From positions 1 to 64,000 of the forward strand of contig DUON01000001.1 in NCBI GenBank assembly GCA_012838805.1: a stretch of 64,000 nt of DNA, given 5' to 3'. Position numbers and translations under genes: made by a program. This document shows, piece after piece, positions 1 through 64,000 of this stretch. Under the pieces are notes generated by a model that saw only the letters and a program-made list of their open reading frames with translations, did no database searches and was not told the DNA's origin. The first letter of the stretch is position 1. Each line of letters begins with the position of its first letter. The stretch comes from Clostridiales bacterium (GTDB lineage Bacteria > Bacillota > Clostridia > Christensenellales > DTU072).

Positions 1-271
1 AACCGCCGCCACTCCCTAAATCAAGTACAATTTCTCCCTCTTTGAGCGATGCTATCGCCACAGGATTCCCACAGCCTAAGCCCATATTTGATTCATAGGG
101 CGCATCGTAGAAATCTTGTTCGCTATATCCAAGTCTCTTTGTAATCTCACCAATATCCGCCGAAGTATCACTGCATCCACACCCGCCACTACAACAGGAT
201 TGAACTTCACGCTTCGCAACCTTTGTGTACTGCGTTCTAATATATCCTCTTATTTTTTCCTTATCCGCCAT
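1..271 (-). CDS. arsM: Arsenite S-adenosylmethionine methyltransferase, N-terminal part
   Basis: Cut by the left window edge; only about the first 90 residues are visible. The family methylates As(III) using S-adenosylmethionine in the cytoplasm. The start is ATG at 269-271 behind a GGAGGC ribosome site at 276-281. Near residues 25-33 there is a Cys-rich SCCSGGCGCS stretch typical of ArsM proteins. It is followed by YESNMGLGCGNP and then the glycine-rich SAM-binding loop VLDLGSGGG, where the window ends. It lies 78 bases downstream of an arsR-type regulator on the same strand, so the two probably form one arsenic-responsive unit. The catalytic C-terminal part cannot be checked here. Confidence 0.85.
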   Translation of the reverse strand, partial: MADKEKIRGYIRTQYTKVAKREVQSCCSGGCGCSDTSADIGEITKRLGYSEQDFYDAPYESNMGLGCGNPVAIASLKEGEIVLDLGSGGG

Positions 272-349
272 TTTTGCCTCCTTGCTTGTTTTAAGATGTT
301 TATAAACTATTATTCCTTAATGCTATTATATTGCAGTTTTTTCTCTACA

Positions 350-643
350 TCACAATAATTCGGTATTTGGTTCGATTAGCTTGGATATATATTCATGTAA
401 TAAGTTCATCCGCTCTTTGTTTATCGAATAATAAACCCACTTTTTCTTTTTATTTGCAACGACCAGTCCGCTGTCGGTCAATTGTTTCATGTGATATGAA
501 AGCGTTGGTTGTGTAAAATGAAATTCCTCTAAAATATGACAGGCGCAAGTTGCGCCCTTTGTGAGCATTGCCAATATTTTAAGTCGTGTTTCGTCGCTCA
601 TCGCCTTAAAAATTATTGCGTATTCGTCAAATCCGTATTGCAT
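350..643 (-). CDS. arsR: ArsR/SmtB-family metalloregulator
   Basis: A 97-residue winged-helix repressor of the ArsR family, which leaves its operator when As(III) or Sb(III) binds. Visible features are the family start FKAMSDETRLKIL, the CACHILEEF segment (equivalent to the metal-binding CVCDL-type motif at the start of the recognition region, two Cys retained), the recognition helix TQPTLSYHMKQL, and the wing KKKKWVYYSI. The length is normal. It precedes arsM on the same strand. A promoter with an inverted repeat lies just upstream (661-707), fitting autoregulation. Specificity for arsenic rather than another metal is inferred from the two Cys and the arsM neighbour. Confidence 0.85.
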   Translation of the reverse strand: MQYGFDEYAIIFKAMSDETRLKILAMLTKGATCACHILEEFHFTQPTLSYHMKQLTDSGLVVANKKKKWVYYSINKERMNLLHEYISKLIEPNTELL

Positions 644-660
644 TACATTCCTTCACTCAT

Positions 661-707
661 ATAGACAGTTCTCTATGTATGTTAGCAAAAATATTAAATC
701 TTGTCAA
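661..707 (-). promoter_or_regulatory. arsR promoter with overlapping dyad operator
   Basis: On the minus strand TTGACA (702-707) is separated by 17 bases from TAACAT (679-684). An inverted repeat, ATAGA-N6-TCTAT, at 661-676 lies just downstream of the -10 around the expected transcription start. This is where an ArsR repressor would block transcription. The dyad is visible in the sequence; its use as operator is inferred. Confidence 0.55.
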
Positions 708-746
708 ACGACTTCGGAAGTTCAAAAAAGCTCTTCTAATTCTTGG

Positions 747-1460
747 CTACTCTCCAAGAGAATGTATGGCGTCCATTAAGGCGGGCTCCATTTCGTCGGG
801 TCTCAATACGATAATATTTGTGGGGCGGTGGCTTAAGATAGTGGCGATAACATTAAATTCCACTTTGTTAAAGATATTTAGAAGCGGCACCCTTACCCTA
901 TTTTTCATAATCTTAACAGGACGGCAGCTTTCTATAACAATAATCGAACAGCCCTCACCGTCCACACTCAACATAAACGAGGTCAATTCGAATACATCCT
1001 CTTCGCTTTCGCATTGGTTATAGAGCTTATAAGCAAGCTGGGAAAGGCTTTTCCAATTGTTCCTCATCTGTTCTGAACAAAAATTATAAAATCCGTCCAC
1101 GCTTATGGTAGAACCCATTTTTTGCATATCCTTGATTAAGCGGGCTTTCTCTTGTTCAAAGTCAATGCTAAGTATAGAGCCTATATAGGCATAAAAGCAC
1201 ATGTTTTTTATGGCACATTTCTTTAGCTGTTTATAGATTTCCTCAAATTTGAAAAAGTATAAAATTATCTCTGCGGCGATTGCCCTTGCCGCATCGGCTT
1301 CGCATTCCAATTCAAACTTTGCCCTTAATTTATTGCTGTCATATACATATTTAATACCCCTATACTCTAAACTATCTTGCAGATATTGTTTGGCGCCGTC
1401 ATTGTCAATGGCTAATGTAATTATAGATTTTTGCGACATATAACTAGTATATGTTGACAC
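747..1460 (-). CDS. YtxC-like protein (putative sporulation protein)
   Basis: A 237-residue soluble protein with no signal peptide or clear membrane segment. The middle (near residues 105-145) reads like the YtxC family (a sporulation-associated family of unknown biochemical function), including DGFYNFCSEQMRNNWKSLSQLA where YtxC proteins have a DGF-x-NF-type segment. The C-terminal third alternates beta-strand-like segments (IIVIESC, NIIVLRP). The start is uncertain: the frame opens with GTG at 1460, while an ATG at 1439 gives MSQKSIITLAIDND; neither has a strong ribosome site. It is alone on its strand, with a repeat-bearing spacer upstream. The family call is by recognition of a few motifs only. 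Confidence 0.45.
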   Translation of the reverse strand: MSTYTSYMSQKSIITLAIDNDGAKQYLQDSLEYRGIKYVYDSNKLRAKFELECEADAARAIAAEIILYFFKFEEIYKQLKKCAIKNMCFYAYIGSILSIDFEQEKARLIKDMQKMGSTISVDGFYNFCSEQMRNNWKSLSQLAYKLYNQCESEEDVFELTSFMLSVDGEGCSIIVIESCRPVKIMKNRVRVPLLNIFNKVEFNVIATILSHRPTNIIVLRPDEMEPALMDAIHSLGE

Positions 1461-1539
1461 GCTGAAAATTCATTCTCTTTTATAGTTTATTTGTTTTTTG
1501 TTCCGCTTCCGTTTGAAAGCGTTCCATAACACGCACTAA

Positions 1540-1844
1540 CAAATTCTTTTGCCTTTGTTGTTACTGCTGACAGACTCTTTATGGGCTTAAATTTTATTTT
1601 AAGGTTTGGTTGTGGGAGATTTTATTTGATTCGAATACTATATTCCTTTGCGAAAGACAAATCCCTTTGTTATTGCTGCTAACAAGCTCTAAATTGGGTT
1701 TGGGTTTATTATGTGGGTTAGATTTTGTGGTGTTTTTTCTTATATTAGGCAGCCTCTTTTCTTTATCAAAAGATGTGCCAAAAGACAAAATTTCTTTTAA
1801 TATTGCTACCGACAAGCTCTAAATGGACTTAAGGCTTATTATGA
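1540..1844. repeat. Three degenerate tandem repeats, ~120-base period
   Basis: Three related blocks of about 60 bases start near 1540, 1658 and 1786. Each shares a core of the form ACAAA-n-CTTT, then TATTGCTGCTAACAAGCTCT or a variant, then a TTTATTATG-like tail. Block 2 matches block 3 best (shared ACAAGCTCTAAATTGG / ACAAGCTCTAAATGGA); block 1 is more worn (ACAGACTCTTTATGGG). The period is 118 then 128 bases. They are not within a gene. They could be a decayed tandem duplication or a structured element; nothing identifies a function. Confidence 0.6.
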
Positions 1845-1861
1845 TTATTCGATGTTTTTCT

Positions 1862-1909
1862 AATCACAAAAATACAATGCCCCTTAGAGCGTATCCACTC
1901 TAAAGGGCA
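1862..1909 (-). terminator. Terminator of the alpha-galactosidase unit
   Basis: A 12-base-pair stem (1878-1889 with 1898-1909; one G-U pair) around an 8-base loop, followed on the minus strand by a moderately U-rich run. It lies about 55 bases after the stop of the GH36 gene. Confidence 0.7.
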
Positions 1910-1962
1910 ATATCACTTCTCATTAAGAAAATGTTTTTATCAAAAGGCAATGAGTCTTTTTA

Positions 1963-3672
1963 TTACTTAACTTTAACTGTTTTACTCTTTCCGTCTTTGA
2001 TATTAAACTCCAGCCTATACATTTCCTTATTGTCCATATAAGTTATCACAATATCATCTTCAGACACATATTCGGCATCCAAAACTTGAAGTTTGGTAGG
2101 CTTAAACGCATCTTTCAGAACATCAAGCTGTTCCTTTTCAAAATCCCCTATGTTGTCAGAGACGAACAATACGCTCCCGCACATATTGTTGATTTTTGCA
2201 AGAAGTTTCTTTTGCTCCCATGTGAACTTAAGCCTGCCTCTTTTCAAGAAAAGCGGGTCTTTATCCGTTAAATCGTTTTCCCTTAAGAAGAAGACATCGG
2301 GGTCGTTGACAAAAGCTCTGCCGTTTAAGTGACGGCGGAATATTGTGTTGTTTATCGCCATTCTGGTACGGACTATCTCTTGGTTGGCGTGTTTGATATA
2401 GAACTTATCCATAAAGCTTAAGTCCACATCACAGCTTATTCTGCAAAAGTCTACGACGCCAAAACACGGACCTAAGGGCACTCCGCATCCAAGTATGAAT
2501 TTATCCTCCCCTACGCATTCTCTCAAGAAATCCATTGCTTCGCACATAATCTGACCTCTGGACTTGTTGTATCTGGGGTGCAGGCATTCGCTGTATAGAA
2601 AATCCAGTTTGACCATATCATAGCCCCATTCCCTAACTACGGTATGGAAGAACGATTTGATATATTCGGCGGCTTCCTTGTTATAAAAATCTATGATATA
2701 AGCTCCGCCCCATCCAAAGTTTCCTAAAGCAGGCTTTCCCGATTTGTCTTTGACCAGCCAATCCACATGCTCATTGGCAACTTTGGAAGTCCTTTGGGCG
2801 TTGAAAGGCGCAAGCCATATTCCCGCCAAGTAGCCGTTTGAGTGAATCTTATCGGCGATGTATTTCATGCCGCTGGGAAATTTTTCTTTGTCGACAATGG
2901 TCCAGTCCCCCACCGCCGACTGATATCCGTCATCAATCTGAAATATATCGGCTTTGTCGCCAAGAGAGGACATACCCTCCAAGTCCCTAAGAATTATCTT
3001 TTCGGTTATTTTTCCAAAATAATTGTACCAAGATGTGTAACCGCACATGAACTTCTTTTTGGGCTTTTTGATATTCATAGCGATAAAGTACTTGTCAAAG
3101 ACCTCATTATATCCGCCCTCCGCCGTATAGATATCATACAGCGCATACTCATTCTCAATGATTACGCCTTCCACATCTTTGTCAATAGAGAGCGTGTTTT
3201 CGTTCATGTCATACCATATGATAGTAAAGCCCTGTCTTTCGGTCAGCGAACCTATGAAATAAAGTTCGTCTCCGTTCTTTACATAGCCGTATGTGAAGCT
3301 GTGGAACACGCCCGCTCTTTTGGGATATTCCACAAATGTATAGTCCCCGAAAAGAGCGGCTATTTTCTTTATCGGTGAATATTTCGCCAAGCCCATAAGA
3401 CCTTTTTGCATATCCCCTTTTCTGTATTCGCGGGATGTGGACCATGACTGATAGCCGTTGACAAAGACCTTCGAAGAGTCCTTATACTTATAGTCATAGA
3501 CAAGGCTTGTCCTAATAAGCTCTATCGGGGTCTTGGGCAGAATTGAGAGTGTTAGCCTGTTGTTATTCGTATAGTTCCACTTCATCTCATAATGCTCACA
3601 ATCGGTCTTTTCTGAACTCAAGTTTTGTCCATTGAGTTTGTACCAAATCTTAAATTTAAATTTATCTAACAT
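1963..3672 (-). CDS. Alpha-galactosidase, GH36 family (short form)
   Basis: 569 residues. GH36 enzymes cleave terminal alpha-galactosyl groups from raffinose-type sugars by a retaining mechanism. Visible signatures are the (beta/alpha)8 barrel segments CGYTSWYNYFG, DIFQIDDGYQ and GIWLAPF, the nucleophile Asp in VKLDFLY (near residue 356), and the acid/base Asp in RISCDVD (near residue 415). No signal peptide is seen, so it is probably cytoplasmic and needs an importer not present here. It is shorter than the usual ~700-730 residues: the N-terminal beta-sandwich is reduced, with VFVNGYQSWS retained. The ribosome site GGAGGGCAT precedes ATG. It is 9 bases downstream of the phosphodiesterase gene and probably co-transcribed with it. 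The exact substrate is not certain. Confidence 0.9.
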   Translation of the reverse strand: MLDKFKFKIWYKLNGQNLSSEKTDCEHYEMKWNYTNNNRLTLSILPKTPIELIRTSLVYDYKYKDSSKVFVNGYQSWSTSREYRKGDMQKGLMGLAKYSPIKKIAALFGDYTFVEYPKRAGVFHSFTYGYVKNGDELYFIGSLTERQGFTIIWYDMNENTLSIDKDVEGVIIENEYALYDIYTAEGGYNEVFDKYFIAMNIKKPKKKFMCGYTSWYNYFGKITEKIILRDLEGMSSLGDKADIFQIDDGYQSAVGDWTIVDKEKFPSGMKYIADKIHSNGYLAGIWLAPFNAQRTSKVANEHVDWLVKDKSGKPALGNFGWGGAYIIDFYNKEAAEYIKSFFHTVVREWGYDMVKLDFLYSECLHPRYNKSRGQIMCEAMDFLRECVGEDKFILGCGVPLGPCFGVVDFCRISCDVDLSFMDKFYIKHANQEIVRTRMAINNTIFRRHLNGRAFVNDPDVFFLRENDLTDKDPLFLKRGRLKFTWEQKKLLAKINNMCGSVLFVSDNIGDFEKEQLDVLKDAFKPTKLQVLDAEYVSEDDIVITYMDNKEMYRLEFNIKDGKSKTVKVK

Positions 3673-3681
3673 AATGCCCTC

Positions 3682-4707
3682 CTATTTTCTATTGATAATT
3701 TCATATGCTAAATCTGGGAAATCGGTTATGACGGCGTCCGCCCCTATATTTACAAGATGTTTCAAGTGCCTTTCCTTGTTTACCGTCCAATACTGCAAAG
3801 CTATTCCATAATGATGAGCATAGTCGACTATGCTCTTTTTCCCGAAGTTTATGCCGAACTGTTTATAAGGTATCTGCAAGACCTTAAACTTATAGTTTTT
3901 TGAGCTGATATCCACATTAAAGACACAGCTGAAATAAAAGTCCAAGACCTCGCTCATGCTTGCCGATCTTGTGATAAGCGGATAGTTCTCGTCGATATGG
4001 TCGATTACGCTTTGGTTGAATGTTCCGATAATGGTCTTATCTATGATATCATATTCTTCCAACATTTCATAGAGAAGATCCATCGCCCGTCTTCCCAAAT
4101 CGCCTTTGTCTTTTATTTCTATTATGTACTTAATGTCATAATTTTTGTATGGTTCTGACCTCAAAATCTCTAATAATTCCAAAAATGAAATCACCTTTAG
4201 GTTATATGGAATATCCTCTCCCCTCAAACCCCTATAAGGAAAATTCCCGTCGGGGTCTTCAAAATTTTCGCCCAAATTAAGCTCTTTAAGCTCTCCATAA
4301 GTCTTTTCATAAGGATATACTTTTCGATGTCCAAAATGCTCTTTTGCGTTGCTTGTACGGTCGAAAGTATCGTCATGCAGCAACACAAGCTTTTCGTCAG
4401 AAGTTATTCTAAGGTCGATTTCGAGTATGTCAGTTCTGAAGTTTGGCGAAGATAGGCATTTTTCAACCGCCATAAGCGTATTTTCGGGTGCTATCCCCCT
4501 GCCCGCCCTATGGGCGGCAATCCGGGTTTTGTCATCAAAGGTTATGTAACTGTTGTCGCCGTCATATGACTCAACGGGCTGAACTTTGGGAATGCCGCTT
4601 GACAAAAACAGCCCCAATGCGGATGTAAAAAGAAGAACCACGCATAACAAGACAATAAACAGCGTTTTTCTTCTTTTATAGAACTTCCTTATTTTTTGTT
4701 TGAGCAT
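3682..4707 (-). CDS. Membrane-anchored glycerophosphodiester phosphodiesterase
   Basis: 341 residues. The family hydrolyses glycerophosphodiesters to glycerol-3-phosphate and an alcohol. A basic N-terminus and one hydrophobic helix (about residues 14-36) anchor a domain that would face outward. GDPD motifs are complete: AAHRAGRG-IAPENT (His66, Arg67, Glu75), LEIDLRIT (Glu96, Asp98) and LLHDDTFDRTSN (His111). The C-terminal AVITDFPDLAYEII matches the family end. The start follows a GGGAGAAGCT ribosome site. It lies between the M28 peptidase and alpha-galactosidase genes on the same strand. Possible substrates outside the cell include deacylated phospholipids or teichoic-acid glycerophosphate; that choice is inference. 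Confidence 0.9.
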   Translation of the reverse strand: MLKQKIRKFYKRRKTLFIVLLCVVLLFTSALGLFLSSGIPKVQPVESYDGDNSYITFDDKTRIAAHRAGRGIAPENTLMAVEKCLSSPNFRTDILEIDLRITSDEKLVLLHDDTFDRTSNAKEHFGHRKVYPYEKTYGELKELNLGENFEDPDGNFPYRGLRGEDIPYNLKVISFLELLEILRSEPYKNYDIKYIIEIKDKGDLGRRAMDLLYEMLEEYDIIDKTIIGTFNQSVIDHIDENYPLITRSASMSEVLDFYFSCVFNVDISSKNYKFKVLQIPYKQFGINFGKKSIVDYAHHYGIALQYWTVNKERHLKHLVNIGADAVITDFPDLAYEIINRK

Positions 4708-4765
4708 AGCTTCTCCCTAAAATCTATTTATCTTTTGAAAATAAACTATCAATTAGTTTAAGAAA

Positions 4766-5998
4766 TTATTTTTCCGCAACCCCGCTCAGACCTTCCTTGT
4801 CGTATAGGTCGAGGGTTTCCATAACGATATCATATACCACGCCCAAACACTCTTTGTCAAGGTTGTCATAGGAGTCTCTTCTGGTGTGGTAATAATCTTT
4901 CAAATTATGGTCAAGCGCCGCAAGACAGCAAGCTTTCAAACCCCCTTGACAAAGCGCTGCCGCGTCCGTTGATCCCACAGTCACCGTGCCGTAAGGAATA
5001 TCTATGCCTATATTTTGAGCCGCTTTTTTGATAAGCGCCGCTACATCTTTATCTGCCTTGACCAAGCCGTTCAAGTCTTTGGTGTATATTGTCAGGTGTT
5101 CTATCTCCCTTAAGGTCTCCATGGGGATGAAGATAGTCTCACAATCGTTGAAATCGTCCTTATGGGCTTTTGCAAAAGCCTTTGCTCCTCTAAGACCGGC
5201 TTCTTCAGAGCCCGTCAAAAGTGCGCATACCTCAGTATTCTCAAATTCTATATTTTCCTCTTTCAAAGTCTTGAGCACCGCCATAGACATAAGGCATGCC
5301 GTGAGGTTGTCGTTTGCGCCGTCAACAACTTCTTTGGTATTTGAGAACCAATACATTCCTATCCAAAAAGGCACAAACACAAGGCATACCAGCCCCATAA
5401 TCAGCGGAGTTCCGTTTATGGAAATAACTCCCGCTCCTTGAATAATAATAGTGGTGATTATGTACGCCACAAAATACACTACTCCAATAATAGAGGTCAA
5501 AAACATCAAAGTGAATCCCAAAAAGCCATATTTATAGTTATAAGTCCATTCCCATGTAGCGTCGGTATGACCATTGAATACTATTCTTCTTTTGACTTCG
5601 CCTTTGGGTTTCTTAACAGCCATGACATTGCAGGACACTTTTTCGGGAAAAAGCGGGTCTAAAAGCTGTTTGTACAATACAAATTGAGAAATCATGGGAA
5701 TAGCACCGATTACTACTAAAATCAGCGCCAAAAAGGGAATAAAGAAAGAAATTACATAAGCGATAAGTATCAGCGTAACCGTTATTGGAATCCAGCCCAT
5801 GAAAGAATGAGGATTGACCTTAAAGTCTTCTATGGTCACATGGTCTGAATATTTGCGAAGCTCTTCGGCAAAATGTTCTTGCGCCTTTCTCTCGCCGTCG
5901 CTGCCGGGGTCTCTTTTGCCAAAATTGACAATCACATCCTTAATGCCGTCACAAATATAATCAACGGTTTTTTCTATTCTTTCCTTAGACAGTTTCAT
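4766..5998 (-). CDS. Membrane-embedded M28-family metallopeptidase
   Basis: 410 residues. M28 enzymes are two-zinc aminopeptidases or carboxypeptidases. Likely metal ligands are present in order: FNGHTDA (His144), DGANDN (Asp230), SEEAG (Glu265/266), an acidic residue in FIPMETL, and YYHTRRDS near the C-terminus. Unusually, hydrophobic helices interrupt the catalytic fold: two around residues 68-108, before the His ligand, and about three between His144 and Asp230 (roughly 158-187 and 198-218). The peptidase would therefore work at or in the membrane. It has its own probable promoter (6036-6064). Peptide substrate is unknown. Confidence 0.8.
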   Translation of the reverse strand: MKLSKERIEKTVDYICDGIKDVIVNFGKRDPGSDGERKAQEHFAEELRKYSDHVTIEDFKVNPHSFMGWIPITVTLILIAYVISFFIPFLALILVVIGAIPMISQFVLYKQLLDPLFPEKVSCNVMAVKKPKGEVKRRIVFNGHTDATWEWTYNYKYGFLGFTLMFLTSIIGVVYFVAYIITTIIIQGAGVISINGTPLIMGLVCLVFVPFWIGMYWFSNTKEVVDGANDNLTACLMSMAVLKTLKEENIEFENTEVCALLTGSEEAGLRGAKAFAKAHKDDFNDCETIFIPMETLREIEHLTIYTKDLNGLVKADKDVAALIKKAAQNIGIDIPYGTVTVGSTDAAALCQGGLKACCLAALDHNLKDYYHTRRDSYDNLDKECLGVVYDIVMETLDLYDKEGLSGVAEK

Positions 5999-6035
5999 TT
6001 CGTAATGCTCCTTTTATAAAAAAATTAACATATAA

Positions 6036-6064
6036 AGTTTACCATAATTCTTTTTTATATACAA
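6036..6064 (-). promoter_or_regulatory. Probable promoter of the M28 peptidase unit
   Basis: Minus strand TTGTAT (6059-6064), 17 bases, TAAACT (6036-6041). The start codon is about 38 bases further on. It is a weak match but well spaced, lying between the terminator of the giant genes and the peptidase start. Confidence 0.45.
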
Positions 6065-6094
6065 GATTAATTAAGCTTAATTTAAGATGAAATT

Positions 6095-6126
6095 AAAAGG
6101 GAAAAGTATATACGCTTTCCCCTTTT
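6095..6126 (-). terminator. Terminator of the giant surface-protein operon
   Basis: A 12-base-pair stem (6095-6106 with 6115-6126, one G-U pair) with an 8-base loop, followed on the minus strand by TTTTAATTTC. It begins 25 bases after the stop of the 3113-codon gene. Confidence 0.75.
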
Positions 6127-6150
6127 CAAAGATTACCTGAATTCTGGGCG

Positions 6151-9100
6151 TCAGTCGTATTTTCGCCTAAAGAGCATATAGAACAACAGCACAAGTCCGA
6201 ACAAAGCCACAGGAGCAATAAACAGTAGTATTGTGGTCGTTCTGTTGAGTCCGGGCTTGGACGCCATAATCACTAAGTCGCCTAAGCCGTCAGCGTTTAA
6301 GACCAAGAACTCTCCTTCACGATATGCGGGCAAGAGCTCATAGCTGCCCCCCTCGCCAAAATGAACCACTACAAGATTTTTCTTGGACTGCATATTTGCA
6401 GGCAGCCTTAACTTTATCTGCGTGCTGCCTATCGGCTCTTCCCCGCCCAACTGAAGCCTGTATGCAAGCTCCGCCTTATATTCGCTTAAGAAGTCGGTGC
6501 CGGAGAAGCTGTTTTTCAATTTCTCATTTAGTAAATAGAAGTCAGGATTTGATATATTCGCCTCGATTAATTTCGCATTTAAGGTGGTATACGAACCGAA
6601 TTCTCCCAATACAACGGCAAGACCGTTTGAGGACTCTATCTCGCTGACCTTTCTTGGGATTATCGTTATGTAAGCGGGGACATACTCAAATCGATAGTTT
6701 TGGCTCTCCGCCCCAAAAGGCATAATTTCCATTTCAGTAATCGCCGTTTTGGGCACATAGGGCAAAAATGCGGGTTTTTGCAGGTATTCACGGTTCTCTC
6801 CCGACACAAAGCCGCTATACTCAATAGTCGCCACAAACTTATCCCCTTCGTTTAAAATGGCTCGGGTTGAAGAATTAATTAGCGCCATTATGATGAGGTC
6901 TTTTTTTGCTATCACAAAGGAGTGGCTGTTATTGGTTATTTGATAATTGTTGCTGTCTATGTCCACATTCATTTGATATTCTCCAGCCGATTTTACGGAC
7001 TGGGGAGAATAAGTTACGATAAGACTATTGTCGGTTACTGTCTCCAAGTCTTGAGGAAGGATTTCTCCGCTCCTGATGCTGACTTGGACGGTCTTATATG
7101 TGCCGTCATATACAAAGTCGCTCTCGCCGTACTCTACCGTTATTGTCCTTTTTTGGATTGTCAAAGGAATTTGCACTTCTCGGGGCAGATAGTTGGGGTT
7201 GTTGAGTTCTGTATTGAAAGAGGCGTGTATCGTATATTCTCCCGCTTCGGGATATGTGTATCCCGTTGCATTAGGAACGATATCGATTTGTATGGACTGG
7301 TTCAAGCCTCCCGCACCTTGAGCCCTTGCGGTGATATCGGTCACAGCGCCATAAATTTGATTTTGGGAGCCTAAGAAAGTAATATTGACCTCCGCGGGGT
7401 TTATTTGTATCATTATTACATCGCCTTGCCAGTATGGATAGTCCTCGTCCTGAGTTTCGAGAATCATTTTGTAAAGCCCAGCCTCTGTGGGCAACGATGT
7501 CATGTATTCCCCTTCGGGTGCGCCGAAAACCTGATATTTTACTGAATGCTTTACATTGACGCCGTCAAGACCGCTCACCGTATAGGTCGCAGTTTTGGGC
7601 AAAGAATCATAAACAAATATCACGCCTTTAGTGCCCTCAATGGGTTTGTTATCCTCTACGCTTACTTGAGGCGTATATTCAACAATGTGCCCGGTGATAG
7701 TAAATGATTTTTCTATAAGATAATAGTTTTCGTTATCTATCACGCAGTCAGACACGGTGATTGTTTCGCCCGTTCCGCCCGGCATGGGGCTGGAAAACTC
7801 CGCGTTGTAGCTTATGAGTTTCACAATATCGCCGGGAATAATGTCCCCTTCTCCAAATCTGTAATGCTTTTCTTGCAGATTAATGGTAGTGGTATTGTTG
7901 TAAGACTTATAATAAGGGCTATGATTAAAGATTCTTATGCCCTTTTGAAGAATTGTCAGTGTTCGGGGCACATATACAAACTCATAGTTTCTGGTCACAT
8001 CCAAGTGAATTCCCGTCTGTTCTTGATTAATGATTATCGTTTCAAAATCGCAAACGGTTTGCTTGTCCTCGCCCGCCGACTTGTCAAGCGTGGTTATAAG
8101 CCCTTGCGCCACATAGTGGTCTGGTGACTTTAGCCCTTGGACGATATTGGGATAATTAAGCGGTATAACAAACGGCTGTCCGTCATATACTTTCTGCCTT
8201 TGGATTTCGGGATTGTGGTCAAGGTCTATTATGAGCTGGGCGGGAATAATTTCCACAAGCTGGTTTTGTCCGTCAAAAATAATATATTGATTGGTCACAT
8301 CCTGCCCTAATTGGTTATAAATTGTAATCAAAGTGTCGGGCACCAATCTATGTATTCCCACATCCCGCGATTCGCTCCGCCTTATGCCGGAAGTAATGTT
8401 ATGCCCCTCCAGAAGCCCCAAACTGTCAAATATATCAAGTACTCTATTATTATCAGCGTTCTTGACAATCATATCGTTTGTCAGTTCCACTCTGTAATAA
8501 TCAGCATCGTATACATGTTTGGGCATTTCTGCGCCTGTATTTACATCCACGACGATTTGCCTTGGGCGGATTTGAGCAAAGCTCTCCCTTTGATATCTTA
8601 GGTTATAGTTCGTAAGACTGCTTTCACCGTCTTTGTTGAGAATCTCTACTGCTTGATAATTCCAATTCTTGTATTGCGCCACATTGCCGTCCGAGGTATA
8701 GAGCCTATAACATGCGTATTCACCCGAAACAAGCCCAGACAAAGATACCAGGTCGGAAAGATTGTCATTAATGATTGCACCGTCTTCCAACAGTACTTCG
8801 CCGTTTTGAAAGCCCACAAGAATATCAAGAGGCTGTCCGTCATAATATTTTTGAATTTTCGTCTTGTATTCGTCGCTATGCGAATAATTAATTAAAGTCA
8901 AAGTCAAATCTTTTAGCGTAATGACCGCTACCGGCAAATGAGTCTCATAGTCGGGATATCGGTCAACAATATTATACCATGTGCCAAGGTTGTATACATT
9001 CTGATAATAGTGGATATCATAGTTTACCGTCACATCTTCTTGGTTGGGATTCTCTATGACGATATCTTTTCCGACCACCAAGGGTTTGTGCGTGACATTG

Positions 9101-12100
9101 CCCTCATCAAAAGCAACATCGGGGGTTTGTGTGATAAGATAACCGCTTGAGGGGCGTATTATATCTCTATTTATAAGCACTCCGCTTTGGTTAAGGTCTC
9201 CCATAAAACCACTGACCAGTTTTCCGTCAGTTTCGTATAAGTCAACTACCATTGAATTAATTATTGTCAGTTGGAAAGGCTGACCGTCATAGGGTTTTGT
9301 ATGAGGAGGCACTCCTTTCAAAATATCTATTACTATTGTTTGGGGCAAGATTGTTACAAATCTTTGTTCAAAATTCTGTTCGGTTGTTTCAAAATCAATA
9401 TCATAATTGTTCGTGACAACCTCTCCTTGGTTATCCAATATAACAATATCGGAACCCCAAATCAAAGGTTTTGATATAACTTCATTAAGTGCGTTTCTGG
9501 ATACAAAACTATCCTCGGACACAAGGGAACCGCCCACAATTGTGTGACCTTGGACTATCAAAGGATATTCCTCTTTCTCAATAGACATTTGAGTATGAAG
9601 CCCTATCTCAAACACACGCCTATCATAGGGCTTTATGAAAGAATTGTTTTCATCATATGCGCTTGTGTCGCCTGTTTGGTCTCGGGCGACATCAAGGAAT
9701 ATCTTTCTCTTATAAATTTCAAAATAGCTATCTTCATAGCTTATGTCATAGTTGTCGGTCACATCATCTTCAGCGGAGTTGAATATCAAGGCGTTCTGAT
9801 AGTCTTCAAGCAAGATACGCTCTCCCACATTTTTGTCAGAGGTTATTCTGCTTCCGTCTGCAAAGAAATGTCCCGCCACCAGCTCAAACCCCAGACCGTT
9901 TGTGTCATTGTCAAACAAATCAATATAATAATTCCTAAAGTCCACGGTAAAATAGTTATCAAAATACATACCATTAAGACCGCTTATCAAATATTCATCT
10001 CTATGCCACAAATCCGAATGTCGTACGCTTATTGTAATATTGCGTTTTTGAATCTCCACCTTTCCGCCGTCAAACGGATATACGAAGCTATAATTGGATG
10101 CAAGGTTTCCTTCCACGCCCTCTCTATTTATTATTATTTGTGCTTCACCTTGCAGTCCCATGTCATAAATTCCAAAGTCAACCCCATTTGTTCTGACAAA
10201 GCTGCCGTCCCCCAAATAGTCCATTCCTTCAAGTCCAGTCAGCATATTAGGAGTCAGTATGACTTCAAGCTTTTGTTCGTCATAAACTTTTTTGAGCCAG
10301 CCGTCCTCAAGCTCAACATTTAAGTTTATATCCACGACCTTTTTATTTATGGCGACTGTGACATAGGCGAAGGATATATCATAGTTATCAGTAACATCTT
10401 CAGATGAATTGTGTAAGATTTTGACATTTTCATATAGAAGCGGTTTTTGGCTTGCTACAAATTCGTCTTGTGTATAAGCATTTCCCGTAAGATTATGCAT
10501 AAAATCTACAGTACGGACAAGACCCGCTTCAAGGGTGTCTTTGTCGGCGTCCATACTGTTGTTCAATTCAATTCTATATTCAAAAGTATCGTATGTCTTA
10601 AACAAGTCATATTCTGAAAGACTGACATCGATTTGAATAGGTCTTTTGAGGATATCTATATAAGCCTCTAAGTAATTAAAGGAATAGTTATGAGTTGCCA
10701 GCGCACTTCCCACTTCGTCTTGGATATATATCTGATCGACAGGGTATATTATCTCAATGTTTTCTCCTGCGTTAATCTCTGACGCCAGCAAAGGCTGGGA
10801 ATCTTGCGATACCGTATGCAGACCCACCAAGCCGTTGACAAGAGGCTGATTATGTTCGGTAACCATAGCATCCGTAATCGGAAAAGCGTGGACCTCTCCT
10901 TTATAGACCGCTTGCATGGAGTATTGGTTTTGCATAACGATATCCACAAGCTTAGGCAAAATCTTGACATAATTGTTTTGTAAAGCTATTTGATAATTGT
11001 TTGAACTGTCCGCTCCGTCCGCCTTTGTAATATAAATATCCAAGAAGATTCTCAACTCTTTGGGAATATAGTCTCCAAATTCGTCATATACAATTTCGCC
11101 ATATTCATTTAAGGTATATACATTGGCGTCCCAGCTTTGGCTAAGCTCGTCCCATGTGGAGAGCAATCCCCCGCTGATTTTTTCGCCGTCAATCAATTTG
11201 TTTTCAATATCCATTTCGTCGGTGACTTCTATATCAAACGGCATGCCGTCATAGTGCTTTTCTTTGGGGAAACTGGTGTCATTATATATGTCAATAGTCA
11301 AAGTTATGGGATAGATTATTGCTTTTCTATTGACAAAATCTATTTGATAATTCGCCGTCAAGTTATTGAGCGAAGGGTCGGTTACTGTCAAATCATAGTT
11401 TGTGGAAAAGTCCTTGGGCGCGGCTTGCATATCGATTAAACGCACATCGGGATCGGCTGTTCCCCTATATCCCCAGAGCGAATGCCCTTCCACAAGACTT
11501 CCGTCCACTATCATAGAGGGCTCAAAATCAGAAGAGACCTCAATCATCACTATTTCGCCGTTATATGTGGTTTCATAGATATATTCGGGCTCTTCAAGCG
11601 GGAAGATATCTATTAAAATCGGTCTTTTTTGCACATTTGCCCCTATTGTGGAGACTAAGGTATAGTTTTCCGCATAATCGATGTCTTCACCGTCCAATAT
11701 GCGTATAACCTCATGAACAATATTTAATGGGATATTCGTTCCGGCGTTTGAGTGTGCGGTAATAAATGAACCAAATACAATATGGTCTTCCACAAACACA
11801 GTTTCAAGAGAATTCTCTTGATTATAGTTGTTATAACTATAAGTAAAGATCAAAGAATATTCCAAAACAGGGGTATCTTCGCCGTCGGGGATATGCCTAT
11901 AAACCATACCGCTTGACAAGTCGATATAAATCCTTGTTCCGTCATAGCCGTATTGGATATTTCCGCCCTCAATGCTTACATTTATTATCCTCTTTTCTAT
12001 ATCAGCTTGGTTGAAGTCGGTTGTCGCCAAGTTATAGTTTTCAGTCACATCATGTTCATCTTGGTCCAAAATAATAAGCTCTGAAGTAACCGCCGTCAAT

Positions 12101-15100
12101 GCAATATTGCGTCCCACACTCGCGCTTACGCTCTCAAACCATAACGAAGAAGGCAGAATATAATGACCGCTCAAAAGCCCCTGCCCTGTCATGCTGGACG
12201 AAAACGGGAGACGGTAGGGCATGCCATCATATGTTTTTATATATGACTCGGAGCCTAAAGGCTTGGTGTTCACTTGGAAATCTCTTTGAGTGATTTCTCC
12301 CCTGCATTCGCTGGGCACCACAAAGATATAATTTTGGTCAGGTCTTTGTTCGGCAAAACCGCTTATTTTAGAGGCAATCACTATATATTCAATAAATATC
12401 TTCTTATACCCTACTCTTACCGTCTGATAAGCGTCTTCTTCGGAAAAATCTTGATAGCCTGCAATATCCGCATAGAATATTTTTTCGCCATAAGGCAATT
12501 CGATATCCACATTTGCGGCATTGACTGCCCTTTGATAAGGCGTCAAGGGGTCATATTCTCCAATCAAGTCCAGACCATAATCAAATTCAGGGTCTTTAAG
12601 GCTAAAGCGCAAAGCTTCATTGTCGTATGTCTTTAATAATCTTAAGTACGCCGTATTGTCGCCGCCTTGAACAGACAAGTCCGCTTGAATCTCTTTGGGT
12701 ATGATTTTTATCTTATTGTCTCCATTTATGAGTTCGGCATGCAAATTCTCCGAATGAGTTCCGATAAGTTGAGCGTCCAAAACGCTGTGTGAATAAGAAT
12801 CTGAGCAATTCAAGTCGTACAAAAGACAGTTATGCAAGACATCGATTTCAAAAGTCTGACTTGGAAAAGCGGGAAAACCGCCCACGGTATAGCCCTTGGT
12901 GACGGTGAACTGTTTGGTATAATAGTCCGCCACACCGTATTCCACTTCAAACTCAATAGGCTCGATAAGCACCGTCCTCTTAGAAATAACAAGCTGTCCG
13001 TTTGCCGCCAGAGCAAAGTCATAATACGGATGTGTGTTCAGCTCAATCTCAATATACTCTCCCACATTCTCAAACAGGCTGGTATCCGCCGTCCTCGCCA
13101 ATAGACTTATTAAAGAATCTATATCGCTGTCACGCGCTCCCGATATAGACTTGAAACTAAATTCAGGGTCCAAGTCCCCATAAAATTTTTCAGCGTCCGC
13201 AACCTCAAAGCTCAATTGCCCTTTTATCACCTCAAAAGGCATACGGTCTGAAGATATCTCAATATTGTAGTTTAAGCCGAAATAATTCTCCCATTCGCTG
13301 TCTATAACTTCCCAAGACTCGATTATCAAATAATATGTGAATTGTGGCAAAAGCTGGGTGGGCTCGCTGTTTAAGCCCTCATAGACCAAATCTCCGCTTT
13401 CATATTCCAATCTATAATACACCTTAAATATGCTTTCGGGGTTGTCTTGATAAAAGTTTTGATATAGATACTCAAATCCCAGCATAATATCGTTGCCATA
13501 AATCATCTGCTGATTGGGAACGGGGGAGATAGTCATTTGGGTAGGATTGATTTTTATTACATCCTCATTTATGCCCGCAAGTCTATAATCAATAATTCCT
13601 TCCCCGCTATGGTCAGATAAATATTCGTCATAAGAAATCCATTCAGCCAAGGAGTTTATATACACCTCTAAGACCGTATCCAACGAATATGTGTTTAACT
13701 TATCCAAAAAGCTCTCAATTACTATATTATAGTTATAGGTCATCAAGTCAAGCTCGTCATCAGTAAAACCGCCTTGACCATACACGGGCTTAAGTTCGAT
13801 TTCCAAGTCTCCGATAAATAAGTCATTATGGGCATTGGGCTGTTCACTCATATCTGGCGCCAAAAACTTCGCCTTGACAATGAGTTCAAAAAGTGCATCT
13901 TGCCCGATGATAAAATCAGTGATGCTCGCTTGAGCCGTCACCGAAGCGTCGGCAAGGCTGTTATATTCCTTATGAAATTCTATATCGATCCCGTCTATAT
14001 TCAAATCTTTAGCAAATAGAGAAAAAAGAGGCATGATATTCAGGCCCATGACATTTTCGGGATTGTATAAATTGGTGGGGTCGACAATTCTATAATTATC
14101 AATTTCTTGCAAAGGCATCAGCGGATATTTGGTACGCCCCTGCGCTATCATATCAAGTGAAAGATACACATTAAGCGGATCGGGGTACTCAATGCCGATA
14201 TCTTGAAGCTGAAATGGCATAACGAATCTTTCGTCATTATAGAATTCTGTGACTTCGCTTATGTCGTTTGGATAGAAATCAGTAAGGAGTTTATGGTAAT
14301 ATAAATGGTTTTGAAAGGTCGCATAGTCATAGGTTCCACGCACAATATGAGGAAGCGTAAAATAAATTCCGTCCACTTGGGCGGGATACAATCCCGTCAT
14401 CTGATAGAAAAAGTCTTGGGTTAAGAAATCGACTTGATAGGAATCCGGCAAACGCTCTCCATAAGTGCCTGTTATCTCAGCAAATTGAAGTGCCAAAACA
14501 GCCTTGTCCACAAACCCGTCTTGACCAGTAACGGAATCAGCATCAAATTGATAGTTGGAGTGAACAAATTCCTCAAAATAAATCTCATATGATTTTTCCG
14601 ATTCGGCATGTTTGGTCAGATAATGTCCATAAACATACCCCGCCCCCTCAAGCTCTATCAGCTCTCCCAAATCGGTAAAGTACAAATTCTTAATTTGTTC
14701 AGCGACAAAAATTTCAAAATCAAAACTTCCGCTTAGCCACGACTCAATGTTTTCCATAAAGCCGTCCAATACCTCATTGGCTTTTTGACCATTGTTTTCA
14801 AGACTTAAAAACAAGCTTGTTAAAGCCCGTTCATAATCTATTCTTATAATAAGATAAGCGTCTCCGTTTTGGCAAAATGCCGTATTGCTTTCAAGAAAAG
14901 CAACGCTGTCTTGATAAGAGATACTATATTCTGTCTCAATATTTTGGGCTAAGAAATCAAGGGCGCTTTCATAGTTTCCGTCTATGAAAACAATCATTTC
15001 ATAGCCTTTCATATCCACTGTAGAATCGTATGTCTTAATGGGATTTATGCCAATAAACCTATGGCTTTCGGGAGAGAGCTCTGCTTTTTGGATATTGAGT

Positions 15101-15492
15101 TCAACAACGGGTTGTTTAGACCAAATTTGATAATCTTCATGTTCAATTGAAAAAATCAATTGATAGGTTCCCGCATTGAGTATGCTTGTCTGATTTGTAA
15201 TAGTAATATCTGTACTGTCGATATCGCCTATGGGCGCCAATGTTTGAGCGTCTGAAATCTTCAAGACTCCAAATAATTGGGCGTCAGGGTGACCGTCCGC
15301 AAGATAATCGCCCATCTTGTATGACAGCTCGTATCCCTCTTCAAGTTCAATGATTACATCAGTCTTGGTTTGGGCATAAGCTTTTTCCATTACAAGCCCT
15401 CCCCAGCCCAATAAAAGAATTGAACATAGAATAAGAACGATTATCCCAACCGCTAACACATGTTTGTCTTGCCTTAATAAAGTCATAGCCAC
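6151..15492 (-). CDS. Giant cell-surface protein with tandem MBG/Ig-like repeats (3113 aa)
   Basis: A secreted, membrane-anchored repeat protein; function not known. The N-terminal hydrophobic helix (about residues 14-36) ends in AYA-QT, a plausible signal peptidase I site. A C-terminal helix (TTTILLFIAPVALFGLVLLF) followed by RRKYD would leave almost everything outside. No LPXTG motif is present. Between residues ~950 and ~2440, about 13 degenerate copies of a ~110-residue module carry [K]xYDGxPFxI, then GLVxGH, then NYxI and a closing beta strand. This is the look of MBG/bacterial Ig-like domains; a YGDLDPEFSF segment near residue 765 matches the MBG_2 type. The last ~450 residues (FVYDSLPK, QIYGAVTDITARAQG, FVYDGTYKTV) parallel the neighbouring 2451-residue protein. 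A role in adhesion or as a stalk is inference. Confidence 0.85.
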   Translation of the reverse strand: MAMTLLRQDKHVLAVGIIVLILCSILLLGWGGLVMEKAYAQTKTDVIIELEEGYELSYKMGDYLADGHPDAQLFGVLKISDAQTLAPIGDIDSTDITITNQTSILNAGTYQLIFSIEHEDYQIWSKQPVVELNIQKAELSPESHRFIGINPIKTYDSTVDMKGYEMIVFIDGNYESALDFLAQNIETEYSISYQDSVAFLESNTAFCQNGDAYLIIRIDYERALTSLFLSLENNGQKANEVLDGFMENIESWLSGSFDFEIFVAEQIKNLYFTDLGELIELEGAGYVYGHYLTKHAESEKSYEIYFEEFVHSNYQFDADSVTGQDGFVDKAVLALQFAEITGTYGERLPDSYQVDFLTQDFFYQMTGLYPAQVDGIYFTLPHIVRGTYDYATFQNHLYYHKLLTDFYPNDISEVTEFYNDERFVMPFQLQDIGIEYPDPLNVYLSLDMIAQGRTKYPLMPLQEIDNYRIVDPTNLYNPENVMGLNIMPLFSLFAKDLNIDGIDIEFHKEYNSLADASVTAQASITDFIIGQDALFELIVKAKFLAPDMSEQPNAHNDLFIGDLEIELKPVYGQGGFTDDELDLMTYNYNIVIESFLDKLNTYSLDTVLEVYINSLAEWISYDEYLSDHSGEGIIDYRLAGINEDVIKINPTQMTISPVPNQQMIYGNDIMLGFEYLYQNFYQDNPESIFKVYYRLEYESGDLVYEGLNSEPTQLLPQFTYYLIIESWEVIDSEWENYFGLNYNIEISSDRMPFEVIKGQLSFEVADAEKFYGDLDPEFSFKSISGARDSDIDSLISLLARTADTSLFENVGEYIEIELNTHPYYDFALAANGQLVISKRTVLIEPIEFEVEYGVADYYTKQFTVTKGYTVGGFPAFPSQTFEIDVLHNCLLYDLNCSDSYSHSVLDAQLIGTHSENLHAELINGDNKIKIIPKEIQADLSVQGGDNTAYLRLLKTYDNEALRFSLKDPEFDYGLDLIGEYDPLTPYQRAVNAANVDIELPYGEKIFYADIAGYQDFSEEDAYQTVRVGYKKIFIEYIVIASKISGFAEQRPDQNYIFVVPSECRGEITQRDFQVNTKPLGSESYIKTYDGMPYRLPFSSSMTGQGLLSGHYILPSSLWFESVSASVGRNIALTAVTSELIILDQDEHDVTENYNLATTDFNQADIEKRIINVSIEGGNIQYGYDGTRIYIDLSSGMVYRHIPDGEDTPVLEYSLIFTYSYNNYNQENSLETVFVEDHIVFGSFITAHSNAGTNIPLNIVHEVIRILDGEDIDYAENYTLVSTIGANVQKRPILIDIFPLEEPEYIYETTYNGEIVMIEVSSDFEPSMIVDGSLVEGHSLWGYRGTADPDVRLIDMQAAPKDFSTNYDLTVTDPSLNNLTANYQIDFVNRKAIIYPITLTIDIYNDTSFPKEKHYDGMPFDIEVTDEMDIENKLIDGEKISGGLLSTWDELSQSWDANVYTLNEYGEIVYDEFGDYIPKELRIFLDIYITKADGADSSNNYQIALQNNYVKILPKLVDIVMQNQYSMQAVYKGEVHAFPITDAMVTEHNQPLVNGLVGLHTVSQDSQPLLASEINAGENIEIIYPVDQIYIQDEVGSALATHNYSFNYLEAYIDILKRPIQIDVSLSEYDLFKTYDTFEYRIELNNSMDADKDTLEAGLVRTVDFMHNLTGNAYTQDEFVASQKPLLYENVKILHNSSEDVTDNYDISFAYVTVAINKKVVDINLNVELEDGWLKKVYDEQKLEVILTPNMLTGLEGMDYLGDGSFVRTNGVDFGIYDMGLQGEAQIIINREGVEGNLASNYSFVYPFDGGKVEIQKRNITISVRHSDLWHRDEYLISGLNGMYFDNYFTVDFRNYYIDLFDNDTNGLGFELVAGHFFADGSRITSDKNVGERILLEDYQNALIFNSAEDDVTDNYDISYEDSYFEIYKRKIFLDVARDQTGDTSAYDENNSFIKPYDRRVFEIGLHTQMSIEKEEYPLIVQGHTIVGGSLVSEDSFVSRNALNEVISKPLIWGSDIVILDNQGEVVTNNYDIDFETTEQNFEQRFVTILPQTIVIDILKGVPPHTKPYDGQPFQLTIINSMVVDLYETDGKLVSGFMGDLNQSGVLINRDIIRPSSGYLITQTPDVAFDEGNVTHKPLVVGKDIVIENPNQEDVTVNYDIHYYQNVYNLGTWYNIVDRYPDYETHLPVAVITLKDLTLTLINYSHSDEYKTKIQKYYDGQPLDILVGFQNGEVLLEDGAIINDNLSDLVSLSGLVSGEYACYRLYTSDGNVAQYKNWNYQAVEILNKDGESSLTNYNLRYQRESFAQIRPRQIVVDVNTGAEMPKHVYDADYYRVELTNDMIVKNADNNRVLDIFDSLGLLEGHNITSGIRRSESRDVGIHRLVPDTLITIYNQLGQDVTNQYIIFDGQNQLVEIIPAQLIIDLDHNPEIQRQKVYDGQPFVIPLNYPNIVQGLKSPDHYVAQGLITTLDKSAGEDKQTVCDFETIIINQEQTGIHLDVTRNYEFVYVPRTLTILQKGIRIFNHSPYYKSYNNTTTINLQEKHYRFGEGDIIPGDIVKLISYNAEFSSPMPGGTGETITVSDCVIDNENYYLIEKSFTITGHIVEYTPQVSVEDNKPIEGTKGVIFVYDSLPKTATYTVSGLDGVNVKHSVKYQVFGAPEGEYMTSLPTEAGLYKMILETQDEDYPYWQGDVIMIQINPAEVNITFLGSQNQIYGAVTDITARAQGAGGLNQSIQIDIVPNATGYTYPEAGEYTIHASFNTELNNPNYLPREVQIPLTIQKRTITVEYGESDFVYDGTYKTVQVSIRSGEILPQDLETVTDNSLIVTYSPQSVKSAGEYQMNVDIDSNNYQITNNSHSFVIAKKDLIIMALINSSTRAILNEGDKFVATIEYSGFVSGENREYLQKPAFLPYVPKTAITEMEIMPFGAESQNYRFEYVPAYITIIPRKVSEIESSNGLAVVLGEFGSYTTLNAKLIEANISNPDFYLLNEKLKNSFSGTDFLSEYKAELAYRLQLGGEEPIGSTQIKLRLPANMQSKKNLVVVHFGEGGSYELLPAYREGEFLVLNADGLGDLVIMASKPGLNRTTTILLFIAPVALFGLVLLFYMLFRRKYD

Positions 15493-15501
15493 CTCAATAA
15501 T

Positions 15502-18500
15502 TTAAGCTCTTTTCTTTATTATTATAATCGCTATAAATATCGCTGCCAAAGCTATGCCGATAGTCAGATATATCCAAATATTATCTTTGGACTTATCCTC
15601 TTCCACAATGATACTGAAGTTGCCCAGCTCGCTGACCGTGAACACTAAGTATTCGCCGTCTACTACGCCGTCCTCAATAATCATTACGCTGCCGTCTTCT
15701 CTGATATGCGCAATCTTATAGCTGTCTTGTCCTCTTAAAGCGCCGCTTAACAACAACCTTACGGTTATATTGTCGTCTTCCACAGTGCCTTGCATTAAGG
15801 ATATCTGATAAATTTCGCTCAGTGTTGTATTTTTATAATCTTGATTTGTCAATTTGAAAACATTATATGTGGCGCTCACCTTGCTTAAAGAGCCACTCTG
15901 AATGACCCTGACATTCAAGGAGCTGTCGGGGCTGAAAGAGCCTTGCAGTTCAAGCCCTTCGGTATAGGATGTATTCGCCACAAGCTTAACGGCGTTGACC
16001 ACAAGAGTGCCCTCGCTATAGCTGATGATATAATTTACGCTTTTTGCCCCCTCAGGTCTTATCCTATAAATTCCCGGAGTTTCCGGCCACCCCTCAACAA
16101 ACTGTTCTATATCCAAATCAAAATATTTTATTATCGGCTTGGTCTCAAAGTCGTTGATGCTTTGCCCGGCGGGGATATTCTCTATTGTGAACGAATAGCT
16201 GGGCCTATCCCCTTGGTCAATAACAATATCATTGACAATGATATTGACAGGACGCGGGGTTATCTCAAACAAACCGCTTATATTTCCGCTGAAGAGATAA
16301 TTTTTGCTCGGGCTGACCGCATAATAAATGTATATGCCGGCGTTTTTAGGCGCTATTGAGCTTATGACACCGCCTTGATTGTCCACATTTATGAAGGTCT
16401 CTTTGCCGTCCTCGACAAGGGCATATTTTATATCGGCGTATTGGGGCATGCCATTTATGTCATAATAACTCGCCGTCGCCCTTTTCATAGCGCCGTCATA
16501 GATATAGTCATTCATCTTTTCCAAAGTGACGGGTATAGTCGCCGGATTTATGGAAAGGTATTCTATCTCTTCCGCAGCGTGATAGTTCGCCGTCGCGTTA
16601 TAAATAGCTTTCGCAGTATAAACCCCGGCGTCGGCGGTGGTGATATTTACTTCTTGACCGTTTTGGTCAAAGTACCGCACAGGTACGGTTTGAGTATATC
16701 CCTTAAGACCATGCGCCCTGCCCGAAACGCCCGTTACACTGCCGTATGTCTGTACAAGGTCGCCGTTTATCTTTATTTCGACTTCAGCCTTTCGGATTAT
16801 CATATCCGCCTCCAGATTCCTGCTCACATAGTTCGGGTCATTTGTGGTGACGGTGACCCTGTATGTTCCTGCAGTAGTAGGAGGCTGCTCTGTTGGACCA
16901 TAGGAAGTAGTGCCCGTTCCTCGATATGTTAAGGTATAATTTACCACATCGCCCTCAAGTCCCGTAACGACGGGAGTAAGCGTTTTGGGCTCAGCGTCAT
17001 AAACAAATTCTTCAGATAACAAGGAGATATTGAGAGTTATTTTGGTGATTTCTCCCTCGCACTCAAAGCGTCCGTTGGCAAGTCTATAATTCAAATTATC
17101 AATTTCCAATTCCTCAAAGACCACATTGTGCTTGCCGACTTCAGGACTGGTAAATGTCGCAAAGAATGAAGATAACAAGACGACATCCATACTGTCCTTA
17201 AGGTAGTGGTGAATGACGCCCTCAAACTTATAATGCCTTGTCTGAACGAACTGATTGGCCTCCACGGTGCGGTCATACGGTTTTATTATCCTATCCGCCC
17301 CGCTTGCGGTAATCTCTTTTTTATCAATAAAAAGATTGGCGGTTATGTCGACATTTATCCAATAGTTATCCGCGCTTCCGCCCTCCAGCGATACTTCATA
17401 TCCCATAGGATTGAAATCTATGGCGTTTTGAGGGATATTCAATACGGGATGCATAAGGTTAAGAAGCGCCTCTAAAGTCCGATGACCGGATATATGCTCC
17501 GTGCTTCCGTCCTCATAGATTTTGAATACCGGAGGATTGGGAACAATATCCTTGCCCAAGTATCCTTCATATGTCAATTCAAATGCGGGATACTGCTCGC
17601 CGTAGGTTATTTGGGCGTCTCTTAACCTTGCCGTCAGCATAGCTTTTTGCACCACAAAGACATGCTCTTCTGGTTCTGCCGCGGTATAGTTCTTGGTTTG
17701 ATTTGCGCTTACTCGGAATATGTATTCGCCCACATCCACGCATTCGGTCACGCTTTCGTCACGGATATAATCCCCTGTTGACTCGTCATACACCATTTTT
17801 GCGACCAATACGACATGGAAGTTTGCTGCGGAGATATTATAATTCATAGAAAAGGCGAAAGGTATCTCTCCCTCATAGGGGTCAGGACCTAACAAATTCA
17901 TGAAATGAGGTGAGTTCTGCTGCTCCGTTCCCGTATATACGACAGTCGTATAATTCGGATTGACCAAAATTTCGGCATTCTTTCTAACAACATAAAAACT
18001 TGCCTCATAATAAGCAAATTCGTAGTTATCGGCGTATGTTCCGCTGGCTATTATGTAATAGCGGTCTACTTCGGATTCTTTATTTAATTCACCCCACTCT
18101 ATATTGGGCTTAACAAACCCTGCGGGAATCTTAGACGGATTGTTGGGATCTTCTTGGTTCTGCCAACCCTCATAAAAGATTTCCAACTTATCTTGCGGGT
18201 TTTCGTCGCCATAAGTTTTTTCAAGCGGATATCTGTCTAAATCAGGGTATAGGTGTTGTTCTTCGGGCGGAATCTCTTTTCCTCTTATGCCCACCAATAC
18301 CAAGGTTTTTTGTATTCTGAATACTTGTTCCACCCATTCTGAATCGGTATAGTTTTCAGTGCCCTCTCCGCTTGCCTTTATTCTAAAGAGATAGTATCCG
18401 GCGTTCACCGCTCCCGTATAGACCCTCTGCTGAGTGCCTTCGATATAACCGCCTTCGCCGTCGTCTTGATATTTATAGATTTCAATTATCATAGACGACA

Positions 18501-21500
18501 AGGGCACATGGGGCACAGCGATATATCTGACGCCCTGTGCGTCGGGCGGACTGGCTTGAGGGTCCAATACCTCATACGGCAAGCCGTTATAATACCATTC
18601 TTCAACAAATTGCTCAATCTCGAATTCCAAAGAAACCTGCGCAGGCAGAATCTCAATAAACAATAGGTATTCGGCATTTTCATCATAATGATAGTTCTGT
18701 ATTGCTCCCTGTTCGTATTCCAAGGTGAAAGTCACCCTATATTCACCAGCGTTTACAATTCTGGTGTCCATACTGTTATCAAACAGCCGTCTGGTTAGGA
18801 TGATTTCATATTCGCCCAAGGCGTTTTTCATTTCGACTTGGATATATACCCCTATTTCGGGATTGTTGATAGAAAAATTGTTCAGGTCGTTGTTTATACC
18901 GTTTATCCTAAAGATATTCCCGTCATATATTTGAACAATCGTTTCGTCGGCTACGGTGACTTGTGTCTCAGCATAGCCAATCCTAAAAGTAATAAACTTG
19001 GATGTAGGCGCGTAATAATAGTCGGGGTTGGGGTTTGCGTAAAGCATAATGGCATATTGTCCCACATTTTTAGCGTTCAAATAATCTTTGGGCGGTCTTA
19101 CATCTATTTTTTGTTCATACTCTTCTATTTCTTCGTTGTCATCGGGTATCCATTCTCCACCCACTTTGACTATGACGGGTTTGAATTCGGGAATTCTTTC
19201 GCCGTTTTCGTCCAAAATATATTCCCCAAGCTCATTTTTCCTATAAAAGATATGACGGGATATATCAAAATCTCCGTCAATAGGACACCAGCCTACAACC
19301 GCGCTTTGTACCACGGAATCGTCTATGGCCGTATAGATAAAAGCCGCCAACGGATTAGGCTCTTCGCCCTCTTCTTGCATTGCCCAAGCGGTCTTATCGG
19401 GGTCGTATATGACATCTATTTCTTCTTTGGTCACTTGTATGACGGCTTTGACGGGTATAATAGTAAAAATCGCATCATATGTAGGGGATAGATTAAAGCT
19501 ATAATTGTGAGCCGCACCGTCCATGGCAAATATGCTATATTCTCCTGGCCAAGCGGGGTGCTCTTCTGTCTCGACTATATTCCCATAATAAATTTTTACA
19601 TGCTCGAATACGCCAAAGCTCATATTGTCGGGAGTGTCTTGGTTCAAAAAGCCTTGATACAATACCGTACAGAAGAACTGTTGATAGTTTGAGCTATACA
19701 TACGCCAGCCCCATTGGGAAGTGTCTTGAGTGTCTTCCTTGTAAGGCATGGGGGTATCGGGAGGGTTTGGTTCTCCAAATACTTTCTTTGAGGGACTCAG
19801 GTACACATTGAGAACTGCCGGCGATATGGTCAGATATATGAGCTCGGGTTGAGATGCTTGACAATTTGACGTTTCGGGCAAAGACACTTCTATCAGATAA
19901 TTTCCCGCAAGCGTAATAAGGCGGATTTGTTCTTGATAGCCGTATTCAGATATCGGTAGTGTCTGCGATTCCCAATAAGGGCAGTATTCCAAAACATTGA
20001 TGTTGATTCCCAGACCGTTTTCGCCTATTATTTCTTCCCAATCTTGATGACCATATAGATTTATTTGTAAAAAGTCTTGATAACTGTCGTCGTCTTGGTC
20101 CTCTAACATACTGGAATGGCGGCGTCCGTTATAGGTGACATTGCGGTTGGGGCTAAAATCCCATTCAGGGATTTCTTTATTAATCTGCAAAAAGGCTATC
20201 CTATATTGGTCGTCGGGAACAAATTCATAATTTTCACAGTCAAAAGCCTTAAGGTTTATTGTGATGCCGGGGTTGACGGCAGGGGGTGTATATTCGTTGA
20301 TTTCTCTTCTTACAGCGCCGGGTGTGGCTTCATTGATAATGACAAGCTCATATTCGCCTGTGTTTGGATTAAAATAAAAATGCGTGACTTCAATGCTCTT
20401 TTGTCTTCCCGCTTTTTCGTGTCCCGGGGGATACAATTCTTCAAAGCAATAGTAATACAAGTCTATGGCGCTTGCCCATTCAAAGCCTGAGGGCTGGTAT
20501 CCCTCAATATACGGGTTTTCGTTAAGAATAAAGTTCGAGTTGCTTTTGGGACGGGTGTATTTTCGTGTAGTATCCTCTATATATACGACATTGCCATAAA
20601 AATCATATACTACATTGCCCATTTCGTCCAATTGGGGCTTGAGCATATAGTACTCTTCCATAATCACATTGCCTTCAGGATCATAAACGGGATCAAACAG
20701 TATCTGTCTGATAATGGGAAGAGAGGATTTAAACGCCTTTTCAAAAATCAACATCCGTCCGTCGGGGAATAGTTCGGGGTGAATCAAGGGCGCCTCTTGA
20801 GAATTCGTCATATCAAAATTAAACTTAATTTGTTTTTTATGTATGACGGCATCATGAATCTCATAACTTGAGGGAGGCAGGTATTGATTTATAAGGTAGT
20901 CTGCGCTTGTGCCGGGCTGGATAAGCTCCATAACAAAGGATACGGTTATTGTCTTTCCCGAGCCCGCATTCGCAGAATTAAAAACAGGTCTTACTCTAAT
21001 GTTTAAGTAATCTGCAGCATCGTATTCAATCTGCATGGCATCGATATAGTAAATATCAGTAATCCATTGGTCATCGAAAGTGTATTCGGAATGGTTTGCT
21101 TGCAAAAGCCCGTCATATACCTTTGTGGGTTCTATTTCAAGTCCCGTAGGAATGTTAAGCTGTATTGGGGTGACATCTAAAGAATTCGCTTTGAAGATGA
21201 TATTGACTTCACCGCAAAGATATGTATCTTCAAAGTTTTGAACTTCTATCTTTTCGCCATGATAGTATATATGGACATAGTGATAGTAAGATCCAACCAA
21301 GGGGGTGTATCTGTTATAGTTCTTTAGCCTTAATTCAGTATCGGATATACTTTTGCCTATAAAATCCACCAGCATAGGGTCGTCTATGCCCTCTCTAAAG
21401 ACGCTGCCTATTTTGACATCAATTTGTATATCGGCGCTTCCTTGTTGATAAAATCCTATGGTTTTCCCCATAAGATTCCCCGAATAGATAATCCCTATTC

Positions 21501-22857
21501 TTCCCGCACCCACACCTGATTGGCTTGTCGCCAGTTGATAGTTCAGCTCATTTATTCTGAAACCATATTGCGCGGTATGGGCATTTATGTTGATTGTCAC
21601 ATCGGACGGCAAAATTCTTGCCTCGGGAAGAACAATTTCCGCATAAGGCGCGGCAGGGCTGCCTACATACCCGCCTTCGCCGTCAGATACCACGATATAA
21701 TAGCTTCTAAGTTGCGGCACTACATTTTCATTCAAAGAGAATCTAAAGAGAATAGACTTGTCGTATATGAATTCGCCATATTGGTTCTTTGGGCTAAGGC
21801 TGCCGTCGGGACTGCCGTATTCGTTTATAAAGCAGGAATCTGTAAATGTCACCCAATCGGCATTGAAAATATAACTATTGCTTTTCATGTCATCCAAATC
21901 TTCAGCCAGCAGTCCTCCTTGCTCAGCTCCCAAAGTAATCTTGGTGCTCTCAATTAGATAATCGTACTTATCTAAGTCTTGACCAATAGAGTATAGCCTG
22001 CCCAAATCTTCGGCGCTCGGCGTTCCGTCATAGCGCTTTTCGTTCTCTAAAGCAAGAGCTCCGGAAATCAAACTGCCGCCCTCAAAAATCGCCCTATCCA
22101 ATAAAAGCGCACGCCTTCTTATCACAAAATTCATTAAATTGCTGTCATTTGCTTGATCTAATGTCCTGTATTTTATGTATGGAATCTCTTGGGATAGCGA
22201 ATCCACAAGAAAGAACCTTATCGGATAATCGCCAGCACTTCTTACCGAATCAAAATAGTGTGTCCATTCATAACCGATATTATAGCTTTCTATACTCTGA
22301 GGAAGCCCCCCATGGTTTGATTCTTGGATTTCTATATAATCTTTTATGTCTATTTGAGATGAAAGGTTATAGTATTCAATTCCCTCATAAAGAAAAGATA
22401 AGCTCATGCCGCTGCGAATGTTCATAAGGACCTTGGCATTTAATGTCAAGTCGTTGGAATCGGTATCGGTCACGCCCCGAGCGGTGACGCTTACGCTGTA
22501 AAAGCCCGCATAAGACGGAAGCTGCGACCAGCTGGGGTTGTTGTTGGTGACATTTGCGGTGTATGTGGCATGGGTTTGGGTGTTTGTAAGAGTTATGGAG
22601 TATGAACTAAGGATTTCGGGATCGGCGCCGTCTTCGCCGGGGTTGAAAATAACTTCACTTATGGGATTGAAGGATGATTTGTTCCATTCTTCATAAAAAA
22701 AGTCGGTTTTGTCAATAAAAACAATAAGGGAGTCGCCGTCTGCGGCATAGACTGTCTTGGCTTTTGGTAAGGAAACAGCGATCAGTCCAATACTAAAAAT
22801 AGCTAAAATAACGATTAAAAACAGCTTTATTGCCCTTTTTGATTTCAAGACACCCAT
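15502..22857 (-). CDS. Giant cell-surface protein with tandem MBG/Ig-like repeats (2451 aa)
   Basis: First gene of a two-gene unit with the 3113-residue protein, 9 bases apart; the second gene has its own TGAGGTGG ribosome site. A signal peptide (helix about residues 10-28, site VYA-AD) starts the protein. A C-terminal helix (IWIYLTIGIALAAIFIAIII) and KKRA end it, so it is single-pass with an outside bulk and no LPXTG. Repeated modules carry YDG or YG-x-NP signatures of MBG-type domains: KVYDGLLQ, VTYNGRRH, KVFGEPNPPDTP, QIYDGNIF, KTYGDENPQ, ITYGEQYPAFEL, FVYDAEPK, QTYGSVTGVSGRA, YIYDGAMK. The order and spacing of the last modules match the neighbour, so they are paralogues. The promoter at 22903-22931 is a perfect consensus, suggesting strong expression. 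Ligand and role are unknown. Confidence 0.85.
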   Translation of the reverse strand: MGVLKSKRAIKLFLIVILAIFSIGLIAVSLPKAKTVYAADGDSLIVFIDKTDFFYEEWNKSSFNPISEVIFNPGEDGADPEILSSYSITLTNTQTHATYTANVTNNNPSWSQLPSYAGFYSVSVTARGVTDTDSNDLTLNAKVLMNIRSGMSLSFLYEGIEYYNLSSQIDIKDYIEIQESNHGGLPQSIESYNIGYEWTHYFDSVRSAGDYPIRFFLVDSLSQEIPYIKYRTLDQANDSNLMNFVIRRRALLLDRAIFEGGSLISGALALENEKRYDGTPSAEDLGRLYSIGQDLDKYDYLIESTKITLGAEQGGLLAEDLDDMKSNSYIFNADWVTFTDSCFINEYGSPDGSLSPKNQYGEFIYDKSILFRFSLNENVVPQLRSYYIVVSDGEGGYVGSPAAPYAEIVLPEARILPSDVTININAHTAQYGFRINELNYQLATSQSGVGAGRIGIIYSGNLMGKTIGFYQQGSADIQIDVKIGSVFREGIDDPMLVDFIGKSISDTELRLKNYNRYTPLVGSYYHYVHIYYHGEKIEVQNFEDTYLCGEVNIIFKANSLDVTPIQLNIPTGLEIEPTKVYDGLLQANHSEYTFDDQWITDIYYIDAMQIEYDAADYLNIRVRPVFNSANAGSGKTITVSFVMELIQPGTSADYLINQYLPPSSYEIHDAVIHKKQIKFNFDMTNSQEAPLIHPELFPDGRMLIFEKAFKSSLPIIRQILFDPVYDPEGNVIMEEYYMLKPQLDEMGNVVYDFYGNVVYIEDTTRKYTRPKSNSNFILNENPYIEGYQPSGFEWASAIDLYYYCFEELYPPGHEKAGRQKSIEVTHFYFNPNTGEYELVIINEATPGAVRREINEYTPPAVNPGITINLKAFDCENYEFVPDDQYRIAFLQINKEIPEWDFSPNRNVTYNGRRHSSMLEDQDDDSYQDFLQINLYGHQDWEEIIGENGLGININVLEYCPYWESQTLPISEYGYQEQIRLITLAGNYLIEVSLPETSNCQASQPELIYLTISPAVLNVYLSPSKKVFGEPNPPDTPMPYKEDTQDTSQWGWRMYSSNYQQFFCTVLYQGFLNQDTPDNMSFGVFEHVKIYYGNIVETEEHPAWPGEYSIFAMDGAAHNYSFNLSPTYDAIFTIIPVKAVIQVTKEEIDVIYDPDKTAWAMQEEGEEPNPLAAFIYTAIDDSVVQSAVVGWCPIDGDFDISRHIFYRKNELGEYILDENGERIPEFKPVIVKVGGEWIPDDNEEIEEYEQKIDVRPPKDYLNAKNVGQYAIMLYANPNPDYYYAPTSKFITFRIGYAETQVTVADETIVQIYDGNIFRINGINNDLNNFSINNPEIGVYIQVEMKNALGEYEIILTRRLFDNSMDTRIVNAGEYRVTFTLEYEQGAIQNYHYDENAEYLLFIEILPAQVSLEFEIEQFVEEWYYNGLPYEVLDPQASPPDAQGVRYIAVPHVPLSSMIIEIYKYQDDGEGGYIEGTQQRVYTGAVNAGYYLFRIKASGEGTENYTDSEWVEQVFRIQKTLVLVGIRGKEIPPEEQHLYPDLDRYPLEKTYGDENPQDKLEIFYEGWQNQEDPNNPSKIPAGFVKPNIEWGELNKESEVDRYYIIASGTYADNYEFAYYEASFYVVRKNAEILVNPNYTTVVYTGTEQQNSPHFMNLLGPDPYEGEIPFAFSMNYNISAANFHVVLVAKMVYDESTGDYIRDESVTECVDVGEYIFRVSANQTKNYTAAEPEEHVFVVQKAMLTARLRDAQITYGEQYPAFELTYEGYLGKDIVPNPPVFKIYEDGSTEHISGHRTLEALLNLMHPVLNIPQNAIDFNPMGYEVSLEGGSADNYWINVDITANLFIDKKEITASGADRIIKPYDRTVEANQFVQTRHYKFEGVIHHYLKDSMDVVLLSSFFATFTSPEVGKHNVVFEELEIDNLNYRLANGRFECEGEITKITLNISLLSEEFVYDAEPKTLTPVVTGLEGDVVNYTLTYRGTGTTSYGPTEQPPTTAGTYRVTVTTNDPNYVSRNLEADMIIRKAEVEIKINGDLVQTYGSVTGVSGRAHGLKGYTQTVPVRYFDQNGQEVNITTADAGVYTAKAIYNATANYHAAEEIEYLSINPATIPVTLEKMNDYIYDGAMKRATASYYDINGMPQYADIKYALVEDGKETFINVDNQGGVISSIAPKNAGIYIYYAVSPSKNYLFSGNISGLFEITPRPVNIIVNDIVIDQGDRPSYSFTIENIPAGQSINDFETKPIIKYFDLDIEQFVEGWPETPGIYRIRPEGAKSVNYIISYSEGTLVVNAVKLVANTSYTEGLELQGSFSPDSSLNVRVIQSGSLSKVSATYNVFKLTNQDYKNTTLSEIYQISLMQGTVEDDNITVRLLLSGALRGQDSYKIAHIREDGSVMIIEDGVVDGEYLVFTVSELGNFSIIVEEDKSKDNIWIYLTIGIALAAIFIAIIIIKKRA

Positions 22858-22902
22858 TTAAGCCTCCCAGCCAATGCGAGATATTATAAATAACCTATTA
22901 TT

Positions 22903-22931
22903 ATTATATATATATAAGGGTACCTTGTCAA
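22903..22931 (-). promoter_or_regulatory. Consensus sigma-A promoter of the giant-gene operon
   Basis: Minus strand TTGACA (22926-22931), exactly 17 bases, TATAAT (22903-22908). All 12 positions match the consensus. The expected transcript starts near 22896, about 39 bases before the start codon, with a GGGAGGC ribosome site at 22862-22868. Confidence 0.85.
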
Positions 22932-23082
22932 CATAGATTTTAAATTGATACCATTTATTTACCCGCTTTATTACTACTATTTTTTGATTTTTCAAAAAAA
23001 GCCCTATGACTTCTTTCTTAATCTTTTCAAAAACCCTTTGATTGGTTAACATATTGTAAGGAAACCTATCTTTATAAATAAA

Positions 23083-23107
23083 AAAAACGGGCTTTGAACC
23101 CGTTTTT
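23083..23107. terminator. Symmetric hairpin terminator
   Basis: Perfect 9-base-pair stem, AAAAACGGG with CCCGTTTTT, around a 7-base loop, directly after the stop of the membrane-protein gene at 23110. U-runs occur on both strands, so it could act in either direction; the gene it serves is the minus-strand one. Confidence 0.85.
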
Positions 23108-23109
23108 AA

Positions 23110-24120
23110 CTACTTATTCTTCTTTTTCTTTTTGCCCTTATTTTTATTGGCTTCATAAACTGGAGTTATGATTTTTTCCGCATGGAACTGAACAAAGTTA
23201 CACCACATAACAGAGTAGAAACCGCCTCCGAATACCAAAATCAAAGCAATAATTATTACTTTTAAGAATCCGCCCAGAAGCGCTGACAATAAGAACGGAA
23301 CAGCAGATATAGCGGCAATAAAAAGAGACGGTACAAGCATGGTGATTATCAGCAGAAATGAGTTTTTGAATTTGCTTATTAAAGGCAGTTTATACATGGG
23401 AATCATGGGAAGCATATAAATTAATAATAATATGGGAAACAAAGCTATAATAGACGCAAAAATGATAAGCACCCATTCGCCTCCCCCCGCAAGCCCCTGC
23501 CAATATTGCCTAATAAAGAACACGAATGAACTGGCGACCCCAGCAAAGATTAAAGCAAAAGCAGTCATAACAATCAAGTACTGCAGCCAATTGTTCTTTA
23601 CGCCAATAAAAAATTCTTTAACTATTCTTGGCACATGGTTTCCATAGCTGTCTTTCTTATAAATAAAAGAATCCTGCCAAATGAATTTTATGGCGATATG
23701 GAACATTCCCGCAAGCCCAAAGCTGGTAAACGGAAGAGCGCATGCGCAAATCAAAAGATAAAAATGATACGCCTCAAGTATGGCAAGCCTACCCGCCAAT
23801 ACATCCTGCCCTTGACTAATACCTATACCAATATTGGACATGTAATAGGGAAGTTTGGTAGTCTTTTTCAAAAAGTATGACAAGCCCTCCATTCCGCCAA
23901 AAACATTCGGCAATACTAATGCAACGATAAGCGGTAAAAAGAAAATCAACAGAAAAAGATTGGCCAGCATAAGATAGTTGTTGTTCCTTTTGAAGGTATC
24001 CCAAAAATATCTGAACCTTCCCTCAATAATCGGAGGGTTGCCCTCAGCGCTTCTCGCCTCGGGAGCAAAAGTCAATTTGCTAAGCAAGGTTATTCTATGC
24101 TGTCCTTTCTGATTCGCCAT
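23110..24120 (-). CDS. Polytopic membrane protein, DUF624/YesL-like
   Basis: 336 residues with about six hydrophobic helices (near 45-70, 115-140, 180-205, 215-240, 260-285 and 290-315) and a very basic tail (KGKKKKKNK). The segment RFRYFWDTFKRNNNYLMLANLFLLIFFLPL after a soluble N-terminus, and GLAGMFHIAIKFIWQDSFIYKKD, resemble clostridial DUF624/YesL-type membrane proteins. Those often sit beside sugar-uptake or surface-polysaccharide genes and have no defined activity. It stands alone between two intergenic regions, with its own promoter and terminator, just upstream of the giant surface-protein operon on the same strand. A link to export or assembly of those proteins is only a guess from position. 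The DUF624 call is moderate. Confidence 0.6.
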   Translation of the reverse strand: MANQKGQHRITLLSKLTFAPEARSAEGNPPIIEGRFRYFWDTFKRNNNYLMLANLFLLIFFLPLIVALVLPNVFGGMEGLSYFLKKTTKLPYYMSNIGIGISQGQDVLAGRLAILEAYHFYLLICACALPFTSFGLAGMFHIAIKFIWQDSFIYKKDSYGNHVPRIVKEFFIGVKNNWLQYLIVMTAFALIFAGVASSFVFFIRQYWQGLAGGGEWVLIIFASIIALFPILLLIYMLPMIPMYKLPLISKFKNSFLLIITMLVPSLFIAAISAVPFLLSALLGGFLKVIIIALILVFGGGFYSVMWCNFVQFHAEKIITPVYEANKNKGKKKKKNK

Positions 24121-24153
24121 AAAAAATACCTCAATTTCAAATAATTCCTATTA

Positions 24154-24182
24154 ATAGTACAATATATACCGAAAAAATGCAA
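24154..24182 (-). promoter_or_regulatory. Probable promoter of the DUF624-like gene
   Basis: Minus strand TTGCAT (24177-24182), 17 bases, TACTAT (24154-24159). The ribosome site TGAGGT and ATG follow at 24120. The palindrome array begins about 50 bases upstream of the -35. Confidence 0.5.
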
Positions 24183-24230
24183 CAAAATTTTACCTTTGGG
24201 TATTTTATTAGGGTTTCTCTAATATTTCCT

Positions 24231-24410
24231 AATTAGTTAGAACCTCTAACTAATTGTTTGGTTGGTTTGGTTAGGACCTCTAACTAATTATCTTCTTGTC
24301 AAATAGACCCTAACCGTTATTTCTTAATTGGTTAGAACCTCTAACTTTATTGAATTAGTTAGAACCTTTAACTAATTGTTCGTTGAATTAGTTAGAACCT
24401 TTAACCAATT
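24231..24410. repeat. Array of five palindromic ~25-base repeats
   Basis: Copies at about 24231-24255, 24269-24289, 24326-24348, 24353-24377 and 24386-24410. Each is an inverted repeat of the form AATTAGTTAGA-acc-TCTAACTAATT, with the last arm partly worn in copies 2 and 3 and compensating changes in copy 5 (GGTTAGAACC form on one side, TTAACCAATT on the other). All copies keep the same central ACC orientation. Spacing is irregular (13, 36, 4 and 8 bases between copies). The sequence is non-coding and near a promoter. It could be a multi-site operator or a set of hairpins in DNA or RNA. Confidence 0.75.
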
Positions 24411-24617
24411 GGGAGGACATCATATTTTGTGAATTTTGGACTATAAAAATGGCGATTTATATTTTGGAGCAATAACATCTTTTCAAAATACTCTTGTAAG
24501 TTAAGAATCAAATAATGAAATGCTCACAAAGATAGAAAAAGATAGTAGAAAAATCATAAAAAATTCTAAGAAAACTTATAGGTGAATTTAGAAAGACATT
24601 GTTCAAATTCTATTCAA

Positions 24618-25175
24618 TCATATAAGAGAAAAGATTACTCCGCCTATTATGCCGCTGCCAAGCATAACCCATATGGGATTTAATTTGAATTTTCTAAGTA
24701 CGAAGAGCGAAACAGCGAAAAGACCCAAAATAATAAAATTAAGGTTTTGAGCTTTTGCGACTCTGCCTTCAAAAAATACAAGCAGTACTATCCTTAATGC
24801 CGCCGCACTGATAAGAGCTACTGCGACGGGGCGCATCATTCTTAGAACCGTCTTAAGACCTTGCATTCCCCTATATTTGCTATAAAGCTTGCCAAGAATC
24901 AGTACTATGATAAGGGAAGGAAGGATTATGCCCAGCGTGCAGATAACACCGCCTAAGAACCCTGCTGTCCTCACCCCCACAAAGGTTGCGGCGTTCAGCG
25001 CTATTGGTCCGGGAGTGGACTCTGCAATTGTTATGATATCGATAAATTCGCTTATCGTTAAATAATTGTTGAGGTCCACTATATGATGTTGTATAAGAGG
25101 CAAAGCAGCGTATCCGCCCCCTATCGTGAAGATTCCTATTTGAAAAAAATTCCAAAAGAGTTCAACATAAATCAT
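24618..25175 (-). CDS. Chromate transporter family protein, half-size (second of pair)
   Basis: 185 residues, membrane protein of the CHR (ChrA) family, one half of the full two-domain transporter. The family signature FFQIGIFTIGGGYAALPLIQ at residues ~10-29 and the conserved ESTPGPIALNAATFVG segment are present, followed by about five hydrophobic helices. The start overlaps the end of the other half-size gene by 14 bases, behind GGAGGGCGAAG. The two probably form a hetero-pair equivalent to a full ChrA. The family moves chromate or related anions; the true substrate in organisms that never meet chromate is not established. Confidence 0.85.
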   Translation of the reverse strand: MIYVELFWNFFQIGIFTIGGGYAALPLIQHHIVDLNNYLTISEFIDIITIAESTPGPIALNAATFVGVRTAGFLGGVICTLGIILPSLIIVLILGKLYSKYRGMQGLKTVLRMMRPVAVALISAAALRIVLLVFFEGRVAKAQNLNFIILGLFAVSLFVLRKFKLNPIWVMLGSGIIGGVIFSLI

Positions 25176-25881
25176 CTTCGCCCTCCTTGGAATTTTCAGA
25201 GTCTTTAGATATTTGGGTAGTGCTTCCTATATCTTGGCTGGTTTGGTCTTTATCGGGATTTTCTTTATTGGGTTGTTCTACCGCTTTTTCGATATGTCCA
25301 TATCCATTGCTATTGCTTGTTTTTTGTTTTTTGCGGTTTATAAGGTAAATTATCACACCAAGGGCTATACCGCCAAGGATAATAAAGATTACATTTATTT
25401 CAAGGAAAAACGATAGCGAAAAGGCGCATATTATAATAGCTATGGATAGGTAATCTTTATCTACAAAGTACCTTTTGCCCATGCGGTAGACGACATCCAC
25501 AATGACCGCGGCTATGCCCGCTTGCATTCCCTTGAATACAGCGGACACTATTTGATTGTCTCTAAAAGCCTCATAAAAAAAAGAAATGCCCGTAATAATC
25601 AATAAAGGCGGTAATATGGTTCCCAAAAGCGTGCTTAAGGCACCCCAAAAGCCTGCCATTCTGTATCCTATTAGTATTGAAGAATTGACAGCGATTGCTC
25701 CGGGGGAAGACTGGGATATCGCAACAATATCCAGCATCTCCTTTTCGCTTATCCATTTGAACTTTTCAACGAATTTCTTTTGCAAGAGCGACACTATCAC
25801 ATATCCGCCACCGAAAGTAAAAGCGCTAAGCTGTAGGGTGGATAAAAACAACTTTAGGTATATGTTGGGTCGCTTGTTCAT
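25162..25881 (-). CDS. Chromate transporter family protein, half-size (first of pair)
   Basis: 239 residues. The first ~185 carry the CHR-domain signature LSAFTFGGGYVIVSLLQKKF and SQSSPGAIAVNSSILIGYR, plus several membrane helices. It differs from its partner by a hydrophilic C-terminal tail of ~55 residues (from NRKKQKTSNSNGYG, rich in Asn, Asp, Glu, Ser and Lys), which looks disordered and cytoplasmic. The partner gene overlaps the last 14 bases. It begins 71 bases downstream of the FN3-like gene, with no clear promoter between, so it may be the distal part of the phosphofructokinase unit. Confidence 0.85.
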   Translation of the reverse strand: MNKRPNIYLKLFLSTLQLSAFTFGGGYVIVSLLQKKFVEKFKWISEKEMLDIVAISQSSPGAIAVNSSILIGYRMAGFWGALSTLLGTILPPLLIITGISFFYEAFRDNQIVSAVFKGMQAGIAAVIVDVVYRMGKRYFVDKDYLSIAIIICAFSLSFFLEINVIFIILGGIALGVIIYLINRKKQKTSNSNGYGHIEKAVEQPNKENPDKDQTSQDIGSTTQISKDSENSKEGEDDLC

Positions 25882-25952
25882 TCTTTATTGCCTTTTTCTT
25901 GCAAGTTTCAAAGTCATTTCTTTCTAACATCTATTCTTATTATTGACTTTTT

Positions 25953-26804
25953 CTATTTTTCAATCACAATTTCGGCTTCCGCCCATTCGTCGGGAGTTTC
26001 GTATATGTCAAAGAGCTGTGGGGGTTCTTCAATAATTTGAAGAGGGTTGACATTGAGTATTATGTAGTTCAAAGGTCTTACCCTTAAGGTAAAAACATCC
26101 GTTCTTGCCGCTATGGGAAAGGTGTGTTCTGTTCTGGTGGTATAAAAAGGATAAGTGCTTTCCCAGTATTCGGGCTCGTCCTCGTCCACCCAATAGCCCC
26201 CGTCGTACACTTCAAACCATACGCCCCTTGTTTCGTTCAAGTAGGCGTATTCTATCGGCGTCCATGACACATGGACATTCTCGCCTTCTTGTGTCATGGT
26301 GATTTCGGGGAGCTCCAATTTCATGGGCTCTATATAGAACTGCTTCCACCCGCTGAACTTCCCCTCGCCGCTTAGATTGTTTGCCCTCACCCTAAAATAC
26401 AGATTTCCCCTTTTCCTTTCAATGTATCTTCCGTTCAGCTTGACGGTAAAAGAATGTATTTCATCGGGATAAAGCTCGTATTTGACTTGCAGGGTATAGT
26501 CCGTGGCGTTCACCACATCATCCCATTTGATAAGAACTAAATAGTCGCTTTGCTGATTAAACTCGTCCACCCTAACATTTTTGGGTGCTGAAAGATTTCC
26601 TCTTTTGATGATTTTATAGAAAAAGCCATTCTCGTCGTCCATAGTCAGAAAGCCAAAAACGGCTGTCCCAATAATGCCCAGCCCAATAACCGCGGCGACG
26701 ACTATGGCAATAATCTTGGTCAGCTTTTTCTTTTTGATTTTTTTGAGGTCCTCGTCTGTCATAGACACGACTTCATCAGAGGATATCTTTTTTTTGTCAG
26801 ACAC
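25953..26804 (-). CDS. Membrane-anchored protein with fibronectin III-like domains
   Basis: 283 residues. A charged N-terminus (about 30 residues, Lys-rich) precedes one hydrophobic helix (about 31-52), then an extracytoplasmic part with two beta-sandwich-like domains. The first (about 72-160) starts SAPKNVRVDEFNQQSDYLVLIKWDDV and has YFRVRANNLSGEGKFSGW, a typical FN3 pattern; the second starts LELPEITMTQEGENVHVSW. No catalytic motif is seen. The start codon is GTG and overlaps the TAG stop of the PPi-type phosphofructokinase by one base (TAGTG), so translation is coupled. Function is unknown; FN3-like surface domains usually mediate binding. Confidence 0.7.
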   Translation of the reverse strand: MSDKKKISSDEVVSMTDEDLKKIKKKKLTKIIAIVVAAVIGLGIIGTAVFGFLTMDDENGFFYKIIKRGNLSAPKNVRVDEFNQQSDYLVLIKWDDVVNATDYTLQVKYELYPDEIHSFTVKLNGRYIERKRGNLYFRVRANNLSGEGKFSGWKQFYIEPMKLELPEITMTQEGENVHVSWTPIEYAYLNETRGVWFEVYDGGYWVDEDEPEYWESTYPFYTTRTEHTFPIAARTDVFTLRVRPLNYIILNVNPLQIIEEPPQLFDIYETPDEWAEAEIVIEK

Positions 26805-28051
26805 TATTTATTCACCAATACCTTTTTCAATTTTGCCATTCTGGGCAATCCGTCTTCGTAGGGCGCCTTTGTTTCACCTTGTATAAGAGGAAGCGCATAA
26901 TCAATATAATCTTGGGTGAGTCCCGTTCCCTCTTTTGTTATCCATTCAAGGGGTACGGTTTTTTCTGTGTTGGCGGCAAGCGATATGTCCATAAGCTTAT
27001 ACTCAATCTTATAGTCTTTGCCCTCTTGTCTTTCAAAGACTACCATTTTGTCTGTATGTCCCTCTACTGCGTATTTTACCGCCATAGCTCCTGCCATAAA
27101 GGCTTCTTCCACATCTGTTTTGGAAGCAAGGTGAGCTGCGCATCTTTGCATAAGCGAAAATTCTATCGCCCTTACTTTCGTGTCAAACCTATTTCTTAAT
27201 AGGTTGGCAAGGCTGTATGCGACTCCGCCAAGCTGAGTATGTCCAAAGGAATCCTTTGCTTTCTCGGTCTCGGATATCGCCTCGGCTACATATCTGCCGT
27301 CTTTTGTCTTTATGCCCTCGGACAAAGCGACAAGGCACTTGCCAGTTTTGTCTACTTGCGCTTTTACATCTTTTACAAATTTCTCGATATCAAAAGGAAG
27401 TTCGGGCAGATGAATAAGGTCAGGTCCAAGTCCTTTGTAAGAAGCTAAACTGCTCGCCGCTGTAAGCCAGCCTGCATTTCTTCCCATTACTTCTACTATT
27501 GTGATTTGGGGTATATCGTATACCTTGGCGTCAAGACAAAGCTCCATGAAGGTAGTCGCAACATATTTCGCCGCACTGCCGTATCCCGGGCAGTGGTCTG
27601 TACCGTAAAGGTCGTTGTCTATTGTCTTAGGTACACCTATGATATTGCAGTCATAGCCTTTTGACATTAGGTACTTGCTGACTTTGTTGCATGTGTCCAT
27701 GCTGTCGTTTCCGCCGTTATAGAAAAAGTACCTTATGTTATATTTTTTGAATACTTCAAGCAAGCGTTTATAATCGGTTTCGTCCTCTTCAGCTTTTTTG
27801 AGTTTGTATCTGACTGAACCCAAAGCTGAAGAGGGTGTATTCTTCAATAATTCAAGCTCTTTTTTATCCTCTTGCGATATGTCGTAAAAATTCTCTTCAA
27901 GCACTCCCTTAATGCCATGGGCGGCTCCGTATACTGCAGTGATGTTTTTTTCTTTAAGGGCTTGGGTGAAAACGCCCGCCGCGCTGGCATTGATAACGGA
28001 TGTCGGACCTCCAGATTGTCCAAACATACAAGCTCCTACCAAGTTTTTCAT
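26804..28051 (-). CDS. PPi-type 6-phosphofructokinase
   Basis: 415 residues. Predicted to phosphorylate fructose-6-phosphate reversibly with pyrophosphate. Two positions separate PPi- from ATP-users in this family. Here GGNDS (113-117) has Asp116 where ATP enzymes have Gly in GGDGS, and PKTIDND (141-147) has Lys142 where ATP enzymes have Gly. Both are PPi-type. Other family motifs are SGGPTSVINAS at the N-terminus and VEVMGRNAGWLTAAS. GGNDS with Asn rather than the usual GGDDS is a small variation. The ribosome site AGGAGGC precedes ATG. It lies 32 bases after an ATP-type phosphofructokinase gene. Donor preference is predicted from residues only. Confidence 0.9.
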   Translation of the reverse strand: MKNLVGACMFGQSGGPTSVINASAAGVFTQALKEKNITAVYGAAHGIKGVLEENFYDISQEDKKELELLKNTPSSALGSVRYKLKKAEEDETDYKRLLEVFKKYNIRYFFYNGGNDSMDTCNKVSKYLMSKGYDCNIIGVPKTIDNDLYGTDHCPGYGSAAKYVATTFMELCLDAKVYDIPQITIVEVMGRNAGWLTAASSLASYKGLGPDLIHLPELPFDIEKFVKDVKAQVDKTGKCLVALSEGIKTKDGRYVAEAISETEKAKDSFGHTQLGGVAYSLANLLRNRFDTKVRAIEFSLMQRCAAHLASKTDVEEAFMAGAMAVKYAVEGHTDKMVVFERQEGKDYKIEYKLMDISLAANTEKTVPLEWITKEGTGLTQDYIDYALPLIQGETKAPYEDGLPRMAKLKKVLVNK

Positions 28052-28083
28052 TTTTTTGCCTCCTGTGTTTTATGTTATTTTTC

Positions 28084-29046
28084 TCAATTACTCAATGAAA
28101 TTACTAAATTATATAAGCTTTTGCTAAGTTCCCTCGGTGCTGCCAAGGCTTCTTCAATATCTACATCTATTATTTTATTATTCTTTATGCCCACAGCTCG
28201 TGCGCCCTTGTCCTGTTTCAAGAGGTCGACTGCCTTGACCGCGAACCTTGAGCCCAAGACCCTGTCCGCCATAGTGGGCATGCCCCCTCTTTGAATATGT
28301 CCAAGCTTTACTGTCCTTATGGAAAGCCCCGTTCTTTTCTCCAGTTCTTCCTTTAAGACCTCGGCGTCACATACACCCTCGGATAGAATAATAATATCTG
28401 ATTTCTTGCCTTTGATTTCATTTTGTAAAATCTTCTTGCTGGTCTTTTCCAAGTCCACCTCTACTTCTGGCACAAGAAGTATTTCAGCGCCGCCCGCAAG
28501 TCCCGAAAAAATCGCGATATCTCCGCACTTTCTGCCCATAACCTCTATTATACATACCCTATCATGGCTGGTCATGGTGTCTCTTAAGTTATTGATAGCC
28601 CATAGCACAGTATTACAAGCGGTATCAAATCCCAAAGTATAGTTGGTGTAGCCCAAATCATTGTCTATGGTGCCTGGAATGCCTATTCCGGGATACTGAA
28701 AATTATTTTTCAAGTCCTTGACGCCTCTGAATGAGCCGTCTCCGCCTATGACTATAAGCCCCTCTATTCCAAAAGCGTTCAAGACATCGATAGCTCTTTT
28801 TTGATATTTGAGTTCTTTGAATTCGGGACATCTGTCCGTCTTAAGTACCGTACCGCCCCTTTGAATAATGCCGGATACGCTGCGGTTGTCCATTCTTTTG
28901 ATTGCACCGCCTATAAGTCCTTTGTACCCTCTTTCTATGCCGTATACTTCAAGCCCTACGGATATGCCGTATCTGACTACCGCCCTTATGGCGGCATTCA
29001 TTCCGGGAGCGTCTCCACCGCTTGTAAGAACGCCTATTTTTCTCAT
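28084..29046 (-). CDS. pfkA: ATP-dependent 6-phosphofructokinase
   Basis: 320 residues, the standard length of bacterial PfkA. It catalyses the committed step of glycolysis in the cytoplasm. Visible are the ATP loop TSGGDAPGMNA at the N-terminus, GGDGSFRG (101-108; Gly at the ATP/PPi-deciding position), PGTIDNDLGYT (124-134, Gly125), the VIEVMGR-type CIIEVMGRKCG, and HIQRGGMPTMADR near residue 245. It is followed closely by the PPi-type gene, so the cell has both an irreversible and a reversible form side by side. A probable promoter lies at 29072-29101. Confidence 0.95.
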   Translation of the reverse strand: MRKIGVLTSGGDAPGMNAAIRAVVRYGISVGLEVYGIERGYKGLIGGAIKRMDNRSVSGIIQRGGTVLKTDRCPEFKELKYQKRAIDVLNAFGIEGLIVIGGDGSFRGVKDLKNNFQYPGIGIPGTIDNDLGYTNYTLGFDTACNTVLWAINNLRDTMTSHDRVCIIEVMGRKCGDIAIFSGLAGGAEILLVPEVEVDLEKTSKKILQNEIKGKKSDIIILSEGVCDAEVLKEELEKRTGLSIRTVKLGHIQRGGMPTMADRVLGSRFAVKAVDLLKQDKGARAVGIKNNKIIDVDIEEALAAPRELSKSLYNLVISLSN

Positions 29047-29071
29047 CTAAACCTCGCTTATTTCCTTATAC

Positions 29072-29101
29072 ATTATATCATTTGCGCAAGTAAATTTACA
29101 A
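29072..29101 (-). promoter_or_regulatory. Probable promoter of the pfkA unit
   Basis: Minus strand TTGTAA (29096-29101), 18 bases, TATAAT (29072-29077). Start codon 26 bases beyond the -10. Confidence 0.5.
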
Positions 29102-29108
29102 ATAAAAG

Positions 29109-30356
29109 TTATGTTCTGATTTGTCCATTGCCGCTTATCACGAACTTCAAAGAGGTCAGCTCTTTTATGCCGATAGGACCTCTAACATGCAGTTTTTGGG
29201 TGGATATCCCCATTTCTGCGCCCAACCCCAGCTCAAAACCGTCGGTAAACCTCGTGGAAGCGTTGACATATACCGCGGCGGAGTCCACCTCACGCGTAAA
29301 CCTTTTTGCAAGTGCCATATCTTTTGTCAAGATCGCCTCACTATGGTTTGTGCCGTAAGTGTTGATGTGCTCTATCGCCTCGTCAATGCCGCTGACTATC
29401 TTTACTTTTATTATCTTGTCGTTATACTCTTTATAAAATTCGCTTTCTTCAACTTCTATAGTATCTTCAAATATTTGCTTTACTTCTTTGTCTCCTCTTA
29501 TCTCAACCCCAAGTTTCTTAAGTTCGCTTAAGCAGTGGGGTAGAAATTCTTTTGCTATTTTTCTGTCGCATAGCAAGGTCTCAAGAGCGTTGCATACCGA
29601 AGGTCTGTTCAGCTTGGCGTTTATGATAACGGTTTTTGCCATATCAAAATCTGCTGAAGATTCCACATAATTGTGGCAGTTACCGCCTGCTGAGGCTATG
29701 ACGGGCATGGTAGCCCATTCCAGCACAAATTTCTTCAGCGCTTCGCCGCCCCTTGGGATAATCACATCCACATAATCCCCTTGCCTTAAAAATTCTTTGG
29801 TACGCTCTCTGCTCTCGCCGTCAATAAATCCGATAAGATTAGAATCAAAGCCGTTCCTTTTTAGTACGCCTTTCATAAGTTCGACTAAATAAGCGTTTGT
29901 TGTCATGGCGTCCTTGCTCCCACGCAGAATAACCGCATTGGACGATTTTATGCAAAGCGCCGCCGCATCAACGGTGACATTGGGTCTTGCCTCGTATATT
30001 ATGCCCACCACACCAAGCGGAGACCTGACCTTGGATACTTGGAGTCCGTTTTTTAAGGTATAACTTTCTTCGACCTCGCCTACGGGGTCCTTGAGCATTG
30101 CCACAGCCTCCAGCCCGTCGCACATGACGGCAATCCTTTCGGGGGTCATGGTCAGCCTATCGATAAATGCCGTATTCTTACCGTTTTTCTTCGCCGCTTG
30201 GATATCCCTTTGGTTGTATGACATGATTTGGTCTTTATGTTTTTTAATTTCATCTTTAATTAAAAGGAGTATTTTATTTTTTTGCTCTTCAGAAACCTGA
30301 GTAAAACTGTTCGCCGCTTTTTTTGCGGCTTTACAGATATCTCTTATTAAATTCAT
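29109..30356 (-). CDS. proA: Glutamate-5-semialdehyde dehydrogenase (gamma-glutamyl phosphate reductase)
   Basis: 415 residues. Reduces gamma-glutamyl phosphate with NADPH, the second step of proline synthesis. Family landmarks are RSPLGVVGIIYEARPNVTVDAAALC, NAVILRGS, VDVIIPRGGEALKKFV, the catalytic-Cys segment NRPSVCNALETLL, and the C-terminal NASTRFTDGFELGLGAEMGIST. The ATG overlaps the TAA of the yebC-type gene (TAATG) behind a GAGGAGG ribosome site inside yebC, so it is translationally coupled. No proB gene is in the window; the first step must be encoded elsewhere. Confidence 0.95.
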   Translation of the reverse strand: MNLIRDICKAAKKAANSFTQVSEEQKNKILLLIKDEIKKHKDQIMSYNQRDIQAAKKNGKNTAFIDRLTMTPERIAVMCDGLEAVAMLKDPVGEVEESYTLKNGLQVSKVRSPLGVVGIIYEARPNVTVDAAALCIKSSNAVILRGSKDAMTTNAYLVELMKGVLKRNGFDSNLIGFIDGESRERTKEFLRQGDYVDVIIPRGGEALKKFVLEWATMPVIASAGGNCHNYVESSADFDMAKTVIINAKLNRPSVCNALETLLCDRKIAKEFLPHCLSELKKLGVEIRGDKEVKQIFEDTIEVEESEFYKEYNDKIIKVKIVSGIDEAIEHINTYGTNHSEAILTKDMALAKRFTREVDSAAVYVNASTRFTDGFELGLGAEMGISTQKLHVRGPIGIKELTSLKFVISGNGQIRT

Positions 30357-31090
30357 TATTCATCCTCCTCGGGTAGGTTGGCGTTGTGGTATACTTTTTG
30401 CACATCGTCGATTTCTTCAAGCTTTTCCAAAAGCTTTCTTATGGAATCTATATTTGATTCGGGCGGGTCTATATACATGTCGGGGATATAGTCGATTTCT
30501 GAGGACAAAATATTTAAGCCTTGCTTTTCAAACTCTTCCCTCACAGCACTAAAATCTTGGGGCTTGGAGTATATCTCAAAGACCTCTTCTTCCGTTTCTA
30601 TGTCGTCCGCGCCCGCTTCAAGAGCTATCATCATAATATCGTCTTCGGTCATCTCACCTCTTTCCACTATTATAACGCCTTTTCTATTGAACAAATAGGA
30701 CACACAGCCGCTTGAGCCCAAAGAACCGCCGTACTTGTCAAAGATATGTCTGACTTCTCCCGCCGTTCTGTTCTTGTTGTCGGTCAATGCTTCCACAATA
30801 ACCGCCACTCCCCCAGCCGCATAGCCTTCATATACCATTTCTTCATAATTGACGGAGTTGAGCTCACCGCTCGCCCTCTTTATGGAACGGTTTATATTGT
30901 CATTCGGCATATTGTTTTGCTTTGCCTTAGCAATGGCGTCCCTTAGCCTTGAATTGGTTTCAGGGTCGGGCCCTCCCATTTTTACCGCAACGGAAATCTC
31001 TCTTCCTATTTTAGTGAAAATATTGCCCCTTGCCGCATCCGCCTTGCTCTTTTTGTGTTTAATATTCGCCCATTTGCTGTGACCTGCCAT
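30356..31090 (-). CDS. YebC/PmpR-family protein
   Basis: 244 residues. The N-terminus MAGHSKWANIKHKKSKADAARG is the family hallmark, followed by VKMGGPDPETNSRLRDAI, NDNINRSIKRASGE and GGSLGSSGCVSYLF. Members are DNA-associated regulators, or, as recent work on YebC-type proteins indicates, act on translation at difficult sequences. The C-terminus ends in acidic residues overlapping the proA start. It lies 15 bases downstream of the SpoU methyltransferase gene. Which of the two roles applies cannot be told from sequence. Confidence 0.93.
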   Translation of the reverse strand: MAGHSKWANIKHKKSKADAARGNIFTKIGREISVAVKMGGPDPETNSRLRDAIAKAKQNNMPNDNINRSIKRASGELNSVNYEEMVYEGYAAGGVAVIVEALTDNKNRTAGEVRHIFDKYGGSLGSSGCVSYLFNRKGVIIVERGEMTEDDIMMIALEAGADDIETEEEVFEIYSKPQDFSAVREEFEKQGLNILSSEIDYIPDMYIDPPESNIDSIRKLLEKLEEIDDVQKVYHNANLPEEDE

Positions 31091-31105
31091 AATCTCGTCT
31101 CCTTT

Positions 31106-31840
31106 TTATATTAAATACAGCGCAATAGACAGACTTATCGCCGCATTAAGCGATTCCACATTCTTTATGGGTATGGATAAAGTCTTAGCGCATTTTTCCT
31201 TCAAACTCTGACTTAGCCCGTGGGCTTCGCTGCCAACGATCAAAATAATCTTGTCTTGCCTCTTATAATCATAAACGCTTTTACCGTTCATATCAAGCCC
31301 TATGAGAGTGTATCCCTTATCAATGAGCTTGTCTATATCTTTGTCGTCCGCCTTTTTCAGGTTGACATAAAACATGCCGCCCATAGAGGCTCTGACTGTT
31401 TTGGGATTGTGGATATTCGCACAATTGCCATATAATAAAATCGTATCTATTCCCCTTGCAGCGGCGGTACGGATGATAGTCCCCAAATTCCCCGCGTCGG
31501 AGATATTGTCAAGCAAAACTATCGTATCTCCGCTTGCCTCCCTTGATTCCAAAATTGGAGATACCGCCAGCGCACCTATCGGTGTCTTGGTATCGGATAC
31601 GGAGTCAAAGATATAGTCTTCCAATATAACCGCTTTTAAGCCAAGGCGCTCTTCAAGAAAAGAAAGCTTGGAATAAGAAGATTCTTTTATATACAGCTCC
31701 ACTACATCAATATGAGGGGGCAAATCTTTTAAGATATTCGCCCCTTCGATAATAAAATGAGAATACTTTTGTCTTCCTTTTTTTGTTTTTAAGGCTTTAA
31801 GTATTTTTATCCTTGGGTTTTGAATTGATGTAATGACCAT
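31106..31840 (-). CDS. TrmH/SpoU-family 2'-O-ribose RNA methyltransferase
   Basis: 244 residues. SPOUT-class enzyme that methylates ribose 2'-OH in rRNA or tRNA with SAM. The N-terminus SIQNPRIKILKALKTKKGR begins a SpoU substrate-binding-type domain. The catalytic domain shows the three motifs: ISDAGNLGTIIRTAAARGID, IILIVGSEAHGLS, and IPIKNVESLNAAISLSIALY in the knot. It resembles RlmB/TsnR-type proteins, but the target nucleotide is not predictable. First gene of a run with yebC and proA. Confidence 0.88.
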   Translation of the reverse strand: MVITSIQNPRIKILKALKTKKGRQKYSHFIIEGANILKDLPPHIDVVELYIKESSYSKLSFLEERLGLKAVILEDYIFDSVSDTKTPIGALAVSPILESREASGDTIVLLDNISDAGNLGTIIRTAAARGIDTILLYGNCANIHNPKTVRASMGGMFYVNLKKADDKDIDKLIDKGYTLIGLDMNGKSVYDYKRQDKIILIVGSEAHGLSQSLKEKCAKTLSIPIKNVESLNAAISLSIALYLI

Positions 31841-31852
31841 TTTTTCTTATAA

Positions 31853-31897
31853 AAATAAAAAAATTGCCCCCTCGTATCTCGTGGCGGCAATTCTTTT
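31853..31897 (-). terminator. Terminator of the infC-rpmI-rplT operon
   Basis: Hairpin with arms ATTGCC and GGCAAT plus a partly paired interior (31862-31892), followed on the minus strand by seven U and more. It starts about ten bases after the rplT stop. Confidence 0.8.
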
Positions 31898-31901
31898 TTA
31901 A

Positions 31902-32258
31902 TTATTTTGCAAGCGCTGCTTTGGCTTCGCCGCAGAGTTTTGCGAACGCTTGACTGTCATTGACGGCGATATCCGCCAGCATCTTTCTGTTAAGGTCTAT
32001 GCCCGCTTCCTTTAATCCGTGCATAAGACGGGAATAGGAAAGGTCGTTTTGCCTTGCGGCTGCGTTTATTCTTGTAATCCAAAGTTGACGAAAGTCCCTT
32101 TTCTTAAGCCGTCTGGATACATACGCATATTGCATGGACTTCATAACGGCTTGCTTGGCTACTCTGTAAAGCTTGGATTTGGCGCCAAAATATCCCTTGG
32201 CCCTTTTTAATATCTTTCTGCGTTTTTTTGCGGCATTGACGCCTCTTTTCATTCTCAT
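31902..32258 (-). CDS. rplT: 50S ribosomal protein L20
   Basis: 118 residues, standard length. Binds 23S rRNA early in large-subunit assembly and, in Bacillus-type operons, represses its own operon by binding the infC leader. The sequence follows the family closely: [25 protein letters not shown], then [19 protein letters not shown] and [24 protein letters not shown]. It is third in the infC-rpmI-rplT operon, 12 bases after rpmI, and is followed by a terminator. Confidence 0.98.
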
Positions 32259-32270
32259 TTCATACCTCCA

Positions 32271-32471
32271 TTATGCCCTTCCAGATAATAACTGCTTAAT
32301 TGTGGCTTCTTGAGTTTTGTCTACATAAGTAGCTTGTCTTAAGCCTCTTTTTCTCTTTGTACTCTTCTTGTTCAAGATATGATTCTTGTTCATCTTTGCG
32401 CGTTTAACTTTGCCGGATGCCGTAAGTCTGAACCTCTTCTTGGCTCCGCTGTGGGTCTTCATTTTTGGCAT
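32271..32471 (-). CDS. rpmI: 50S ribosomal protein L35
   Basis: 66 residues, very basic. Family start [24 protein letters not shown] and the [15 protein letters not shown] segment are present. Middle gene of the infC-rpmI-rplT operon, 20 bases after infC. Confidence 0.98.
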
Positions 32472-32491
32472 TTCATTTCTCCTTGTTTGTG

Positions 32492-33007
32492 TTATTTATT
32501 TTTTATGGGCGTAATTATTGCCGTGACCACTCTTCCGTCGGCAAGGGGCTTTTTGTCCATTGTGCCAAATTCCTTGACCATATCGTAAAATTGTTCCACG
32601 ACCTGTACACTTATGTCCTTGTGGGCAAGCTGTCTTCCCCACATTCTTAGCGATATTTTGACTTTGTTTCCGTCCTTAAGGAATTCCGCCGCTCTTTTTG
32701 CTTTGATTTTCAAGTCGCCTATGTCTATTGTTTGAGAAAGTCTGATTTCTTTGAGTTCTACTATTTTTTGGGCTTTTCTCGCCTCTTTTTCTTTTTTAAG
32801 TATATCAAAGCGGTATTTGCCATAATCCATAAGCTTGCATACTGGCGGTTTTGCTCCTGGAGAGACCTTGACTAAATCCAAATTCCGATAATCGGCGATT
32901 CTCTGTGCTTCATTCTTGCTCATAATCCCCAACTGATTGCCGGCTTCGTCAATCAGTCTCACTTCTGCATCACGAATATTGTGATTTGTTTGTAGTTCTT
33001 TGAAAAT
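32492..33007 (-). CDS. infC: Translation initiation factor IF-3, with an AUU start codon
   Basis: 171 residues from the chosen start. IF-3 binds the 30S subunit and rejects non-standard start codons. Family landmarks: [37 protein letters not shown], and the C-terminal [25 protein letters not shown]. The first in-frame ATG (33055) would add 16 residues and place the leader hairpin inside the gene. Instead, a strong ribosome site (GAGGAGG) lies five bases before ATT at 33005-33007, in frame and giving the normal IF-3 N-terminus. An AUU start is known for infC in Escherichia coli, where IF-3 controls its own synthesis by discriminating against it. The start assignment is inference but fits all features. 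Confidence 0.9.
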
Positions 33008-33138
33008 ACTGACCTCCTCAATAAAAAAATGGTGTAAGCAAAAAGCAAACACCACAAACCATTAATTAAAAACGATATTTAATTAATAACCGTTTCACTT
33101 CTTAGCTTGCGGTGAGAAATGCTTCTACTTTCTTTAAT
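33008..33138 (-). promoter_or_regulatory. infC operon leader with attenuator hairpin (L20-leader-like)
   Basis: About 130 bases of untranslated leader. It contains the GCATTTCTCACCGC stretch commonly seen in Bacillota infC leaders. Near its end is a hairpin with arms TGGTGT and ACACCA (33030-33035 with 33049-33054) followed by seven U, a transcription terminator ahead of the infC ribosome site. In Bacillus, L20 binding to this kind of leader favours termination. The hairpin is visible; L20 control is inferred by analogy. Confidence 0.75.
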
Positions 33139-33167
33139 ACAATACAATATAATCTATTTGCTGTCAA
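33139..33167 (-). promoter_or_regulatory. Promoter of the infC-rpmI-rplT operon
   Basis: Minus strand TTGACA (33162-33167), 17 bases, TATTGT (33139-33144). It lies just beyond the end of thrS. Confidence 0.65.
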
Positions 33168-33212
33168 GCAAAATATACTTGTTTCCTTAAATAATTCCTT
33201 GATAAAGAATTC

Positions 33213-35147
33213 TTAAAGGTTTACTTTGTTCTCGGCCTCTTCCGTCAGCATGAGAATAAACGCTTCCTTTGTCATAGCGCCCAAGTCGCCTTTGTTTCTG
33301 GACCTGACCGATATCAGATTGTTGGCTTTTTCCTTGTCGCCAATAATAACCATATAAGGTATCTTTTCAAGCTGCGCCTCTCTTATCTTATATCCAATCT
33401 TTTCGCCTCTGATGTCGAACTCTGCCCGAAATGAGAGGTTTTTCAGTTTATTGGCAAATTCCTTGGCATCCTCCGCCGTCCTGTCTGTTAGGGACATAAC
33501 CCGTACCTGAACTGGGCTAAGCCACAGCGGGAACGCCCCCGCATATTTCTCAATCAAAAGCGCCATTGTCCTTTCATAGCACCCTATGCTTGTCCTATGG
33601 ATAATGTACGGTCTTTTCTTCTCTCCCTTTTCGTCTATATATGACATGTCAAACTTCTCGGCAAGGAACATGTCTATTTGGATAGTAATCATGGTGTCTT
33701 CCTTGCCGTGTACATTTCTTATCTGAATATCCAGCTTAGGTCCATAAAATGCCGCCTCGTCTATCGCCTCGATATACTCTATGCCGATATTGTCAAGGAT
33801 TTTTTTCATCTCACCTTCGGCATGCTCCCAAGCCTCGGGCTCGTTGATATATTTTTCAGAATTGTTCTTATCCCACCTTGAAAAACGATATGTGACATCG
33901 TCTATAAGCCCAAGTGATGTAAGCATATATCTCGCAAGCTCCAAGCTGCTTTTGAACTCTTGTTCAAGCTGATTGGGCGCGCATACAATATGCCCCTCGC
34001 TGATAGTAAACTGCCTTACGCGGATAAGCCCGTGCATTTCTCCGCTTGATTCGTTTCTGAAAAGAGGGGATGTCTCCGCGTACCTGATCGGCAAATCCCT
34101 ATAAGACTTGAGACCGTTATTGAATATGGTATATTGGAAAGGGCATGTCATAGGTCTTAAGGCAAACACCTCTTCGTCTTTTTCTTCATCGCCAATCACG
34201 AACATGCCGTCCTTATAGTGCTGCCAATGCCCACTGACCTTGTAAAGAGCGGATTTAGCCATATAGGGTGTCCTTGTGAGAACATACCCTCTCTTCTCTT
34301 CCTCGTCCTCTACAAACCTATTGAGAATTTGAAAGAGCTTCGCACCTTTGGGCATCAAAAGCGGAAGACCTTGCCCCACTTTCTCGTCGGTCATAAAAAA
34401 GACTAATTCCCGCCCTATCTTGTTGTGGTCTCTTTTTTTCGCCTCCTCCACTGCTTGCAAATACTCCATAAGCTTTGACTTTTTGTCAAAAGCCGTTCCG
34501 TAAATTCTGGTCAGCATCTTATTCTTTTCGTCGCCTCTCCAGTACGCCCCTGTGATAGAGGTCAGCTTGTATGCCTTGATATAGCCTGTGGATGGCACAT
34601 GGGGTCCCGAACACAAATCTATAAAGTCACCTTGGCGGTATAGGGATATCTCTTCGCCGTCCGGGATATCGTTAATCAATTCTATTTTGTATTTTTCGTC
34701 AAGCTCTTTCATTAGCTTTATGGCTTCTTTCTTAGAGACAACCTCGCGTACAATGGGTATGTTTTCTTTGATTATCTTTTTCATCTCGGCTTCTATTTGA
34801 CTCAAAGCGTCCTTGGACGGAGATGTCTTGAAGTCAAAGTCATAATAGAACCCGTTCTCTATGGACGGACCTATGGCGACTTTCGCAGTGGGGTAAATTC
34901 TTTTGACCGCCTGTGCCATGATATGTGCGGCGCTGTGGCGGTAAGCCTTTTTGCCGTCCTCGTCCTCAAAAGTCAAGAATTCCACCTCGCTGTCCTCGTA
35001 TATCTTTTGGGATAAGTCCATGAGTTTGCCGTTTACTCTTGCAATCAAAGCGATTCTCGCAAGACCCTCGCTTATACTGGCGGCGATTTCTTTGAGAGTC
35101 GTTCCCCTTTCAAATTCCCTTTCGGCGTCTCTAAGTTTAATTTTCAT
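33213..35147 (-). CDS. thrS: Threonyl-tRNA synthetase
   Basis: 644 residues, full length. Charges tRNA-Thr. Domains in order: TGS (about 1-62), editing domain with HSAAHIMAQAVKRIYP (near 71-86) and its Cys/His segment LCSGPHVPSTG, the class II catalytic core with RPMTCPFQYTIF (zinc Cys), HGLIRVRQFTISEGHI (motif 2) and IHRTSIGCYERTMALLIE (motif 3), then the anticodon-binding domain from PLWLSPVQVRVMSL. The ribosome site AAGAGGT precedes ATG. Only about 50 bases separate promoter and start, too short for a T-box leader. It precedes the infC operon, as in many Bacillota. Confidence 0.97.
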   Translation of the reverse strand: MKIKLRDAEREFERGTTLKEIAASISEGLARIALIARVNGKLMDLSQKIYEDSEVEFLTFEDEDGKKAYRHSAAHIMAQAVKRIYPTAKVAIGPSIENGFYYDFDFKTSPSKDALSQIEAEMKKIIKENIPIVREVVSKKEAIKLMKELDEKYKIELINDIPDGEEISLYRQGDFIDLCSGPHVPSTGYIKAYKLTSITGAYWRGDEKNKMLTRIYGTAFDKKSKLMEYLQAVEEAKKRDHNKIGRELVFFMTDEKVGQGLPLLMPKGAKLFQILNRFVEDEEEKRGYVLTRTPYMAKSALYKVSGHWQHYKDGMFVIGDEEKDEEVFALRPMTCPFQYTIFNNGLKSYRDLPIRYAETSPLFRNESSGEMHGLIRVRQFTISEGHIVCAPNQLEQEFKSSLELARYMLTSLGLIDDVTYRFSRWDKNNSEKYINEPEAWEHAEGEMKKILDNIGIEYIEAIDEAAFYGPKLDIQIRNVHGKEDTMITIQIDMFLAEKFDMSYIDEKGEKKRPYIIHRTSIGCYERTMALLIEKYAGAFPLWLSPVQVRVMSLTDRTAEDAKEFANKLKNLSFRAEFDIRGEKIGYKIREAQLEKIPYMVIIGDKEKANNLISVRSRNKGDLGAMTKEAFILMLTEEAENKVNL

Positions 35148-35199
35148 CTCAACCTCTTTTTTAACAATCCATACAAAAGATTGTGTAGATATAATTTAC

Positions 35200-35228
35200 A
35201 TTATAGGAAGATGAAAAATAAAAGTCAA
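35200..35228 (-). promoter_or_regulatory. thrS promoter
   Basis: Minus strand TTGACT (35223-35228), 17 bases, TATAAT (35200-35205); 11 of 12 consensus positions. The start codon is 53 bases further on. Confidence 0.75.
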
Positions 35229-35255
35229 GAAAATATAGCCTTAACCATTCCTAAA

Positions 35256-36425
35256 TTAACATACAAACCTGCCGTTGTCGTAAATAACCTTACCGTTTAT
35301 GATTGTGTAAAGCGTACGGGTGAAAGTTTTCATGGGATTGTCGTCAAAAATCGCAATATCCGCATCCTTGCCCGCCTCTAAACTTCCCACTCTGTCGTCG
35401 GTTCGGCAAATCTGGGCGGCGTTTATGGTTATTGCTCTTAAACCCTCGCTAAGCTCCAAACCCTCCTTGACGGCAAGCCCTGCGCATATCGCCAAAGAGC
35501 TTATTCGGGATACGGGGTGGTCGGTTGTTATCGCCACCTTGACTCCCGCTCTTGCTAAAACCCCTGCTGTCTCAAACTTCATATATTGTATTTCTATCTT
35601 GTTCCTAAACGCAAGACTCGGACCTATGATTGCTGGGAAGCCTGAACTTTTGACTTCGTGCGCTATAAGGTGTCCTTCTGAACAATGGTCCAAGGTCGTA
35701 TCCAAGTTGAATTCTTTTGCGATTCTTATCGCCGTAAGTATGTCATCAGCCCTATGCACATGCGCTTTTAAGGGGATTTGTCTTTTGAATACCGACTCCC
35801 AGCATTCCATTTCAAAATCTTTTTCAAAATGTTTTCCGTTTTTTTCGGCTTCTTGCTTTTGAATACAGTATTCACGGGCGTTAAAGAGTTCTTCCCTCAA
35901 AAGCGCCCCTATACTCATTCTTGTGGAAGGCATCATTCCCTTTTCAAAATAGGTGTTCTTAGGGTTTTCGCCAAATGCTATTTTCATTGCCGCCGGCTCT
36001 TTAATAACCATTTCATCTATATTTCTGCCATAGGTTTTCATAAAAAGGAATTGTCCGCCCACAACATTTGAACTGCCCGGTCCGACCATAACAGAGGTTA
36101 TGCCGCTGGATATCGCCATATGAAACGCCGAATCCATAGGGTTTATGGCGTCCAAGCTCCTTAAGTACGGCAAAACGGGATGTACAGCTTCATTGCAATC
36201 GTCGCCGTCAAAGCCCTTTTTTTCCTCCGTAATACCGATATGGGAGTGCGCGTCAATAAGTCCGGGCATAACCCAACCCCCTTGGACATCGATAACCCTA
36301 CACTCTTTCGGGGCGTTAAGGTTTTCGCCGACTGCCTTAATCTTATTGTTTTCTATCAGCACTTCTCCGCGGTCAAATACCTTACCGCTCATTGTAAATA
36401 CTCTTCCGTTTTTTATCAGAATCAT
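35256..36425 (-). CDS. Amidohydrolase-superfamily metalloenzyme (imidazolonepropionase-like)
   Basis: 389 residues. The fold is a TIM barrel flanked by a small beta domain formed by both ends (MILIKNGRVFTMSGKVFDRG and ADIAIFDDNPMKTFTRTLYTIINGKVIYDN). Metal-site motifs are DAHSHIG (HxH near residue 60), KAHVHRADD, LDHCSEGHLI and ITTDHP (Asp). The GPGSSNVVGGQ segment matches a group of uncharacterised clostridial amidohydrolases annotated as imidazolonepropionase-like. The substrate is unknown; there are no histidine-degradation genes nearby. The ribosome site is weak (TTTGAGAA). It ends about 28 bases before the thrS promoter. Confidence 0.8.
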   Translation of the reverse strand: MILIKNGRVFTMSGKVFDRGEVLIENNKIKAVGENLNAPKECRVIDVQGGWVMPGLIDAHSHIGITEEKKGFDGDDCNEAVHPVLPYLRSLDAINPMDSAFHMAISSGITSVMVGPGSSNVVGGQFLFMKTYGRNIDEMVIKEPAAMKIAFGENPKNTYFEKGMMPSTRMSIGALLREELFNAREYCIQKQEAEKNGKHFEKDFEMECWESVFKRQIPLKAHVHRADDILTAIRIAKEFNLDTTLDHCSEGHLIAHEVKSSGFPAIIGPSLAFRNKIEIQYMKFETAGVLARAGVKVAITTDHPVSRISSLAICAGLAVKEGLELSEGLRAITINAAQICRTDDRVGSLEAGKDADIAIFDDNPMKTFTRTLYTIINGKVIYDNGRFVC

Positions 36426-36561
36426 TTCTCAAAGCCTAATGAGAATATTATCTGCAAAACGGTATGTTTTTAGTAATTTTTTACACATATAGTCTTGATG
36501 AAGATTTTATAAGTTTAAATATCGGGCTTTTTACAAATACTTTGTATAGGAGGTGAATATA

Positions 36562-36639
36562 ATGGCTCAGAACAAGAATCAGAAGAACCAGAACAAGCAG
36601 AATAAGAATCAGAGAAATAAAGATAATAAAAATTGCTAA
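36562..36639 (+). CDS. 25-residue Asn/Lys/Gln-rich peptide
   Basis: Too short for usual gene callers. ATG at 36562 is preceded by a near-perfect ribosome site, AGGAGGTGA, seven bases upstream. The 25-residue product is almost entirely Asn, Lys and Gln with three degenerate NKNQ-type units, one Arg pair region, and a single Cys as last residue. It lies on the opposite strand from its neighbours and has its own terminator 16 bases downstream. The composition recalls small spore or DNA-binding peptides of Clostridia, but I cannot assign a family. No convincing promoter is seen in the 136 bases upstream. Confidence 0.6.
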   Translation: MAQNKNQKNQNKQNKNQRNKDNKNC

Positions 36640-36654
36640 TGATTATTCATTTCT

Positions 36655-36688
36655 AAAAAAAGCTGTCCCAAAATGAGACAGCTTTTTT
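36655..36688. terminator. Bidirectional terminator
   Basis: Stem AAAAAGCTGTC with GACAGCTTTTT around a short loop, with A/T runs on both sides. It sits between the small peptide gene (plus) and the end of the GLUG lipoprotein gene (minus), and would stop both. Confidence 0.9.
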
Positions 36689-36718
36689 GCATAAGGGGAT
36701 TTTTGTTATTTCTAAATA

Positions 36719-38560
36719 TTAATCATACCATTCTTCGGGCTCTTTGGCTACAAAGGTTTTCCAACCCTCTTTATTGGGGTGGTCGATATCGTCCGCTCCC
36801 ACTACCATATCGGTATCTTCATAGTAATAGTACTCAAGCTCGTTAAATGAATATAGTCCGGTCAGCCTTTCATAGTCTTGAAAGACCCTGCCTCCCTCTA
36901 CAATAACTTTGCCGTCCTCGTCTACCAAGCTTCCCTCGCCGCCCATAGCTCTTTTATAATAATATTCTGAATACTCTTCCACACCGTTGGGCGTAAAGTT
37001 CTTATAAGAATAAGTCCCCATGAGTTCTTGAGCGTCGTCTAACAAGTCTATATATAAGATGTTGTCTTTTATATAAGCCCTTATGTCCACATAGACATTG
37101 GGGTAGCCGCTTTTGATGTACCTTAATACCCTTTTGCCGTTTTCGTCCACATATATTGTTTCCGAATAGGAGGCGGCGACTCCTTGGTAAGCATAAAAAG
37201 ATGTGCTGCAATTGGCTAATTGGGAATTGCCTATAACTTCAGCGACCATTCCGGCGGAATACATATAATCCTTGTCGGCAAGCGTGGTGGGGTTTTTATA
37301 CACGCCGCCGCCGTCGGCTGTACAGCTGTGTAATGCACTGTCTCTTATTGTGCCCGCAAAACCGCCTATCGCCGGATAATTATATTCCTTTCCGTATATT
37401 CTATTGGGTAAGGTGGATATAATTTTTGTATTCTCAACAAGGCTTGAGCCTATGGAAGAAAAATCGTTCACATAGCCCGCAAGCCCGCCCGCCGAATACG
37501 CTTCGTATTCCTGCTTTGTGACATTGAGCCACATCGTGGCGTCTTTGACGGTGGAGTTAACCAGTGCGCCCTCGTCCAAAAGCCCCGCTATTCCGCCCAA
37601 AACGCCCTTAATATATACCTTTGTGCCAATAACGCCGTCAAAATAAGCGTTTGTGATATCCGTCTGATAGCCCGCCCCTATGACGCCTCCGCAATAGACC
37701 GAATTTCCGTATGCCATGGGGATATTCACACCGCTGTTTATGTTCCTTAAGGAAGAGCCGTCCCCCCTGACAAGACCTGCTAATCCGCCGATAAAGGTCT
37801 GTTCGGGAAAGAAATTGGGCTCGGCATTGTCGGTAAAAATCTCTATATATTTCTCGTCGGTATATTCGCCGTGGGCGTCCTTTTCAAACTGGTAGCCTCT
37901 TGAACCTATAAGGTTGTCTAAATTGATGTCGATATCTATGTCCTCGACTATAAGCTTGCCTGAAGAATATCCGATAACTCCGCCAAAATATTGAGTCTGC
38001 GCGCATTCTTCCAAATAGTCGTTTTCTTTGGGTACAAGCTCAAATGTAGTGCCTATATTGATGTCGCCATTTACGGTTATGTTTTTAATTGTATTTTCGC
38101 CATAGGCATAGCCGACCAATGCACCGATATGCATATAGTTTTGTTCGGCGAAAAAGCTGATGTTTACGCTCAAGGTCAAGTCTGTCACTTCAGCGTTGTA
38201 GATATATCCGAAAAGTCCGACATTTGAATAATTTACGCTTTTTATAAAGTCGCTTCCCGACGCTCCCTCAATGGTAAGGTTTAGGATAGAGTGCCCGTTG
38301 CCCTTAAAAGTGCCTCTAAACGAATTATTGTTGTCGTATCCTATGGGAATCCAGTCTTCGCCGTCAAGGTCAATGTCGTTTTTTAATTCAAAGGTGTAAC
38401 GGGAGTGTTTTTCTCCCAAATAGTTGTTTATGTCCCTTAAATCCGATACGGTCTTAATTTCTATTGTTTTAGGTTCAAGTATATCGTCGCCCTTGTCGCA
38501 GGATACAAAAATTAAACATACAAGCAGTATTAAGCATAAAGTCAAGCCAAATTTCTTCAT
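36719..38560 (-). CDS. Lipoprotein with GLUG-type repeats
   Basis: 613 residues. The N-terminal signal ends in a lipobox, LIFVSC (Cys near residue 21), so the mature protein is lipid-anchored outside the membrane. After LRDINNYLGEKHSRYTFELKNDIDLDGEDWIPIG and GTFKGNGHSILNLTIEG, at least eight units of the GG-x-hydrophobic-G pattern follow: VGLFGYIYN, GALVGYAYG, GGVIGYSSG, GGLAGLVRG, GGVIGAGYQ, GGIAGLLDE, GGLAGYVND, GGFAGTIRD. This is the GLUG motif, expected to form a beta-helix. The last ~150 residues are acidic and Tyr-rich. It is 16 bases downstream of the alpha/beta hydrolase, probably the same transcript. GLUG proteins are often adhesive, but the function here is unknown. Confidence 0.8.
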   Translation of the reverse strand: MKKFGLTLCLILLVCLIFVSCDKGDDILEPKTIEIKTVSDLRDINNYLGEKHSRYTFELKNDIDLDGEDWIPIGYDNNNSFRGTFKGNGHSILNLTIEGASGSDFIKSVNYSNVGLFGYIYNAEVTDLTLSVNISFFAEQNYMHIGALVGYAYGENTIKNITVNGDINIGTTFELVPKENDYLEECAQTQYFGGVIGYSSGKLIVEDIDIDINLDNLIGSRGYQFEKDAHGEYTDEKYIEIFTDNAEPNFFPEQTFIGGLAGLVRGDGSSLRNINSGVNIPMAYGNSVYCGGVIGAGYQTDITNAYFDGVIGTKVYIKGVLGGIAGLLDEGALVNSTVKDATMWLNVTKQEYEAYSAGGLAGYVNDFSSIGSSLVENTKIISTLPNRIYGKEYNYPAIGGFAGTIRDSALHSCTADGGGVYKNPTTLADKDYMYSAGMVAEVIGNSQLANCSTSFYAYQGVAASYSETIYVDENGKRVLRYIKSGYPNVYVDIRAYIKDNILYIDLLDDAQELMGTYSYKNFTPNGVEEYSEYYYKRAMGGEGSLVDEDGKVIVEGGRVFQDYERLTGLYSFNELEYYYYEDTDMVVGADDIDHPNKEGWKTFVAKEPEEWYD

Positions 38561-38576
38561 CGTTCACCCAATTCTT

Positions 38577-39479
38577 TTAATTGTAAAGTCCTTCTATAAA
38601 TTTCTTAAAGTCTTCATATACTTCAGCGTTGTTGGTTTCGTTAAGTATTTCGTGTCTGGCGCCCTCATAGACCTTATACTCGACATTCAAGCCCAGCTTT
38701 TTATAAAATTCATAAAGCTTGTTTGCTAAGCGGGCGTTTTGGGAAACAGGGTCGTCGCTGCCCACCGCTATGAGTATGGGGAGTTTTTTATTGATGTTTT
38801 TCGCGTCCTCGCCATACATACCCATAATCCCCTTGAAGAAAGAACGATAAAAACCTATGCTCATCACATATCCGCAATAGGGGTCTTTTTCGTATTTCTC
38901 CACCTGTTTGGGGTCTCTGGACAGCCAAGCGAACTTTTGCCCTTGGCTCTCAAAGGGTTTGTTGTAAGCTCCAAAACTAAGCTTATCAATCAGCTTTCCG
39001 GGCTTGTCGGGACCAAACAAAAGATTTTGCATACTTGCGATAACCAGCCCAGACGCCAAAAGCGGGCTTTTCATATACGCCGTTCCGCTCAAGACAACGC
39101 CCTTTAGTTTATTGGAATACTTTTCAAGATATGCCTGAGAAAGAAAACTTCCATAACTGTGTCCCAAGAGCGTCACTTCGGCGTTGTATGTAGCTTTGGC
39201 ATATTCGACAAGCATATCCATGTCCTTTATGGTTTGGGTAAAGGAATCTCCGTCTACCTGTCCTTTCTCCCCGGCAGCGGAGAATCTGTGCCCCCTGTGG
39301 TCGTCTGCCACAACTACAAAACCGCTCTTGTTCATAAACTTGGCAAAGTCGTCATATCTGTCAGGATGCTCCGCCATGCCGTGTGATATGACAATGGCGC
39401 CTTTGATATTCTCAACTTTATCCCAAATGTTCACGCTTATTTTTTTCTTGTCAAAAGTATCCATCAACACTTGTTTCAT
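38577..39479 (-). CDS. Alpha/beta hydrolase, monoacylglycerol lipase-like
   Basis: 300 residues. Serine hydrolase of the lysophospholipase/monoacylglycerol-lipase group (Hydrolase_4 type). The oxyanion segment VISHGMAEHPDRY, the family DDHRGHRFSA, the nucleophile elbow LLGHSYGS (Ser108), the acid segment VGSDDPVS and the His segment ARHEILNE give a complete triad. No signal peptide, so it is cytoplasmic. It leads a two-gene unit with the GLUG lipoprotein. Natural substrate not known; the closest general role is cleavage of fatty-acid monoesters. Confidence 0.88.
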   Translation of the reverse strand: MKQVLMDTFDKKKISVNIWDKVENIKGAIVISHGMAEHPDRYDDFAKFMNKSGFVVVADDHRGHRFSAAGEKGQVDGDSFTQTIKDMDMLVEYAKATYNAEVTLLGHSYGSFLSQAYLEKYSNKLKGVVLSGTAYMKSPLLASGLVIASMQNLLFGPDKPGKLIDKLSFGAYNKPFESQGQKFAWLSRDPKQVEKYEKDPYCGYVMSIGFYRSFFKGIMGMYGEDAKNINKKLPILIAVGSDDPVSQNARLANKLYEFYKKLGLNVEYKVYEGARHEILNETNNAEVYEDFKKFIEGLYN

Positions 39480-39511
39480 ATTTCACCTCACAAACACTAT
39501 TATACTAAAAC

Positions 39512-39540
39512 ATTATACTATCTTATGTCAAGATAATCAA
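39512..39540 (-). promoter_or_regulatory. Promoter of the hydrolase-lipoprotein unit
   Basis: Minus strand TTGATT (39535-39540), 17 bases, TATAAT (39512-39517). A second TATAAT follows about 14 bases downstream. Confidence 0.6.
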
Positions 39541-39547
39541 TAGCTAA

Positions 39548-39576
39548 TTGACATACGTAAAATTATAAAAAATAAT
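39548..39576 (+). promoter_or_regulatory. murG promoter
   Basis: TTGACA (39548-39553), 17 bases, AATAAT (39571-39576). It diverges from the hydrolase promoter with the two -35 boxes 7 bases apart. Confidence 0.65.
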
Positions 39577-39664
39577 CTCTTGGACTTAGCCGCCAAAGAA
39601 TAGCAAGGAGCTTTTTTTACTCATACTATGTTATGTATAAATTGGTTTTTTAGAGGTTATGGCA

Positions 39665-40696
39665 ATGGCAAAAATAGTTTTGACGGGGGGAGGCACAGCG
39701 GGACATATAATACCAAATCTTGCGCTTGTTCCCGAACTAAAAAAACACTTTGAGTTTATTCACTATATCGGCGGAAACGGAATGGAAAAGAAAATAGTAA
39801 AGGAATTCGGACTTCCCTTTCACCGTACGGATACCGTAAAGCTGGACAGAAAAAACTTTTTGAAAAACTTCAAGATACCTTTTGTTATGCATGGTGCAAT
39901 AAGACAAGCAAGACGGCTTCTTCAAGAAATAAAACCCTCGGCGGTGTTCTCAAAAGGCGGGTACGCCTCCCTGCCGACATGCTTTGCGGCAAAAAAGGAA
40001 AATATCCCAATAATCGTTCATGAATCGGATATAAGCTTAGGAGTGGCAAATAGAGTGGTATCCAAATTCGCCGCTCTGACTCTCACTTCCTTTGAGGAGA
40101 CCAAAGGCGGTATATATGTGGGCAATCCGATCAGAGAGGAAATTTTTGAGGGAGACCGCGAAGCTGCTATCAGAAAATATAAAATCAAAAAAAAACCCGT
40201 ACTTTTGATAATGGGGGGAAGTGCGGGCAGTACGGCGATAAACGATGTGACCTACAAGGCTCTTGACAAGTTGACGGAAAAATTTTTTGTCATTCATATA
40301 TCCGGAGAAAAAGGAGATTTCTCAATCAAATATAAAGACTATGTTCAGATACCTTTCGCTAAAGACATAAACGACCTTTTCGCCTGCGCTGATGTCGTGG
40401 TGTCAAGGGCGGGCGCCAACACCCTTGCGGAGCTTACGGCACTGAATAAAAAAATTCTGGCAATTCCCCTTCCCAAAGGTCTGTCCAGAGGCGACCAAGT
40501 GGAGAATGCGCTCTCATATGAAAAAAAAGGAAAGCTCTTGACACTTGAACAAATACACCTAACACCCCAAACTTTTATTGAATATATAAACAGAGCGAGG
40601 TTTATGCAAAGAACATTTTCGTCAAGCGAAGAGACTAAAACGGTGAATAGAAGGATAGTCGATAAAATTCTTGAAGCAATCAATAAAAAAATATAG
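39665..40696 (+). CDS. murG: Lipid II-forming GlcNAc transferase MurG
   Basis: 343 residues from the chosen start. Adds GlcNAc to undecaprenyl-PP-MurNAc-peptide at the inner face of the membrane, making lipid II. Family landmarks: LTGGGTAGHIIPNLAL (N-terminal G loop), YIGGNGMEKKIV, FSKGGYASLP, HESDISLGVANR, IMGGSAGSTAIND, and VVSRAGANTLAELTALNKKILAIPLP with GDQVENA in the UDP-GlcNAc site. Two ATGs compete (39659 and 39665); AGAGG at 39652-39656 is well spaced only for the second. It is not in a division/cell wall cluster here. It is followed by an unknown membrane-anchored protein gene on the same strand. Confidence 0.95.
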   Translation: MAKIVLTGGGTAGHIIPNLALVPELKKHFEFIHYIGGNGMEKKIVKEFGLPFHRTDTVKLDRKNFLKNFKIPFVMHGAIRQARRLLQEIKPSAVFSKGGYASLPTCFAAKKENIPIIVHESDISLGVANRVVSKFAALTLTSFEETKGGIYVGNPIREEIFEGDREAAIRKYKIKKKPVLLIMGGSAGSTAINDVTYKALDKLTEKFFVIHISGEKGDFSIKYKDYVQIPFAKDINDLFACADVVVSRAGANTLAELTALNKKILAIPLPKGLSRGDQVENALSYEKKGKLLTLEQIHLTPQTFIEYINRARFMQRTFSSSEETKTVNRRIVDKILEAINKKI

Positions 40697-40758
40697 ATAA
40701 TTTGTCGAATCCGCCAAAATAGGCTCAAATTATATTATAATCGGCGTTGAGGTGGATA

Positions 40759-42075
40759 ATGAATAAAAAGTACCTTACATACATTCCAAGAATCTTGACA
40801 ATCTTCTTGATACTGTGTATTTTGGCAGTTGTGGTATCGATTGTCAACAATCATATTTCCGCAGTTCAAGGCATACCCAATGAACCTACAAGCGGTCAGA
40901 ATGAGAATGGGGGAAACCAAAACCAAGACGATGAGACCCCAAACAAGCCTGAACCGTACTTTACTCAATTTCCTAAGGCGTCAAGCGAAAGTCAGGACTT
41001 TGTATTTGTTCAATCCCTTGAAGGGTATGGCGACATAAAGATTATGAACTTATGTCAGACTGCGGATTTCATATACGCTGTCGTGGAGACCTCAAGCGAA
41101 TTCGGGGATATACAAACGGATAAAAGCTCTGTGGCGGTGGCTATGATTTCGCCTCTTGGCAACATAGAAAAAATACTTGTTTTGCCGTCCCGACTGCCGT
41201 TAAGCTATCTTGATTTTTCTTTCTCGTCAAGCGGGGTTGTGGTGTTGGCAAAGACTGAAGAAAACATACTCTTGTATAATTTGGATTTGGAACTTAACCG
41301 TTCGGAGACCACCCCTCTTCCGTATGCGCAAGGCGCAAGGTTCTTCCCAGCAATTGAGGGAACTCTGATTTTGACAGAGGGTAAGCAAAACATAGTTTAT
41401 AAGGCTGACGATATCTTAAAAACGGGTTTTTTGCCCGCGGGGGAAATCGTTGAAATATATGATTTCTATAACTATTTGTTGATATTTATCAATTCTGAAA
41501 ACGGTTATCATATCTTAAAGCTGTCAAGTTCACTTCTCCTATTGCAAGAAACGGTTGTGGCAAACTGCAAAGCCCTTTCAGTTTTGCCGATTATCGACCA
41601 GCAAACGCAAAAGTTCGCTATTGTGGAAAAAAGCGGAAGCAAGACCGCACTTTATAAATACGACATGACATTCAAAAAGCAAAACTCTGTCAGCGCAGAG
41701 CTTGGAACGGTGGAAAATATTGAGCTTATGAATTATAACAACAATATTCTTGCGGTTATGACGGGGGAAATCAATGCAGTTTATATTTTCAACGCACAAC
41801 TCGAATGCGCGCTTTCATCTCTTTTTTCCAAGGAGAGTATAATCTCGATTTTTGAGACACGATTGTATAACGAAGCAGTAATGCTCTTGGCAAATACCCG
41901 TGACGGCTTTAGCCTTATTGAGTATCGCTTTGACGATACTTACTCAAGCTTTTTGATAGACGATAAAAAGTCCGATAACGCAAGATTCGTCATCAGATCG
42001 AACGGCAATAAGATTATATTTTATGACAAGCTTAATGAATACGGATTTTATGATATTGTTATAAAAGCTGTTTAA
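40759..42075 (+). CDS. Membrane-anchored protein of unknown function, possible beta-propeller
   Basis: 438 residues from ATG at 40759, chosen because GAGGTGG sits five bases upstream; the frame opens earlier at a TTG without support. An N-terminal helix (about residues 9-28, LTIFLILCILAVVVSIVNN) is followed by a low-complexity linker rich in Asn, Gly, Gln, Pro and Glu (about 38-66). The remainder is a run of short beta segments, for example FIYAVVETSSEFGD, GVVVLAKTEENILLYNLDLEL, LILTEGKQNIVYKADDI and MNYNNNILAVMTGEINAVYIFN, a rhythm seen in propellers. I do not recognise a family. It lies 62 bases after murG, so a cell-envelope role is possible but only inferred. Its stop is 3 bases from the convergent coaE stop. 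Confidence 0.65.
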   Translation: MNKKYLTYIPRILTIFLILCILAVVVSIVNNHISAVQGIPNEPTSGQNENGGNQNQDDETPNKPEPYFTQFPKASSESQDFVFVQSLEGYGDIKIMNLCQTADFIYAVVETSSEFGDIQTDKSSVAVAMISPLGNIEKILVLPSRLPLSYLDFSFSSSGVVVLAKTEENILLYNLDLELNRSETTPLPYAQGARFFPAIEGTLILTEGKQNIVYKADDILKTGFLPAGEIVEIYDFYNYLLIFINSENGYHILKLSSSLLLLQETVVANCKALSVLPIIDQQTQKFAIVEKSGSKTALYKYDMTFKKQNSVSAELGTVENIELMNYNNNILAVMTGEINAVYIFNAQLECALSSLFSKESIISIFETRLYNEAVMLLANTRDGFSLIEYRFDDTYSSFLIDDKKSDNARFVIRSNGNKIIFYDKLNEYGFYDIVIKAV

Positions 42076-42078
42076 TCC

Positions 42079-42648
42079 TTATTCATATAGGCTGTGATAG
42101 AGTTCATGCACTCTGTTATACAGCTGGTTTTCGTCCCCGCTGTTCTCTATAACATCGGTGGCGTATTTCATTCTGATTTTGTCGGTGGCTTGGCTTGCCA
42201 TAATTCTCTTGGCATATTCTTCGCTTATGGTATCCCTTAGAAGCATTCTCTTCAACCTAAGTTCTCTGCTTGCTTTAACTAACCAGATTCTGTCGAACAT
42301 GTCCTGCATATTGCTTTCCACAAGCAGCGGCACTTCGACAAATATAGCTCCGTCCATTTTTGCGATTCGCTTTTTGGTCTCCGCGATAATCAATGGGTGG
42401 GCAAGGTCGTTCAATTTCTTCATTGCCTTTTCGTCATAAAAGACCTTTTTCCCAAGCGCCACTCTGTCTATGCGACCGTCCTTGACCACGCCGTCAAAGA
42501 GTTTGGATATCTTTTCGATGTATTCGGGGTCTTTGATTATTTCGTCATTGACTTCGTCCGCGCTCAATACATTGGCGCCAAATGATTTCAAGATTTCCAT
42601 AACCGCGGATTTTCCGCTTCCCACACCTCCAGTAATCGCTATTAACAT
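42079..42648 (-). CDS. coaE: Dephospho-CoA kinase
   Basis: 189 residues. Phosphorylates the 3'-OH of dephospho-CoA, the last step of CoA synthesis. The P-loop ITGGVGSGKSAV (residues ~4-15), the LSADEVNDEII segment, HPLIIAETKKRI, and VEVPLLVES-NMQDMFDRIWLV are family features; length is normal. Twelve bases downstream of polA on the same strand, a common pairing in Bacillota. Confidence 0.95.
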   Translation of the reverse strand: MLIAITGGVGSGKSAVMEILKSFGANVLSADEVNDEIIKDPEYIEKISKLFDGVVKDGRIDRVALGKKVFYDEKAMKKLNDLAHPLIIAETKKRIAKMDGAIFVEVPLLVESNMQDMFDRIWLVKASRELRLKRMLLRDTISEEYAKRIMASQATDKIRMKYATDVIENSGDENQLYNRVHELYHSLYE

Positions 42649-42660
42649 AGTGTATTCTCC

Positions 42661-45204
42661 TTATTTTGCTTCATACCAATTTTTTCCCGAACTTATGTTG
42701 ACTAAAAGGGGCACTTTGAAATTGACTACACTCTCCATGCATTCTTTCAAAAGATTTTTTATCCTCTCTTCTTCTTCTAAAGGAGCATCGACTATCAATT
42801 CGTCATGCACCTGTAAAATTAGTTTTGATTTCATATTTTCTTCTTTGAGCTTTTGATAGACCTTGTTCATAGCCATCTTTATGATATCGCTTGCCGAACC
42901 CTGCAAGGGCATATTCATAGCCGCTCTCTTGCCAAATTCTCGTATGGTATAATGCGGGGATTTGAGTTCTGGAAAGTGCCGAATTCTGCCCATAAAGGTC
43001 TTTAGGTAGCCTTGTTTTTTGGCTTTTTCTACATTTTCTTGCATGAACAACTTTACCCGCGGATAGATATTGAAGTATTCCTCAATGTATTTTTTGGCTG
43101 TTGTCATGGATATGGACAAGTTTTTGGAAAGTCCAAAACTGCTCATGCCATAAATAATTCCAAAGTTTACGGCTTTTGCGGCACTTCTCATATCTTCGTC
43201 CACTTGTTCGGGAGCAATGCCGAAAATTTTGCTTGCGGTCATAAGGTGGATGTCCCTTGCGTTCTTATACGCTTGAATTAAGTTCTCGTCTTCTGAAAAA
43301 TGTGCCAAAAGCCTAAGCTCTATTTGGGAATAGTCCGCACACACCAAAACGCATCCAGAACTTGCCACAAACATCTTTCTAACTTCCCGCCCCTCCATTG
43401 TCCTAACGGGTATGTTTTGAAGGTTGGGCTCGATAGAGGACAGCCTGCCCGTTGTGGTAAGGCACTGCTTAAAAGATGTATGCACTCTGTCGGTCGCTTT
43501 ACTCATAACCGACTTCATGCCCTCTATATATGTGCTTTTGAGCTTGGCAATCTGCCTGTATCTCAAAAGGCAGGATACTATGGGGTGGTCCAGCTCTTCC
43601 AAAACCTCGGCAGATACCGAATAGCCGGTTTTTATCTTTTTGCGGGCAGGGAGTTTTAGCTTCTCAAACAAGATTTTTCCCAGCTGTTTTGTAGAATTTA
43701 TATTAAAGCTCTCACCTGCAATCTCGTATATTTCGTCTATTAACAGTTTGAGCTCGTCGTCATACTGCTTTGAAAGGCTTTTCAGCATGTCTTTGTCAAT
43801 CTTGAAACCAGTCACTTCCATATCATAAAGACATTCTACAAGCGGAAGCTCAATCTCACGATAGAGTTTTTGCTGTGCGTTCTTTTCCAATTCCTCGTCC
43901 AAGATATCGTCCAATAAAAGCATGGAATGGCTGTAATTTTCATTGCTCAAAGAGTATATGTCCAAAAGCTCTTTGATGTCCTCGCAGGTTCGGGAGGAAT
44001 TTATTAAATATGCCTTGATCTGCAAATCTTCATAGGGTTTTTTTATTTCAATGCCAAGCTGTTTTAATACATGCATTTGGGTTTTTAAGTCGAAAAAGAC
44101 CTTAATATAGTCTTCGCCATACAGCTCTTGCAAGATTTCAGCCACGGTGTAAGGCTCCAGCCCCTCGCCAAATAAATCATTGCTTATGGATACGCTGTAT
44201 TCCTTTCCGCAAACGGCAATAATGACATTTTCCCCCCAATTGATGACTATCTTTTGACCTTTTTCAATGCTCTTGACAACACATTCAAGCTCTTCGGCAG
44301 TTTTTATTTCTTGAGTCTCTATTTGAGGTGATTGAATTTTTTCCTTGTCCTCTTCAAAGCGATATTCAAATCTGTTTATTAGGTTTCTGAATTCAAGCTT
44401 TTTCATAATCTCCAAGGCTTTTTTGTCAATGGGATATTCAAAAACCATGTCGTCCAAACTGCATTTGATTTCAACTTGAGTGTTTATGGTGGCTAGCTTT
44501 TTTGAAAGATAAACCATGTCCTTGCTGGTCAAGAGCTTTTCTTTGAGCTTTCCTTTGATGTTGTCGATATTATCATAGATATTGTCGATACTTCCGTATT
44601 CCTTAATTAAAGCTCTGGCGGTCTTGTCGCCTATGCCCAAAGCTCCGGGTATGTTGTCCGAAGCGTCGCCGGCAAGCCCTTTAAGCTCAATAACTTGTTC
44701 GGGGGTAAGCCCCTCTTCCAAAAGCGCCTTTTTGTCGTATACTTTGACATCGCTGACACCTCTTTTGGTGTTATAAACTATGGTAGTGTCGTCTATCAGC
44801 TGTAGGCAGTCCTTGTCTCCGCTGACCACAATGGTATCCTTATGAAAGCACTTAGCAAGCGTTCCGATGATATCGTCCGCCTCATAGCCGTCCATTGTAA
44901 GGATTTTTATACCCATGGCACATAAAAGTTCTTTAAGAATGGGGATTTGTGAAGCAAGCTCGTCCGGCATAGGCTTTCTCTTCGCCTTATAGCCGTCAAA
45001 CATCTCTTTTCTAAAAGTCATGGCGGCTGTATCAAAAACAGCGCATATATGAGTGGGCTTTTCTTCGTGGATAAGTCTTTGGAGCATAGACACAAACCCA
45101 TAAACGGCGTTTGTAAATTGTCCTTCGTTGTTTTGCAGCAAAGGAAGAGCGTAAAATGCTCTGTTTATCAAGCTATTGCTGTCTATGAGTATTATTTTTT
45201 CCAT
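42661..45204 (-). CDS. polA: DNA polymerase I
   Basis: 847 residues. Repairs gaps and removes RNA primers. The N-terminal 5' nuclease domain (about 1-290) is complete: DSNSLINRAFYALP, FDTAAMTFRKEMFDGYKAKR, DGYEADDIIG. In the middle domain (about 295-465) the proofreading motifs are missing: the first motif site reads INWGENVII rather than DTET, and the second, FFDLKTQMHVL, lacks the aligned Asp. This is as in Bacillus-type Pol I. Polymerase motifs are intact: A CADYSQIELRLLAHF (near 620), B RSAAKAVNFGIIYGMSSFGLS, C LQVHDELIVDAP. It has a good promoter (45258-45286) and is followed by coaE. Confidence 0.97.
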   Translation of the reverse strand: MEKIILIDSNSLINRAFYALPLLQNNEGQFTNAVYGFVSMLQRLIHEEKPTHICAVFDTAAMTFRKEMFDGYKAKRKPMPDELASQIPILKELLCAMGIKILTMDGYEADDIIGTLAKCFHKDTIVVSGDKDCLQLIDDTTIVYNTKRGVSDVKVYDKKALLEEGLTPEQVIELKGLAGDASDNIPGALGIGDKTARALIKEYGSIDNIYDNIDNIKGKLKEKLLTSKDMVYLSKKLATINTQVEIKCSLDDMVFEYPIDKKALEIMKKLEFRNLINRFEYRFEEDKEKIQSPQIETQEIKTAEELECVVKSIEKGQKIVINWGENVIIAVCGKEYSVSISNDLFGEGLEPYTVAEILQELYGEDYIKVFFDLKTQMHVLKQLGIEIKKPYEDLQIKAYLINSSRTCEDIKELLDIYSLSNENYSHSMLLLDDILDEELEKNAQQKLYREIELPLVECLYDMEVTGFKIDKDMLKSLSKQYDDELKLLIDEIYEIAGESFNINSTKQLGKILFEKLKLPARKKIKTGYSVSAEVLEELDHPIVSCLLRYRQIAKLKSTYIEGMKSVMSKATDRVHTSFKQCLTTTGRLSSIEPNLQNIPVRTMEGREVRKMFVASSGCVLVCADYSQIELRLLAHFSEDENLIQAYKNARDIHLMTASKIFGIAPEQVDEDMRSAAKAVNFGIIYGMSSFGLSKNLSISMTTAKKYIEEYFNIYPRVKLFMQENVEKAKKQGYLKTFMGRIRHFPELKSPHYTIREFGKRAAMNMPLQGSASDIIKMAMNKVYQKLKEENMKSKLILQVHDELIVDAPLEEEERIKNLLKECMESVVNFKVPLLVNISSGKNWYEAK

Positions 45205-45257
45205 TAATTTATCCTTCTTCTCCCCCTTTGAAAAAAGCCCATATGCCTCTATTATAG

Positions 45258-45286
45258 AGTATATTACTTATCTTTCTTTATGTCAA
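45258..45286 (-). promoter_or_regulatory. polA promoter
   Basis: Minus strand TTGACA (45281-45286), 17 bases, TATACT (45258-45263); 11 of 12 consensus positions. Confidence 0.7.
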
Positions 45287-45325
45287 AGATTCTGCCGACA
45301 ATTTTGAATTTTTAGCTTATTTCGT

Positions 45326-45353
45326 TTGACTTATAAATTTTTTTCTATATACT
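45326..45353 (+). promoter_or_regulatory. Promoter of the plus-strand amidohydrolase
   Basis: TTGACT (45326-45331), 16 bases, TATACT (45348-45353). The start codon is at 45395, behind a GGGAG ribosome site. Confidence 0.6.
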
Positions 45354-45394
45354 TATCCGTACAAGCCATACTTATTTTATAGGGAGAAATTTAT

Positions 45395-46192
45395 ATGTAT
45401 CCAAAAATTATTGACATACACGCACATATCTACCCCCAACAGATTGCTCAAAAGGCAATAAGCAGTATCGGTGATTTTTATAATGTAAAAATGCAAAACG
45501 ACAAAGGCACCGCCTTAGACCTTATTGAGAGCGGCAGCGAAGTCAATGTGGAAAAGTATATTGTGCATTCGGTAGCCACTTCGGTAAACCAAGTGCCTAT
45601 CATAAATGATTTTCTTGCGAAAGAGGTTGAGGAGCACAAGGAACTTATCGCTTTCGCCACGCTTCACCCTGACATGACCCCGCTCAGTATTGAAAAAGAA
45701 ATCAAAAGAATAGTCTCAAAGGGCTTCAAAGGCATAAAGCTTCATCCCGATTTTCAAAGATTTGATATAGACGACCCAAGGGCAGATGTTATATACACCA
45801 TTGCAGAGGGCAACCTCCCTATCCTCTTTCATACAGGTGATGACCGTTTTGACTACTCCTCACCGGAAAGAATGGCAAGAACCGCTAAGAAGTTCCCCAA
45901 ACTTGTATGCATAGCCGCTCATTTCGGCGGATATACAAGGTGGAGTGAAATAGATGTGTATGACGGTATTGACAATATCTTTTTTGACACCTCCAGCTCG
46001 TTGTTCAAGCTTCCCGACCTTATGGCAAAAGATATCTTAAAGCATTTGGGATATGAAAGGTTCATGTTCGGATCGGATTTTCCCATGTGGGGGCATAAAA
46101 AGGAACTTGAAAGGCTGTTAAGCCTTGAACTGGGCGACAGCATTAATGAAGATATACTCTATAATAACGCCAAACGAATTCTGAAGATATAA
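45395..46192 (+). CDS. Amidohydrolase_2 (TIM-barrel metal-dependent hydrolase)
   Basis: 265 residues. Metal-dependent TIM-barrel hydrolase or decarboxylase family. Metal-site motifs: IDIHAHIYP (HxH, residues ~7-9), IKLHPDFQRF, ILFHTGDDRFDY (His), CIAAHFGGY (His) and FGSDFPMWGHKKE (Asp). No signal peptide. The C-terminal IYNNAKRIL-type end, here DILYNNAKRILKI, is typical of the family. It is a single-gene transcript with its own promoter and terminator. The substrate cannot be predicted. It is unrelated in motif order to the other amidohydrolase at 35256-36425. Confidence 0.87.
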   Translation: MYPKIIDIHAHIYPQQIAQKAISSIGDFYNVKMQNDKGTALDLIESGSEVNVEKYIVHSVATSVNQVPIINDFLAKEVEEHKELIAFATLHPDMTPLSIEKEIKRIVSKGFKGIKLHPDFQRFDIDDPRADVIYTIAEGNLPILFHTGDDRFDYSSPERMARTAKKFPKLVCIAAHFGGYTRWSEIDVYDGIDNIFFDTSSSLFKLPDLMAKDILKHLGYERFMFGSDFPMWGHKKELERLLSLELGDSINEDILYNNAKRILKI

Positions 46193-46197
46193 AAAAT

Positions 46198-46224
46198 AAA
46201 CCGCCAAATTGGCGGTTTTTTTTG
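46198..46224 (+). terminator. Terminator after the plus-strand amidohydrolase
   Basis: Stem AAACCGCCAA with TTGGCGGTTT (46198-46217) ending in a run of eight U. Starts 5 bases after the stop codon. Confidence 0.92.
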
Positions 46225-46252
46225 CTATATATGATTTTATATAAAAAAGCAA

Positions 46253-47329
46253 TCACAATTTTAGTTTCAGGTCGTCTTCCTTTATCCAATTGATTTTTCT
46301 AAGCAAAAGAGCCATCGCCCAGCTGACCAATGCAGGAATGACGAACATCAATAATACTATACCCGTTATCAGCATTCCCGTTGAGATATCGGTAGAGTAC
46401 TCAATCGTGCTAAATACTCCCACAAGTCCAGATGTTCCCATGCCTCCGCCCGTAGCACCTGTTTTGAGCTTAAATAAGGTGGTGGACATAGGTCCAACCA
46501 CAAGGCTCGCGACTGTGGGGGGGATGAGTATCCTTGGATTTTTCATAACATTGGGTATTTGAAGCATACTTGTACCCAGTCCTTGAGCCAAGAGTCCGGA
46601 AAAACCATTTTCTTTATAGCTCATAACCGCGAAACCCACCATATGTGCGGCGCAGCCTACTACCGCAGCTCCGCCCGCAAGGAGAATCTCCGCACTGTTG
46701 GAGTAAGGCAAGGCTATACTTATCCATATCGCCGCGCTTGATGTGGGCAGAGTAAGCAATATGCCCATAGCTGCTGCTATGACCATGCCCATAACAAAGG
46801 GATTCCATTTCATGGAGATTTCAATGCCTCTTGCAATCTTGTCGATAACCCAGTTCGCCGGCGGACAGATAGTGATACACACTACTGAAGTGACAATAAG
46901 CGCCGTCAAAGGCACAAGCACAATGTCAAGTTTTGTTTTTCCAGCGACAAAACGGCAAATCTCCACCGTAGCAAGCGAAGTCAAATACGCCCCAACTGGG
47001 TTGCCTATACCGACGGCTAAGGAAAAATTATTGATAAAGCCTAAAGCGTTGGCTCCTACCATACCGGAGACAATACAAGAGAATATGGTGAGCTTGTCGG
47101 CTTTCAGCATATAGGCTATGCCGGCACCGATACCCGCCCCCATCATGACTTTGGCTATGGCGGCGATTTTGACTATAAAGTTGCCGACCATATTGTTGCC
47201 AATAAGTTTTCCGATTTGTTCAAAAATTGTGCCAATAATTAAAGTGGCAAAAAGCCCCAAAGCCATTCCCGACAAAGCGTCTATGAACCACCTTTTCGCA
47301 AGTGCCTTGAATCTGATTTTTGTTTTCAT
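46253..47329 (-). CDS. PTS-type EIIC membrane protein (PTS_EIIC_2 group)
   Basis: 358 residues with about nine to ten hydrophobic segments. The start KALAKRWFIDALSGMALGLFATLIIGTIFEQIGKLIG, together with GAGIGAGIAYMLKADKLTIFSCIVSGMVGANALG, GNPVGAYLTSLATVEI, LTLPTSSAAIWISIALPYSNSA and GPMSTTLFKLKTGATGGGMGTSGLVG, matches the single-domain EIIC family found in many Clostridia. No IIA, IIB, HPr or EI gene is nearby, and such lone EIIC-like proteins may not be sugar phosphotransferases at all. Substrate unknown. It is on the same strand as the patatin gene, 17 bases downstream of it. Confidence 0.82.
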   Translation of the reverse strand: MKTKIRFKALAKRWFIDALSGMALGLFATLIIGTIFEQIGKLIGNNMVGNFIVKIAAIAKVMMGAGIGAGIAYMLKADKLTIFSCIVSGMVGANALGFINNFSLAVGIGNPVGAYLTSLATVEICRFVAGKTKLDIVLVPLTALIVTSVVCITICPPANWVIDKIARGIEISMKWNPFVMGMVIAAAMGILLTLPTSSAAIWISIALPYSNSAEILLAGGAAVVGCAAHMVGFAVMSYKENGFSGLLAQGLGTSMLQIPNVMKNPRILIPPTVASLVVGPMSTTLFKLKTGATGGGMGTSGLVGVFSTIEYSTDISTGMLITGIVLLMFVIPALVSWAMALLLRKINWIKEDDLKLKL

Positions 47330-47346
47330 ATTTTGTCTAAATCTCC

Positions 47347-48525
47347 TTATTTGTAATTTTTTATTAATGAGAAATATATATCGTCCGCCGCAGAGCCAAA
47401 AAAGATAGATTTCAGGTGTTCTGACCTTCTTTTTTCGCTGTTCTTCTTGTTATAATATTCTTTCAATCGGGATAAGAAATTATGTATATTATACAAAACA
47501 AACTTTTCTATGTCACTTTTTTTTGCATACTTTTCCAAAAAATAGATAAAAATTTCATAATCTCGAAAGATGTGCTTTAATTTCAATTCTTTTCTCAATA
47601 AAGAAAACACTCTTTTAAGAATTTCCGACTTTGGAGCGTCTTTTTCAAGGTCAAAAAGCTCTGCCCATTCTGAATAGATTTCTTCGTCAAGGCTTAAGAG
47701 AAAATCCTTGAAGTCAGAATCTTTCATATCATAAAAATAGTACTTTTCGCCTTTATGGTTTTCCAGCACCCTCAAAGCGTCGAAGTAGCCCATTTTTATA
47801 TTTTTTTCAATTGATTTGGAGTATACGCTCATAGTGCCACCAATATCGTCGGAAGGGATGATGTATGTAATTTTCACAGTATCGTCAACAACTCTCTGGT
47901 GGGGCATATTGCTTAAGGTTCTTATGGCGATTATTTCGTCATATCCTCTTCTTATCAACGGGTTTATGGGCAGATTGTCATAAGCTCCGCCGTCCAGATA
48001 TTTCTTGCCTTGAATGGGGTCTATCCTAAAAGCGGGGAAGTAAGCGCTTGCCATAATATAATCGTGCAGCATACCGTAGGGAATCTCTTCCTTAAAGATT
48101 TCCATAGGCATTCTGTCCGTAAGCGATACCGTGACAAGCCCGAAGTCCGTTTGTGACTCCCTGAGCGCGTCCTCGTCTATAAGCTCTTGCAAGAGTAGCT
48201 TTACTTTGTCGGTGGGGATTCCCCTGTTGAATATGACATCCTTGATTACTTTCAGCAGGTAGAAAACCGTTTTTCGGTCGTACTTTCTGTTGAAAAAATT
48301 TTGCAATTTTTCATCGTCAAAGTCGGAAAACTTGGAAGGAGCGACATTCTCCCAAAGCTCAAAACACTTCTCTTCAGCACCCTGAGCTATCATAGCGCCG
48401 TTTACTGCACCTATGGATGCCCCCATGACTCCGTCGAACTTATACCCTTTTTCGTATAAAACCTTGTAGGCTCCCGCATGATAAGAGCCTTTCGCACCGC
48501 CGCCCTCTAAGACAAGTCCTAACAT
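47347..48525 (-). CDS. Patatin-like phospholipase
   Basis: 392 residues. Serine-Asp dyad acyl hydrolase. The N-terminal oxyanion loop LVLEGGGAKGSYHAG (residues ~4-18), the nucleophile GASIGA (Ser37) and the Asp in YLDGGAYDNLP are all present. The last ~130 residues are Lys/Glu-rich helices with no recognised domain. No signal peptide, so it is probably cytoplasmic or membrane-peripheral. It lies between the beta-galactosidase and EIIC genes with 16-17-base gaps, suggesting a shared transcript. Lipid substrate unknown. Confidence 0.9.
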   Translation of the reverse strand: MLGLVLEGGGAKGSYHAGAYKVLYEKGYKFDGVMGASIGAVNGAMIAQGAEEKCFELWENVAPSKFSDFDDEKLQNFFNRKYDRKTVFYLLKVIKDVIFNRGIPTDKVKLLLQELIDEDALRESQTDFGLVTVSLTDRMPMEIFKEEIPYGMLHDYIMASAYFPAFRIDPIQGKKYLDGGAYDNLPINPLIRRGYDEIIAIRTLSNMPHQRVVDDTVKITYIIPSDDIGGTMSVYSKSIEKNIKMGYFDALRVLENHKGEKYYFYDMKDSDFKDFLLSLDEEIYSEWAELFDLEKDAPKSEILKRVFSLLRKELKLKHIFRDYEIFIYFLEKYAKKSDIEKFVLYNIHNFLSRLKEYYNKKNSEKRRSEHLKSIFFGSAADDIYFSLIKNYK

Positions 48526-48541
48526 CAGCGTTTCCTCGTAT

Positions 48542-51500
48542 TTATAGAATTAATCTAAAATCAAGAGTATGAGTTCTATTGGGCAAAAGCTTGTATCGCG
48601 GTTTTAACATGGCGATAGCGGGGACATCTCCGCCCACTCCCCTTTGTCCGCCGTCGATGTTGACAGTCAAATAATCCAATTCCTCAAGCTCGTGCAAGTG
48701 CTTGGCTTCGTCAAGCATTTGTTTGGTGTAGGGATGAACGCTGAACTCAAACGGCTTACCCTTGGCTAAGATTCTGATTTTCTCGCCGTCTTTTTTGGCG
48801 ACCTCCAAGTATCTGGTCTCGGTATGGTTACCGTTTTCTTGGGGCATTAGATAGTCGTGTATAAAGTCCTCCGCCTTGCCTTCGTGGACTTTGAGTAAAG
48901 CCGCGCTTTTTCTGTCGATATAGTTCTCAAAAGGACCTTTGCCATAGAATTTTATATTCTCAAAGCCCTTTCTTAAGCCGAAACTAAAGCCGTATCTCTC
49001 CATTTCGTAACGGCTGTTTACCTGCATATTTATGTCAATCGCATTGCCCGCTATAACATACTCTGTGAATAGCTTTTTCAAGCATCTCATCTTCCATTTT
49101 ATGCGAATGCGAACCACTCCGTCTTTCTCCTCGACATCAAAGTTCACAGGTCTTAGGGTCTTTGAAGCGTTTTTATATCTGAATGTTCCCAGTATCTTTT
49201 TTACTATCTTGATATCCACCGAAGCCATTCTGTCATTGTCTATGGTGGCACGCCAGAAGTTGGGGACAATCGGAGTCTTTAATAGTTCCTCGCCGTCTTT
49301 GTTTATGCTGATAATTGAGCCCGTCTTTTTTTCCACAATAATGCGCAAACCGTCTCCTTCCGCCACTATCTCCCATTGTGACTCTTGGCAAGACAAACCG
49401 CCTTTCAAGTCTTCAAGCTTAAAATTCGCCTGCGTCAGCATAAACTGGTCATACGCTACAATATGACCTTTGGGCAAACACCCTTTTTCTTCTTTAAGGT
49501 ACATTTGAGCTATGATTGAGAGCTCCTTGCCTTCAATTGCGCTGATATTGGTTTTGATTTCCGCAATCTCGCCAGGAGGGTTTTGGGGAATGGTATATTC
49601 CCTTTCTTGCCTCTTCTCTCCGTCGTCAAGCACTATCAGCCTTAAGCCAAATTCGGATATGTCGGTAAAAAGATACCTGTTCTTTATTTTCAATATTTTG
49701 TTTTCATAAGAAAAATCGACTTGCTGATATTGCCTTTTGACTTCGTATAATGAGGGATTCGGGGTTCTGTCCGCTCTGAATATACCGTTAAAGGCAAAGT
49801 TTCCGGAATTGGGCTTGTCGCCAAAATCGCCGCCATAACGCCATTCTTGATAGCCTTTGGGGTTGTTGTATAATATCGCTTGGTCTGCAAAGTCCCAAAT
49901 AAATCCGCCCGAAAGTCTATCGTATTTCTTAAACTGTTCCCAATAGTCGGCGAAGTTCCCTAAGCTGTTCCCCATAGCGTGGGAGTATTCGCATTGTATA
50001 AAGGGAAGGTTTTTGTATTTTTCGGGGGAGTAGAATGCTCCGAACGGATTCCAAAGCGCAATACAATGAATAATAGGCTTGTTTTCACCAATCAATGGCA
50101 TCTTTTCCAGCTTGGCGTACATCTCGCTCAAAACATCACTGACCTTGCCCGATGTGTCGGGTTCGTAATGTATAAAACGCGTGGTATCAATAGCCAAGAC
50201 TGCCTGTCTCATAGCGAAAAATGCCTTTCCAAAGCCCGCTTCGTTGCCCAGCGACCAGCTGACGATACAAGGGTGGTTCTTCAAGGTATTGACCATATTA
50301 TTGAGGCGATAAATACAATGCTCCGTCCACAGTTTGCTGTTTCTGGGAATCATAAACGCAAGTCCGTGCGTTTCAAGGTTGTTTTCCGCCATGACCAGTA
50401 TACCCATTTCGTCGCATAGTTCATAAAACACCCTGCTATTGGGATAATGGCTGTTTCTTATGGCGGTGATATTGTTTTTAAGGCAAAGCTCCAAATCCCG
50501 CCTTATCAGCTCTTTGGGTACTGCATGTCCGTATTCGGGGTGGAACTCGTGTCTATTGACTCCAGTGAACTTTATGGGCTTGCCGTTTAATAGTATGAAA
50601 GGACCTTTGCCGTCTTTATGCTTTTCTATGCGAATCTCCCTAAAGCCGAAGTTATGCCGTCTAAAATCTAATAGGTGGTCTTTTTGATAGAGCTTGACTT
50701 CAAAACTATATAAATATGGGTTTTCATGAGACCAAAGTTTTATGCCGTCCAAGTCCTTTTTGACTTCTATATATTGTTTGTGTTCTTTTGAGAGGACTTC
50801 CACACTGAGCTTGTCCGTAAGGACAACCTCGCCGTCCTTATCTTTTAAGGCGTATTCCAGCGTCAGATTGTCAAGAATCTTGCCTTTTGAGGCGACCTCT
50901 ATCGTGGCAAGGAATTTTGCGGATTTATAGTCGTTATAGAGAGAACTTCTTGTGAAAAAGTCGGCTATCTCTACCTTTGGCTTCTCTATCAAGGTGACAT
51001 CTCTGAATATTCCCGACAGCCGCCACATGTCTTGGTCTTCAAGGTAGCTTCCCGTACAGTAGCGATATACGGTGACGGCAAGCTTGTTCTCGCCTTCTTT
51101 TACAAACTGGGTGATATCATATTCCTGCTCGTCGAAAGTATCTTCAGAGTAACCCACAAATTCGCCGTTGACATATACTTCACCAGCCGAATTGATTCCG
51201 CCAAAATTTATAAAGAAGTTTTTGTCTTTGATATCTTTCAAATCAAAGAAAGTCACATAACAGCCTACCGAATTCTTATTGGGCTTGATGTAAGGAACTC
51301 TAAAAAGGTTCTTGGCTGTGATAGCGTAAGGATAAACAATATTCGTATATATAGGCGTGTCAAAACCCTCTATCTGCCAATTGGAGGGGACTTTGATTTG
51401 GGAGAAATCTTTAAGGTCATAGCCTACTTCTTGATAGCCTTTTGGTATCTCGTAAACATTCTCGCAGAACTTAAATTTCCAAATTCCGTTCAAAACCTTA

Positions 51501-51598
51501 GTTTTGGGTATATAATCTTCGCTCAATGGGTACTTAGACGCATATCTTTTGATTGAATTGATGTTATAAATTCTCTTATCGTTCCAAAATTGAGACAT
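48542..51598 (-). CDS. lacZ: Beta-galactosidase, GH2 family (LacZ type)
   Basis: 1018 residues from ATG at 51598, chosen because TAGGAGAG lies five bases upstream; the frame opens 23 codons earlier without support. Hydrolyses lactose and other beta-galactosides. The order is sugar-binding domain (YASKYPLSEDYIP, VPSNWQIEGFDTPIYTN), Ig-like domain, TIM barrel, a second Ig-like domain and the C-terminal beta-sandwich (Bgal_small_N). Catalytic Glu residues are in SLGNEAGFG (acid/base, near 450) and IQCEYSHAMGNS (nucleophile, near 536). GVNRHEFHPEYGHAV is the usual metal/substrate segment. No signal peptide. Probably first gene of a unit with the patatin and EIIC genes. Confidence 0.95.
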   Translation of the reverse strand: MSQFWNDKRIYNINSIKRYASKYPLSEDYIPKTKVLNGIWKFKFCENVYEIPKGYQEVGYDLKDFSQIKVPSNWQIEGFDTPIYTNIVYPYAITAKNLFRVPYIKPNKNSVGCYVTFFDLKDIKDKNFFINFGGINSAGEVYVNGEFVGYSEDTFDEQEYDITQFVKEGENKLAVTVYRYCTGSYLEDQDMWRLSGIFRDVTLIEKPKVEIADFFTRSSLYNDYKSAKFLATIEVASKGKILDNLTLEYALKDKDGEVVLTDKLSVEVLSKEHKQYIEVKKDLDGIKLWSHENPYLYSFEVKLYQKDHLLDFRRHNFGFREIRIEKHKDGKGPFILLNGKPIKFTGVNRHEFHPEYGHAVPKELIRRDLELCLKNNITAIRNSHYPNSRVFYELCDEMGILVMAENNLETHGLAFMIPRNSKLWTEHCIYRLNNMVNTLKNHPCIVSWSLGNEAGFGKAFFAMRQAVLAIDTTRFIHYEPDTSGKVSDVLSEMYAKLEKMPLIGENKPIIHCIALWNPFGAFYSPEKYKNLPFIQCEYSHAMGNSLGNFADYWEQFKKYDRLSGGFIWDFADQAILYNNPKGYQEWRYGGDFGDKPNSGNFAFNGIFRADRTPNPSLYEVKRQYQQVDFSYENKILKIKNRYLFTDISEFGLRLIVLDDGEKRQEREYTIPQNPPGEIAEIKTNISAIEGKELSIIAQMYLKEEKGCLPKGHIVAYDQFMLTQANFKLEDLKGGLSCQESQWEIVAEGDGLRIIVEKKTGSIISINKDGEELLKTPIVPNFWRATIDNDRMASVDIKIVKKILGTFRYKNASKTLRPVNFDVEEKDGVVRIRIKWKMRCLKKLFTEYVIAGNAIDINMQVNSRYEMERYGFSFGLRKGFENIKFYGKGPFENYIDRKSAALLKVHEGKAEDFIHDYLMPQENGNHTETRYLEVAKKDGEKIRILAKGKPFEFSVHPYTKQMLDEAKHLHELEELDYLTVNIDGGQRGVGGDVPAIAMLKPRYKLLPNRTHTLDFRLIL

Positions 51599-51711
51599 AA
51601 TCTCTCCTAACCTTTTATTGTTTTTTTCAGTATAGCATATAGGTAATTTGTTTTCAATATAAAACACCTTACTTCGTCATACAATTGCATAAAATAAATA
51701 AAATATTCTAT

Positions 51712-52653
51712 ATGAGTGTCATAATACTATATTTCCTCGGCGGAATAGGGCTTTTTCTCTTTGGAATAACACTTCTAAGCAACAATGTCATTGAGGTAGG
51801 AGGCAATCTTTTTAAGTACAGGCTCAATAAGATATTGGCAAATCCCTTATATGCCACGGGTTTGGGGCTTAGCGTCACGGTCATTATACAAAGCTCCTCG
51901 GCAACCAATAGTTTTACAGTTAGGCTTGCCGATAAGGGGCTTTTGGATACCGAATCTTCATATTATATTGTTATGGGCGCAAATATCGGCACAACCATTA
52001 CGGCGTATCTTGCAGTCTTAGCCAAACTGAACTTTACCTATCTCATAGCAGCCATACTCTTTCCCGCTGCGGTTATATTCATGACTACAAAAAACTATAA
52101 GTTAAAAAATTACTCTAAGATCTTGAGCTGTCTTTCCCTTGTGTTCATTGGGCTTATTATTGTCAAAGATTCGCTAACGCCTTTACATGACACCATTTAT
52201 AATTTTCTTTCCTCTAACGACAGACCTTTGATGTTGTTCTTATTTTCTCTTTTGATTACGATAATCTTTCAAAGCTCTTCTTTGACAAGCGTTTTGCTGG
52301 TGACCATGGCGGGACTGAACATCATCAGTATTCAGTCCGCTCTTTTAATGGTCATGGCAATAAATATAGGCACCTGTTTTAGCGTGCTGCTTGCAGGAAT
52401 CGGATGTTCCTTGAAAGGGTGGAGCGTGGCTATTTTTCATCTATTGTTTAATGTTATTGGCACATTTCTGCATTTGTTTTTGCTATACAGTGGCTTGCTG
52501 GACTTTATTATTAATGCACGCATTCCAGCGGATACAAAAATAGCGCTGTATCATACCTTTTTCAATGCGACCACAACGCTATTTGTCTTTTATTTTATAC
52601 CGCAGATAAGCTCTATCATTAATAAAATTATTAAGAAAAGGGCAAGAACTTAA
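51712..52653 (+). CDS. Na/phosphate-cotransporter family membrane protein
   Basis: 313 residues from ATG at 51712; an upstream TTG at 51685 is possible, and neither has a ribosome site. Members carry out sodium-driven phosphate uptake. Two copies of the PF02690-type repeat are visible: GLSVTVIIQSSSATNSFTVRLADKG with MGANIGTTITAYLA, and LLITIIFQSSSLTSVLLVTMAGLN with MAINIGTCFSVLLAG. The QSSS and NIGT pairs are the family core. About eight membrane helices. It lacks the C-terminal PhoU-like domain of longer members. Its stop is 8 bases from the convergent gatB stop. Confidence 0.87.
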   Translation: MSVIILYFLGGIGLFLFGITLLSNNVIEVGGNLFKYRLNKILANPLYATGLGLSVTVIIQSSSATNSFTVRLADKGLLDTESSYYIVMGANIGTTITAYLAVLAKLNFTYLIAAILFPAAVIFMTTKNYKLKNYSKILSCLSLVFIGLIIVKDSLTPLHDTIYNFLSSNDRPLMLFLFSLLITIIFQSSSLTSVLLVTMAGLNIISIQSALLMVMAINIGTCFSVLLAGIGCSLKGWSVAIFHLLFNVIGTFLHLFLLYSGLLDFIINARIPADTKIALYHTFFNATTTLFVFYFIPQISSIINKIIKKRART

Positions 52654-52661
52654 AAAAACTC

Positions 52662-54077
52662 CTATCCTTTCAAAGCCTTTAAGAGCTCTTCCCTGACAAG
52701 GTCGGGGCTTGCCGATTTGCCGACTTGCCGCATTACTTGTCCCATTAAGAAACCAAACACCTTTTCAACACCCTCACGGTATTGGCTGACTGCCTTGGAA
52801 TTGGTTTCTATGGCTGCCCTAACCGCCTCTTGCACCCCTTCCACATCTCTAACGGTAAGGAGATTGTTTTCTTTAGCGATGATTTCGGGGTCCTTTCCGC
52901 TGTCGAACATAAGCCATAGAATCTTTTTTTGTGCCGCCTTGGTTATCTTGTCTTCGTCAAGCATCTTTACCAGCTTGACAAACTGTTCGGGGGAGAATTT
53001 GAACTCACCCTCATATCCTTTGTCGTTTATTATCCTAAAGAGCTCGACTACGAATAGGCTTGCCGCTCCTCGATAGTTGTCAAGGTATTTTGCCGTCTCG
53101 TTGAAGAAGTCGCTGTATTCCTTTTGGGTGAGGATAAGGTCAGCGTCCGCCTCGGGTATTCCATAATCTTCTACATATATCTTTTTTCTCTCCGCGGGCA
53201 TGGCGGGAATACTTTCCTTAATTTCCAAGATTTTGGTCTTGTCAATCAATACCGCGGGAATGTCGGGGTCGGGGAAGTACCTATAATCGTCAGCTTCTTC
53301 CTTGCTTCTCATTGAGACGGTCTTGCCGTTGCTGTCATTAAAACGTCTGGTTTCCTGTTTTACCTTTGCGCCTCTATCTAAAATATCACTTTGCCGCTTT
53401 ATCTCATAATCAACCGCTCTGACTATGCTTTTGAATGAGTTCAGGTTCTTTATCTCGGCTCTTGTGCCGAATTCCTTTGCGCCCTTGGGCTTTAAGGATA
53501 TATTGACATCGCACCTTAAAGAGCCCTCTTCCATTTTTGCGTCGCACACTCCCGCATATCTGAGTCTTGCCACAACCTCTTCGGTAAACGCCCTCGCCTC
53601 TTCACCGCTTGTGATATCAGGCTCGGTGACTATTTCTATCAATGGTACGGAACTTCTGTTGTAGTCGGCAAGGCTTATGCCTTGAATATCGTCATGTATA
53701 AGCTTTCCCGCATCTTCTTCCAGATGTATCCTGTTTATTCTAATCTTCTTTCCGTTAATCTCCACAAAGCCGTTCTCACATATTGGAAAATAAAATTGCG
53801 AAATCTGATAGGCTTTTGGCAAATCGGGATAAAAATAGTTCTTCCTATCAAAGGCGCTGTATTCGTTTATGTGACAATTCAAACAAAGCCCAGCAATCAC
53901 CGCATATTTTATGGCGGCTTGGTTAAGTACGGGAAGCGCTCCGGGCAAAGCGACGCATTTGGGACAGCAGCGGGTGTTGGGCTCGCCGCCAAATTGCTGA
54001 GCGCATTCGCAAAATATCTTTGACTGAGTAGAGAGTTCGGCGTGTATCTCCAATCCTATGACCACATCGTACTTCAT
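52662..54077 (-). CDS. gatB: Asp-tRNA(Asn)/Glu-tRNA(Gln) amidotransferase subunit B
   Basis: 471 residues. Binds the mischarged tRNA and activates its carboxyl for amidation by ammonia from GatA. VIGLEIHAELSTQSKIFC at the N-terminus, CPKCVALPGALPVLN, DRKNYFYPDLPKAYQISQF, IHLEEDAGKLIHD and PLIEIVTEPDI are family hallmarks. The YqeY-type tail ends VGKSASPDLVREELLKAL. Its ATG overlaps the gatA TGA (ATGA). Last gene of gatCAB. Confidence 0.97.
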   Translation of the reverse strand: MKYDVVIGLEIHAELSTQSKIFCECAQQFGGEPNTRCCPKCVALPGALPVLNQAAIKYAVIAGLCLNCHINEYSAFDRKNYFYPDLPKAYQISQFYFPICENGFVEINGKKIRINRIHLEEDAGKLIHDDIQGISLADYNRSSVPLIEIVTEPDITSGEEARAFTEEVVARLRYAGVCDAKMEEGSLRCDVNISLKPKGAKEFGTRAEIKNLNSFKSIVRAVDYEIKRQSDILDRGAKVKQETRRFNDSNGKTVSMRSKEEADDYRYFPDPDIPAVLIDKTKILEIKESIPAMPAERKKIYVEDYGIPEADADLILTQKEYSDFFNETAKYLDNYRGAASLFVVELFRIINDKGYEGEFKFSPEQFVKLVKMLDEDKITKAAQKKILWLMFDSGKDPEIIAKENNLLTVRDVEGVQEAVRAAIETNSKAVSQYREGVEKVFGFLMGQVMRQVGKSASPDLVREELLKALKG

Positions 54078-55513
54078 TGTCTTATACTCCTGTATATTTT
54101 TTCAAAAGCCGCACATGCCGCCACAAGCTGTCTTTCCTCGAACTCGTTCGCTGTGATTTGAAAAGCTACGGGCATGCCGTTTTCGTTTTTTCCGCAAGGG
54201 GTTGTTATCGCCGGAAGCCCCGCTATGTTGGCGGTGACGGTGCAGATATCCGACATATAGAGCCTCACGGGGTCGTTTATGTTGTCGCCTAATCTAAACG
54301 CGCCTGTGAGAGTGGTTGGCGAAATGATAAAATCACATTCCTTAAATATGGCGTTGTACTCGTTCTTTATCATGGCACGAACCAATATGGCTTTTTTGTA
54401 ATAGGCGTCATAGTTTCCGCTGGTCAGTCCGTAGATTCCAAAAAGTATTCGTCTCTTAACTTCCGTTCCAAAGCCTTCGGCTCGTGTGTGCTTGACATTG
54501 TCATGATAGGTATCGCCCTTTTCACTTCTATATCCGTATTGTATGCCGTCAAATTTTGCCAGGTTTGAGGACGCTTCAGCTGAAGATATCAGATAATAAG
54601 CGCTGACGGCGTATTTTAAGCTCTTAAAAGATACTTCTTTTATCACACATCCCATTTTTTTATATTCTTCTATCGCATTAAGGACGGCTTCTTTGACCTT
54701 GGGGCTTATTCCCATTTCAAAGAATTCCATAGGCACTCCAATCACCTTGCCCTCAAGGCTTTTTCCTATGTCCGCCGTAAAATCTACAACGGGCTTTTCT
54801 GATGAAGTCATATCGTTATTGTCCCTGCCTGCAATAGTGTTGAGGATAAGAGCGCAATCCTCGGCGGTTTTCGCGATAGGTCCCACTTGGTCCAAAGAGG
54901 ACGCAAACGCCACCACGCCATATCTTGACACCCGTCCGTAAGTGGGCTTAAGCCCGGTGACTCCGCAAAAAGCCGCAGGTTGTCTTATTGAGCCACCAGT
55001 ATCAGTTCCCAAAGCCGCACACGCCATATGAGCAGCCACACACGCTGCACTTCCGCCCGACGAACCGCCCGACACATAATTTGTATTAAGGGGATTCTTT
55101 ACCGCACCGTAATATGATGTCTCGTTTGTGTTGCCCATAGCGAATTCGTCCATATTGGCTTTGCCAATGATTATCGCTCCAGCCGCCTTTAGCTTTTGAA
55201 TAACCGTCGCTTCAAATTCGGGATAGTAGTTATAAAGCATTTTGGAAGCACAGCTTGTCAATATGCCCTTTGTGGATATGTTGTCTTTTATTGCAAGCGG
55301 TATGCCAGTAAGGGCACCTGCCTTGCCCTCGTCTATCATCTTTTGCGCTTGAACTGCTTGTTCATAAGCTTCTTTTTCGGTGACTGTAATCAGTGCATTG
55401 AGTTCCTTATTTTTTTCTTTTATGGTCTTAAAGTATTCGTCCAAGACCTCTTTGACCGTCAAGTGTTTTTGGTCAAGCTTTTGTCTTAGGTCCTTTATCG
55501 TGTAGTTCATCAT
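54074..55513 (-). CDS. gatA: Asp-tRNA(Asn)/Glu-tRNA(Gln) amidotransferase subunit A
   Basis: 479 residues. Glutaminase of the amidase-signature family, supplying ammonia to GatB. The catalytic triad Ser-cisSer-Lys is visible: IPLAIKDNIS (Lys), VSGGSSGGSAACVAA, and GTDTGGSIRQPAAFCG with the nucleophile Ser region. Two ATGs are adjacent (55513 and 55510); the first overlaps the gatC stop by four bases. Middle gene of gatCAB. Confidence 0.97.
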   Translation of the reverse strand: MMNYTIKDLRQKLDQKHLTVKEVLDEYFKTIKEKNKELNALITVTEKEAYEQAVQAQKMIDEGKAGALTGIPLAIKDNISTKGILTSCASKMLYNYYPEFEATVIQKLKAAGAIIIGKANMDEFAMGNTNETSYYGAVKNPLNTNYVSGGSSGGSAACVAAHMACAALGTDTGGSIRQPAAFCGVTGLKPTYGRVSRYGVVAFASSLDQVGPIAKTAEDCALILNTIAGRDNNDMTSSEKPVVDFTADIGKSLEGKVIGVPMEFFEMGISPKVKEAVLNAIEEYKKMGCVIKEVSFKSLKYAVSAYYLISSAEASSNLAKFDGIQYGYRSEKGDTYHDNVKHTRAEGFGTEVKRRILFGIYGLTSGNYDAYYKKAILVRAMIKNEYNAIFKECDFIISPTTLTGAFRLGDNINDPVRLYMSDICTVTANIAGLPAITTPCGKNENGMPVAFQITANEFEERQLVAACAAFEKIYRSIRQ

Positions 55514-55794
55514 TCCACCACCTTTGCAACAGAAAAACTGTCCCCCTCTTTCTTGACGGCGTTTTTCAAGAGCGCCTCTCTGTCCATTGAGGGGTGCGCC
55601 TCGTCTTTTCTCACGCTGTCATAATCGATAGTTGCTTTCTCTTCCTTTACACCCTTGACATCCGCTTCTTTTATCTTGTCGAGAAATTTGGTTATATCCT
55701 TGACATCTTCCGCCATTTGGTCTATTTCTTGCTCTGAAAGATATATCATCCCCAGTTCTGCAAGGCGTTTTGTTAATTTCTTGCTATCGTCCAT
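55510..55794 (-). CDS. gatC: Asp-tRNA(Asn)/Glu-tRNA(Gln) amidotransferase subunit C
   Basis: 94 residues. Small clamp that holds GatA to GatB. The family pattern LAELGMIYLSEQEIDQMAEDVKDITKFLDKIKEADVKGV and the C-terminal RKDEAHPSMDREALLKNA are clear. First gene of gatCAB. With GatCAB present, the organism probably forms Gln-tRNA or Asn-tRNA indirectly. Confidence 0.94.
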   Translation of the reverse strand: MDDSKKLTKRLAELGMIYLSEQEIDQMAEDVKDITKFLDKIKEADVKGVKEEKATIDYDSVRKDEAHPSMDREALLKNAVKKEGDSFSVAKVVE

Positions 55795-55885
55795 CTGTGT
55801 ACCTCTTATTTTTTAAGATAGATTTTTTTATCTTTATTATTGGTGTTATCGAACTATAATATCCCCAATCGGGGGAGTGAAAACT

Positions 55886-57076
55886 CTATTTTTTTGTCAA
55901 TAATCTCTTTATTCTGTCCATTGCTTCAATAGTGTTCTCACGCGTATTGAAAGCGGTAAGTCTGAAATAGCCCTCTCCGCACTTTCCAAAGCCACTTCCC
56001 GGCGTGCCCACGACTGCCGCATTGTTGAGCAAGAAGTCAAAGAATTCCCATGAGCTCATGCCACCCGGACACTTAAGCCATACATAGGGCGAATTGATGC
56101 CTCCGCTGAACCAAATGCCAAGGTCGGTTAAGGTTCTGGCTATTATTTCGGCGTTCTCGGCGTAATACTCTATGTTTTCTTGGTTTTGCTTTTGTCCCTC
56201 GGGCGTGAAAACCGCCTCCGCCCCTCTTTGTACAATATAGCTGACGCCGTTAAACTTGGTGGACTGTCTTCTAAACCACATGGCGTTGAGGCTCATATCC
56301 TCTCTGACTAATGCCTTGGGGACTATGGTATAGCCGCATCTTGTTCCGGTAAACCCTGCTGTTTTGGAAAGAGAACAGAGTTCTATGGCACACTCTTTCG
56401 CGCCTTGGATTTCGTAGATTGAGCGGGGCAAAGATTTGTCTTTTATAAAGCTTTCATACGCCGCATCATATAGTATAACCGCACCGTTGGCGTTGGCGAA
56501 ATCCACCCATTTTTTGAGTCCGTCTCTGTCATAAACCGCTCCTGTGGGATTGTTGGGGGAGCATAGATAAATGATATCACCTTGCAACCCGTCATAGGGC
56601 AAGGGCAAAAAGCCGTTTTGTTTGTTTCCGTCAATAAAAACAACCTTTCTACCAAGCATGATATTGCTGTCTAAATAAACGGGATAGACGGGGTCAGGTA
56701 TGATTATTGTATTATCGTTGGCGAAAATATCCGTTAAATTCGCTACATCGCTTTTTGCACCGTCGGATACAAAGACCTCGTCGCTGTCAATGCTGACACC
56801 CATTGTCTTGTAATAGTCGGAGATTTTCTCTTTCAAGAACGAATATCCTTGTTCAGGTCCGTACCCTCTGAAGGTCTCTTTATTGCCCATTTCCGCCGCA
56901 GCCTTTTTCATAGCATCGACAACCAGCGGCGCCAAAGGTTTTGTTACATCGCCAATACCCATTTTGATTATGGTCTTGTCGGGGTTGGTCTTACTGAAAT
57001 CGTTTACTCTTTTTGCGATATTTGAAAAAAGATAGCTTTCGCTGACATTCTTATAGTTTTTGTTTACTTTTGCCAT
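55886..57076 (-). CDS. dapL: LL-diaminopimelate aminotransferase
   Basis: 396 residues from ATG at 57076, behind GGAGAAG; that ATG shares one base with the pyrG TGA (TGATG). Converts tetrahydrodipicolinate to LL-diaminopimelate in one step with glutamate and PLP, bypassing the acylated route. Family marks are MGIGDVTKPLAP, FRGYGPEQGYSFLKEKI, SDGAKSDVANL, CSPNNPTGAVYD, and the PLP lysine in LSKTAGFTGTRCGY. It is downstream of dapF and pyrG in one tightly coupled operon, so two successive steps of meso-diaminopimelate synthesis flank CTP synthase. Confidence 0.95.
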   Translation of the reverse strand: MAKVNKNYKNVSESYLFSNIAKRVNDFSKTNPDKTIIKMGIGDVTKPLAPLVVDAMKKAAAEMGNKETFRGYGPEQGYSFLKEKISDYYKTMGVSIDSDEVFVSDGAKSDVANLTDIFANDNTIIIPDPVYPVYLDSNIMLGRKVVFIDGNKQNGFLPLPYDGLQGDIIYLCSPNNPTGAVYDRDGLKKWVDFANANGAVILYDAAYESFIKDKSLPRSIYEIQGAKECAIELCSLSKTAGFTGTRCGYTIVPKALVREDMSLNAMWFRRQSTKFNGVSYIVQRGAEAVFTPEGQKQNQENIEYYAENAEIIARTLTDLGIWFSGGINSPYVWLKCPGGMSSWEFFDFLLNNAAVVGTPGSGFGKCGEGYFRLTAFNTRENTIEAMDRIKRLLTKK

Positions 57077-58692
57077 CAATTCTTCTCCTTTTGGTTCTTT
57101 TTTGCTGCTCTAATAAATTCTCTAAAAAGCGGATGCGCTCTGTCGGGGCGGGACTTAAATTCGGGGTGGAACTGCACGCCCACAAACCAAGGATGCTCTG
57201 AAATCTCAACCGCTTCCACCAAGACCTTGTCCGGGGATTCGCCTGAAACTATCATGCCGCTTCTCTCAAGGTCCTCTCTGTAATTATTGTTAACTTCATA
57301 TCTGTGCCTGTGCCTTTCCTCAACGCTGGCTTGCTTATAGGCACTTTTCATTTTGGTATTTTCCCTTATTGAGCAAGGATACTTGCCCAGTCTCATATCC
57401 GCGGCTTTTTTCTGACCAGGCATAAAGTCAATAACTTTGTGCTTGGACTTTTTGTCAAATTCAACGCTGTTGGCGTCTTTTAAGCCCATGACATTTCTTG
57501 CAAATTCTATCACCGCCATTTGAAGCCCAAGACCAATTCCAAAGAAAGGAATGTTGTTTTCTCGGGCGTATTTAATCGCGCTTAACATGCCGTCCGTGCC
57601 TCTTTCCCCAAAACCGCCGGGGACTATTATGCCGTCGCAGTCTTGAAGGTTTTCTTGGGCGTTGTCGTCATTTAAGCATTCGGAATCAATCCATTTGATG
57701 TCAATATTGACTTCATTTTCAAAGCCGCCGTGGTTCAGAGCTTCCATAACCGAAATATATGCATCATGGAGTCTGACATACTTGCCGACAAGTGCAATTC
57801 TGACAAAGTCTTTCATCTTCTTTATTCTGTCCACAAGACTCCGCCATTCTGTCAAGTCCGGCGGAGGCGCTACAACATTCAGTTCCCTGCATATGATATC
57901 CGAAAAATTGGCTTTTTCAAGCATAAGAGGTGCTTCGTATAATAAAGGTAAGGTTTCGTTTTCTATGACGCAATCAGACGGAACGCCGCAAAACATAGAG
58001 ATTTTTTCCATAAGTTCCTTGTCCATAGGTCTGTCCGTACGGCAAATAATCACATCGGGCTGTATTCCGTGTGACAATAATTCCTTTACGCTGTGCTGGG
58101 TGGGTTTTGACTTATGCTCGCCGCTAAACTCCAAATACGGAACAAGTGTGACATGAATATACAGCGCATTTTCTCTGCCTATTTCTCTTCCTATCTGCCT
58201 TATGCTTTCAAGATATGGCAAGCTCTCTATGTCACCCACAGTACCGCCTATTTCTGAAATGACGATATCCGCGTCAGTGGTTTCCGCCACGCGGTACATG
58301 CATCTTTTTATTTCGTTGGTGATATGCGGAATAACTTGAATAGTGCTTCCAAGATAAACGCCTTTTCTTTCATTGGCAAGTACTCTTGTGTATATCTTTC
58401 CCGTTGTGACCGAAGAATATTTGTTCAGACTCTCGTCAATAAAACGCTCATAATGCCCCAAATCAAGGTCGGTTTCCGCTCCGTCATCGGTAACAAAAAC
58501 TTCCCCGTGCTGCAAGGGGCTCATGTTCCCGGGGTCAACATTGATGTAGGGGTCGAATTTTTGTGCCGCAACCTTGAAGCCTCTTTGTTTGAGCAATCTT
58601 CCCATCGAAGCTGCTGTAATGCCCTTTCCCAGTCCCGATACGACGCCGCCAGTAACAAATATGTACTTGGCTTTCTTCGAATGTGAAATCAT
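57076..58692 (-). CDS. pyrG: CTP synthase with an altered glutaminase nucleophile
   Basis: 538 residues. Makes CTP from UTP, ATP and ammonia, normally taken from glutamine. The synthase domain is normal: [49 protein letters not shown]. The glutamine amidotransferase domain keeps the oxyanion loop GGFGERG (359-365) and the His/Glu pair FHPEF (His509, Glu511). The nucleophile motif, normally GICLGMQ, here reads GIGLGLQ: residue 387 is Gly (GGT at 57534-57532) where Cys is expected. The segment before MRLG is also shorter than in the Escherichia coli enzyme (KKAADMRLG). If correct, the enzyme could use only free ammonia. One base change from TGT would explain it, so an assembly error is possible. 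Four-base overlap with dapF. Confidence 0.93.
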
Positions 58693-59513
58693 AAATTTAT
58701 CTCTCCTTCGTAATTAAACTCAGCGCTCCCCGTCATGAAAAGCCTATTATCCTTTTTTTCTAAAAAAAGCCTCCCGCCTTTCAAATGGATAGTCGCTTTG
58801 TCTTTTAGTTTTCCCAATCTGTTCGCAATATAAAAAGACGCGCTTGCCCCCGTTCCACAAGCCATTGTCTCACCTGTTCCCCTTTCATACACCGCCACAA
58901 AAGCGTTCTTGTCGTTTATTATCTTGACGAATTCCACATTCGTTCTTAGCGGAAATAAAGGGTGGTTTGCTATCTCTTGCCCTAATTCCATATCTATTTC
59001 GCTGTAGCTATTTATAAAAATAACAGCGTGAGGATTTCCCACCGACACACAGCTTATGTTCACAAGACCTTTAGATGTCCGTATTGGACTGTCCAGCCAG
59101 TATTCCCCTTCGCAAATCATCGGCACTTGGTCTTTTGCCATAATCGCCTCGCCCATATCCACCTTTACGCTTTCGACCTTTTTCCCTACGACATTCAGCC
59201 AAATCTGTTTTATGCCGGAGGGAGTGGATATATAAAGGTTTTTCTTTTTCGTCAGCCCCTTTTCGTATACATATTTGCCCACGCACCGAATGGCGTTTCC
59301 GCACATTCCGCTTTCGCTCCCGTCGGGATTGAACATTCTCATAGAAAAATCGCCGTCTTTGGCTTTGTCTATCAGCACAAGACCGTCGCCGCCTATCCCA
59401 AAGTGTCTGTCCGATAACTGTTTGGAAAGCTTGCTTGGGTTCTTTACCTTTTCGCGCATTAGGTTTATGTAAATATAATCGTTGCCTAATCCGTTCATTT
59501 TGCTAAATCGCAT
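58689..59513 (-). CDS. dapF: Diaminopimelate epimerase
   Basis: 274 residues from ATG at 59513, with GGAGG five bases upstream; the frame can open two codons earlier at GTG. Interconverts LL- and meso-diaminopimelate by a two-Cys, cofactor-free mechanism. Both catalytic Cys motifs are present: [12 protein letters not shown] (Cys71) and [12 protein letters not shown] (near 217). The N-terminus [15 protein letters not shown] is typical. First gene of dapF-pyrG-dapL; its TGA overlaps the pyrG ATG. Product feeds lysine and peptidoglycan. Confidence 0.96.
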
Positions 59514-59627
59514 ATACACCTCCGCACTATAAAAAAATGTATCGTTGGTTTAGCAAAAAATTCGTCTTCAGCACATCTTAAGAAAAAGTTCTCTTGTTGT
59601 TTTTAAGTTTCGATTTAATGATATATC

Positions 59628-60338
59628 TTACGGTTTGTATACAATTCTTCTACATTCTGGACATTCCGTATAATCTCCCGAATTAATAAGCTTTTTCTCT
59701 ACTTCAAGGTTTATCTGCATGCCGCATCCAGCGCAGTTTCCATTAAGATACTGCACAAACGGCGGCATCTTTTTCTCTTTTCTTAAAGCGCGGTATTTTT
59801 TCAAAAAATTCTTGTCTATATGCTCTTCAAGGGAGTTCATTTCTTTCTTCAACGGTGCGCCTTTCATCAGCACCTCTTTCTTCAAATTGTCAAGTATGGC
59901 TTTTTGCTCAATGTACTTTGACTTAAGGGCTTCTATGGCTTTAAGCAGCCGTTCTACCTCTATCTTTATTTCGTTTAGTTTCCTTGTCGACCTATTCATT
60001 TCCTTGTCAATGCTGGTGACGCACTCCTCGTATTTGAGTAAGCTGTCCTCGTACAAGTCAAGCTCGACAAGGTCCTTTATTTCATTGATATCTTGGTCTA
60101 TATTCTCTTCGATAACCTTGAGTTCATCAAATTTCTTGATGATTTTTTCAAAATGGTCTATCTGATCGTCTTTTTCTTTGAGAAGCCTGGCATAGCTCTT
60201 TTCGCCCTTAAGGTATTTATCTTTTAGGTAGTGGACGGCTCTGAACTCTTGGGATTTGATAAATTCGTTCTCCAATGAGTACAGCTGCATATCCAAGTCC
60301 TGATATCTCTTTATTGTTTCTATTTGCTTAGCCTGCAT
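59628..60338 (-). CDS. Coiled-coil protein with C-terminal C4 zinc ribbon
   Basis: 236 residues. Residues ~1-190 form a long charged coiled coil. The C-terminus has a four-Cys zinc ribbon, NCAGCGMQINLEVEKKLINSG then TECPECRRIVYKP, matching the C4-type zinc-ribbon family (zf-RING_7). The family is often encoded next to Nif3-like genes, as here (9 bases). No enzymatic motif; DNA or RNA binding is presumed in the family but not shown. It is the last gene of the dnaG-rpoD cluster. Confidence 0.85.
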   Translation of the reverse strand: MQAKQIETIKRYQDLDMQLYSLENEFIKSQEFRAVHYLKDKYLKGEKSYARLLKEKDDQIDHFEKIIKKFDELKVIEENIDQDINEIKDLVELDLYEDSLLKYEECVTSIDKEMNRSTRKLNEIKIEVERLLKAIEALKSKYIEQKAILDNLKKEVLMKGAPLKKEMNSLEEHIDKNFLKKYRALRKEKKMPPFVQYLNGNCAGCGMQINLEVEKKLINSGDYTECPECRRIVYKP

Positions 60339-60347
60339 CTTGCTCTC

Positions 60348-61130
60348 CTAGTTATTGTATGGATTTGAGCATTTTGTCGTTTTCACAATTTTTACGCTTT
60401 TTAGCGACTTTGTTAAAATTTCTTCCATAAGTTCTAAAAAACATATTTCGCTGTTATAATGCCCAATAGTGATTATACCATAATTCAGGTCATTTGCAAA
60501 CCTTGCAAAGGCATATTTTATGTCAGATGTAATAAAAATATCTGCACCGCTTTCCTTAAGGCGGATGAGTAAATCCGTGTCCTTTCCGCCGCTTCCGTTT
60601 ATTACACCGACTTTTTTTATAAGCCTTGTTTCATCCCCTATTGTTGCCATATTGTTGTCGTTGAAAACCTTTTTGACATGGTTCTTATATTCTCTCATGC
60701 TGACGGGGGTCCTTAAAGTGCCTATTCTTGCCGAAGATATGTCGTCGTCCAAACAATAGACATCTTCCAACCCCAGCTTTTTTGCCACATAATCGTTCAA
60801 ACCGCCTTTAGCGAAATCTATATTGGTATGCGCAGAATATATGGCTATATCGTTTTTTATCGCTTTAACCAAGGCTTTTTGGGGCGGTTTTCTAAGGTCA
60901 ATCCCTTTTAAGGGCTCAAATATCAAAGGGTGGTGCTCGACTATCAAATTGCAACCGTTTTGAATGGCGTCCTCGACCACTTTTTCAGTCGTGTCAAGGG
61001 TTATTAGAACGCTCTTAAGGTCGGCTTCAATGTCGCCGTATTTAAGCCCGCTGTTGTCAAATTCCGCTTGCAGTTCCAGCGGAGCGAATTCTTCAATCGC
61101 TTTCAAAGCATCTTTAATTTTATAAGACAT
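60348..61130 (-). CDS. Nif3-like dinuclear metal centre protein (YqfO type)
   Basis: 260 residues. Forms a hexameric ring with a two-metal site; some members are linked to GTP cyclohydrolase-like chemistry, but activity is generally unproven. Metal-site motifs: NLIVEHHPLIF (His pair), YSAHTNIDFAKGGLNDYVA (His, Asp) and the C-terminal IGHYNSEICFLE (His, Glu). It overlaps trmK by 28 bases on the same strand, as is usual for this pair. It lacks the extra middle domain of longer YqfO forms. Confidence 0.9.
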   Translation of the reverse strand: MSYKIKDALKAIEEFAPLELQAEFDNSGLKYGDIEADLKSVLITLDTTEKVVEDAIQNGCNLIVEHHPLIFEPLKGIDLRKPPQKALVKAIKNDIAIYSAHTNIDFAKGGLNDYVAKKLGLEDVYCLDDDISSARIGTLRTPVSMREYKNHVKKVFNDNNMATIGDETRLIKKVGVINGSGGKDTDLLIRLKESGADIFITSDIKYAFARFANDLNYGIITIGHYNSEICFLELMEEILTKSLKSVKIVKTTKCSNPYNN

Positions 61131-61759
61131 CTCTCTATCTCCTTTTTTTCCGCCCTCAACGCGGAGGAAATTTTATCAATTGAGCCCGCTTGGCTTATTA
61201 TATTGTCAATCGCCTCTTTACGGTGATATAGGTACTCCTCAAAGGCCGCAGAAGGAGGGGTGTTCTTGCCAAAGAAAAGTTCTTCTTTTGAATAATTGCT
61301 CTTCCCTTCCACAAATATTATGACACTGTAATACCTTTGGTTCTCCTTTATGATATAGTCCTTTTTAATAAAAAAATTTTCCTCAAAAAGATACTTTCTC
61401 AAATAAGGCGTGTCTTGATGAGGAAGGGTTATGTATACGGCGTCGGGAATTCTCTTTCTTGACAGTATTTTTATTATTTCATTGGCGCCCATGCCAGCTA
61501 TTACTATGCAATCGGCGCCTTGGACTTCCTCCAGTCCGTCCGAACATAAAAATTCAATTCTATCCGCCACATTATACTTCTTAGCGAGATTCTTTGCCTT
61601 TTCTAAGCTTTGCGGACTGATGTCAACGGCTATGCCTGTCTCCGCCCTGCCCGTCAATACCGCACTTACGATTAATTTCCCGTGGTCGGCTCCGATGTCC
61701 GCAAGTCTTTGGGCTTTGATTTCGTTGAGTATGGCGTTAAGGCGGTTGTCAAGACGCAT
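61103..61759 (-). CDS. trmK: tRNA (adenine-22-N1)-methyltransferase TrmK
   Basis: 218 residues. Methylates N1 of A22 in tRNA using SAM. The N-terminal RLNAILNEIKAQRLADIGADHGKLIVSAVLTG holds the SAM loop, followed by AVDISPQSLEKAKNLAKKY and the family motif CIVIAGMGANEIIKIL, then LPHQDTPYLRKYL. A C-terminal coiled coil ends the protein. ATG overlaps the rpoD TAA (TAATG). Position between rpoD and a Nif3-like gene is conserved in Bacillota and supports the call. Confidence 0.92.
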   Translation of the reverse strand: MRLDNRLNAILNEIKAQRLADIGADHGKLIVSAVLTGRAETGIAVDISPQSLEKAKNLAKKYNVADRIEFLCSDGLEEVQGADCIVIAGMGANEIIKILSRKRIPDAVYITLPHQDTPYLRKYLFEENFFIKKDYIIKENQRYYSVIIFVEGKSNYSKEELFFGKNTPPSAAFEEYLYHRKEAIDNIISQAGSIDKISSALRAEKKEIERCLIKLKML

Positions 61760-62820
61760 TATTTATCCAAAAAGTCCTTTAGTTTTTTCATTTTGTTGGG
61801 ATGCTTTAGTCTTCTAAGCGCCTTTGCCTCAATCTGCCTTATTCTCTCTCTGGTGACATTAAAGACCTTTCCCACCTCTTCAAGCGTACGCGGTCTGTTG
61901 TCCTTCAAACCATATCTCAAAATCAAGACCATGGCTTCTCTGGGGGCTAAGGTGTTCAATATTTCTTCCACCTGCGTTTTGAGCATTCTGGCTTCTGCGG
62001 CGTCCATGGGAGCTACTGCCTTAGTATCTTCCAAAAAGTCTACCAAATGGCTGTCGTCCTCTTCCCCGATAGGCGTCTCCAAAGACACCGGGTCTTGGGC
62101 TATTTTTTGGATTTCCACCACTTTAGATTCGGGAATGCCCATAGCCTCGGCGATTTCGCCCTGTGTGGGCTCCCTGCCAAGTTGCTGCAAAAGCGTACGG
62201 GAAATCTTTGTCAGTTTGTTTATGGTCTCCACCATATGGACGGGGATTCTTATCGTTCTTGCTTGATCCGCAAGCGACCTTGTAATCGCCTGCCTAATCC
62301 ACCATGTGGCATATGTGGAGAACTTAAAACCCTTGGTATAGTCGAATTTTTCCACAGCTTTCATCAATCCCAAATTCCCTTCTTGGATGAGGTCCAAAAA
62401 TTGCATGCCTCTTCCCACATACCTTTTGGCTATGCTGACCACCAGCCTTAAGTTGGCGTTTATGAGCTTGTCCTTTGCGGAAGCGTCGCCCTCAGCCATT
62501 CGCTTGGCAAGCTCCACTTCCTCATGCGCTTGCAAAAGCGGTACCTTTCCTATGTCCTTAAGGTACATTTTAACGGAGTCGTCGATATTGACTTCGCTCA
62601 TTATTTTTTTCAGGAGCTTGTCGTTTGTCTTCTCGGACTTGGAAGATACCTTGATATTGTTGTCTTCAAGAAGCTTATAGACTTCTTCTATCTCGTTTGT
62701 TTCAAGCTCATATTTTTCAAGTCTATTCAGTAATTCGTCTTCCTTTATTTTTTTGTTGTCCTTATGCTCCTCAATAATTTTATCGATTTCTCTTTTCTTG
62801 CGTTCTTCAATTATAGACAT
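61759..62820 (-). CDS. rpoD: Primary RNA polymerase sigma factor (sigma-A/RpoD)
   Basis: 353 residues. Directs RNA polymerase to housekeeping promoters. Regions in order: short 1.1-like acidic N-terminus; 1.2 with [17 protein letters not shown]; 2 with [56 protein letters not shown]; 3 with [14 protein letters not shown]; and 4 with [29 protein letters not shown] (-35 recognition). All conserved for a group 1 sigma. It lies 6 bases after dnaG, in the classic primase-sigma operon. Confidence 0.97.
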
Positions 62821-62826
62821 TTATTT

Positions 62827-64000
62827 TTATTTCTCCTCGTTCTTATTTTTTATTAATTTTTGATATTCAATCACTAATTCCCTTTTTTTATTTTCGTCGG
62901 TTTCATAGGATAGTTTTTGTTTGAGTTCGTTTATTATTTTTTGTCTGTAATCCATTTTTAGTTGCTCTAAGCTCTCTATGTAGTAGGTTTGCTGGTTTTC
63001 AGTATAGATATTGTTTAAGGCATCTATTACGCTGTTGATTTCGTCTTTTTCCTCAATAAGGTCGAACAAATCGCTGATTTGAGGAGATGTTCCGTTTTGG
63101 ATAGAGTCCATAATATATTCATAGATTTTTTTATGCTCCTCAAGCTCAAAGTGGTCTTTAGAAAGTTCTTTTATGCCGCTGATATCCACAAAACTTTTAT
63201 AGTTCAATATTGCGCTGAAAATAAATCTCGCTGCGTCAAGATTCGCGGAGGTCAAGCGGTTCTTTGGGGGTTCGTAAGCCGTTATGGCAAACGGCTTGGG
63301 CTGTTTCGCACCGATTAGTATAGTATCTGTTGACAAACCGCTTTTATTTGACACTTTGACGGCATAGACTTCTTTTTCTATGTCGTTTAATTTGAAAAGC
63401 TCCGCTATTGCTTCGGTGGCGTATTTGTTCTTACCGTCCAAGGTAGATAGGTCGTACTTTTCTTCTATCTTTTTCAGTTTAAAGTCCAATAGCGGAAGTG
63501 CCTCTTCCAAGAGCTTCTCAAAGCCTTTTTTGCCTATCTTTTTTATGGTGTCGTCGGGGTCGGCGTCTTTGGGAAGTTCCACGACCTTGACATCAAGCCC
63601 TTGCTCTTTTAATAAGTCCAAACTCCTAAGCGCGGCACTCTGCCCGGCGCTGTCCCCGTCAAAACAGACATAAACCAAGTCCGTATATCGCTTGATTATC
63701 CTGCATTGCTCTATGGTAAGGCTTGTCCCCATAGGCGCCATAGTGTTCCTTATGCCGCCTTGATGCAAGCTTATAACATCCATATATCCCTCCACAAGCA
63801 CAAGCGACTTCACCGGCTGGGACTGTTTTAATTTCTTGAAAAGGTTGATGTTATATAAAGTGCCTTTTTTGTCAAAAGCGGGAGAGGCGTATGTGTTGAG
63901 GTACTTGGCAAAATTAGTCTCCATAAGCGCCCGTCCGCCAAAACCCGTAACATCTCCAAAGGCGTTTATGATAGGAAAGATGATTCTCCCCGCATAAAAG
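62827..64000 (-). CDS. dnaG: DNA primase DnaG, C-terminal part (5' end beyond window)
   Basis: About 390 residues are visible; the gene runs off the right edge. Makes RNA primers at the replication fork. Upstream of an internal Met, the frame continues with RIIFPIINAFGDVTGFGGRALMETNFAKYLN, so that Met is not the start. TOPRIM domain motifs are LVLVEGYMDVISLHQ (Glu) and VYVCFDGDSAGQSAA (Asp pair). The last ~150 residues form the helicase-binding domain, ending in a Lys/Glu helix. The zinc-binding N-terminus is outside the window. First visible gene of the dnaG-rpoD-trmK-nif3-zinc ribbon cluster. Confidence 0.96.
   Translation of the reverse strand, partial: FYAGRIIFPIINAFGDVTGFGGRALMETNFAKYLNTYASPAFDKKGTLYNINLFKKLKQSQPVKSLVLVEGYMDVISLHQGGIRNTMAPMGTSLTIEQCRIIKRYTDLVYVCFDGDSAGQSAALRSLDLLKEQGLDVKVVELPKDADPDDTIKKIGKKGFEKLLEEALPLLDFKLKKIEEKYDLSTLDGKNKYATEAIAELFKLNDIEKEVYAVKVSNKSGLSTDTILIGAKQPKPFAITAYEPPKNRLTSANLDAARFIFSAILNYKSFVDISGIKELSKDHFELEEHKKIYEYIMDSIQNGTSPQISDLFDLIEEKDEINSVIDALNNIYTENQQTYYIESLEQLKMDYRQKIINELKQKLSYETDENKKRELVIEYQKLIKNKNEEK

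Follow-up and report, generated by a model that had tools for sequence, protein, structure and literature searches.

Adjacent genes for two giant, putatively fibrillar surface proteins with a related membrane end in an uncultured clostridial bacterium

CdrA is a two-partner-secreted protein of a Gram-negative bacterium, Pseudomonas aeruginosa. Its MBG-type repeats form a long rod with a role in biofilms, 15 MBG_2 repeats spanning 71 nm (PMC9704523). The stalk domains catalogued for fibrillar adhesins include YDG and MBG (PMC9210967), and many predicted adhesins of this kind carry no known anchor (PMC8286594). Periscope Proteins have highly identical tandem repeats in varying number, so that stalk length differs among homologues (PMC9704523, PMC8201768). 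The Giant1-5 proteins of Apilactobacillus kunkeei are surface proteins of 3,000-8,000 aa encoded by tandem genes in a small genome (PMC12863079), and SiiE, the giant adhesin of Salmonella, and the grappling-hook protein GhpA contain long arrays of Ig-like beta-sandwiches. The two genes analysed here, A and B, resemble each of these systems in part.

The window (the whole 64-kb stretch of DNA analysed) belongs to an assembly with 31 contigs, 1.69 Mb in all and 95% complete. The genus-mate Clostridiales bacterium DTU072 (G001) is a 1.6-Mb biogas-reactor bin (PMC4736482); a MAG labelled DTU072 belongs to the order Christensenellales, near Borkfalkiaceae (PMC11536998). Two hits in the sister genus come from the rumen: one title names roe deer rumen, and the other is a RUG bin, taken as rumen. 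Both open reading frames are intact on the minus strand (Table 1). A sequence-only reading had described two adjacent giant genes filling over a quarter of the window, each with a signal peptide, a run of modules and one C-terminal helix. All of this holds, the exact share being 26.1%, with the gene order corrected: the 2451-codon gene comes first. The likelier start of B is the ATG at 15486, two codons past the GTG and behind GAGGTGG, giving a protein of 3111 aa and a gap of 15 bases from the A stop (9 bases to the GTG). An assembly fusion of unrelated contigs, entertained at the outset, is refuted: the pair and its flanking genes recur in the same order on an independently assembled 88.7-kb contig of DTU072 (LFSG01000028.1), and GC content is uniform.

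The shared consensus promoter and the single terminator claimed from the sequence are both present. The site before A, the only 12/12 match to TTGACA-17-TATAAT in the window, is matched at the same position in relatives (12/12 in G001 and G010, 11/12 in G009), and the hairpin after B has a weak T-run. An 11/12 site at 15549-15521 might have served B as a promoter of its own; it was rejected, as no promoter-like site precedes B in the same three relatives. A and B are thus predicted to form one transcription unit behind a conserved promoter. Upstream of A there is always a gene for a 336-aa multi-helix membrane protein (window 23110-24120, minus strand), which is 45-58% identical across two genera and has no Pfam or NCBIfam match; a terminator of its own separates it from the operon and it is part of a larger conserved block of genes, so its adjacency to A is not taken as a sign of function.

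Table 1. Positions of genes, signals and protein regions in the window
Feature	Position	Strand	Remarks
Gene A	15502..22857	-	2451 aa, ATG start; first in operon; predicted secreted, membrane-anchored giant protein
Gene B	6151..15492	-	second in operon; 3113 aa counted from GTG
Operon promoter before A	22903..22931	-	sigma-70 consensus TTGACA-17-TATAAT, 12/12 match
Terminator-like hairpin 3' of B	6095..6126	-	12 pairs, weak T-run
Terminator of upstream 336-aa membrane-protein gene	23083..23107	-	sets that gene apart from the operon
A signal peptide, about residues 1-38	22744..22857	-	hydropathy; cleavage site by eye
B signal peptide, about residues 1-38 from ATG	15373..15486	-	hydropathy; cleavage site by eye
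A transmembrane helix and KKRA tail	15511..15573	-	hydropathy
B transmembrane helix and FRRKY tail	6157..6243	-	hydropathy and model
A MBG_2 module	17995..18222	-	above Pfam cut-off
A region homologous to B end (A 1834-2450)	15508..17358	-	beta modules, CTD, transmembrane helix; blastp E about 1e-28
B distal head region (P0001 150-665)	13498..15045	-	fast-evolving; alpha/beta stretch about P0001 164-265
B MBG_2-like module	12970..13200	-	
B array of 13 YDG-like modules, residues 1072-2519 from ATG	7930..12273	-	iterated HMM, 57-86 bits each
B membrane-proximal MBG-type beta modules	6697..7929	-	partly common to A and short B homologues
B C-terminal domain (CTD)	6259..6654	-	ZU5/GAIN-like fold by model, pLDDT about 75-88

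Each protein ends in a single hydrophobic helix followed by a short basic tail, conserved and distinct in the two (KKRA in A, FRRKY in B), and the combination of signal peptide and C-terminal helix predicts an extracellular location for both. The HMM search that the sequence-only reading had proposed bears out its MBG modules. MBG_2 (PF18676) reaches 35 bits in A, above the curated Pfam cut-off of 25 bits; in B it scores 23.7 bits in the whole protein and 29.8 bits over the same stretch in a six-frame search. YDG (PF18657), with the same cut-off, remains below it at 20.5 bits in B and 23.5 bits in A, and the 13 modules of B are accordingly called YDG-like only; MBG_3 matches in the pair are also sub-threshold. 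A was rejected as a second carrier of the array, since the iterated profile found no hits in it. The A-B alignment is limited to the last ~620 aa (A 1834-2450, B 2493-3108); the homology of the proteins is thus confined to the membrane end, beyond which they differ. The description of the two as paralogous is correct for that segment but not for the remainder, the 13-module YDG-like array belonging to B alone. Similarly, a stalk of beta modules is found in both, as had been claimed, but the first ~660 aa of B include a non-modular region.

In their predicted extracellular location, a stalk of repeated domains recognised by sequence and model, and a transmembrane helix for surface anchoring, A and B resemble fibrillar adhesin-like proteins (PMC8286594, PMC9210967), with which they also share great length, YDG/MBG stalk repeats and a distal N-end that evolves fastest. 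They differ in that Pfam recognises no adhesive domain in either protein, at either N-end, in that there are two of them in one operon, and in that their anchor, an unnamed beta-domain with a transmembrane helix, lies outside the catalogued motifs. The likeness to CdrA lies in the MBG-type repeats, recognised in A and B by sequence; A and B differ in being membrane-anchored and in having far more divergent modules. The transmembrane helix sets them apart from the A. kunkeei proteins, which lack one and combine beta-solenoid heads with SH3b-like ends.

We favour, at a probability of roughly 0.6, the reading that A and B are expressed together as a pair of adhesin-like, fibrillar surface proteins, A a conserved fibre and B its membrane-proximal partner, here also a second fibre. 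Sec would export both, and a C-terminal transmembrane helix topped by the shared CTD would hold them, with no involvement of sortase. A would be the conserved long fibre, its distal end changing fastest; B, in this genus, would have its own stalk and head and form another fibre about as long. Particles, polysaccharide or other cells, natural candidates in digesters and the rumen, would be the expected targets of the distal ends. We infer surface exposure, adhesion and any contact between A and B; a membrane-proximal partnership is plausible from their conserved adjacency and shared anchor domain. A membrane helix with no wall linkage would be an unusual hold for a long tether under load, which counts against the adhesin-fibre reading. 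On balance A and B are probably adhesive fibres of an uncultured gut or digester bacterium, and an old, conserved pair.

The most informative observation is that the length of B differs between genera. A is long in both genera compared (2451-3739 aa). The gene directly after A in the sister genus encodes a B homologue of only 383-497 aa, which still has the final modules, CTD, helix and FRRKY tail. A whole-genome search finds this short B in 9/10 sister-genus genomes, in four of them at the same position beside A on complete sequence and in the others beside the end of A. All three genomes of the window's genus have long B, about eight times the length: 3111 and 3191 aa in two, and at least 2053 + 856 aa in the third (G002), where it is split on two contigs. 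The head of B is found in two genus-mates at 30-31% identity and has no match in 37 other genomes of the family, and was therefore rejected as a family-wide domain. Either long B gained about 2,600 residues of stalk and head or the sister genus lost them, the comparison being unrooted. If the repeat spacing of CdrA applies, extrapolation gives about 100 nm each for A and long B and about 10 nm for short B, which would then probably stay within the wall. The sequence had suggested a heteromeric surface fibre or two ligands; a two-fibre reading cannot describe an ancestral or general role of the pair, the sister-genus B being too short for a second fibre. The natural long-B/short-B pair offers a test of the effect of stalk length with the partner held constant. 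One short B (G003:C99:3689-4849) has an in-frame TAG, which may reflect decay or an assembly error. Next after short B in the sister genus comes a gene of some 250 codons that evolves fast (dN/dS 0.18; L054:5-760, L055:44-799, L059, L060), and beyond it there is usually a giant gene 3,500-3,900 codons long; some of these giants have a lipobox-like start.

The repeats had been called old, constrained and divergent in DNA as well as protein, and comparison with relatives bears this out. A and B are 40% and 38% identical, respectively, to their DTU072 orthologues over the full length. All 13 modules are present in the DTU072 B, and module i pairs best with module i in 12/13 cases, module 9, the sole exception, being a tie within one percent. 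The modules of B are mutually only 24% identical in protein and 40% in DNA (28% for shuffled codons). Modules that are so little alike and nevertheless correspond one to one with those of a relative identify the array as old and fixed; within the genus neither the order nor the number of modules varies (two species compared). Tandem Repeats Finder reports no array in the 16.7 kb of A and B, which together with the low module identity and the 1:1 orthology disposes of recent slippage or a Periscope-type expansion. The resemblance to Periscope Proteins is thus confined to variation of stalk length among homologues: the repeats of B are not near-identical, their number is the same in the two species compared, and length, fixed within the genus, differs between genera at one locus. 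In both proteins identity to DTU072 starts at 27-33% at the N-end and increases to about 50% towards the C-end. For the sister-genus pair G009/G012, dN/dS of A is 0.09 overall, 0.16 for the first 300 residues and 0.05-0.07 for the last 1,100; short B also has 0.09. With dS at 1.3-1.6 the ratios are approximate; they place the sister-genus pair under purifying selection.

An AlphaFold2 model of the last 800 residues of B, made from six sequences, has a mean pLDDT of 60. Residues 250-765 of the model are beta modules, mostly at pLDDT 60-88. The expectation that structure prediction would yield beta-sandwich modules is thus borne out at the end of B but not for the two YDG-like modules at the start of the model, which have no confident fold (pLDDT 25-45). 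The top-ranked Foldseek matches are to titin, GhpA, DSCAM and cadherins; in VIA the middle modules match Ig-type domains, SiiE among them (Z 7.0, 79 residues, 2.4 Å). SiiE and GhpA have no detected sequence relation to A and B and differ in secretion and anchoring. The model of the head has a mean pLDDT of 35.6 with one stretch at 60-88; GOLD, CUB and jelly-roll assignments were rejected because their matches (Z 5-6.5) fall on stretches at pLDDT 30-47.

S-layer chains are also among the fold matches of the B end, which lends something to an alternative that we nevertheless regard as unlikely: that A and B are envelope structures, forming an S-layer-like coat or a wall-spanning scaffold, in which the beta modules bridge the wall or build a lattice and any ligand matters less than length. 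A strong conserved promoter, suggestive of abundance, would suit such a role, but Pfam finds no SLH or wall-binding domain in either protein, and the helix is membrane-inserted. The length and module order fixed within the genus and the lack of a recognised adhesive domain are likewise as a coat or scaffold would have them, and the eight or more ORFs above 2000 aa in a 1.69-Mb genome also speak for this reading; against it, B can be as small as 383 aa, and it is the N-ends that change fastest, which fits exposure better than packing in a lattice.

Rather less probable is a heteromeric fibre, a single filament into which A and B wind or stack from a base of paired CTDs. The strict adjacency and co-transcription of the genes, the homology of the protein ends and the distinct conserved cytosolic tails are what one would expect of such partners, but with only two modules in the sister-genus B, full-length co-assembly is impossible there. 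Short B, by its probable confinement to the wall, likewise cannot make a two-ligand role general. Common to long and short B is the membrane-proximal end.

That end includes the CTD, whose model, built on a shallow alignment, is matched by VIA to the ZU5 domain of ankyrin-B (Z 7.5, 112 residues, 3.6 Å) and to the GAIN domain of BAI3 (Z 6.3). Since Z under 8 can reflect a common arrangement, the ZU5/GAIN resemblance is a lead. No Pfam family covers the CTD convincingly, hmmscan finds neither ZU5 nor another named family in it, and a sequence search of solved structures gives only chance-level hits to transmembrane segments. The CxH motif unites ZU5, GPS and Nup98, and ZU5 domains and autopeptidases are known in large bacterial surface proteins (PMC3482391). 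That the CTD is a live autoprotease of this type, releasing or tensioning the fibre, is hardly credible in spite of the fold matches just before the helix, that precedent and a residual [VI]xHF motif: the CxH motif is absent, neither CTD has a cysteine, so that autoproteolysis is not expected, and the histidine itself is replaced in several homologues.

Anchoring appears to be independent of sortase. There is no LPXTG motif in the last 60 aa of A or B, and no match to the sortase family PF04203 in the 95%-complete genome, with three control genomes positive. A 190-position profile of CTD and helix matches 65/198 sampled genomes of the order, mostly on ORFs over 1,000 aa; sortase matches occur in 67/198. 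When six genomes whose listed matches end before the helix are left out, 59 remain, a few of them covering the helix partly; sortase is present in 2/59 of these and in 65/139 of the others (Fisher p about 1e-10 by genome, inflated by relatedness, and 0.047 by family, with family counts read off printed tables). The CTD alone is spread more widely, matching 44/293 genomes of the class, often with no helix. The profile matches point to CTD plus helix as an anchor common to giant proteins across the order, rarely in genomes with sortase, and a conserved anchor domain is a handle for annotating giant surface genes; with the length difference of B it is the result worth following. A doubtful extension is that it is the general sortase-independent anchor of giant fibres across Christensenellales, built on an inactivated ZU5/GAIN-like domain, with A and B meeting through their CTDs and the stalk length of B a tunable trait, set in evolution to about 10 nm or about 100 nm.

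As a separate observation, among the 198 genomes the CTD with its transmembrane helix hardly ever occurs together with sortase, a pattern confounded by relatedness. In this order of uncultured Clostridia, giant surface genes to which no Pfam or NCBIfam model gives a name occupy several percent of the small genomes. The window's own genome has at least six further ORFs of >2,000 codons in which MBG_2 or the CTD is matched, making at least eight (C5:1-7767; C1:8019 onward in L050; C13; C18 near 100 kb; C6; C19). Elsewhere in the order, a 1.1-Mb genome contains a single open frame of 18,042 codons (G110:C5:13820-67948, plus strand, L104-L106), with no Ns and 98% distinct 12-mers, which has a signal-peptide-like start and the same CTD and helix at its end.
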